Shown here piece after piece: positions 1 to 33,571 of a stretch of DNA of 33,571 nt; the stretch's first letter is position 1, and each line of letters opens with the position of its first letter. Source of the stretch: a virus. Where the stretch lies: IMG/VR virus record IMGVR_UViG_3300006793_007074, positions 1-33,571 of that record; one strand, written 5' to 3'. The notes under the pieces were generated by a model, which was not told the DNA's origin, searched no databases, and saw only the letters and a list, made by a program, of their open reading frames with translations. The position numbers and the translations under genes are program-made.

Positions 1-819
1 CGCTTTGTACCTTTGGGACTTGCTTATGCCCTCTGTATAGTTGTCTGGCAGCGTTTGTAGCCTCTCACACTCTATTGGTGTAAAGTCTCTCCACATCTTC
101 CTTACTTCATCATCGTAAGCGTGTGGGTATCTGCCTTTATCAAAATAAGTTATCAGCGAATCCTTTGATACTGTGGTAATACAATTCGCTTTATCATTAC
201 CGTTTGTTTCAATATATTGAATAATAGGTATGCTCTTATTATAATCATCACGTTTACCCTTTGCATTAAGTCTCCTACCAACTATCCTAGCCGGATTTCC
301 TTTTGGGTGTTCTAGTATATCTCTGAGACTGATGCCTAAATCATCGGGTTGTTTGAATGGAATATTGGACCAGTACAGCCTCTTTCTTGTATGAGCGGAT
401 AATAAGTTTGAGTTAATCATTTTTGGTTTGACACCAACATAAGATGTAATCACGTCTTGAAACGATTGTCTCATCACTACATTCTCAAGAAGGAAGTGCG
501 TAGGTTCGTAATGTTTCATAATATCAACGAAATCGAAAAACAATTTACTTCTAGGGTCATCGAAGTTTAATTCCTTACCTGCGAAAGAGAAACCTTGACA
601 TGGGCTGCCGCCAATGATTAAATCAATTTTAGGTAAATCCCATTCACGCCAATTCTTCACATCACCCAAATGTATTATGTCTGGGTAATTCTTTTTGGAT
701 ATTTTAATAGCGTGTGAATCTATCTCACTAGCATAATATTGAGTAACTTTGATGCCCGCACGTTCTAGTGCAACTCTACCACATGATATTCCATCAAACA
801 GAGATAATACGACAACCAT
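1..819 (-). CDS. C5-cytosine DNA methyltransferase (3' end outside window)
   Basis: Open on the minus strand from ATG at 819 to the window edge (273 codons, no stop). It transfers a methyl group from SAM to carbon 5 of cytosine in DNA. All the usual motifs are visible in order: SAM-binding SLFDGISCG (residues 6-14), catalytic PCQGFS (Cys74), ENV (112-114), HTRKRLYW (143-150), a variable stretch of about 100 residues that would be the target-recognition region, and ERLQTLPDNYT (252-262). Only the final part (motif X, after SQRYKA) should lie beyond the window. The ATG lies 5 nt beyond the TGA of the preceding methyltransferase-like gene, so the two are probably co-transcribed. A role in marking viral DNA against host restriction is the usual reading in viruses; the target site cannot be told from sequence. 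Confidence 0.93.
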   Translation of the reverse strand, partial: MVVVLSLFDGISCGRVALERAGIKVTQYYASEIDSHAIKISKKNYPDIIHLGDVKNWREWDLPKIDLIIGGSPCQGFSFAGKELNFDDPRSKLFFDFVDIMKHYEPTHFLLENVVMRQSFQDVITSYVGVKPKMINSNLLSAHTRKRLYWSNIPFKQPDDLGISLRDILEHPKGNPARIVGRRLNAKGKRDDYNKSIPIIQYIETNGNDKANCITTVSKDSLITYFDKGRYPHAYDDEVRKMWRDFTPIECERLQTLPDNYTEGISKSQRYKA

Positions 820-823
820 ATTC

Positions 824-1417
824 TCATCCCCACTGTTCCGCCATTGCATCTGCAATTCCTTGAAAGGTCGTACTTCTTATTTTCCATCTGTCCGGGCTTG
901 GTGGTAAATAGTGAAGCCTTTGACGGACGTTCTTAGGTAGAGCCATAGTTTCGTCTTTCAAGTCCGTAGTCGGCGAGAGTATGGAAAGCCCCGTAAGCCA
1001 AAGACAAGTCGCTTTAGTTTCTTTATGTCCGAATTGATATGGTTGAATTATCTGAGTATATTTACGACCGCCGATTCTTGATACCGCATACTTGTGAGGG
1101 ATAGGATTCTCGATGCACTTCATCGGTATATCACAATCAAGTAGTAGATTGAAGAATACTGCTGCGTCATCGAGTTTAGCCCATCTTGTTGGGTCTTTAT
1201 GTAGCCAAGAGACACCACTATTCGTAAAGTACGTACAAGGTGGGTGTGCGACCATTAAATCCCATCCATCATCGAGAATATCGGTTACGTCGCCTTGAAT
1301 ATGATATGGAGAGTCGTCATCGGACTCAAGAAGGTCGCAAGACCACGCATCATGCCCTTTAGCACGAAAAGCCTCTCTAACTCGACCAGAATACTCACAA
1401 GCGACTAAAACTTTCAT
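824..1417 (-). CDS. Compact cytosine methyltransferase-like protein, phage type
   Basis: This 197-residue protein has a shortened C5-methyltransferase motif set: an N-terminal VLVACEYSG loop (residues 3-11) that would bind SAM, HPPCTY with a Pro-Cys pair at 60-61 in place of motif IV, and CIENP (101-105) in place of motif VI. It lacks the long target-recognition region of the neighbouring full-size enzyme. Proteins of this form, with the later FGHKETKATCLWL-type segment (here around 129-141), are common in phages and usually annotated as DNA cytosine methyltransferases, although activity is rarely shown. The ATG at 1417 follows the upstream stop by 4 nt, and the gene lies in one run with the true methyltransferase. 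It may be an active small enzyme, a modifier of another base, or a degenerate relative. Confidence 0.8.
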   Translation of the reverse strand: MKVLVACEYSGRVREAFRAKGHDAWSCDLLESDDDSPYHIQGDVTDILDDGWDLMVAHPPCTYFTNSGVSWLHKDPTRWAKLDDAAVFFNLLLDCDIPMKCIENPIPHKYAVSRIGGRKYTQIIQPYQFGHKETKATCLWLTGLSILSPTTDLKDETMALPKNVRQRLHYLPPSPDRWKIRSTTFQGIADAMAEQWG

Positions 1418-1421
1418 TATT

Positions 1422-1916
1422 TCACTCTTCTTCGTCTACTTGCACTTTTCCGTTATCCCAATCGGCAATTGCTTGTTTAGAAGCACGTTGTTGACGCTCC
1501 GCAAACAACGAACCAAGGAAAACGTCATTGAAATGGTCTATTCCATTAATTAATTCAAGTGAACGGTCGGTAGCGATAGTATTGAGACAATTTGTGATAA
1601 CTTCTTCATCTATTGGACCAAGTATTCGCATTAGCATCTGAAATTGTCGATTTGTATTGCCTATGACTTGAATCATTGCTGAATAAGCATATGGGAAGTC
1701 TCTAAAGTCAACCAAGAGGTGTTTTTCGTATTGGTCGAGTGTTCCGAGAAGAACGTGGAGAGCGTCAATATGTGCTTTTACATAATTATCGGCTTTTAGA
1801 GCGTCATCACGTTGCATTGCCTTCAATCTAGTCTCAAAAGCAGTTCTAGCAATGAAATCTTGTTGGGCTTGTTCCCAGTTTGAGTATAACATCTGCATTT
1901 CAACGGATTCTTCCAT
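1422..1916 (-). CDS. Hypothetical helical protein
   Basis: A 164-residue protein with no recognised family. It is rich in Gln, Leu, Glu and Asp, looks almost wholly helical, and ends in an acidic DEEE tail; no signal peptide or membrane segment is seen. A GTG at 1934 would add six residues, but I chose ATG 1916. A TATA-like TTAAATA lies at 1938-1944, 22-28 nt before that ATG, which fits the leaderless starts seen elsewhere in the window, whereas GTG 1934 would fall almost inside the promoter. It is the first gene of the run that leads into the two methyltransferase genes. Function unknown. Confidence 0.7.
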   Translation of the reverse strand: MEESVEMQMLYSNWEQAQQDFIARTAFETRLKAMQRDDALKADNYVKAHIDALHVLLGTLDQYEKHLLVDFRDFPYAYSAMIQVIGNTNRQFQMLMRILGPIDEEVITNCLNTIATDRSLELINGIDHFNDVFLGSLFAERQQRASKQAIADWDNGKVQVDEEE

Positions 1917-1950
1917 GATTAGTCGTCTATTCACACCTATTTAACTACTA
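1917..1950 (-). promoter_or_regulatory. TATA promoter, GGTG class, of the methyltransferase run
   Basis: On the minus strand TTAAATA (1938-1944) is followed directly by GGTGTG. The same arrangement precedes the gene at 9212, and a GGTGGGG form precedes the operons at 12261, 17370 and 21733. The distance to ATG 1916 suits a leaderless archaeal transcript. Confidence 0.5.
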
Positions 1951-2044
1951 TCGCTCATAAACCGCATTTTGTCGGATGTACGTGGATGTCTGCGGGTTTT
2001 GAAACTATGGAAATGCTTAGAAACGTAGTAGCAGTCTGCGTTTT

Positions 2045-2263
2045 GTGTCAAGAGGTCGCCAAAACCTAGTTCGGCAAATAATTGACACCTGTCCCAAGAA
2101 AAGATGGCTCACTGCACATCAAATCCTTTGGTACGTTAATCAAAAATATCCAAAATACTCTCCTTCGACGAGAGAACTATCTGCTGTGCTTCATAGAATG
2201 CACGAAACGGAGATACGTAAGGTCGGTTTGGATGGTGTAAGAGAGTTTAGAATTAAACAATAA
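2045..2263 (+). CDS. Small winged-helix-like protein
   Basis: A 72-residue basic protein on the plus strand, against the direction of its neighbours. The segment from about residue 22 (LTAHQILWYVN) through a second helix around STRELSAVLHRM to the closing strands around GVREFRIKQ reads as a winged helix-turn-helix, so DNA binding is likely. It starts at GTG 2045; there is an in-frame stop at 2018 and no ATG in between, so no longer form is possible. I see no clear TATA box or ribosome-binding site before it. It diverges from the run at 1916 and could regulate it, which is inference. A second protein of similar fold type lies at 13140-13478, with no obvious sequence identity. Confidence 0.62.
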   Translation: MSRGRQNLVRQIIDTCPKKRWLTAHQILWYVNQKYPKYSPSTRELSAVLHRMHETEIRKVGLDGVREFRIKQ

Positions 2264-2313
2264 TGCCTAGTTTCTTCATCAGCCACAACCAAAACCTGTT
2301 GTAGCCTTCCATA

Positions 2314-2601
2314 CTAACCAATCATCCAGTCTGGGAAATCTGGGCAGTTATCTGCGGCTTCATTCGCAGTTTCATAATCACTAGGTAAGTCCAAGAGTGT
2401 TTGTCTCAATGTTGCTAATTCTGTTTTCTGAGTTTCAGTCAAAGCATTGTATCTAAGGACAATTTGATATTGGTCTATAACGTAAAACATATTTTGTCGA
2501 TAAGCCTTCACATCTTCCCATGTCAAATCCATATATTCATCGGTCTCATTTCCGTCTGCATCGGCTGTTCTCACTAATCTACTATAAGGCATATTTTTCA
2601 T
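2314..2601 (-). CDS. Hypothetical protein; possible tail-fibre assembly protein
   Basis: A 95-residue acidic protein. The C-terminal half contains LATLRQTLLDLP followed by a Pro-rich end (CPDFPDWM). Small proteins with an R-x-x-L-x-D-L/I-P segment and a W/P-rich tail are found next to phage tail fibres and called tail assembly chaperones, so I raise that as a possibility on weak similarity. The ATG at 2601 comes one base after the TGA of the collagen-like fibre gene, so the two are translationally coupled, which supports a role in building or attaching that fibre. It is the last gene of the fibre operon. Confidence 0.6.
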   Translation of the reverse strand: MKNMPYSRLVRTADADGNETDEYMDLTWEDVKAYRQNMFYVIDQYQIVLRYNALTETQKTELATLRQTLLDLPSDYETANEAADNCPDFPDWMIG

Positions 2602-2602
2602 C

Positions 2603-5600
2603 TCACGGGTATAGGGTTGTTGACAATTTCATAAGAACATAAGGTGTTGAGGTTGTTGCGGTTGAGAAGTTTTGACTTGTTGTTGATTGGAATGACGTTC
2701 CAGATTGATATAATGCTAAAGCAAAATTGGCACTGTTACCTGTTTGTGTTCCGAGAATGTTATTGTATGTGGCATTACACGCCCACCAAGAATTACTAGA
2801 CGAACCAGAATTAATCGCAATCCAACATTTACTACCTTTTGTTACGGAGATGCTTAGGCCAGTTATGGTAAGTAAACCAGACGCAACCGAGACTGAACCT
2901 TCACCTAATTTTGTAATCGGCACTTGTCTATCATCGTAATAAGTAGAAATGCCTCTATCTTCGGCATCATAAATCGCAACTTTCAGTGTTCCACCACCTG
3001 CGGCGGAATTACATCTCATAGCAATCGTAGTTACTGTTCCAGTGACTTGAGGAATCCAAGGGAAAAACCAAATAAAACTACCATTATATTGTGTAGTTTG
3101 GCTCAATGTCTTACTGTTCCAATTCGCGGCGGTAGCGAATGAATAAATAGTGCTAACATCTGTATTATGATAGTCGTCATTAATCGTTTCATAACCGACT
3201 GCACCACCCGCAGGTCCAGTCGGGCCGGGGGGTCCAGCACTTCCACTAGGGCCAGTTCCACCAGTTGCTCCAGTCGGGCCGGGGGGTCCGCCAGACGGTC
3301 CCGGTGGTCCTGTGGGTCCGATTGTTCCGCCCATTGTTGCTATTGTGATAGTTGAGTTTACATCTGGGGCTATTGTGACTGAGGAAGTCTCTAAATATAC
3401 TACGTTTATGTAGTCACCATCAGATAGGTCAAGAATGATACTTGCATCGTATGATTGAGAAACTATGGAACGCATGTAAAGTTTAGAAGCATCACTTGTC
3501 CATACGGCTGAACCATTCTTATTGATAGACCAAGAAAAGTCTGCATCTCCTGTTCCCGCACTATCCATTCTTAGATTTACATTTATGAGATATTTACCAT
3601 CTTCACCTACTGTAAATCTCCCGTTGCCTGTTGTATGCGTAATGTCATCAGCAGTCACTAAAGTTGAGATATGGTTTGTAGCAAAGGCATCTCCACTACC
3701 ACTGAAAGCGGGCTGTGCTGTCAATTTCCATGAGCCGTAAGCCGCCGGATTACCGCCAGACGGCCCTGTTGGACCCGTAGGTCCAGTCGCTCCGTCGTTA
3801 CCATCACTTCCGTCAGTTCCATCACTACCATCACTACCGGGCGGCCCTGTTGGACCCGTAGCACCCGGCGGAATTGTAAAAGCAAACACTTTCGCTGTAT
3901 TTGGTCCACTAGCAGCAATGGCTAACGGTCCACTAGCAACAGTAGGTGTACCGAACCCTGCGGCTGTTCCCGTAGGTCCAGTTGCCCCCTGTGGTATTGA
4001 GAAAGCAAATACTTTCGATGTATTCGGTCCACTAGCAGTTATTCCTATTGGTCCTGTTGAAGCCGTAGGCGTACCAAATCCGGCAGCAGCACCATCACTT
4101 CCGTCAGTTCCATCAGTTCCGTCAGTTCCGTCGCTTCCGTTACTACCGGGCGGACCAGCAGGGCCGGGTGGACCAGTTGCTCCGGGTGGAATTGTAAAAG
4201 CAAAAACCTTTGATGTATTTGGTCCACTACTACTTATAGCAAGAGGACCGGAAGAAACTGTCGGTGTTCCGAATCCGGCTGCCGCTCCATCAGAGCCGTC
4301 GCTTCCATCGTTACCATCATTACCGGGCGGGCCAGTAGCGCCCTGTGGAATACTAAATGCAAATACTTTAGCCGTGTTAGGACCACTTGCCGTAACACCA
4401 ATAGGACCTGTACTTGCACTAGGCGTTCCAAATCCGGCTGCTGCTCCGTCGCTTCCATCACTACCATCTGAACCCGGCGGACCTGTCGCTCCTTGAGGTA
4501 TTGAGAATGCAAATACTTTCGATGTGTTAGGACCACTAGCAGTAACACCAATAGGACCTGTGGATGCTGTCGGTGTTCCAAAACCTGCCGCCGCTCCGTC
4601 GCTTCCGTCGCTTCCGTCTGAACCCGGTGGGCCAGTTGCACCCGGCGGAATTGTGAACCCGAATATTTTAGCCGTATTCGGCCCGCTACTAGATATAGCC
4701 AAAGGACCACTAGATACTGTGGGTGTACCGAAACCTGCTGCCGCTCCATCACTTCCATCTGAACCATCTGAACCGTCACTGCCGGGTGGTCCAGTAGCAC
4801 CTTGAGGTATAGAGAATGCAAAGACCTTTGAGGTGTTAGGACCGGACGCTGTTACACCTATTGGGCCTGTGGTTGCCGTAGGCGTACCAAACCCTGCTGC
4901 GGGTCCCGTTGGACCAGTGTCACCATCACTACCGTCACTACCGTCACTACCGGGTGGACCTGCTGCTCCTTGAGGTATTGAAAAGGCAAAGACCTTTGAT
5001 GTATTTGGTCCACTTGCTGTTACACCTATCGGGCCAGTAGAAGCCGTAGGTGTTCCGAATCCGGCTGCGGGTCCAGTAGGCCCAGTAGCACCGTCGCTAC
5101 CGTCACTACCGTCGTTACCATCATTGCCGGGTGGTCCAGTTGGACCAGTAGCACCTGCCGGAATACTAAACGCGAATACTTTAGATGTATTTGGCCCACT
5201 AGAAGTTACGCCTATTGGTCCTGTCGAAGCAGTAGGTGTTCCAAAACCTGCTGCGGGTCCGGTTGGTCCCGTTGCTCCGTCACTACCATCCGTTCCGTCA
5301 TTGCCCGGCGGCCCCGTAGGCCCAGTTCCGCCCGGTGGTCCCGTTGCTCCGGTTGCTCCGTCATTTCCGTCGCTGCCCGGTGGGCCTGTTGGGCCTGTTC
5401 CACCCGGCGCCCCAGTCGGTCCGGTTTCTCCAGTAGCCCCCGTAGGGCCTGTATCTCCTTGAGCCGCTAATATATTCCAGTACGAAGTATTGGTAGGTAG
5501 AATAGACCCAGATGAAGTATGTGATTGAATACAAATGTAAGATGATTCGTCGGTTGAATAATACGCCGCGTCATCTACGGCATAAGCGGTTGAAGTAGCC

Positions 5601-8341
5601 CAAGTTCCTTTCCATACTAAGCCCTCAGGGCCAGTGCTACCCGCCGGACCCGTCGCCCCTGTGCTTCCGGGCGGGCCGCTAGGGCCAGTCGCCCCGGTCG
5701 CCCCGGTCGCCCCAGTAGCCCCAGTAGGGCCGGGCGGACCTGCTGCGCCGTCACTACCATCACTACCATCACTACCATCATTACCCGGTGGTCCAGTAGG
5801 GCCTGTTGCCCCTGCGGGGATTGAAAATGCGAATACTTTAGACGTGTTTGGACCGCTTGCTGTTACACCTATTGGTCCTGTGCTTGCTGTGGGTGTTCCG
5901 AACCCTGCGGACGGGCCAGTTGGGCCTGTCGCTCCATCATTGCCGTCATTTCCACTCGGTCCGGGTGGCCCTGCTGCCCCAGTCGCTCCGTCACTACCGT
6001 CTGCTCCGTCACTACCCGGCGCTCCAGTTGGGCCTGTCGCCCCAGTAGCCCCTGCGGGAATACTAAATGCAAAGACTTTGGCTGTATCAGGTCCACTTGC
6101 TGTAATGCCAATAGGACCAGTTGTTGCACTTGGAGAACCGAACCCTGCGGCTGCACCACTTGGGCCAGTAGCCCCTGTTGCTCCGTCGCTACCATCACTG
6201 CCATCACTACCTGCTGCTCCGGTTGGGCCGGGCGGACCTGCTACTGTTGAATCTGCACCTGCGGGGCCAGTAGGGCCAGTGGCCCCTGTTGCTCCGTCAT
6301 TTCCATCTGCTCCATCTGCTCCATCTGCTCCGTCCGCACCCGGCGGGCCAGTAGCCCCAGTAGCCCCAGTATCACCTGTTGCTCCCGTAGGTCCGGTAGC
6401 CCCTGCGGGAATAGAGAAATCGAAAACTTTCGCTGTATCTGGACCGCTTGCTGTGACCCCGATTGGTCCAGTAGAAGCAGTCGGTGTACCAAACCCTGCT
6501 GCACTGCCAGTCGGGCCTGTCGCCCCCGCACTGCCCGTAGGTCCGGTAGCCCCTGTTGCTCCTTGGGGGCCTGTATCACCTGCGGGAATAGTGAAGCCGA
6601 ATACTTTGGCTGTATCAGGCCCACTTGAAGTAATTGCTAATGGTCCACTTGCCACTGTTGGCGTTCCAAAACCTGCTGCACTACCTGTTGCTCCAGACGG
6701 CCCAGTTGGGCCACTAGCGCCCTGCGGTCCGGCATCGCCTTGCGCCCCCTGCGGTCCGGTATCTCCTGTATCACCTTTCACGCCCTGCGGACCCTGAGGA
6801 CCAGTAGCGCCCGTAGGTCCGGTATCACCCTCAGATGATAGTATCTGCCATTCATCATTGACATTCAAGTCTGGCCTTTCGTTTGTATTACTTGATGTCG
6901 CAATGTACGAAGAACCGTCGTAGTAAACTGCGTCATCAGCAACATACGCAGTTGAAGAGTTCCATGTGCCTCTCCAAGTCAAACCGTCGGGACCAATACT
7001 ACCTGCGGGGCCTGTCGCCCCAGTCGCTCCTTGAGCGCCCTGCGGTCCGGTTTCTCCCTGTACACCCTGCGGGCCTGTTGGGCCAACTGCTCCAGTTGCT
7101 CCGGCATCTCCCTGTACGCCTTGAGGGCCTGTTGGGCCAACATTTCCCTGTACGCCTTGCGGGCCTGTTGCCCCGGTTGCCCCGGTTGGCCCAACGTCTC
7201 CTTTATCACCTACGGACGTAAATTGAATAAATGATAATTCACCATCGGTCCAAGTTCCAGAAGCCGAGACTGAGGAAATAGTGATTGTGTAGATACTAGA
7301 TGTCTCACTTATCTCAGTAATATTAGCACTCAGTACATCGTTTGCTTGAGTTTTAATTAGAATTGTTCCTTTGACAGTTGAAGTTTGACCGTCTATTAAT
7401 GTCATTAAATTGTCAATGTTATGTGAAGCGTCAGAAGTGTCGTGAATGAAAACTGCTGTCGCACTTGAAGGACTTGCGTTGTTTAGTCTAAAGATACCTG
7501 CGCCGAACCCGGTCGCTGTTGTTCCGTTGTCAAACTCATATCTGAAACCTGCAATATCTCCAACATTGCCTTGAGGGCCTTGAGGGCCTGTACTTCCAGT
7601 TCCGCCAGTAGGGCCTGTTGGGCCGGGGGGTCCGGCATCTCCCTGTACACCTTGCGCCCCAGTCGGCCCGTCTCCGCCGGGTGGGCCACTTGGACCTACC
7701 CCACCAGTCAAACCAGTTTCACCCTGTACACCTTGAACGCCTTGAGGCCCTGTTGGACCCGGTGGACCTGCTACCGTGCTATTGGCCCCCGTAGGTCCGG
7801 TATCTCCGGTTGGACCCGGTGGACCTGCTACCGTAGAATCCGCGCCGGGTGGACCTGCGGGTCCCGGTGGTCCGGCTGCTCCGTCAGCGCCAACACTACC
7901 ATCAGCGCCCGGTGGCCCTGCAATGCCTTGAAGTCCGGTACTTCCGATTATTCCCTGCGCTCCTTCTGGGCCTGTTGGACCGATACCGCCTTGTTCTGCT
8001 AATACGTTCCAATATCGCTTCTTTGTAGGAAGTTTACCAGTTGTAGTTCCTCTTCTAATACGAATATAAGATGAGCCTTCATAGAATACGGCATCTCCTT
8101 GATAATATTCAATGTCGTCTGAATACACACCCCGCCAGTTAACTAACGTATTTCCTTCGGTAGTTCTAGCAGGTCCTTGTGGACCTACGGGTTGTGGTGT
8201 AGGGGGAGCGGGACCGATTGCATCTGGGTCCGTAATATTGGCTTTTAATTTCGCCCTGTCTTTTAATGAATCATTGCTTCCCATTTTTCCTAAACGGTTC
8301 GAAGCGGCTTTACGTAGGTCTTTTTTTGTTCTTTTAGCCAT
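2603..8341 (-). CDS. Giant collagen-like tail fibre protein
   Basis: A 1912-residue protein built mainly of Gly-X-Y triplets rich in GPT, GAT, GPP and GSD, which should form long collagen-like triple helices. At about residues 64-118, 450-500 and 905-960 there are three related small domains (pattern WRGxWxSSTAY, then DDAVYYxGSSYI, then YWxILAxQG), resembling carbohydrate-binding modules of marine phage fibres. Thirteen copies of a unit of about 32 residues (AAGFGTPT..., [14 protein letters not shown]) interrupt the triplets. A beta domain lies near 259-380, a C1q/TNF-like trimerisation domain near 1535-1670, and a final beta domain of about 200 residues at the end. The likely role is host-cell adsorption. 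The start is ATG 8341, overlapping the previous TAA as TAATG, with GGTGA just upstream; an in-frame TTG at 8356 is less likely. Confidence 0.88.
3720..7980 (-). repeat. Collagen-triplet and 32-residue-unit repeat tract
   Basis: This part of the fibre gene is direct-repeat DNA: G-X-Y triplet codons plus 13 copies of a unit of roughly 96 bp. The units fall into two subtypes, one with [12 protein letters not shown] (nine copies) and one with SGPLAI (four copies: the 1st, 8th, 11th and 13th). Such DNA is prone to expansion, contraction and assembly error, so the true repeat number may differ from the sequence shown. The same repetition creates long spurious open frames on the plus strand. Confidence 0.85.
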
Positions 8342-8649
8342 TATTTCACCTGCCAAACGTCGAAGGAAGCCCCTCGTTCATGGTCTTGGAAGCGGATAAA
8401 GGGTTTATCCTCGTTTCTATTAGATAACTTTTTTCCACCAAGCATTGAAATTAGAAACTCACGGGCCGCTTCTTCTGTCCCGGTTCTATCTGGCATAACG
8501 TATTCTGCTCCTTCATGAAACACAACCCACATACCGTCGTCTCTCTTCGTCAGATGAATACCACTATGTTGTCCAGAAATGGAAGAGTTCGTGAAAGCCA
8601 ACATTTCGGTGCGATTGTTAGCACCACTCTGAGACCATGTTAAGACCAT
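8341..8649 (-). CDS. Hypothetical protein, paralogue of the next gene upstream
   Basis: A 102-residue protein of unknown function upstream of the giant fibre gene. It opens with LTWSQSGA, then [13 protein letters not shown] and a helical segment ([12 protein letters not shown]). The same order of motifs occurs in the neighbouring gene (LTWTTSGA, MELLGI, SDGTWTFVF, MVEVLRTHFI), so the pair looks like an old tandem duplication. The start is taken as ATG 8649, which overlaps the upstream TAA; GTG 8661 is the alternative. The stop overlaps the start of the fibre gene. Position suggests a small structural or assembly role in the tail-fibre module. Confidence 0.7.
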
Positions 8650-8975
8650 TCTTCCGTCCACCCTTCATCCCAATTAACCCAGTTTGGGTCAATATCTGCC
8701 TTCTTTACTTTAGGCTTGAATTGCATGTAATCATTCTCATCGGGTGTAATAAAATGTGTTCTTAGGACTTCTACCATATGCAATGGATTGTAGTCGCACC
8801 CACTACCGACTTGAATTGTTCCTCGCCCTGCATAACCTGTGAAAACGAATGTCCATGTGCCATCTGATTTACATACAACGGTAGCAACATGGTCTCCATT
8901 CTCATCAATACCGAGAAGTTCCATGCCGAAAGCACCGCTAGTCGTCCAAGTCAATTTTTCGGACTCTGGCATCAT
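8640..8975 (-). CDS. Hypothetical protein, paralogue of the next gene downstream
   Basis: About 111 residues, unknown function. The N-terminal part carries LTWTTSGA, DENGDHVATVVCKSDGTW and a helical MVEVLRTHF segment that parallel the following gene. Its C-terminal extension is rich in Trp and acid ([13 protein letters not shown]) and has no counterpart in the paralogue. The start is uncertain: two adjacent ATGs at 8975 and 8972, or a TTG at 8996, none with a convincing ribosome-binding site. It is followed by its paralogue with overlapping stop and start, then by the fibre gene, so all three are probably translated from one message. Confidence 0.68.
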   Translation of the reverse strand: MMPESEKLTWTTSGAFGMELLGIDENGDHVATVVCKSDGTWTFVFTGYAGRGTIQVGSGCDYNPLHMVEVLRTHFITPDENDYMQFKPKVKKADIDPNWVNWDEGWTEEWS

Positions 8976-9014
8976 GTCTATGTTCAAGTCCCCCAACGTG
9001 GTTCATTACTGTGT

Positions 9015-9212
9015 TTATGCTTTCATTACTGGGCTTCTAGTTTCCCAACTCTCTTCAATAACACGTACCACATTGACGGAAACGGGGTTCGTCTTTTTCT
9101 TCGCAGTTATTTCATATGCTTGTTTCAAGGCAACACCGACGTTATTGGCGTTAACTTCTAACTGCTCTACACCATCTTTACCAAAGTCAACTGAGACTCG
9201 GAATTGTGGCAT
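9015..9212 (-). CDS. Small hypothetical protein, first gene of the fibre operon
   Basis: A 65-residue protein with a beta-helix-beta look: FRVSVDFGKDGVEQLEV, then a helix VGVALKQAYEITAKKK, then a strand VSVNVVRVIEESW. No family recognised. ATG 9212 lies 24-30 nt after a TATA-like TTAAATA (9236-9242), so this gene probably opens the operon that runs through the paralogue pair to the giant fibre at 2603. Confidence 0.68.
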   Translation of the reverse strand: MPQFRVSVDFGKDGVEQLEVNANNVGVALKQAYEITAKKKTNPVSVNVVRVIEESWETRSPVMKA

Positions 9213-9243
9213 GTTAATTCCTTATCCCCACACCTATTTAATC
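9213..9243 (-). promoter_or_regulatory. TATA promoter, GGTGTGGGG class, of the fibre operon
   Basis: Minus-strand TTAAATA (9236-9242) followed at once by GGTGTGGGG. The box overlaps the stop codon of the upstream nuclease gene, so a new transcript can begin exactly where the replication operon ends. Confidence 0.55.
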
Positions 9244-10071
9244 ATGTAAGATACGATGAATCTTTTCGGCTGTTTTCTTACCTATTCCATCTATTGCCAT
9301 TATCTCTTCAACACTAGCATTTGCTAGGCTTGCGAGGTTCGGAAATGCCTCGACTATTCTACGTCGCGTCTTAGTTCCAATCTTAGGTAATGATTCAATC
9401 ATGGCGTTTCTATAATCACTAGGCTTTGCACCTTTTGGTCTAGGAACGTAAACTCTAGGGTCGTCATCTTCAATCTTGTCGACGAGTCTCTTGATGAGTT
9501 CGGCAGCGTCATGCTTGTCGGGGATGAATAGAGGGGGGTAGCCGACCGCACATAGAGAAGCAATATATCCGAGAAGGATTCTCTCATTCACATCACGCAT
9601 CATCACATCTTCTTTGATTTCTTGATAAGACTTCGTTACTATAAGATAAGAAAACTCAGCCTCTTCTCTCATAGCCCCAAGTTGTCTTAATCTCCTGTCG
9701 TCGAAAAGTGAAGGTAGAAAGTCATCTTCTTTTCTTTCTACGGAAACACTTCGAGTCGAAATATCACCAGACCCGGTGTTGAGATGAACGATTTCAAAAC
9801 CAAGATTGTTGAGATATTCAGCGATAACCCAGTGTTCTCTATGGTCTACCTTTTGCTGTCTATCTAACATCTCGTTTATGATAGCCCTACCGAGCCACTC
9901 GCAGCGTTCTTCTATCGAGTGGGGTATTTCCCCCACTTCAACGCTACCGCCGCTTAGAAGGCGTAACAAGGCAAGTTTACGGCCTAATCCACCGCTACTC
10001 GCCGCCTCTGCAAAAGCAGCAGGGTCGTCTAGTATTTCTTGAGGCTTGAATGTCTTATTTGCAGGGGTCAT
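9238..10071 (-). CDS. XPF/Mus81/Hef-type (ERCC4) nuclease with helix-hairpin-helix end
   Basis: A 277-residue protein. The signature of ERCC4 nucleases is present as GD (residues 102-103) then SVERKEDDF, with the Glu-Arg-Lys at 112-114. The C-terminus holds two helix-hairpin-helix motifs, LPKIGTKTRRRIVEAF and IMAIDGIGKKTAEKI, the usual DNA-binding end of this family. Family members cut branched DNA such as 3' flaps and stalled forks; the helicase domain of archaeal Hef is absent. The start is ATG 10071, which overlaps the primase stop as ATGA; ATG 10086 is an alternative. It is the last gene of the clamp-primase operon, so work in replication-fork or recombination processing is likely. A host-DNA-degrading role cannot be excluded. 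Confidence 0.87.
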   Translation of the reverse strand: MTPANKTFKPQEILDDPAAFAEAASSGGLGRKLALLRLLSGGSVEVGEIPHSIEERCEWLGRAIINEMLDRQQKVDHREHWVIAEYLNNLGFEIVHLNTGSGDISTRSVSVERKEDDFLPSLFDDRRLRQLGAMREEAEFSYLIVTKSYQEIKEDVMMRDVNERILLGYIASLCAVGYPPLFIPDKHDAAELIKRLVDKIEDDDPRVYVPRPKGAKPSDYRNAMIESLPKIGTKTRRRIVEAFPNLASLANASVEEIMAIDGIGKKTAEKIHRILHD

Positions 10072-11228
10072 ACTTTCTTGCTCCATTTACGTTTAATCTT
10101 CTTTTTCTTGGGGAATGCTTTGATGTATTTAGGACATGCGTCTCCGATACAACAACGGTCTCTTTTCAGAGTTGAACAGTTTGCATTCGTGTGGTATCTA
10201 TCGTTGTGGAATATCGAACCGAGTTGGTGTCTACGATAGTCATGGTTATGCACATCTACGTAGCCTCGTTCATTTGCTAATTCAATCCAGAGAGAATCGA
10301 AAGTGTCCAAGTCCATACCTAGAGACTTGGCGAACATTGCTGTGTGGACTCTTGCCTTATGATACGGATTCATTGTACGCAACTCATTTACAACACCGGG
10401 ACAACGGACTTCAAGCGAAGCAAGAAACTGTCCCAGTGAAGTTTCAACATTGACATTGATTTGACTTGAATTAACAGGACGTAATTCCACATCTTGTTTG
10501 TTGATTCTCACGTCTATGTATGTAATGAGTTCCTTCAAGTTGAATGTCTTACTTCCCAGAATGTAGTTCCCAACATTTTTTGGACGGTAAGAATGTTTCA
10601 CAATATTATCATGTCCACCATAAAGCATCTCTTTAGTAACGGGCATTGAATGGCGGCCACTTATCTCTCCATGTCTATTCACATGTTTAGTAAATGGGAA
10701 TCTACACAACCGCTTAGGGTCGCCAGTAGTTTGAACATCGAGTGTATTTAAGCCAAGTAAAACCTTCAAGTGAGTCTGGGTTGTATTAACGATTTTCCGT
10801 AGTGCGTCTGCTGAACCATCAGTGTGTTTGTACTTGAACAAAGTCGGCCTGTGCATAATGAATAAATGATAACCCTTTGAGCCAGAATATTGAACCCAAT
10901 GAGCAATGTCGTTTTCTTCTAGGTACTGAGATAACTTGACAGCATCAGCGTAAGCATTCTCCGGCTTGGTGTCATGGTCGAAGTCGAAGAAGGTGAGACG
11001 GTATTGTATCTGCGTAGGCAGTTGTTTACCGCCGCCATCATACCCCAAGCCGTCATAACCCTGTGTACTGATAAAGCACGAATTAGAACCGTTCCATTCA
11101 ACAAAAGAAGCATAAGCATCTTCGGGTGTAAAGATGAAATGTTGTCTTGGGTTTCCAACTGCACGTGGATAATGTGTGAAGCCTAATTGTTCACACAAAT
11201 CTTCAAACTGTTGGAAGTCAAGTCTCAT
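10068..11228 (-). CDS. Archaeo-eukaryotic primase, PriS-like catalytic subunit
   Basis: A 386-residue protein with the primase motifs in order: FDFD (residues 81-84, metal-binding Asp82 and Asp84), SGSKGYHLFI (115-124), and RLCRFPFTKH (173-182). These match the DxD, SGxKGxH and basic nucleotide-binding motifs of the AEP superfamily, which makes primers for DNA synthesis. Near the C-terminus a Cys cluster (CSTLK, RCCIGDAC) precedes a very basic tail (KKKKIKRK). The cluster could hold zinc or an Fe-S centre, as the PriL subunit does in cellular primases, so one protein may do both jobs. No separate PriL gene is in the window. The start ATG 11228 overlaps the previous stop as TGATG; the TTG at 11231 is rejected. 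Confidence 0.9.
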   Translation of the reverse strand: MRLDFQQFEDLCEQLGFTHYPRAVGNPRQHFIFTPEDAYASFVEWNGSNSCFISTQGYDGLGYDGGGKQLPTQIQYRLTFFDFDHDTKPENAYADAVKLSQYLEENDIAHWVQYSGSKGYHLFIMHRPTLFKYKHTDGSADALRKIVNTTQTHLKVLLGLNTLDVQTTGDPKRLCRFPFTKHVNRHGEISGRHSMPVTKEMLYGGHDNIVKHSYRPKNVGNYILGSKTFNLKELITYIDVRINKQDVELRPVNSSQINVNVETSLGQFLASLEVRCPGVVNELRTMNPYHKARVHTAMFAKSLGMDLDTFDSLWIELANERGYVDVHNHDYRRHQLGSIFHNDRYHTNANCSTLKRDRCCIGDACPKYIKAFPKKKKIKRKWSKKV

Positions 11229-11437
11229 CAATTCCCGTCCAATAATTTTGTAAATGTGTCCGAAAGACCTTGTAATTCTTTCTTGATTCTCTGTTCATAT
11301 GCTAGGTCTATTTGCTGCTCTGTTATTCCCATAGCCGCTTTCAATAAGTCGACCGTAACTAACAGTCTCAAACTCTCTGTATCTTCCTCAGTAAATCCAA
11401 GCATTTCTTCTATTCTTAATATCGTTTTGTCCTTCAT
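11228..11437 (-). CDS. Small helical protein between clamp and primase
   Basis: A 69-residue protein of unknown family, strongly helical and acidic in its first half (EEMLGFTEEDTESLRLL), with a Leu-rich middle and a final amphipathic helix. Its ATG 11437 overlaps the clamp stop as ATGA and its stop overlaps the primase start as TGATG, so its output is tied to both. A role as a small subunit or linker of the primase-clamp assembly is possible from position alone. Confidence 0.65.
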   Translation of the reverse strand: MKDKTILRIEEMLGFTEEDTESLRLLVTVDLLKAAMGITEQQIDLAYEQRIKKELQGLSDTFTKLLDGN

Positions 11438-12261
11438 TCTTTCACCGCTTCTGTTGCTAAAACTGATGTAAACTCGCCATCAGTTGAGTCAATAATAACG
11501 AATGCACCTTCTCTATGTTTAGAGATACGTACTTCGGTTGTATCTGTTGAAAACTTACGAAGTATAGTATCGAGGTTCTCACTGAATCTAATAGTCCAAG
11601 ATGTAGGCTCAAGAACCGAATCATATTCTACGTCAGACCATGAACGTGTCGTCTTAGAAGTCCAATGACCCGCCATACATCTACCTTCGCCTCGATGTTT
11701 TTCGTTCAAGAATAATTCAACATACGGGGCTTTCGCTACCTTCATATCTTTCAGACAATTCTTGAGTTGACTCATAGACATTTCAATAACATAATCAGCA
11801 GGTTCATTTCTAAACATGGGGAATGTTCTCACGCCATCCACGATAGGTAAAACCCAACGGTCTGGTATTGTCAAACATTCATCCTCGTCAGAACAATTGA
11901 TTTCTGCTCCTGTGGTTTCTCCTTGTATGCGAATCATACTATGGGTGTCCGTAGTGATACGAACAGTTTCATCCCTCTGAAACTTTAGTTTGAGAAGATT
12001 CGAAAGTTCCTTTGGATTAACCAAAAGCACACAAGGCTTCGCCAGTGAAGAAAGAACATTCCATCGGTCAACAAATACTTGAAGTGTTCTCGTTTGATTC
12101 GTAGTCCAAATAGAAGCACCGTCGTCGTCGAATAAAATACGTACTGGGGTAGGTGGGTCATCCACTGTCCCTGCATCGAGGAATGGTGTAAGGCGGCTAG
12201 TGGCGGCTGTTATATCCACCTGTCGAGAAACGGCAGTGTTGGGTGTGTTCTCTCTAGCCAT
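11434..12261 (-). CDS. Probable PCNA-like sliding clamp, divergent
   Basis: A 275-residue protein of about the length of a PCNA monomer (roughly 245-260) and with a similar run of alternating strands. The closest resemblance is at the C-terminus, TWTIRFSENLDTILRKF then EVRISKHREGAFVIIDS, which parallels the closing strands of PCNA, although the usual last peptide is not conserved. Its place directly before the primase gene agrees. I chose ATG 12261: a TATA box lies at 12285-12292, so a leaderless transcript would begin there, while the in-frame TTG at 12285 lies inside the box. It leads an operon clamp, small protein, primase, nuclease. Identity as a clamp is a family-level guess, not certain; a structure prediction showing a two-domain PCNA fold would settle it. 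Confidence 0.6.
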   Translation of the reverse strand: MARENTPNTAVSRQVDITAATSRLTPFLDAGTVDDPPTPVRILFDDDGASIWTTNQTRTLQVFVDRWNVLSSLAKPCVLLVNPKELSNLLKLKFQRDETVRITTDTHSMIRIQGETTGAEINCSDEDECLTIPDRWVLPIVDGVRTFPMFRNEPADYVIEMSMSQLKNCLKDMKVAKAPYVELFLNEKHRGEGRCMAGHWTSKTTRSWSDVEYDSVLEPTSWTIRFSENLDTILRKFSTDTTEVRISKHREGAFVIIDSTDGEFTSVLATEAVKE

Positions 12262-12293
12262 ACCTTGAACGTAGTTCCCCACCAATATAAACG
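12262..12293 (-). promoter_or_regulatory. TATA promoter, GGTGGGG class, of the clamp-primase operon
   Basis: Minus-strand TTTATATTGGTGGGG begins at 12292. The same core, TATATTGGTGGGG, occurs before the helicase operon at 21733, and TATATGGGTGGGG before the predicted ssDNA-binding protein at 17370. The distance to ATG 12261 is 24-31 nt. Confidence 0.65.
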
Positions 12294-12301
12294 GGCTTGT
12301 G

Positions 12302-12505
12302 TTATTGCCCGCCTACTCTTTGGCCGTAGTTGTATTCTGGCAGCCAGTCTAGCCACATAAGATACTCATTGACTGCCGTACAATATTCGCAGTCGTGGTC
12401 TAATTCAGAGATAGAATGGCCGCAAGGTCCTTTCCAATGATTCTGGATTTCCCATGCGGCCAAACCGTCCTTCAAGAATTGAAGTCGAGGGTCGAATGCA
12501 CTCAT
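12302..12505 (-). CDS. Small Cys/His protein, probably zinc-binding
   Basis: A 67-residue protein, rich in Trp and Tyr, with GPCGHS (Cys28, His30) and HDCEYC (Cys39, Cys42), a spacing that suits one zinc site. No family recognised. ATG 12505 overlaps the previous stop as ATGA, so it is the second gene of a two-gene unit driven by the conserved TTATATACCCCTA promoter. Confidence 0.65.
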   Translation of the reverse strand: MSAFDPRLQFLKDGLAAWEIQNHWKGPCGHSISELDHDCEYCTAVNEYLMWLDWLPEYNYGQRVGGQ

Positions 12506-12774
12506 GCGTACACCCTCTCTAACTCAGCAGCGACGTAAACGTCGGAAACCCCGTCAACCCTGTCCCTGTAAGCCCTCATTACAGCGTTCATGTTGGCTAC
12601 GCGAGTTGCATACCAAGCACCGACTTCCGCGTCCCAGTTGTAAGTAGCACCATTGGTAACGGAAACAGTTACTTCTACGTCCATGTTTTCCATTTGACGT
12701 ACATAGTTTACAGTCATGCCTTGAGGCATAGCGTCCCACATTTGTTGTGTCATTTGTTGTTCTTGGCAGTTCAT
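12502..12774 (-). CDS. Small hypothetical protein under the conserved CCCCTA promoter
   Basis: A 90-residue acidic protein rich in Met, Gln and Val, with no recognised domain and a single Cys. A strand-like stretch DVEVTVSVTNGATYNW is followed by a long helix. ATG 12774 is the first codon, 23-28 nt from the TATA box, and the promoter sequence runs right up to it (TAGAACATG), so the start is well supported. It is one of the five genes led by this promoter; the next gene is coupled to it. Confidence 0.7.
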   Translation of the reverse strand: MNCQEQQMTQQMWDAMPQGMTVNYVRQMENMDVEVTVSVTNGATYNWDAEVGAWYATRVANMNAVMRAYRDRVDGVSDVYVAAELERVYA

Positions 12775-12820
12775 GTTCTAGCGGAGAGGCTAGGGGTATA
12801 TAAGATGTTCGTTATAGGTA
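12775..12820 (-). promoter_or_regulatory. Conserved CCCCTA promoter, copy 1
   Basis: On the minus strand the order is CCTATAA, a 9-10 nt gap, TTATATACCCCTA (TATA core 12797-12802), a short gap, then TAGAACATG. A 22-nt stretch around the TATA box is identical to the copy before the plus-strand gene at 26896. Confidence 0.75.
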
Positions 12821-13102
12821 TTACCAACCATTTTTTGTTGTATATTGCCCTTCGTATGTGTCGGGAGCAAAGCCGTGTCGGTTAGTCCAATACCAATGAT
12901 GGCCGGGAACACATACGTCGCAACGTCCATTTGCGTAGTCCTTGTCTTGATTTCTTTCAACTGCTCTCTTGTCGCTTGGGTGATACGCTAGTCCGCATTC
13001 TGAACAACATTGAGCGGGTCCTTGTATGTCCCTATACATAGGGTGTGCGGGCATGAGCGTGATTAGTGCTTGCTTTTCTGTTAGAGTGAGGCGTTTCTCC
13101 AT
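12821..13102 (-). CDS. Small zinc-finger-like protein under the conserved CCCCTA promoter
   Basis: A 93-residue protein with two pairs of metal ligands, QCCSEC (Cys32, Cys33, Cys36) and RCDVC (Cys61, Cys64), typical of a zinc ribbon, and a His/Trp-rich segment after them (GHHWYWTNRHG). The N-terminal helix TLTEKQALITLM looks like a protein-contact segment. No family recognised. ATG 13102 is fixed by the conserved promoter. It may be a regulator or a small host-interaction protein. Confidence 0.72.
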   Translation of the reverse strand: MEKRLTLTEKQALITLMPAHPMYRDIQGPAQCCSECGLAYHPSDKRAVERNQDKDYANGRCDVCVPGHHWYWTNRHGFAPDTYEGQYTTKNGW

Positions 13103-13145
13103 GTTCTATCGGAGCGGGTAGGGGTATATAACCTTTTACTTATAG
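13103..13145 (-). promoter_or_regulatory. Conserved CCCCTA promoter, copy 2
   Basis: Minus-strand CCTATAAGTAAAA, then GTTATATACCCCTACCC (TATA core 13125-13130), ending ATAGAACATG. Apart from a few bases it is the same over about 46 nt as the copy at 22305-22348, more than 9 kb away in front of an unrelated gene. The upstream box overlaps the stop codon of the gene at 13140. Confidence 0.8.
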
Positions 13146-13478
13146 GTCATACGCATCTGGTAAAGCAAGCCATGTTTTCTGCGGATATTTGGACCTGCCA
13201 TCTACGCTGCTTATTTTTTCAGAACCTACGCACACGAATAGATGAGGTTTCTTTGCCAGATGATTTGACAACCGATTCATTTCGAATGGTTGATTATCGA
13301 GTGCAGCAATTTGACCCGTAGTCAATGGAACACCATCGGGATGAGTTGCACCCGCTTTCATCATAGCATTCCAAAGACGTTTCACATTACGACCATCAGA
13401 CTTGCCTAGGCGACCTTTTCGTCGCTGTCCATATTTACTGCTAGGCACGTATTTGTCGTCTTGTGTTTTATCATTCAT
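13140..13478 (-). CDS. Winged-helix-like DNA-binding protein
   Basis: A 112-residue basic protein. After a Lys/Arg-rich start (SKYGQRRKGRLGKSDGRNVK) comes a likely winged helix-turn-helix: PLTTGQIAALDN, then MNRLSNHLAKKPHLF, then a wing and a final strand (KYPQKTWLALPD). Proteins of this form often act as regulators or DNA-binding helpers. ATG 13478 overlaps the end of the Cas4/RecB-like nuclease gene by 8 nt, so the two are made together. It is a candidate regulator for one of the promoter classes, which is inference. Confidence 0.65.
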   Translation of the reverse strand: MNDKTQDDKYVPSSKYGQRRKGRLGKSDGRNVKRLWNAMMKAGATHPDGVPLTTGQIAALDNQPFEMNRLSNHLAKKPHLFVCVGSEKISSVDGRSKYPQKTWLALPDAYDL

Positions 13479-14667
13479 CTGCTTTCGATTCCTTTTTCTT
13501 TATGTTCATCCTACGCTGTGGCTTAACTATCGCAGTCTTTTTGACTTGGACCGCCACATCTTCGGGTAATACAGGAAGCACTTTTTCAACGGCAGTTTTG
13601 GATAAAGTAACCATCTGGCCGAATACAGCAGGTGGAACAAGTTCTTGAACCATTGACGGAATGTACTGAGTTCTTGTTGTCTCACCCCATACAACAGACC
13701 AATTCTGCGTCTCTATAACGCAGTCATCAACAGGCATCTGCCTATCGAACACGTTGTTCTTTAGGTGAGCGTCGATTGACCTTTGCCTACGGTCTAACAT
13801 CTGCTTAGAGGCTTTGATAGTGGCTAACTCTGTTAGCATCTCATCCAAGTCCTCACCCATAGTAGGGTCGAGTAAATCCCATGCACCCTTCTGCATTAAT
13901 TCCTGTGCCTTTGGACATAAGTCAGCGAATGCACACCACTTACAACCATCACCGATAGTTGGATTCCCTTTCTCAATTTTTGAAATCCATTCGTATTGAG
14001 TTTTCAGCCAGTCTTTGAACGAATCAATTTTCTCATCGGACCATGTAGTTGACACTACGCCGTAGCGTAGCAAGTCAAATGAAAACTTGATTTTCTTTTC
14101 CGGCCACCACTCTCTCGCAACTGCAAGATAGATTCCGGCCTGTATTGAATTATCAGCCTCGGCTTGAGTTATGTCAGCCCTTTGAGTCTTGTAGTCAAGT
14201 AATTCAATCGTCCCATCCCTGTGTTCCAAGATGGCATCAATAAAACCGAATACTGGTGTTCCGTTTGATAATTTGTAAGGACTTCGATGTGTTCCGAATC
14301 CTCTTTCAGTGTCGATGATTCTTACTGGTTGACGACCCCTTCGGTCGAACCAACGGGTCAGCATACGTTTGCCATCTTCATAGAATTGGAAATCGACTTC
14401 TGAGATTGAGTTTTCTTTCTCATAATATTCCATAAGACGGTCGAATGTTAGTTTGCCTGTCTTACCATCTTCATCGGGCTTACGCCAATGCTCTAGTGCA
14501 TTGTGAACATTCGTTCCGACTCTAGCCGCTTGACTAGAATCCCTGTGGTTCGCTTTTGCCTTAAGCGTTATTTCATCATCAGACTTGGGGTCATAATGAT
14601 ACTCATACTGTTGTGTGCAGTTCTTCGCCATTTTTAGTCTACTGGCCGATAAGTAGGGTACTTTCAT
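13471..14667 (-). CDS. Cas4/RecB-family PD-(D/E)XK exonuclease with predicted Fe-S cluster
   Basis: A 398-residue protein. Near the start is LSASRLKMAKNC (Cys17), then VGTNVHNALEHW, then the core GFIDAIL, ELLDYKTQ and the later QAGIYLAVA, which together form the PD-(D/E)XK nuclease site. A group CKWCAFADLC in the second half gives three more cysteines; with Cys17 this is the four-Cys layout that holds a 4Fe-4S cluster in Cas4 and AddB. The family resects DNA ends. An extra 150 or so residues after the Cys group end in a basic tail. ATG 14667 was chosen over TTG 14685 because a TATA box (14692-14697) sits 25-30 nt before it. It probably works with the RecA-like ATPase upstream. Confidence 0.88.
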   Translation of the reverse strand: MKVPYLSASRLKMAKNCTQQYEYHYDPKSDDEITLKAKANHRDSSQAARVGTNVHNALEHWRKPDEDGKTGKLTFDRLMEYYEKENSISEVDFQFYEDGKRMLTRWFDRRGRQPVRIIDTERGFGTHRSPYKLSNGTPVFGFIDAILEHRDGTIELLDYKTQRADITQAEADNSIQAGIYLAVAREWWPEKKIKFSFDLLRYGVVSTTWSDEKIDSFKDWLKTQYEWISKIEKGNPTIGDGCKWCAFADLCPKAQELMQKGAWDLLDPTMGEDLDEMLTELATIKASKQMLDRRQRSIDAHLKNNVFDRQMPVDDCVIETQNWSVVWGETTRTQYIPSMVQELVPPAVFGQMVTLSKTAVEKVLPVLPEDVAVQVKKTAIVKPQRRMNIKKKESKADE

Positions 14668-14700
14668 AATGAAAGCGTGTCTCAAGTGTCGTATAAATTA
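14668..14700 (-). promoter_or_regulatory. TATA promoter of the nuclease gene
   Basis: Minus-strand TAATTTATAC with the core TTTATA at 14692-14697, 25-30 nt before ATG 14667. It lacks both the CCCCTA and the GGTGGGG elements of the other two promoter groups. Confidence 0.5.
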
Positions 14701-14710
14701 AACGGCTTAT

Positions 14711-15283
14711 TTATTGCCAACGGGGGCCTTCTATCCATCCTACTAAGGACTTGCGGTGTCCACTGGTAATAGGGGTTACAAAGTGTTCATGATAGGAAGG
14801 GAACACTATGATTGACCCCTTCTTTGCTAGGTCTATTTGAGCAGGTGAAGCGGTGTGAGAGAATCCTAATTCTCCCCCTTCGTAATCCTCTGGGTCGGAT
14901 AATTGAATGACTATGCTTAACTTCCTGTGCATACCATCTTGTCTGTTCCAGTCGATGTCATGGTGTGTGTGGTAGTGGTGTCCTACATCAGCATACTCTG
15001 TAAATTGTAGCGGTGGCAATGAGGTAACAGAGACACCAAAATGTTGGTTTGCTGCCATTGCATATTCCCATATTGTGTTGTGTAATTCTTTGTAGACATC
15101 ATCATTCGGGACCCATCTAATATCGGTCTTTCTATGACCGTCATTCTCATCGTCTCCGTCATCTCCAGTCCTAAAGGTTGATGCTTTTTGGACTGGTAGT
15201 TTAACACACTTCTCGACCCATCCATCAATTGTTTCAGATGGAATAGCCTCAGACCACATTAGCCATGCGGGGTGTTTCATCAT
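14711..15283 (-). CDS. 2OG-Fe(II) oxygenase, prolyl-4-hydroxylase-like
   Basis: A 190-residue protein of the P4H type. The iron ligands are H107 and D109 (in HTHHDIDW) and H167 (in FPSYHEHFVTPI); Arg177 in GHRKSLVGW is the 2-oxoglutarate-binding residue, and the EGGELGF turn before the second half is also typical. Such enzymes hydroxylate proline in proteins, or other targets in viral and bacterial members. The start ATG 15283 follows the TGA of the RecA-like ATPase with no gap, so it is made with the replication genes. The giant collagen-like fibre in this genome is an obvious possible substrate, but the operon position argues equally for a protein or nucleic-acid target in replication. Confidence 0.9.
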   Translation of the reverse strand: MMKHPAWLMWSEAIPSETIDGWVEKCVKLPVQKASTFRTGDDGDDENDGHRKTDIRWVPNDDVYKELHNTIWEYAMAANQHFGVSVTSLPPLQFTEYADVGHHYHTHHDIDWNRQDGMHRKLSIVIQLSDPEDYEGGELGFSHTASPAQIDLAKKGSIIVFPSYHEHFVTPITSGHRKSLVGWIEGPRWQ

Positions 15284-16180
15284 TCAATTCATCCCCTGTT
15301 TTTTAGCAGCGTTCCAGAACCTTTCGGGTGTTGGGTTGTCTATTCTAAATGGTTTACAAGCACGTGATTTCTTTACGTGTGCCGTGTGCCTAACTTGAGT
15401 CTCTCCGCCTTTGGTTCTCTGTTGCTGAGATAATTCGATAATCCAATCAAAGAGAGGGTCGGTTTGGTCTGGACGACCTGCTGCGGAAACGACTTGTTTT
15501 TCGTTTGCAGTTCCGTAATCTTGGGTGTACTGTCTAAGTAATACCGTAGATATGAAATGATAGTTATACAACTCTCCACCGATTTTTAATCTCTCATATG
15601 GTTGGAAAAATAATTTGTTAATCACTTTGTAAGAGTGCATTTGACCTTCGGCAAAAGCAGGTAGTGTTTTCTTACCTTCTGCAACTGCTTGTTGTTGTCG
15701 TGCTAGTAACAATTCTCCTTCGGATTTACCATGTACTTCTTGAGAATAATAGTCCCGGCATGATAGATAGTATGCACCTTCATTTTCCATAACCATGACA
15801 CGAACACCGTCTGGATATTCAGCAGCATGTTGTCTATGTAAATCAATGAATGCTAATACCATATCATTGACTTCTTGGGGGTTACGACATACCTTACGGT
15901 ATAGGCGAGAACGAAGAGGTTTAGGTAGAATATCTTCACGTGCAACTAAGTCGGCTTGGCCTTCTAAATCGCAATCAATAATCGTCATGAGACACTCAGA
16001 CGGGTCTCTTCCTTCACTATGATGTGCGAAGTGTGTCAAGGCAAAGGTGGACTTACCCGCTCCACTGAAACCTTGTAGTTTCATATGTCGTGGGCGAATC
16101 TTAACCATTGAATCTCCTGTATCACACGATGCAATCAAATTAGCGTAGGCTTCGGTTTTCTTCTTTGTTGACTTTGCCAT
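15284..16180 (-). CDS. RecA-like P-loop ATPase, Sak4/AAA_24-type
   Basis: A 298-residue ATPase with Walker A GFSGAGKST (residues 37-45) and a Walker-B-like strand MTIIDCD near 65-71. The size and layout fit the phage nucleotide-binding proteins grouped as AAA_24, some of which (Sak4) act in single-strand annealing recombination. The neighbours support this: a predicted ssDNA-binding protein just upstream and an end-resecting nuclease downstream. ATG 16180 is preceded by GGAGAG at good spacing; GTG 16201 is less likely. A role in DNA packaging or another motor is not excluded. Confidence 0.78.
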   Translation of the reverse strand: MAKSTKKKTEAYANLIASCDTGDSMVKIRPRHMKLQGFSGAGKSTFALTHFAHHSEGRDPSECLMTIIDCDLEGQADLVAREDILPKPLRSRLYRKVCRNPQEVNDMVLAFIDLHRQHAAEYPDGVRVMVMENEGAYYLSCRDYYSQEVHGKSEGELLLARQQQAVAEGKKTLPAFAEGQMHSYKVINKLFFQPYERLKIGGELYNYHFISTVLLRQYTQDYGTANEKQVVSAAGRPDQTDPLFDWIIELSQQQRTKGGETQVRHTAHVKKSRACKPFRIDNPTPERFWNAAKKQGMN

Positions 16181-16215
16181 AATAATCTCTCCGTTCTCCA
16201 CCTAATTAAATCCGA

Positions 16216-17370
16216 TTATTCCCAATCGTCCCAATCGTCATCTGTCGACGGGGCTTCGTGGGATTTATCAGAACCCTCAGCAGTTTCCGTTTCAGATTCC
16301 GCCTCATTTGAGCCGTCTGTTGCGGTCTCTTCAACGGTTTCTTCAACTGGTGAGTCTTGTGTTTCTTCGTCATCGTCGTCAGCAAAATAATCTGCTGCGT
16401 CGTCTGCTCCATCGTCCCCTGCTACTGCTTCGGGTACTTCGGGCTTTGGTGGTTCAACAACCACTAGGCCGACTGCGATTTCTAGGTTCGCGGATAGTCC
16501 ATATTCACCATTCACTTTGGTTGTGATAAGTGCTAGGATTCTTGAATATCTACCATAGCGAGATGCAATATCGGGTGTAGTAATACAGTTGAGCATAAGG
16601 TTTTCACCGCTCTCGATTGCATCCATAGTCATAGTTGATTCGTCCTTTAGTAAGACTTTTCCGAATTGATTTCCAGTCCTTGAAGTCTGGACCCCTGCAT
16701 ATGATACAGTTGCTTCAACTAGGCGGTAGTCTCTAGGTGTTCTTGAGATGTCGTCCTCTAATTCTGCTATGTCTGTAACGTCATACAAGTTTCGTAGAAC
16801 GTCCTCTGCGGGTGAATGGTCGTATTCTTCTTCATTGAACGCTGTTAAGCCTGTCAATGGTCTTAGGTCTAGCATTTCAGCGTCTAGGTTTCTGCATGAT
16901 ACAGCAGCCTTCCATGAGCCTCTTACAAGGTCATCTGCGATTGCTGCGTCGTCATCCCATAGAGACATGCTGAACATTGCTGCTTCCATAGTTGCGTCTC
17001 CATCTTCTATAACGGCTTGACCGTAGATGAAACAAACTGGGCGTGGATTTCCTTTTGCGATTCCGACTGTTCGGTGAGCAACTTCCCATACGTCCATATG
17101 AGCAGTGTACGATTTTTGACGTAGGATATTAGACAAATCAGTAAGGACACAATCAGTTACGAATCCTTGAGCGGCAGGTGATTTCATTCCACCTAATGCT
17201 TGAATTGTTTCACGGAGATTCGGGTCGTTTGCTTTTCTTGAGAAAAGGTCAACGACTGGTGAGTCGTCCACGAAAATACCGTTCTGAACACCCCTATCTA
17301 TGTAGGGCTGTAAACGGCTCTGTACGTTCTTTGGCAATTTCTTTGTTTTACTAGCGGTCTTTGACGGCAT
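16216..17370 (-). CDS. Predicted ssDNA-binding protein with acidic tail
   Basis: A 384-residue protein. The first 300 residues are folded and strand-rich in the second half (RLVEATVSYAGVQTS, FGKVLLKDES, ILALITTKVNG), compatible with an OB fold. From about residue 310 the protein is almost pure Asp/Glu with Ser and Thr, ending DDDWDDWE. A disordered acidic C-terminus with an aromatic tip is the hallmark of bacterial and phage SSBs, which use it to recruit partners. Its lead place in an operon with the RecA-like ATPase fits. No family is recognised from sequence alone. ATG 17370 is supported by a TATA box 24-32 nt upstream. Confidence 0.62.
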   Translation of the reverse strand: MPSKTASKTKKLPKNVQSRLQPYIDRGVQNGIFVDDSPVVDLFSRKANDPNLRETIQALGGMKSPAAQGFVTDCVLTDLSNILRQKSYTAHMDVWEVAHRTVGIAKGNPRPVCFIYGQAVIEDGDATMEAAMFSMSLWDDDAAIADDLVRGSWKAAVSCRNLDAEMLDLRPLTGLTAFNEEEYDHSPAEDVLRNLYDVTDIAELEDDISRTPRDYRLVEATVSYAGVQTSRTGNQFGKVLLKDESTMTMDAIESGENLMLNCITTPDIASRYGRYSRILALITTKVNGEYGLSANLEIAVGLVVVEPPKPEVPEAVAGDDGADDAADYFADDDDEETQDSPVEETVEETATDGSNEAESETETAEGSDKSHEAPSTDDDWDDWE

Positions 17371-17402
17371 ATTCAGAGTTAGAAATCCCCACCCATATAA
17401 AG
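17371..17402 (-). promoter_or_regulatory. TATA promoter, GGTGGGG class, of the ssDNA-binding protein operon
   Basis: Minus-strand CTTTATATGGGTGGGG, box at 17394-17402, the same design as before the clamp and helicase operons. Distance to ATG 17370 is 24-32 nt. Confidence 0.6.
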
Positions 17403-17409
17403 AGCGTCA

Positions 17410-19365
17410 TCATTCCTCTAAGTCCTCTAGGTGTGATTCCATAAGAGCGTCCCATAGAGTATCATTATCAACGTCTGCTGTTTTCATAGTAGTCGCTTTC
17501 ATCTCCGCTCTCATTTCTCTTTTCGCTTCTAACTTTTCAGTAGCGGTTGATTCCCAACTGTCATCAAACCATGCCGAGCCAGAAAATAATCTATCTCTAT
17601 GTTCTGATGTTCCGACTATCTTCCATAACAGATTTCCTTTGGTTGATGTTCTGAAATAATTTGGTAAGAATAAACTTCTCCACACTTCAGATTCTTCTTT
17701 CGTTTTACAACCGATGCTACGGAGAATCTTACCTTCATTCTTTGTAAGAGCGCGAATCGCATTTGCTCGTTCTGATGTTCCAAGCACATCTGAAAAGTCG
17801 GTGATTACATTTCTTAGATTATCTCGAACCGCCTCTATGAATAATGGTGTTAGTGCATATGTATCTAGTAGTCCTTCTCTCGACTTAACTATCTTGTACG
17901 TCTTGCGTCCACCACCACGTCCACCACCACGATTGGCAACTTCAATGAGACCCGCATCTTCTAATGTAGGCAAATGCTTCTCCTTGATTTGAGATTTGGA
18001 AACCGAGAATGCGTGAATGTTTAACCACTGTTGAATAGCATCTATTGTAAGTCTGCGTTTTGAATCAGCCATTATCTGCATCTGTTGAAATGTATTCCAC
18101 GCATCGTCCGGTACGCCAGACAATGAAGCACGAAGAACAATGTCGCATAATAACAAGCCAACAATATTATCCTCGATAGAAGAAAGAATGTATGTGCCAG
18201 TTTTGTCAGTCTGTGTCGGACGTTGTTGACTATGTAGTAACGTAACTGCGTCGATTACTGATAGTACCTTCTTCACATCACGCTGGTGTTGAGCATTTCT
18301 CGATGGGAAAAACTCAGCCAACAAAGGTGCGAAAATATTTCTTACTCTATTCTTTCTAAGGGATAGCATAGATGCTTGTAAAGTATGAATCAACGGATTG
18401 ACTGTGAAAGTTTCGGGTCGAGCCTTCGCTAACAACTGATTTCGAACAACATTCCCAACTTTACTTACAGAGGTTTGAGGTGTCATCAGAAGTTGTCTTG
18501 TGATTTGTTCCTGTTCTTTTGGATTCCTAGTTGTTAGTGTAATGAAAGCAGGTTGGCCTCTGATAATGAAATCTCTAGTCTCAATCTCTCCTGTCATTTC
18601 ATTCTTCATTGGTGTTTTCCAAATGAGTTCCTTATCGTCCCCAGACATGAGAGGTTTCATCCTCTGAATGAATGCAAACGATTCGTCTTTCTCCAAGATG
18701 ATAATACATTTCCCATCTACGTTGACAATGAAGTTCCCATCCTCATCTATCTCGTCATAGTCATACTTCATTGCTTCTCTCGATGCACCCGCTAATACCA
18801 TGCACATAGATTTGGGAAAACCGTTTCTAGCAGTCAGTGTCATGTATGTTTTTCCAGATGCCGATTGACCTATCAATTCAAGATTCAATGGCGAGTCTGT
18901 TTTACAAGATAACATGACAAGGAATGTCAATATCAAGTTAGCATCATCACCGACGAAAGGCATATCTCTTGATTCGTGAAGTATAGTGTTCACCTTGTCT
19001 AGTAGTTGTGTGTCACCCAAGAAATCATTTACATCACTATCTTCAATATCCCCATACAATGACTCTGCCTCTTTCTTTTCAGCAGATACAAACTCTGCTG
19101 CTTCGTATTCTCCATCCTTTAGAATAAGACCCGCCTTGAGTAAGTTGGTTTGGAAATCTTCATCTTTTATCTTACAGTCTTTCGCTAGACGCTTGATACT
19201 GTATTGAGATAGAACATTGACTTTACCTTTGGGTTCGCCATCCAGAGATACAGAGAAGTCCATACGACCCTTTGTCGCAGACAAGAAAGTTAACACTACA
19301 TCATAACCAATCTCTTCGACGTGATATACTGTTGCGTTCTCACTTGACTGTCTTACATGAACCAT
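17410..19365 (-). CDS. AAA+ ATPase, predicted replicative helicase (MCM-like)
   Basis: A 651-residue protein. Walker A is GQSASGKT (166-173) and Walker B is IIILEKDE (221-228). The block from GASREAMKYDYDE through a segment matching SGDDKELIWKTP and a later RNPKEQ is the layout of an MCM-related AAA+ family found in mobile elements. Around 440-500 is a winged helix-turn-helix with a Gly/Arg-rich wing (GGGRGGGRK), again as in MCM proteins. The N-terminal 150 residues have no match. The likely role is unwinding DNA at the virus origin. The ATG at 19365 follows AAGGAGAGAGGG, a good ribosome-binding site. It is the last gene of the XPD-like helicase operon. Confidence 0.72.
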   Translation of the reverse strand: MVHVRQSSENATVYHVEEIGYDVVLTFLSATKGRMDFSVSLDGEPKGKVNVLSQYSIKRLAKDCKIKDEDFQTNLLKAGLILKDGEYEAAEFVSAEKKEAESLYGDIEDSDVNDFLGDTQLLDKVNTILHESRDMPFVGDDANLILTFLVMLSCKTDSPLNLELIGQSASGKTYMTLTARNGFPKSMCMVLAGASREAMKYDYDEIDEDGNFIVNVDGKCIIILEKDESFAFIQRMKPLMSGDDKELIWKTPMKNEMTGEIETRDFIIRGQPAFITLTTRNPKEQEQITRQLLMTPQTSVSKVGNVVRNQLLAKARPETFTVNPLIHTLQASMLSLRKNRVRNIFAPLLAEFFPSRNAQHQRDVKKVLSVIDAVTLLHSQQRPTQTDKTGTYILSSIEDNIVGLLLCDIVLRASLSGVPDDAWNTFQQMQIMADSKRRLTIDAIQQWLNIHAFSVSKSQIKEKHLPTLEDAGLIEVANRGGGRGGGRKTYKIVKSREGLLDTYALTPLFIEAVRDNLRNVITDFSDVLGTSERANAIRALTKNEGKILRSIGCKTKEESEVWRSLFLPNYFRTSTKGNLLWKIVGTSEHRDRLFSGSAWFDDSWESTATEKLEAKREMRAEMKATTMKTADVDNDTLWDALMESHLEDLEE

Positions 19366-19392
19366 ATTCCCTCTCTCCTTATCCTCACCCTC

Positions 19393-19671
19393 TTAAGGTG
19401 TTACATCAGACCGCCATTTCGTCTCCGGTGGAAATTGTGATACTAGAGACCAATATAACCCGCAGTCATTATCTCCACATACAACCACACTATTAGGCCA
19501 CATATTACCCGGTCCAAGAGCCATACAGTCAACCGGACCATCTCTCTTACAGTTAGGACATTCGGGTAGGGTGAACAGTCCTACAACTTCGCATTCACGC
19601 GAAGGTTGACTATCAGTAGAAGGTGCAAGCACTTTGTTCGGTATTGTTCTATTCAATAGCCAACGTGTCAT
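19393..19671 (-). CDS. Small zinc-ribbon-like protein
   Basis: A 92-residue protein with ECPNC (Cys38, Cys41) and VCGDNDC (Cys65, Cys70), a four-Cys set that suits a zinc ribbon; another Cys is at 49. Function unknown. The start ATG 19671 overlaps the previous stop as ATGA, and the ATPase gene follows after about 27 nt. It could be a loader or regulator of one of the two helicases that flank it in the operon, which is a guess from position. Confidence 0.65.
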   Translation of the reverse strand: MTRWLLNRTIPNKVLAPSTDSQPSRECEVVGLFTLPECPNCKRDGPVDCMALGPGNMWPNSVVVCGDNDCGLYWSLVSQFPPETKWRSDVTP

Positions 19672-19997
19672 TCCTCTTCCCCCATTATCATAGATGCTCG
19701 TTTGCTTATGGTAGCATACCTTTGAATGTCCTCACGTGTACTTATCCAGTCCTTATGAGAGTCTACAAGTCTGTCCCAAAACAACTCTCGAAAACCTATC
19801 CATTCCATCCATGCTTTACTCTTGACATAACCATGTTTTTGATACTGTCGATTGACTTTGCTCCAAAGAGCCTCAGCAGATTTGTATAACGGTTCTCCGT
19901 TTTCGTGCATTACAAAACACATTATCGCTCTCTTACTTTTCAACTCTGTTCTGAAATACGGATTGCGTTTTTCAAATATCATCTTCTTCTTCATCAT
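19668..19997 (-). CDS. Hypothetical basic protein
   Basis: A 109-residue, Lys/Arg-rich, mostly helical protein with no recognised domain. It starts MMKKKMIFEKRNP and has an aromatic-rich middle (AWMEWIGFRELFW). The start is ATG 19997, overlapping the helicase TGA as ATGATG; the open frame continues 18 codons further upstream but only as overlap with the helicase gene. Coupled between the XPD-like helicase and the small zinc-ribbon-like protein. Confidence 0.62.
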   Translation of the reverse strand: MMKKKMIFEKRNPYFRTELKSKRAIMCFVMHENGEPLYKSAEALWSKVNRQYQKHGYVKSKAWMEWIGFRELFWDRLVDSHKDWISTREDIQRYATISKRASMIMGEEE

Positions 19998-21733
19998 GTT
20001 ACGTGTCTCCTTAACCAAGTAGGCATAGGTCCGATATTGTTTCTGAACCAAGCCGGAAGCATACCTGCATTCATCCTCTGAAATCTAGCCCACGATGAAT
20101 CCAAGATGAATATTTGTCCCTTGTCTTTTGGTGAACGTACTATTCTACCCGCACCTTGAACGATAGTCAAGGCAGTTTGAAGGTTGTACCATTTCTTACA
20201 AGGAGCAGGGCAAGCGAAAGAACCGCACATGCCATTACTATACTTACTAGGTGGCTCGTATGGACAGTCCTCAGTGCCTTCGTATTTTCTCCGCCACGCA
20301 TGTTCGTCCTCTGCCAATCGCGTCGATATAACAGGGTCTACGACGGGTAAATAGGGTACTTTACACAATACCAACCACTCGGCTAGTTTACCTTTGAAGT
20401 CAAACCCCTCGTTAACATAAGTTGAAATTAAAACTAGGTTGTCTTTTTTACTTGTCATGAAATAATCAATGGCTGAATCTCGACCCTTTGCATCTGAATC
20501 ATGAGTTACAACTCGGTCTCCGTAACCTGCTGCTCTCAAACCTTCAACTATGCCCTTCCTTATGTAATGCGTATGAGGTAGAACAACACCACGCTTGTTC
20601 GGGTATTTTTCCATTATCCCGATTATTGCTTTGACTTGTTTGGGGATAGTCGCATCTCTCTTCGAGTATGACATAGAACCAACGGGGGCATAATGAATGT
20701 TGAAGCAATCTTTGGGGAATGGACTTTCGGTAATGTTGATGTAGAGAGTTTTTTGGTCCTCAAGTCCCATAGAATGAAGGTACGTATCTACGTCAAGTAT
20801 AGTAGCAGACAAGAAGATTCTTTTTCTCGCAACTGTCTCCAACATATCAACTGCATAATCACGAACCCGCACTGGCTTAAACTCAACAAACCTACCGAAT
20901 CTTGTCTTATCCATTTTGACAACCACGTTGTCGGGTTGTTGCAGAAGTGTGAGAATCGTAGTTCCTTTCTCTAAGATACTACGGAACGCCTTTATTTTTA
21001 CATCATCTTCCTCATCCTCGGCTGCCTTGAGGTGCATATCGCAAGACTTCACGAAGTCCTTTACATCATCAAGCCAGTCGGCGGGGTGATAGTGCATTGG
21101 GAAGTTCCATTTTGGACCATGTACTTTTTGCCAATCTTTCTCTGATAGTCTAGTGCCGAGAAGGTCAAGGAGAAATCCTTCCATCCTGTGAGCCTCATCT
21201 ATGATAGCAAAGTCCCTCTGCTCAAATCTAGGGTCGCCCTGTATAACCCTAAACAAATAAGCGGGATTCGATAGGGTGATACGTGCATCGGAAGCGGCAA
21301 ACTTCTGTTCGTAGTAGGGACAGGGGTCAGCCTCTTTCGAATGTGGACACGACCCACCACGCTTCGTCCAACAGGGAGCGCCATCGGCAGTCCCACTCTT
21401 CACCCAACAGGGGAAGTTGGAACGACCCCTCACTTCCTTTACGACATGACCGTAGTCGGCAAGGTACTGAGTCGCGAGGCCGAGGCTTGGTGTCAAGAGG
21501 TAAGCAGACTGAAACTGTGATTGAACGGTCATGGCTATGGCTGATTTCCCTATTCCAGTAGGTGCTTGAATAACTATGTTGTCGAAGTCATCCTTCTTCA
21601 ATGCGTGATAGATAACTGATAACGCTTCATTCTGAAACTTTCTAGGTGAAGGCATTGGGAAATCTGGCTGTATCTCATCCCAAAGATTAGGCAGTTTCGC
21701 TTTAGTTGGTATGTTGATTCTCACGACGGCCAT
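19994..21733 (-). CDS. XPD/Rad3/DinG-type superfamily 2 helicase with Fe-S site
   Basis: A 579-residue helicase. Walker A is APTGIGKS (57-64), and the DEAH box is at 179-182. Between them are four cysteines (109, 121, 129 and 138) spaced like the ligands of the 4Fe-4S domain of XPD. The motif VI region is QGAGRIVRS near the C-terminus. XPD-type enzymes unwind DNA 5' to 3'; in archaea they act in repair and fork restart. The start ATG 21733 sits 24-31 nt after a TATA box. It heads an operon of four: helicase, basic protein, zinc-ribbon-like protein, AAA+ ATPase. In a virus it may serve replication or recombination. Confidence 0.92.
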   Translation of the reverse strand: MAVVRINIPTKAKLPNLWDEIQPDFPMPSPRKFQNEALSVIYHALKKDDFDNIVIQAPTGIGKSAIAMTVQSQFQSAYLLTPSLGLATQYLADYGHVVKEVRGRSNFPCWVKSGTADGAPCWTKRGGSCPHSKEADPCPYYEQKFAASDARITLSNPAYLFRVIQGDPRFEQRDFAIIDEAHRMEGFLLDLLGTRLSEKDWQKVHGPKWNFPMHYHPADWLDDVKDFVKSCDMHLKAAEDEEDDVKIKAFRSILEKGTTILTLLQQPDNVVVKMDKTRFGRFVEFKPVRVRDYAVDMLETVARKRIFLSATILDVDTYLHSMGLEDQKTLYINITESPFPKDCFNIHYAPVGSMSYSKRDATIPKQVKAIIGIMEKYPNKRGVVLPHTHYIRKGIVEGLRAAGYGDRVVTHDSDAKGRDSAIDYFMTSKKDNLVLISTYVNEGFDFKGKLAEWLVLCKVPYLPVVDPVISTRLAEDEHAWRRKYEGTEDCPYEPPSKYSNGMCGSFACPAPCKKWYNLQTALTIVQGAGRIVRSPKDKGQIFILDSSWARFQRMNAGMLPAWFRNNIGPMPTWLRRHVT

Positions 21734-21767
21734 GATGTATCAGATAGACCCCACCAATATAATGAGA
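21734..21767 (-). promoter_or_regulatory. TATA promoter, GGTGGGG class, of the helicase operon
   Basis: Minus-strand CATTATATTGGTGGGG (TATA box at about 21757-21764) before ATG 21733. Because TATA boxes are nearly symmetric, the same box could also fire to the plus strand into the short ORF at 21789. Confidence 0.65.
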
Positions 21768-21788
21768 GTTGTAAGAGGTGCGAAGGAC

Positions 21789-21872
21789 ATGTGCAATTAC
21801 AATGGGAAATGTCACCCCGCCCCGAAGGACACATGCCCCTCGACTTTCATACAAGAGCAACCAGTATGTTGA
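21789..21872 (+). CDS. Possible 27-residue Cys-rich microprotein
   Basis: Between two minus-strand operons a plus-strand frame runs from ATG 21789 to TGA 21872. It encodes 27 residues with four Cys (2, 8, 16, 27) and a CxxxxxC start. A longer in-frame start at ATG 21762 would add nine residues. The TATA box of the helicase operon is about 25-30 nt upstream of ATG 21789 when read on the plus strand. It is too short to trust on coding statistics alone; the even Cys spacing is the main reason to keep it. Confidence 0.3.
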   Translation: MCNYNGKCHPAPKDTCPSTFIQEQPVC

Positions 21873-21920
21873 GGTATAACCTTCGAGGTAATTGAGGGGT
21901 GTTCCCCCACCATTATTAAC

Positions 21921-22304
21921 TCAACGGTCTAACCAGTGGGTTCTGCCGCCCCAATACACATTGAAGCCTTGTTGTTCCAATTCCGAGTATAACTCGTTAG
22001 TTAATTCATTACAGCCACATACGCAGTTTCGACTGTCTGCTGATGTGTTGTGAGGCACTTCAACTTCCAAGTCGTAAACGGTGTCTGGGAAACGGCTTCT
22101 ACCTTGGTTGACCCTGTGGTATGAAGTTCTTGACGTGATTAAGTTTCGTGGGATTCCCGCCCCTGTCAATGGGCGCACTCTGTAAGACCATACACGTACA
22201 GACGTTGTTCCGTATTTTTGGAAATGACAGTCGCCCGCTTCTAAAGTAGGACGGTCCGGTAATTCTCTGATTTGTGTTATTAGTTCTGTGATTCGGTTGC
22301 TCAT
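21921..22304 (-). CDS. Small hypothetical protein under the conserved CCCCTA promoter
   Basis: A 127-residue protein starting MSNRITELITQIRELP, a helix, then a strand-rich basic middle and a CVCGC group near residues 93-97. The end NVYWGGRTHWLDR is Trp-rich. No recognised family. ATG 22304 is fixed by the conserved promoter that reads TAGAACATG at the start. The MSNR opening is shared with the gene at 26797, which has the same promoter type, but the rest is unrelated. Confidence 0.7.
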   Translation of the reverse strand: MSNRITELITQIRELPDRPTLEAGDCHFQKYGTTSVRVWSYRVRPLTGAGIPRNLITSRTSYHRVNQGRSRFPDTVYDLEVEVPHNTSADSRNCVCGCNELTNELYSELEQQGFNVYWGGRTHWLDR

Positions 22305-22348
22305 GTTCTACGGGAAGGGGTAGGGGTATATAACATTTTACTTATAGG
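22305..22348 (-). promoter_or_regulatory. Conserved CCCCTA promoter, copy 3
   Basis: Minus-strand CCTATAAGTAAAA, GTTATATACCCCTACCC (TATA core 22327-22332), then TAGAACATG. It is nearly the same as copy 2 at 13103-13145. Confidence 0.8.
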
Positions 22349-22604
22349 GATTTAATGATGAGTGTTCCCCTAGTGATGTTACACATACACTACTCTTGTA
22401 TATGTGTGCCTGTAAGGGGTATTGGAATTGTATTAATTCTTGTAGAAACATTTCCCCCTACGGGGAAATGGTTCTAATGATGACCCCTTTTGTTCCACAT
22501 AGGATGATTACACTATATACATACAAACCTTTATAAGTAAATACACTACCCCGAATACAGAACAACACCCTTGATAAAGAGGGGTTCTGATTGACTTAGT
22601 TGTT
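22349..22604. other. Hairpin-rich intergenic region
   Basis: No convincing gene lies in these 256 bp, between the 3' end of the baseplate-hub gene and the promoter of the small gene at 22304. It is A/T-rich with several inverted repeats: CATTTCCCC and GGGGAAATG at 22449-22470 (perfect, loop of four); AAGGGGT near 22414-22420 and ACCCCTT near 22482-22488, which would enclose that hairpin; and ACACATA with TATGTGT near 22370-22400. TATA-like words (CTATATA, TTTATAA) occur around 22510-22535. It could be an unannotated RNA, a transcription stop for the hub gene, or an origin of replication. Confidence 0.4.
22449..22470. repeat. Perfect 9-bp hairpin with CTAC loop
   Basis: CATTTCCCC, loop CTAC, GGGGAAATG. 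Four G-C pairs next to the loop should make it stable in either strand's RNA. No long U run follows on either strand, so a bacterial-type terminator is unlikely. Confidence 0.6.
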
Positions 22605-24416
22605 CTACTGCACACTTAATCCCGCAGCCATCCTCATGGTCGCGGCTATATCTGATGGTTGTTTTCCGACTGTTAATGTCATAACAGAATCGTCAGTTGA
22701 AAACTGCCAACCGACTGAGAATAATTCTTGTCGACCTGCTAGTCCCCCATCGACAGATGCGAAGTCCATTATGTCTCCCGCTCTCAAATCGAATCTCTCT
22801 GGCAGCCCTTCTACTATCCATTGACTGTACGCAATTCCTTGTCTCATGAGTATCTGCCTACCAAGAGTTTCAGCGTGTGCAACAGTCGTAACGCCAGTAT
22901 CTTTTACGTACCGATGAACAGGTCTTTCACTTGTCATTGAGACAGTAGCGCTAATATCTAATTCTTCATTTTCAACAGTAACTTTGTTGAAGAAGTCATC
23001 ATCGTTTGTAACTCTCTCAATCATAGTTGGATAAAAGTCGTGAGGAACAGTAGTCTTTGGAACGCGACCTGCTACGTAAGGGGTAACATTAGAATCGTGA
23101 AGTTCTTTCTTCTGGGCTACGTGAACGTAACCATAAGCGTCTGCGTAGATTTGATATTGTACCGGACCTGAGTTCACAAAACTCAGCAGAGTTTGAATTG
23201 CTGCTAATCTCGTCTTACCCTTAAACTTCAAACCAGTTGGTAAATTAAATCGGAAGTCAGAGATGATGCGGGCGATAGGTGGTTTGTAACTTGATTCAGC
23301 AACTATGGATTTAATCATAGTAGAAATATTACCATTGGCGTGAGCAGGTTCTTCCGTGATATATTCATTTGTCAAGAAGCCCAGTGCATCAAGACAAGTT
23401 AATCTAATATTGGTTGATGTTTCTTCTATCCCTGCTACATAACCCGTGAATATCAATGGTGGATTAGACCACATACGTGGGGCTAAGTAAACTTGAATCG
23501 TTTCTCCGACTTCTGCTATGCCGCTCCTTCGTCCCGCAACAGATGATATGTTGATTGTTAATTGTCGTGGTGTGTTCAAGTTATCCTTTGAAGAAATCGA
23601 CTTAACACCATGTAAGGGTCTACTTCCATTAACTAATACAACAGGTGTCTTTGGTGTTGCCTCATCTTCTGCTATCTGCCCGTATATTGTTCGACCCAAG
23701 ACCTGCCTTGACCTAACGAAGAAAACTTTGTGAGGCCAGTTGTTTCTTAGATTTCCTAGTTGAAATTGTCTTGGTCTATTCATCCATTGTAGACCTTCTG
23801 GATTCCAACCGCCATTGCTGTAACCCAATGTTCCTAGATTGAATGTTGGGTTTGGTAAAACTGATGTTGGATAATTACCTTCGGTCGGTCCTGTTGTAAA
23901 TGCAAAACCGCCACGTGGTCCACCGCCACGTCTGCTCGTCAAATCGTACTGGTCTGGGAATATCGACGCAGATGCGTAGAGATAACCGAAGCCATCGGTT
24001 GCCCCGGTGTACCCGGTGTGAAGATGAGGGTCGAATGGTTTTGGTGATGCGAGATTAGTATAACAGTAAGTTGTTGGTCCGCTTGTCGTCCATTCATTTG
24101 AAGAAGCCGTCATCGTTTTTGGGTGTGGGATTAAACCAAGACCGAAGTCCTGTGGGTAGTGAGCAGGTCTGTTAATATCTTCTTTGTCAGCGACGGTCAT
24201 AGCGTGTTCCGCTACTGTATCTCTTGCTCTATAATTCAACCACTGAACCTCAGCCCATGTTCGAGAAACGAACCGAGCAATCGCTGTCCTCGGTCTGCGT
24301 GGGTCTTGCCCTAATTCCTCGACGAAATCTTTCAAATTATCTGGCGGGGTAATGACAAACTCATCGTCATTAGGGTCTCTAACGATGCGAACATACCGCT
24401 CGGCCTCATCATCCAT
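22605..24416 (-). CDS. Tail baseplate hub-like protein
   Basis: A 603-residue structural protein. From about residue 270 the layout is that of baseplate hub proteins (Mu gpP, phage D / XkdQ and T4 gp27 relatives): strand-rich domains with GETIQVYLAP, GYVAGIEET, LTCLDALGFL and a last domain RFDLRAGDIMDFASVDGGL followed by a closing VMTLTVGKQ strand. The first 250 residues are less familiar and rich in Gly, Pro and Tyr. The hub sits at the tail tip where the tube, fibres and any cell-wall enzyme join. ATG 24416 has a TATA-like TAAATAA (24439-24445) 23-30 nt before it, in the divergent region shared with GroES. Confidence 0.72.
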   Translation of the reverse strand: MDDEAERYVRIVRDPNDDEFVITPPDNLKDFVEELGQDPRRPRTAIARFVSRTWAEVQWLNYRARDTVAEHAMTVADKEDINRPAHYPQDFGLGLIPHPKTMTASSNEWTTSGPTTYCYTNLASPKPFDPHLHTGYTGATDGFGYLYASASIFPDQYDLTSRRGGGPRGGFAFTTGPTEGNYPTSVLPNPTFNLGTLGYSNGGWNPEGLQWMNRPRQFQLGNLRNNWPHKVFFVRSRQVLGRTIYGQIAEDEATPKTPVVLVNGSRPLHGVKSISSKDNLNTPRQLTINISSVAGRRSGIAEVGETIQVYLAPRMWSNPPLIFTGYVAGIEETSTNIRLTCLDALGFLTNEYITEEPAHANGNISTMIKSIVAESSYKPPIARIISDFRFNLPTGLKFKGKTRLAAIQTLLSFVNSGPVQYQIYADAYGYVHVAQKKELHDSNVTPYVAGRVPKTTVPHDFYPTMIERVTNDDDFFNKVTVENEELDISATVSMTSERPVHRYVKDTGVTTVAHAETLGRQILMRQGIAYSQWIVEGLPERFDLRAGDIMDFASVDGGLAGRQELFSVGWQFSTDDSVMTLTVGKQPSDIAATMRMAAGLSVQ

Positions 24417-24483
24417 GCTTATAGACGGTAAAGTAAAGTTATTTACCGTATGCTTAATATTACACTTAGGTCTCGAACCGCTT
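24417..24483. promoter_or_regulatory. Divergent promoter of hub and GroES genes with palindrome
   Basis: Two TATA boxes face away from each other. Minus-strand TAAATAA (24439-24445) serves the hub gene, and plus-strand TTAATATTA (24455-24463) serves GroES. Between and over them lies an inverted repeat, ACGGTAAA (24425-24432) and TTTACCGT (24442-24449), with a 9-bp spacer. The right arm covers the hub TATA box, so a dimeric repressor bound here could shut the hub promoter and perhaps GroES too. Confidence 0.55.
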
Positions 24484-24750
24484 GTGAGAGTTTTAACACC
24501 GACGAAAGGATATGCCCTAGTTAGACGATGGGTCCCAGAACAAACAACAACAAGTGGAATATTATTACAAGACGAAGCAGCATCATATGGCTTCGGTGTG
24601 ATAGAAGCAATAACACCTTATCATGAAGAATCTAACTATAAAATAGGCGATATTGTTTTGATAGAGAAAGACTCTGGTACATCATTACAGTGGAACGGAA
24701 ATGTTTGCTTGATGGTTAGAACCGTGAGCATAATAGGGGTGGTCGAATGA
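24484..24750 (+). CDS. groES: GroES-type co-chaperonin
   Basis: An 88-residue protein. It starts at GTG 24484 (MRVLTPTKGYALVRR), about 22-29 nt after a TATA box, which matches the length of GroES. An upstream ATG at 24414 is in frame but lies in the promoter and overlaps the hub start. The mobile loop that docks on GroEL is at EQTTTSGILLQD (hydrophobic ILL), followed by GFGVIEAI, KIGDIVLIEKDS and the final strand VCLMVRTVSIIGVVE, all as in GroES. Its stop overlaps the GroEL start as ATGA. Co-chaperonin caps the GroEL chamber during folding, in viruses mostly of capsid protein. Confidence 0.88.
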   Translation: MRVLTPTKGYALVRRWVPEQTTTSGILLQDEAASYGFGVIEAITPYHEESNYKIGDIVLIEKDSGTSLQWNGNVCLMVRTVSIIGVVE

Positions 24751-26321
24751 AGCGTTCAATCTATGGAGAAGAAGCAAGAGAAGCATTGATGAGAGGAATA
24801 AACGAAGTTGCTAACTCAGTCAAGCCAACATTAGGACCTGCGGCTCGAACAGTTATACTAGAGAGACAGTATGGTTCTCCTATTGTAATCAATGATGGTG
24901 TTACTATTGCTAAAGATATTGATATGCAAGAGGACCCGTATGCCAATCTGGGTGTGCGTCTGATTCAAGAAGCAGCAAGCAAGGCTCAAGATAATGCAGG
25001 GGATGGAACAACTACCGCCTCTATCTTAACTCAATCATTATGCAATAAAGGATTAGTTGAAATGAAAACAGGTCGTAACCCAATACACATCAAGAAAGGT
25101 TTTGATAAAGCGGTTCAGATAGCAGTCAAGTCAATTGAAGATGCGGCTACCGATGTTGACGACACGTCTTTGATTCATGTAGCAACAATAGCAGCCAATA
25201 ACGATGAAGCAATCGGCTCTCTGATTTCACAAGCATTTCAAACAGTAGGAAGAGATGGAATTGTCTCGATTGAAGAATCGAATGGTCTCGACACAACACT
25301 GGAAATTGTTGACGGACTTGAGTTTACTAAGGGGCTACTTAGTTCACATTTTATTACAGACCCGGAGAAACAAGAAACGTCGATGAAGAAACCTTTGATT
25401 TTAGTAACCGACGAAACCATTCGAACCGCTCAAGAAATTGTTGATGTTCTAAATTATGCAGTAGAAATGAAAAGACCGCTTTTGATTATCGCTACCAAGA
25501 TGGAAGGTGAGGCTTTGGCTACGCTCGCCCTTAATGCTTCGCGTGGTGTTTTAGAAGTTGCAGCAGTAGAAGCACCTTCATTTGGTAATTCACGTGAAGA
25601 AATACTCACCGATATTGCTACGGTTGTAGGAGCAGTTCCGATTTTCTCCAGTAAGGGAATGTCGACTCAAAGGAACGGAATAGAATCTTTAGGTGGTGCT
25701 GCTTCAATCTCATGTACGATGAAGAAAACAACAATAGTTGGCGGTCGTGGTACAGAGGGAGATATTAACAAAAGACAACAAGCACTTATTTCTCAAGCGA
25801 ATGATGCTGAAACTGATTGGGAAGCAGAGGCATTGAAAGCAAGAGCAGGTAAGATTTCCGGCGGTGTTGCAGTATTACACATCGGTGGTAAAACCGAAGC
25901 AGAGATGAAAGAAAGAATCGCACGTGTGGATGATTCATTGAACGCTACTAGAGCCGCTTTACAAGAAGGTATAGTGGTAGGTGGCTCTATCATGTATCTA
26001 CGTGCTAGAGATGAGATACTAGATGCCTCAGACGACCATGAAGGCGACGAATGGCTAGGTATGATGATGGTTCATGATGCACTAGCAGAGCCGTTCCATC
26101 AGTTGTGTTTTAACGCAGGTGTTGATAGTGATGAAGCACTAGAACAGGTCATAGAAATGAATGACCCTAACTACGGTCTAAACGCTAAGACTTTAGAGTT
26201 TGGCGACCTTATAGAACAGGGTGTTATTGACCCTGCCAAGGTTGTCAAAAACTCACTGGAGACAGCCGCTTCGATTGCAGGGTTAGTCCTAACAACCGAA
26301 GTGCTTGTCGCAGAAGTCTAA
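24747..26321 (+). CDS. groEL: GroEL-type group I chaperonin
   Basis: A 524-residue chaperonin, clearly group I (bacterial type), not the archaeal thermosome. Residues TLGP (28-31) and DGTTT (86-90) form the ATP site, and the whole length aligns in order with GroEL, from the first helix to the closing LTTEVLVAEV. The Gly-Gly-Met tail of many bacterial GroELs is missing. With GroES it is in the only long plus-strand operon here. Viruses use their own chaperonin to fold large or unusual capsid and tail proteins. The 3' end overlaps the end of the convergent gene at 26318 by 4 nt. A possible bacterial origin is inference from family type. Confidence 0.97.
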   Translation: MKRSIYGEEAREALMRGINEVANSVKPTLGPAARTVILERQYGSPIVINDGVTIAKDIDMQEDPYANLGVRLIQEAASKAQDNAGDGTTTASILTQSLCNKGLVEMKTGRNPIHIKKGFDKAVQIAVKSIEDAATDVDDTSLIHVATIAANNDEAIGSLISQAFQTVGRDGIVSIEESNGLDTTLEIVDGLEFTKGLLSSHFITDPEKQETSMKKPLILVTDETIRTAQEIVDVLNYAVEMKRPLLIIATKMEGEALATLALNASRGVLEVAAVEAPSFGNSREEILTDIATVVGAVPIFSSKGMSTQRNGIESLGGAASISCTMKKTTIVGGRGTEGDINKRQQALISQANDAETDWEAEALKARAGKISGGVAVLHIGGKTEAEMKERIARVDDSLNATRAALQEGIVVGGSIMYLRARDEILDASDDHEGDEWLGMMMVHDALAEPFHQLCFNAGVDSDEALEQVIEMNDPNYGLNAKTLEFGDLIEQGVIDPAKVVKNSLETAASIAGLVLTTEVLVAEV

Positions 26322-26797
26322 GACATAAGTGAAGCCAATTCTTGCACACTTATTGTTCGGCCTTCATACGGTGGGTTAGCGATAGGGTCGAACACCCAAG
26401 CGTCCCCGTCTCGATAGTCGCCAGTCCAACCACACCCTTCGATGTGGCAGAGAGTTGATACTACGAATTGATGCCATACGTTGAAACTACCAGACCATTT
26501 TTCACCTTCATGCTCTCTGTGATTCCAGACAACAGTTTCGTTAGGGTTAGTGTGGTCGGTGCATACCCAAGATGCAGGGCGGCAGTCGCACCAGTCAGCC
26601 CAGTGTTCTAAGACAGTCATACCGCAGAAGTAAACATGGTCGTCTCTCACTTCGGCTCTTTCAGAGCGTCCAAAATGCTCTAATGATATATTCAATTCTC
26701 TAACGATGTATTCAGAATAAGTTTCTCCCTCATTCCTATTCCAACGTGCTTGTTGTCTTTCGTTCCAGTATTCTCGTAGGCTGTTTCGGTTGCTCAT
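26318..26797 (-). CDS. Hypothetical Cys/His-rich protein under the conserved CCCCTA-type promoter
   Basis: A 159-residue acidic protein starting MSNRNSLREYW, rich in Trp, His, Cys and Glu. Possible metal ligands are Cys58, Cys70, Cys72, Cys79, His82, His93, His96, Cys117, His118 and Cys122, so one or two zinc sites are likely. It ends VQELASLMS. No family recognised. ATG 26797 is placed by the conserved promoter; its copy here has TTATATACC but differs after that (AATG in place of CCTA). It is convergent with GroEL and overlaps its stop. Confidence 0.72.
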   Translation of the reverse strand: MSNRNSLREYWNERQQARWNRNEGETYSEYIVRELNISLEHFGRSERAEVRDDHVYFCGMTVLEHWADWCDCRPASWVCTDHTNPNETVVWNHREHEGEKWSGSFNVWHQFVVSTLCHIEGCGWTGDYRDGDAWVFDPIANPPYEGRTISVQELASLMS

Positions 26798-26842
26798 GTT
26801 CTATCCGAGTGTGCATTGGTATATAAGGGTATCTGTTATACA
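26798..26842 (-). promoter_or_regulatory. Conserved promoter, copy 4 (variant)
   Basis: Minus-strand TGTATAACAG, a gap, TTATATACCAATG (TATA 26820-26826), then GGATAGAACATG. It keeps the TATA box, upstream box and start, but loses the CCCCTA stretch. Confidence 0.65.
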
Positions 26843-26859
26843 GTTTCACAAACACAAAG

Positions 26860-26895
26860 CAAACATCTTATATACCCCTAGCCCTACCGCAGTAC
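26860..26895 (+). promoter_or_regulatory. Conserved CCCCTA promoter, copy 5 (plus strand)
   Basis: Plus-strand CATCTTATATACCCCTAGCC with TATA at 26868-26874, ending GTACATG. It shares a 22-nt identical stretch with copy 1 at 12775-12820, on the other strand. It lies back-to-back with copy 4, so the two small genes here fire divergently. Confidence 0.75.
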
Positions 26896-27033
26896 ATGAG
26901 TAACGGACGCTGCTACCAATGCGGAGAACAACACGAAAACATGCAAGAATACTGGGCGGGCGAATGGCGTATGGTTTGCGACTCATGTACCCAAGCAGAA
27001 ATTAGCGGCGAGTCAATGTGTGCTTGCTTCTAA
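26896..27033 (+). CDS. 45-residue zinc-ribbon-like protein
   Basis: A tiny gene with a well-placed conserved promoter. The product has RCYQCG (Cys6, Cys9) and VCDSC (Cys28, Cys31), which is one zinc ribbon, and a final CAC (Cys42, Cys44). Acidic, with EYWAGEW between the Cys pairs. No family recognised. Its stop overlaps the stop of the convergent tail protein by 3 nt. Promoter, start, Cys pairs and stop all fit, so I take it as real. Confidence 0.7.
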   Translation: MSNGRCYQCGEQHENMQEYWAGEWRMVCDSCTQAEISGESMCACF

Positions 27034-30000
27034 AACCCATGTCGGTTAGTAGTACCACTCACGGCATCTTGGTCGCCTATGCGGGTAATCAAAGCCCCGC
27101 TCCAAGGCCAGTACAAGGACGACCCTGCGTGTGGTGTCCTATACCAAGCCAATGGGTTAGTCGTCCAAGCCAAGTCTAAGTCTGCCGCATTATGTCCCCA
27201 GAATCTTTGGTAACGTAATTGTGGTGCATCGTGAGTGAAGTCCTCACTACCTGCAAGAGTTTCAGCAGCACCTAGTATAGTCCATTCTGTGCCATCCGTT
27301 TTCATTGAAGGTACAGATAGCCAACGGACGTTCATAGAACGGATAACATTCTCACTAGCAGTAGCAGCATCAAACTCGAAAGAAGGAAGCCATATCTCCA
27401 TGAAGTGTGAGCGTTGCGTCCACACCCCCGATGTACCTGCTATTGTCAATGGTGCAGGGTCAATGGCTGCGGGCCAACCAAGCGGTGCAGCACCGTCGAC
27501 CTCTGGGGTAGGCACTGTCGTATATTGTAGGTTACTACGCCATCTAACGACGATGTGAATATTCCCATCCCCATTGGTTGTCATTGTCATGTCGGACATA
27601 TCGAATGGGTCGCCAGAGATAGGATGAAAAATATGTTTTACAGTCTTTGTCGTCGATGACAATACGTCTCTAGCATTCATGGCGGTTATCATTACATCAT
27701 TAGCGGCAACGTCATCGACTTTACTTAACTTACAGACTACATATATCCTATCTTCTTCGTTTATGATTGCATCATACCACTCGCATACATCAGCATCATT
27801 TTCATGTAAGTAAAGTGGGCTTGCGAAAGTATGCACTGTGCCAGAACCTAAGTCGCCTTGACAAGCATACACTTTGGCATTCGCTGTGTTGTTATCTTTT
27901 CTAAAGAAGATGAAAGGAACGTCGTCGCCTCTAAGGGCTAACTTAGGTGAGTCTATCCTACCGGATGTTGTAGTATCAACTGAAACCCATCTTCCATCAT
28001 CCCAAGTTGTTGGACTACCACTCGGAAGGGCAACCCAACTTGCATTCTGTTCTTTTATTGAATACACAACTGAATATTCAGTAGCACTTTGTCTATAATG
28101 AACAGCAGCCAAATGAAGCCTGTCCTTAGAATCACATACTAATGTAGGCTGCATCATGTTATCCCCGGTGGTGTATGGATTGTTGGTTGCTGAGATGTTG
28201 ATTGGTGTAACAGTCGACCAGTCCCACTTATACACGTGGTCCGGTGAAGATGCGACTATGTTTCTAGTTGCATATGTATAGAAGAGTCTGCGTACTGGTG
28301 CGCCTGTAATATTAGCAGAATCGTCCCTTGCTACCTCGATAACAGCGTGTATCGTTCCTAGACTATCTGATGCGAATGCTGCTCCGTATATCTTATCATT
28401 AGTGTCAAGTGCAGACCCACCTATCTCTGAAATAAGTAGGACTTCATCACGACCAGTTGTTGTTGCACCAATTTGTTCAGCGTGTCTGTTCCAGAATAAA
28501 TCTGAACCCGGTGGTTTTGAGTAATGCACATACGTAGGTTGATTCCCTCGGTTTGTTTTAGTTGATGGAGCAATTGTAAATTGATGCAATGTCCCATCGG
28601 GCGTTCTCAATATTCTTTGACCCTTACCAAGATAGCCGCCAGTTGCACCTGTCGCACTCGCAGTATCATTCATTTCTTTTCTATTCCCCGTGACGTGAGC
28701 CTGTGAGGATAATATACCTGTTGCGTTCACTATACTACCACTATCCCAGTACGGTCTTACATGATTAGATACGTGTACTTCGACTGATGATTTCAGTTGT
28801 TCAGATACAGCAACCCAGTCCTTCTTACTAAGTTCCTGTGTTCGAGCCAATGTTACGTGAGGATAACCCGCAGTGTAGACTTTATCCCAATCGTAATCAC
28901 TGCCTGTCATAAAAGGTATAGCCCCTGCGTGGAAGTGGTCTGTTGGATGATTAACCCAAAACGCAGACAAGGAATTACCACTAACGAATGGTCCACCCAT
29001 TAACTCATTTGGTAATAGAACATCATTGTAAAGAACATTACCACTGTTAGTTGTTCTTCTTGCTGTGTCAGCCCATAGATTAGTACGTAGGTAAGACTGT
29101 CCAATAGTTCCACCATCACCTGCTTTATCAAAACCAGTCAACAAACCTGCTGCACCTTCTAAGTGAAGAGTGTCCGTTCTTGAGAATGGCGTTTCAAGTT
29201 CTAAGTCAAGAGTTCCTTTTCCACCTGCTCTAGCCCGGACGTGGACCTGACCGGGTGCAAGTAGATGTAACGGAATGTCGTAGCCTAACCCGGCATGGAC
29301 CTGTTTCCAAGTTCTATCAGTTCTGTACGGATGCGCTTTAGATGAAAGACCGTAATGTAAAGGTCCGAAATGTGAGAACCCACCGAGAGGGCCGACTAAT
29401 TTCCTAGCAGCATTTGTTGATAACAACCCCGCGAATGGTGCATCTGTATCACCCTCTGAGTACGACGTAGTGTCATAGGAACGTGTGTTATACAGAGAGG
29501 CAGGGAAAGCCCAACCCGCCCATCCAAACTCGCAGTATGGACTCGCAGATGAGCCGAAATCAGCAAAGCCAATGGTTGTAGGAATGAACCTAGTCTTTCT
29601 CAAATGCTTGTATCTATCAACCGCCCATGCGTCTATACCAGATTTCTGGGTAGTTATAGTAGTATAACCTAAGTACGAAACTCGGTCAGTCATTTGTCGA
29701 TATGGATAACCATGTAAAATCGAGCCATCACTTAGTATGTGAGGGAGACACTTAGGTAAGACTGCGTGAGAACAACGTCCTTCTGGATATGAGCCGTAAG
29801 TAATCGGTATCGCTCTCTGTGCTGATTCGGGAAACCAATAAGCGATTCGAGAACCGCTCCACCATGTATCATCTTCTATCCAGTTTTGTGTTCCTTTACT
29901 TGCCCCGTCAACTGTTGAATATTTTATGTCGAACATTGCCTTACCTTCACGCACCTTGCCGTTCTTTGCAGGGGTGTCCGACCATAATAGAATGAGGCTT

Positions 30001-32474
30001 CTCGCACTTGAGTTAGCAACCATTGACCCCCAAGGTGGTACAGCACCAAAGTTTGTTCCAGTGTAGTTGTTTGTAGCACCGAAGTTCAACACTGGGTCTG
30101 GATGGTCTATGAGAGCCTCACCAGTGCCGCTAAGTGGGTCGCTCTGTTCATCTTGTATTGGGTTGCATGTTTTGGCAGTTGAATCGAAATAGAAACCCGG
30201 TGGACATGGATTGGAAAAACCATCTGGATTCCAAGGCCAAGGGTTAATATCGGGACTCGGATAATCCCCAGTATTACTTATCATATCTCGGTGAATTGCA
30301 GCCATCATCATCTTCCCATCTTCCATGATTCGCAATGACGAACAATGTATTGTTGGATGAAGTAACGACTGTGCATAGGTTGTGCTGTCCGGGTGTTTGG
30401 CCCGGTCTTTTCTCTCTTGACCTAAGTATCTCATTAGTTCGACTTGAGGAAATACCCAATCATGGATAGTCCATTGATACACATATTCAGAGATAGAAAT
30501 ACCAGTTCTAGCATCGAGAGATTCAGACTTACCAACTAATAGATTATACAATGGATTGTCTGTTGCAGATGTAGCATTTTCGGTGTATAGAGAGTCATTA
30601 GTGGCTGTCCATTTGAATAGAAGTAGTTCACTGCCTCTAGGATTCCCTGCTGCTCCATTGCCCCCATCAGCCCATACTTGCCCGTTGCCCCACACTGCCG
30701 AGTTGAAGTCTGATGCGTCGATTGCATCTGCCCCTACAATTAACTCTCCACCGTAAGCATCTGCGTCCCATAGATGTGAAATGCCACCTTGTTGATAGAA
30801 TCCACCCGGTTCTATTGTTCCACACAACTTTGGTATTCTCGCCCATGATGGGTTTGTTAAGGGTCTGAATGGTGTCACTTGATGTAACCCCCATGCAGAT
30901 TGTGTTACTTGTTTTGCTTGAGCAGTAGTTCCTAATTTAACGCCTGTAAGTGTTGGGTCGAGTCTGAATATAGCATGATATATTGTTACACTATCTTCGG
31001 AATAGTTTGCTCGAATGTGAGTCTGGCCTAATCTTGGTGCGCCTCTTGTATAGTCAACTGTTGCGTTACCTGCTTGAACCGTTTTGGGTGTGTTGACAAC
31101 TGATACTAGAATATGATAATCAACAATTGGTTTTCGAAATGCAACCCCCTCGATTGTTACATTTTCATAACGAAGAATTGAAGGAACAACTTTGACACGG
31201 GTCGGGACTTTATCAGCAAGGAATGTTGAGGAAATTGCAGTTGTCTTAGACCAAGCCCCTGTTCCTGTTATGTCTCCATATATTCTACCACTGGCCTTTG
31301 CTTGAACAGATGTTCGGTTGTTAACCGTTTGAGTTCCAAACCCCGTGTTTGGTGATGTTCTAATATTCCTACCCGTCATATATGTAGTCTTGTTGTCGTT
31401 TGTATCTCCAGACTGTCCAGAGCGTCTAGCAGCAGTTCCTAGTGCCTCTTGCAGTGGAAATATAGGTGTTCCATCTGTATAGTTATATCTTGAACCACTG
31501 GCTAACGAATCATCGTTATACCACTTACCATTTCTTAGTAGACTTTGACCGGAATGGACTTGAACATTTAACCCAGAATATGTTGCATGACTCGCATTCT
31601 CTGGTACACTGTGGAATGCTGTAACTACTAACGCACCTTCGTAGCCAACAAGACCGCATGTATCTACGACAACATGATTACCTCTCTCTACTGCTCCAAT
31701 GGTGTAAGGAATTGCATCAGTGCCTTCAATGACTCTTGGTACTTGAATGGTCTCGTAATTCGTAAGAATGTTAGAAGTTTCAGTAGCGGATTCAGTGCTT
31801 GATGGAGATGTTAATGATGTTCCACTAGCCAATACAGTTTGTCTTGCACCTAAGTTAATGCCCCAGTATGAAGAAGTTGCTCCACTTTCTTCTGCTCTGT
31901 CAAACATACCCATATCAGAAACCGTCTTATCTGAGCGGTCTGCTATGAAACCAATGACTGAATACGCGGTGTTGTGAAAAGAGCCGAATGAAATCCCAAG
32001 TCCGTTTGAGGGGAGAACTGTTGCTGCGTAATGAGCGATATTCAAAGGAGACCCGTTAGTTGTAGTTCTACCCAACGTCAGTTGATTATCTGTGGCAGGG
32101 ATTGAAGTTGTATCTCTCTTGATAGAAAAAGTATGGTTAGCAGGGTGAGTACCTGTTTCTGTTCTTCTACTGTGCGCCCCGAACCTACCTGCTTCGGTGA
32201 ATGTCATGACTGTTCCCGACACTGAAACACTTGTTGCTGAGTTACTATGATGAGAACCCGTTACTGTTACGCCTTCTATTTGAGACATCTCCAACCAACC
32301 CATCTCACTGTTCAAAGATGGGGGAGAAATGTTTAGCAGTAGGTCGTTTGTAGTTGGCGGTTGTGAAGCGGAAAAAGTGTTACGAAAAGTACCCGACGCA
32401 TTAACAATAGATGTCAATGGTAGACCCGGTTCTGCACCAACTGGCGGTCTCATATCGACTGGGGAATAAGCCAT
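27030..32474 (-). CDS. Large beta-propeller-like tail or adsorption protein
   Basis: An 1814-residue protein starting MAYSPVDMRPP. The first half is Ser/Thr/Gly-rich beta sequence. Around residues 755-775 is a Cys-flanked CPPGFYFDS segment. Around 1280-1650 a string of similar strands (DGTLHQF, DSLGTIHAVI, CDSKDRLHLAAV, NEEDRIYVVC, GDGNIHIVV) gives repeated blades with the D-x-x-G-x-I-H pattern of sialidase-like beta-propellers; full Asp-box motifs are not seen, so enzyme activity is doubtful. The C-terminal end is Trp-rich. Probably a tail-tip or fibre protein that binds cell-surface sugars. Its ATG follows the previous gene's stop by 3 nt (TGATGAATG). Confidence 0.7.
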   Translation of the reverse strand: MAYSPVDMRPPVGAEPGLPLTSIVNASGTFRNTFSASQPPTTNDLLLNISPPSLNSEMGWLEMSQIEGVTVTGSHHSNSATSVSVSGTVMTFTEAGRFGAHSRRTETGTHPANHTFSIKRDTTSIPATDNQLTLGRTTTNGSPLNIAHYAATVLPSNGLGISFGSFHNTAYSVIGFIADRSDKTVSDMGMFDRAEESGATSSYWGINLGARQTVLASGTSLTSPSSTESATETSNILTNYETIQVPRVIEGTDAIPYTIGAVERGNHVVVDTCGLVGYEGALVVTAFHSVPENASHATYSGLNVQVHSGQSLLRNGKWYNDDSLASGSRYNYTDGTPIFPLQEALGTAARRSGQSGDTNDNKTTYMTGRNIRTSPNTGFGTQTVNNRTSVQAKASGRIYGDITGTGAWSKTTAISSTFLADKVPTRVKVVPSILRYENVTIEGVAFRKPIVDYHILVSVVNTPKTVQAGNATVDYTRGAPRLGQTHIRANYSEDSVTIYHAIFRLDPTLTGVKLGTTAQAKQVTQSAWGLHQVTPFRPLTNPSWARIPKLCGTIEPGGFYQQGGISHLWDADAYGGELIVGADAIDASDFNSAVWGNGQVWADGGNGAAGNPRGSELLLFKWTATNDSLYTENATSATDNPLYNLLVGKSESLDARTGISISEYVYQWTIHDWVFPQVELMRYLGQERKDRAKHPDSTTYAQSLLHPTIHCSSLRIMEDGKMMMAAIHRDMISNTGDYPSPDINPWPWNPDGFSNPCPPGFYFDSTAKTCNPIQDEQSDPLSGTGEALIDHPDPVLNFGATNNYTGTNFGAVPPWGSMVANSSARSLILLWSDTPAKNGKVREGKAMFDIKYSTVDGASKGTQNWIEDDTWWSGSRIAYWFPESAQRAIPITYGSYPEGRCSHAVLPKCLPHILSDGSILHGYPYRQMTDRVSYLGYTTITTQKSGIDAWAVDRYKHLRKTRFIPTTIGFADFGSSASPYCEFGWAGWAFPASLYNTRSYDTTSYSEGDTDAPFAGLLSTNAARKLVGPLGGFSHFGPLHYGLSSKAHPYRTDRTWKQVHAGLGYDIPLHLLAPGQVHVRARAGGKGTLDLELETPFSRTDTLHLEGAAGLLTGFDKAGDGGTIGQSYLRTNLWADTARRTTNSGNVLYNDVLLPNELMGGPFVSGNSLSAFWVNHPTDHFHAGAIPFMTGSDYDWDKVYTAGYPHVTLARTQELSKKDWVAVSEQLKSSVEVHVSNHVRPYWDSGSIVNATGILSSQAHVTGNRKEMNDTASATGATGGYLGKGQRILRTPDGTLHQFTIAPSTKTNRGNQPTYVHYSKPPGSDLFWNRHAEQIGATTTGRDEVLLISEIGGSALDTNDKIYGAAFASDSLGTIHAVIEVARDDSANITGAPVRRLFYTYATRNIVASSPDHVYKWDWSTVTPINISATNNPYTTGDNMMQPTLVCDSKDRLHLAAVHYRQSATEYSVVYSIKEQNASWVALPSGSPTTWDDGRWVSVDTTTSGRIDSPKLALRGDDVPFIFFRKDNNTANAKVYACQGDLGSGTVHTFASPLYLHENDADVCEWYDAIINEEDRIYVVCKLSKVDDVAANDVMITAMNARDVLSSTTKTVKHIFHPISGDPFDMSDMTMTTNGDGNIHIVVRWRSNLQYTTVPTPEVDGAAPLGWPAAIDPAPLTIAGTSGVWTQRSHFMEIWLPSFEFDAATASENVIRSMNVRWLSVPSMKTDGTEWTILGAAETLAGSEDFTHDAPQLRYQRFWGHNAADLDLAWTTNPLAWYRTPHAGSSLYWPWSGALITRIGDQDAVSGTTNRHGF

Positions 32475-32477
32475 TCA

Positions 32478-33571
32478 TCATGCCCCCAGACCTGCTTCTC
32501 TAACGAATACAGCAGTGTAAGGTGTCTGCCCTACGTTGCCGCCTTGACGTTGATAGTTGAATGAAATCATTCTTCCTACAAAGGTCTTGTTAGTTGCCTG
32601 TCCAGAGAAATTAACTGCTTCATATTCAAACTCAACCAATGCACCGCTTTGTAACAACTCTTCCATAAACTCAATATCAGTATTCTCGGTTGTCTTAAGG
32701 AACATTCCTTGCATTTCAAACTCATCAACTCTTTGCCCTCTATCTGTTACTTCTGGATAGACTGCATCTAATACAGATGTTTGAGTAAAGTTGGCGACTC
32801 TTCTTCTATTGAAAGATGAAGGCTTTGTATTCAATGTTAATGGGATGATTAGTGTTGCAGGTAATACTTTCACAACTACCTTAGCAGTAGCCGAAGATGT
32901 TCCGTTAGAATCTACGATAACAAGTGTGGCTAGAAACTCTCCCGCTTGAGCGTAAGTATGGTCGTTAAATGATGCACTACCAGAGGCAGCAGACGAACCG
33001 TCTCCAAAGGTGAAAGTGTAAGTTGAAAGTGAAGCCGTTGAATTAATGGAATACGAAGAAGATGCGTCGAATCTAATTGCTTGCCCGGCTCTTACCATTG
33101 TTGGTATCGCTCTAAGGATGGCAATAGGTTCGGCATTTACAATAGTGTAAGTTATCGTTGGGTCAGAAGCAACTGATTCATTTCCTACATCATCTTTGAC
33201 ATACGCCTTTACATTTCTTGTACCAGTTGTTGTCGAATAAACATACGATATATCTTGAGTTATACTTGTTGCAGGGGTATTCACTTTCACCCACCCACTA
33301 TCTGTTCCGTCGCCATACTCGACCTTAAACTCAGAGATGAGGCGGCTTTCATCTGTTGTAGCACCACTCACTCTGTATGTTATTACATGTCCCACCTTTG
33401 TTGTAAATGTGGTATCTGATGAACCATTACTTGTCGCAGTGCTGCCGTTGTATGAGTTTGTTATAACTGCTATATCAACAGTTGGCTTCTCATCATATTC
33501 AACGTCCCATGAAGTAATATAGGGAATGGCAGACCAGTCGATAGGGTGTAACAAGGTATCAGAAACGGAAG
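32478..33571 (-). CDS. PKD-domain tail protein (5' end outside window)
   Basis: The frame stays open to the right edge, with no ATG near it, so the start lies outside; a TTG at 33554 is not convincing. A first beta domain (EFKVEYGDGTD) and a second (RFDASSSYS, TFTFGDGSS, HTYAQAGEFLATLVIVDSNG) are PKD-type domains, used in surface proteins as sugar- or protein-contacting spacers. The last 130 residues (VDEFEMQGMFLKT, EFEYEAVNFSG, FVGRMISFNYQRQGG) look like a phage tail protein domain of unknown type. It precedes the propeller-like protein gene with a 3-nt gap, so both are in the tail operon. Confidence 0.75.
   Translation of the reverse strand, partial: SVSDTLLHPIDWSAIPYITSWDVEYDEKPTVDIAVITNSYNGSTATSNGSSDTTFTTKVGHVITYRVSGATTDESRLISEFKVEYGDGTDSGWVKVNTPATSITQDISYVYSTTTGTRNVKAYVKDDVGNESVASDPTITYTIVNAEPIAILRAIPTMVRAGQAIRFDASSSYSINSTASLSTYTFTFGDGSSAASGSASFNDHTYAQAGEFLATLVIVDSNGTSSATAKVVVKVLPATLIIPLTLNTKPSSFNRRRVANFTQTSVLDAVYPEVTDRGQRVDEFEMQGMFLKTTENTDIEFMEELLQSGALVEFEYEAVNFSGQATNKTFVGRMISFNYQRQGGNVGQTPYTAVFVREAGLGA

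Follow-up and report, generated by a model that had tools for sequence, protein, structure and literature searches.

The window, i.e. the whole stretch of viral DNA that was analyzed (33,571 bp), contains five copies of a long conserved promoter, here called class A, which is most probably (probability about 0.72) a strong archaeal promoter of the TBP/TFB type, forming one regulatory class in front of exchangeable accessory units and giving leaderless transcripts. Within this reading we infer the transcription start sites, the recombination, the regulator, the timing, and the gene functions. An earlier sequence-only reading had recognized the promoter class, and its conservation held, but that reading had missed both the gain and loss of promoter-bearing cassettes and two further promoter classes.

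The window is part of the genome of a tailed virus, the near relatives of which reach 82.8 kb (G008) and encode a terminase, a portal protein, an HK97-type capsid protein, an RFC-like clamp loader, and a family B DNA polymerase (PolB) with its nearest match in haloarchaeal tailed viruses, the evidence for PolB and the clamp loader coming from G008. The window itself has a G+C content of 45%, carries its genes mainly on a single strand, and encodes an ERCC4/HHH nuclease, a PD-(D/E)XK nuclease, a DEAD/Helicase_C_2 helicase, GroES, and GroEL, together with a weak match to a primase-polymerase. The phage collection included neither a near match to the window nor a relative of its helicase. Since GroEL/GroES, PolB, and the clamp loader correspond to the gene set of Aoguangviridae (PMC10768690), the host is very probably a marine archaeon and probably a Poseidoniales-like one. 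The Aoguangviridae or magroviruses (Magrovirales), too, are tailed viruses of marine archaea, are comparable in size, and carry GroEL, GroES, PolB, primase, and clamp loader, all of which were found in the present group, the primase as a weak match; when compared by description, the two differ in G+C content (31.5 vs 45%) and in the mostly one-stranded genes of the window (PMC10768690).

All five promoters, four on the minus and one on the plus strand, were confirmed at the sites where they had been noticed (Table 1). Within the window, the heptamer TTATATA is confined to these promoters, with one occurrence in each of the five, and when both strands were scanned with leave-one-out matrices, the held-out copy always ranked in the top five alongside the other four. 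The distance to the ATG, earlier given as 22–28 nt, turned out to be tighter: measured between the initial T of TTATATACC and the A of the ATG, it is exactly 29 nt except in copy 5, where it is 28 nt. As stated earlier, copies 1 and 5 have 22 identical nucleotides in common, while the description of copies 2 and 3 as matching almost base for base over about 46 nt was slightly strong, 39 of the 46 positions being identical. Copy 4 is an outlier, identical to the other copies at 21–26 of the 46 positions. The second, TATAA-like box upstream is present as CCTATAAS in copies 1–3, but copy 4 has a shifted TGTATAAC and copy 5 CACAAAGC instead; the CACAAAAC form of this A-rich box was found also in relatives. 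When one mismatch was permitted, the ninemer was not more frequent than expected by chance (9 observed vs 7.9 expected), and the significance of the motif comes from the long match and the fixed spacing, not from the ninemer count.

Table 1. Features of the window and of the promoter units, with positions in the window.
Feature	Position	Strand	Description
Window	1-33,571		whole IMG/VR record IMGVR_UViG_3300006793_007074, 33,571 bp, linear, without end repeats
Promoter copy 1	12775..12820	-	TTATATACC at 12803-12795; upstream box, BRE-like stretch, C-rich tract, TAGAAC
Promoter copy 2	13103..13148	-	TTATATACC at 13131-13123
Promoter copy 3	22305..22350	-	TTATATACC at 22333-22325
Promoter copy 4	26798..26843	-	TTATATACC at 26826-26818; divergent from copy 5
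Promoter copy 5	26851..26895	+	TTATATACC at 26868-26876
Gene behind copy 1	12502..12774	-	90 aa; no family match; conserved in relatives
Second gene of copy 1 unit	12302..12505	-	67 aa, overlaps first gene; CGH...H...CEYC
Gene behind copy 2	12821..13102	-	93 aa; CxxC...CxxC, zinc-finger-like
Gene behind copy 3	21921..22304	-	127 aa; CxCxC motif; conserved in relatives
Gene behind copy 4	26318..26797	-	159 aa; Cys/His-rich; conserved in relatives
Gene behind copy 5	26896..27033	+	45 aa; two CxxC pairs (CxxC...CxxC), zinc-ribbon-like
Class B promoter before replication-region gene	12262..12295	-	TTTATATTGGTGGGG
Class B promoter	17371..17404	-	TTTATATGGGTGGGG
Class B promoter before helicase gene	21734..21767	-	ATTATATTGGTGGGG
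328-bp promoter-plus-gene unit	12772..13100	-	absent from G001, G006, G007, G008, G009; junctions inside promoter repeats
Promoter 5 unit	26852..27029	+	in window, L007, L018; absent from L009, G001, G007, G009, G008

Read in the direction of transcription, the class A promoter first shows an A-rich box, which is YATATAAS or CACAAAAS and lies about 15 nt upstream of the TATA element. It continues with an A-rich stretch at −35 to −32 (12 sites) with TG or GG at −31/−30 (the BRE position), the invariant TTATATA at −29 to −23, CC (or GG), and CCYA, and is followed downstream by CCC at −16 to −14, CTCCG at about −12 to −8, and TAGAAC at −6 to −1; the start codon ATG of the class A genes often has the form ATGAGCAACC. 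In the proposed mechanism, TTATATA would be the TATA box and the preceding A-rich stretch the BRE. As in archaeal promoters, a purine/A-rich BRE stands directly upstream of TATA, and in nearly all sites the TATA box is centered about 26 nt before the transcription start, when this is taken to be the ATG. A TATA box centered at −26 would place the start on the ATG, which predicts leaderless mRNAs with transcription beginning at or beside the start codon. In Haloferax volcanii, 72% of the protein-coding transcripts are leaderless, and leaderless transcription with TATA/BRE is the major mode (PMC4983044). A bacterial sigma-70 reading was rejected, its sites being rarer than in shuffled sequences (16 vs 27.4) and its geometry wrong. 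A bacterial −10 box sits near −10, not at −26. A search of nine related records, of which some are fragments, gave no virus-encoded factor of the TFIIB type (TFB).

The matrix used for scanning the relatives was built of 12 sites of the group, trimmed to leave out TAGAAC and ATG, and applied to 59 related contigs (841 kb), with the best score of five Markov shuffles as the threshold. It gave 68 matches above the best shuffle, 32 of them distinct, and 28 of the 32 had an ORF start 28–29 nt downstream while four had no ORF there. In the close group, 26 of the 31 unique TTATATACC sites were followed by an ATG-starting ORF at 28–29 nt. For TTATATAGG, an ORF was present at 29 nt in 8 of 12 sites in the close group and in 16 of 22 sites in the about 75% identical relatives. 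The viruses with an about 75% identical terminase carry TTATATAGG(G/T)G, likewise spaced at 29 nt but with flanks of their own, and orthologous promoters switch between TTATATACCCC and TTATATAGGGG. Across the wider group the TATA core is shared, with lineage-specific flanks around it. The outcome named in the earlier reading as refuting, an equal frequency inside coding regions and upstream of genes, was not what the matrix and the window scans gave. Also the claim that the shared sequence goes far beyond what a TATA box needs was supported, as one site per family from 15 families gave 47.5 bits over 46 nt, a value inflated by related families and the small sample. For the promoter copies without an ORF, an Rfam search gave nothing, and the folding of three of them (z −1.6 to +0.5) revealed no clear structured RNA. 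Imperfect inverted repeats are present in these copies, and none were seen by eye in the coding ones.

In cellular genomes totaling 257 Gb, the strict pattern had three exact matches, which is at or below chance, versus 13 viral contigs, all of one group; the strict form of the promoter is virus-specific. As a host search it was uninformative, the three matches being scattered among two archaeal MAGs and one Pelagibacterales MAG. A looser pattern of the upstream box plus TATA was discarded, the viral contigs matching it belonging mostly to unrelated AT-rich phages.

Two further promoter classes were distinguished by simple patterns and inspection. Class B, found before replication-region genes of both the window and G008, has a TATA box that is weaker and is succeeded by GGTG.G, with a spacing close to that of class A. 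Its ATGs in the window are at 12261, 17370, and 21733, by eye also at 16180, and in G008 it precedes the clamp loader gene. Class C, found in G008 before the portal gene, the head-tail gene, the gene of a major tail-like protein, and further structural genes, has a weak TATA followed by CC, e.g. GTTAATACCC or GTAAAAACCC. The class A genes are scattered over both the replication and the structural regions. These classes bear on the possibility that class A is a plain core promoter, i.e. the strongest generic TATA/BRE/initiator consensus of the host, which would reflect the preferences of TBP, TFB, and RNAP and involve no class-specific regulator. Much of the information does lie in the TATA, BRE, and start-proximal positions, and CC or GG after TTATATA is near-obligatory in all relatives, like a basal preference. 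However, other genes of the same virus have a clearly different promoter sequence at the same spacing, unrelated class A promoters are still 56% alike outside the TATA core, and also the scarcity of the strict pattern in cellular genomes speaks against a host consensus, making this explanation unlikely. Under the preferred reading of a distinct regulatory class, the extra conserved parts (the A-rich box about 15 nt upstream, CC/GG, CCC, CTCCG, and TAGAAC) would distinguish class A from the other two classes, and they probably contact a putative class-specific regulator or tune the strength and the start.

The genes that share the promoter are unrelated, as had been proposed, and in the close group they represent about 15 families with products of 33–260 aa. 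The promoter had been described as serving five small genes, but the families of the close group include a 260-aa protein, and in distant relatives the G version precedes genes of 725–753-aa proteins. These larger genes and the sites without an ORF count against the preferred reading. Copies 2, 3, 4, and 5 appear to lead single-gene units, and copy 1 has an overlapping second gene. Cys/His-rich products had been noted in at least four units, which stands if second genes are counted, but the own gene of copy 1 has a single Cys. Paired CxxC motifs are present in about half of the approximately 15 families and absent from some. In the 83-kb G008, neither the smaller size nor the higher Cys content of the class A products was significant in comparison to other genes (p = 0.28 and 0.10), and these were abandoned as defining gene properties, not being significant in either G008 or the window. 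One family is a DUF6011 protein; otherwise Pfam, PHROGs, and NCBIfam gave no informative match for the class A products, and no anti-defense family was matched. The copy 2 protein had no relative in IMG/VR. AlphaFold2 modeled the copy 3 protein with a mean pLDDT of 52 and the copy 4 protein with one of 57, which is too low in confidence for a structure search. In the proposed mechanism, class A would serve dispersed accessory genes and, in the close group, not the hallmark replication or virion genes.

Outside the TATA core, non-orthologous promoters were 55.7% identical within genomes and 56.4% identical between genomes (permutation p 0.87), while orthologous promoters were 80% identical. As there is no excess within genomes, shared function is a better explanation for the likeness than recent copying or homogenization, and this comparison gave no support for homogenization inside genomes. 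Recent copying would mean a mobile promoter cassette or gene conversion of the PeSL type, with flanks that have no function. It would agree with the nearly identical tandem promoters of G009 and G002 and with the unit junctions located inside promoters, but the within-genome similarity is not raised, and the difference between orthologous and non-orthologous promoters (80% vs 56%) indicates that most promoters are old and fixed in place, so that this origin is very improbable. Functional constraint, judged from these sequence comparisons, best explains the likeness, and recombination at the promoters is probably opportunistic.

Gain or loss of a promoter-plus-gene unit was observed at three loci. 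At the first, where a single contig carries the 328-bp unit, the flanking alignments overlap in the relatives by 46–48 bp, which is exactly the promoter. The relatives lacking gene 12821-13102 lack also one promoter, and the remaining one has on its upstream side the context of copy 2 and on its downstream side the copy 1 gene; this single promoter in G008, G009, G001, and G006 is orthologous to copy 1. Since the copy 2 gene is absent from all the spanning relatives, the sequence comparison favors gain over loss. The second locus has two tandem units in G002 and G009, encoding 33-aa and 67-aa Cys-rich proteins, and one unit in G008, G004, and L015, the difference being 150 bp and the overlap, of 59 bp, lying at the promoter and start; the tandem promoters of G009 and G002 are nearly identical. 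The third, the promoter 5 unit, is 176 bp long with no repeat at the junction, and promoter recombination is therefore not the sole route. Judged by their junctions, two of the three events have the structure expected of recombination between promoter repeats. In the proposed mechanism, neighboring promoters would act as near-repeats of 46–59 bp, and recombination between them would add or delete a unit cleanly. The breakpoints of these two events would fit also repeats with a non-transcriptional role, such as recombination or packaging signals with an incidental TATA, yet the 28–29 nt spacing to start codons, the occurrence in both orientations, and the start-proximal conservation are hard to explain without transcription or translation, and the probability of such a role is close to negligible.

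Among known systems, Bhoobalan-Chitty et al. showed for SIRV2 that a long regulatory sequence, containing a strong BRE/TATA core, is common to early genes, known anti-CRISPR genes among them; this type of sequence served to predict 354 anti-defense genes in viruses of Sulfolobales and their relatives (PMC11065993). Also the class A promoter is a strong TATA/BRE promoter with extra sequence common to several genes of one virus. The likenesses are the many small unrelated genes per virus with the same BRE/TATA core and virus-specific flanks, and a core common between viruses whose flanks differ, here between close and distant relatives (PMC11065993). The differences are that the paper concerns crenarchaeal viruses and in the text searched makes no mention of Caudoviricetes or Euryarchaeota, that early expression and anti-CRISPR or antitoxin activity were tested there while the present evidence consists of sequence, that the regulator Aca8 is proposed there, and that cassette gain and loss at promoters, seen here, is not described in that text (PMC11065993). 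By analogy with these crenarchaeal viruses, the class A genes would most likely be early and partly anti-defense.

The haloarchaeal tailed virus HGTV-1 similarly has one conserved TATA-containing motif before many ORFs, and shuffling has been suggested for it (PMC3950731). Its motif contains an inverted repeat, unlike the coding copies here when inspected by eye, and the shuffling was suggested there by analogy to PeSLs, whereas here the junctions were seen (PMC3950731). The PeSLs of T4-type phages (Arbiol 2010, Comeau 2014), according to secondary accounts, are promoter-bearing repeats between small variable genes and mediate their shuffling, but they combine a bacterial early promoter with a stem-loop (PMC4503421, PMC3950731). 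Class A promoters are likewise located where genes are gained, lost, or shuffled, as in the three unit events. No terminator-like stem-loop adjoins copies 1, 2, 4, or 5, and the class A promoter is therefore not a PeSL. By analogy, class A would work like the SIRV2-type sequences and, in gene exchange, like the HGTV-1 motif, which has been likened to the PeSLs. Morons of bacteriophages are small, autonomously expressed genes between conserved genes, usually with a promoter and a terminator from elsewhere. The class A units resemble them as small genes with their own promoter between conserved genes, but here the same promoter recurs and a terminator was not found.

The new elements are the leaderless geometry, the division into three classes, the presence of the promoter also in distant relatives, and the gain and loss of units bounded by it. 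Although marine archaeal viruses are abundant, this group has no cultured member, and for most of their genes a function is not known. The class A promoter may mark exchangeable accessory genes, possibly anti-defense ones, and would offer a sequence-only handle on genes likely to act against host defense. A further reading, possible but doubtful, is that one module in uncultured marine archaeal tailed viruses both expresses early anti-defense genes and serves as the recombination joint for swapping them; if so, a scan for the module would list the anti-defense genes of these viruses. As far as the literature searched shows, the three classes with their leaderless geometry form the first testable promoter map for this virus group, and the unit events point to a route by which its exchangeable accessory genes would be gained and lost.

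Promoters lacking an open reading frame (ORF) were found in four relatives (G008, G007, G014 and G016), and all are strong and of the same general type as class A (TTATATA with extended flanks). They read [TC]TATATACC or TTATAAACC, followed by CCCATC.C, and lie close to one genome end, with the genes on the other strand. Within about 100 nt downstream there is often an A run with a hairpin, which would be a terminator for the convergent gene. Rfam returned no matches for these copies in the relatives, and folding of three of them did not find a clear fold. Short non-coding RNAs from these promoters are possible.

Features of the window and of the sequences of its relatives (L-handles; genome in brackets)
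Feature	Position	Strand	Remark
ORF-less promoters	L032:18659, 19040, 19639 (G008 78659, 79040, 79639)	+	
ORF-less promoters	L040:6862, 6421 (G007)	-	
ORF-less promoters	L110:11163, 11845, 14098, 14265 (G014)		
ORF-less promoters	L113:18211, 19120 (G016)		
Genes with another common long leader (n = 3)	L032:17221, 18946, 19545 (G008 77221, 78946, 79545)	-	
Collagen-like protein	window 2603-8341	-	1912 aa; abundant G-P-T/G-P-P repeats
GroES and GroEL genes	window 24352-26321	+	

The two ends of the 82.8-kb relative G008 (1-2000 and about 80800-82791; L029, L032, L033) are similar in sequence and genes but not identical, which suggests that this genome is nearly complete, with either terminally redundant ends or a variant from the population where the ends join. 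The collagen-like protein of the window is probably a tail fibre, and its gene is highly variable among relatives, with patches of 72-83% DNA identity against about 90% elsewhere. The chaperonin genes are oriented oppositely to the majority of the other genes.

Between orthologous promoters, a CCCC block immediately 3' of TTATATA is switched to GGGG while the remainder is conserved, both before the 260-aa gene (G008/G009 versus L063/L069/L070) and before the CQDCGG gene (G009 versus G008). The leader common to three G008 genes, GCCTCTCGG.AGGTCTGAGGTA.., stands immediately 5' of the ATG and possibly represents a further regulatory class.
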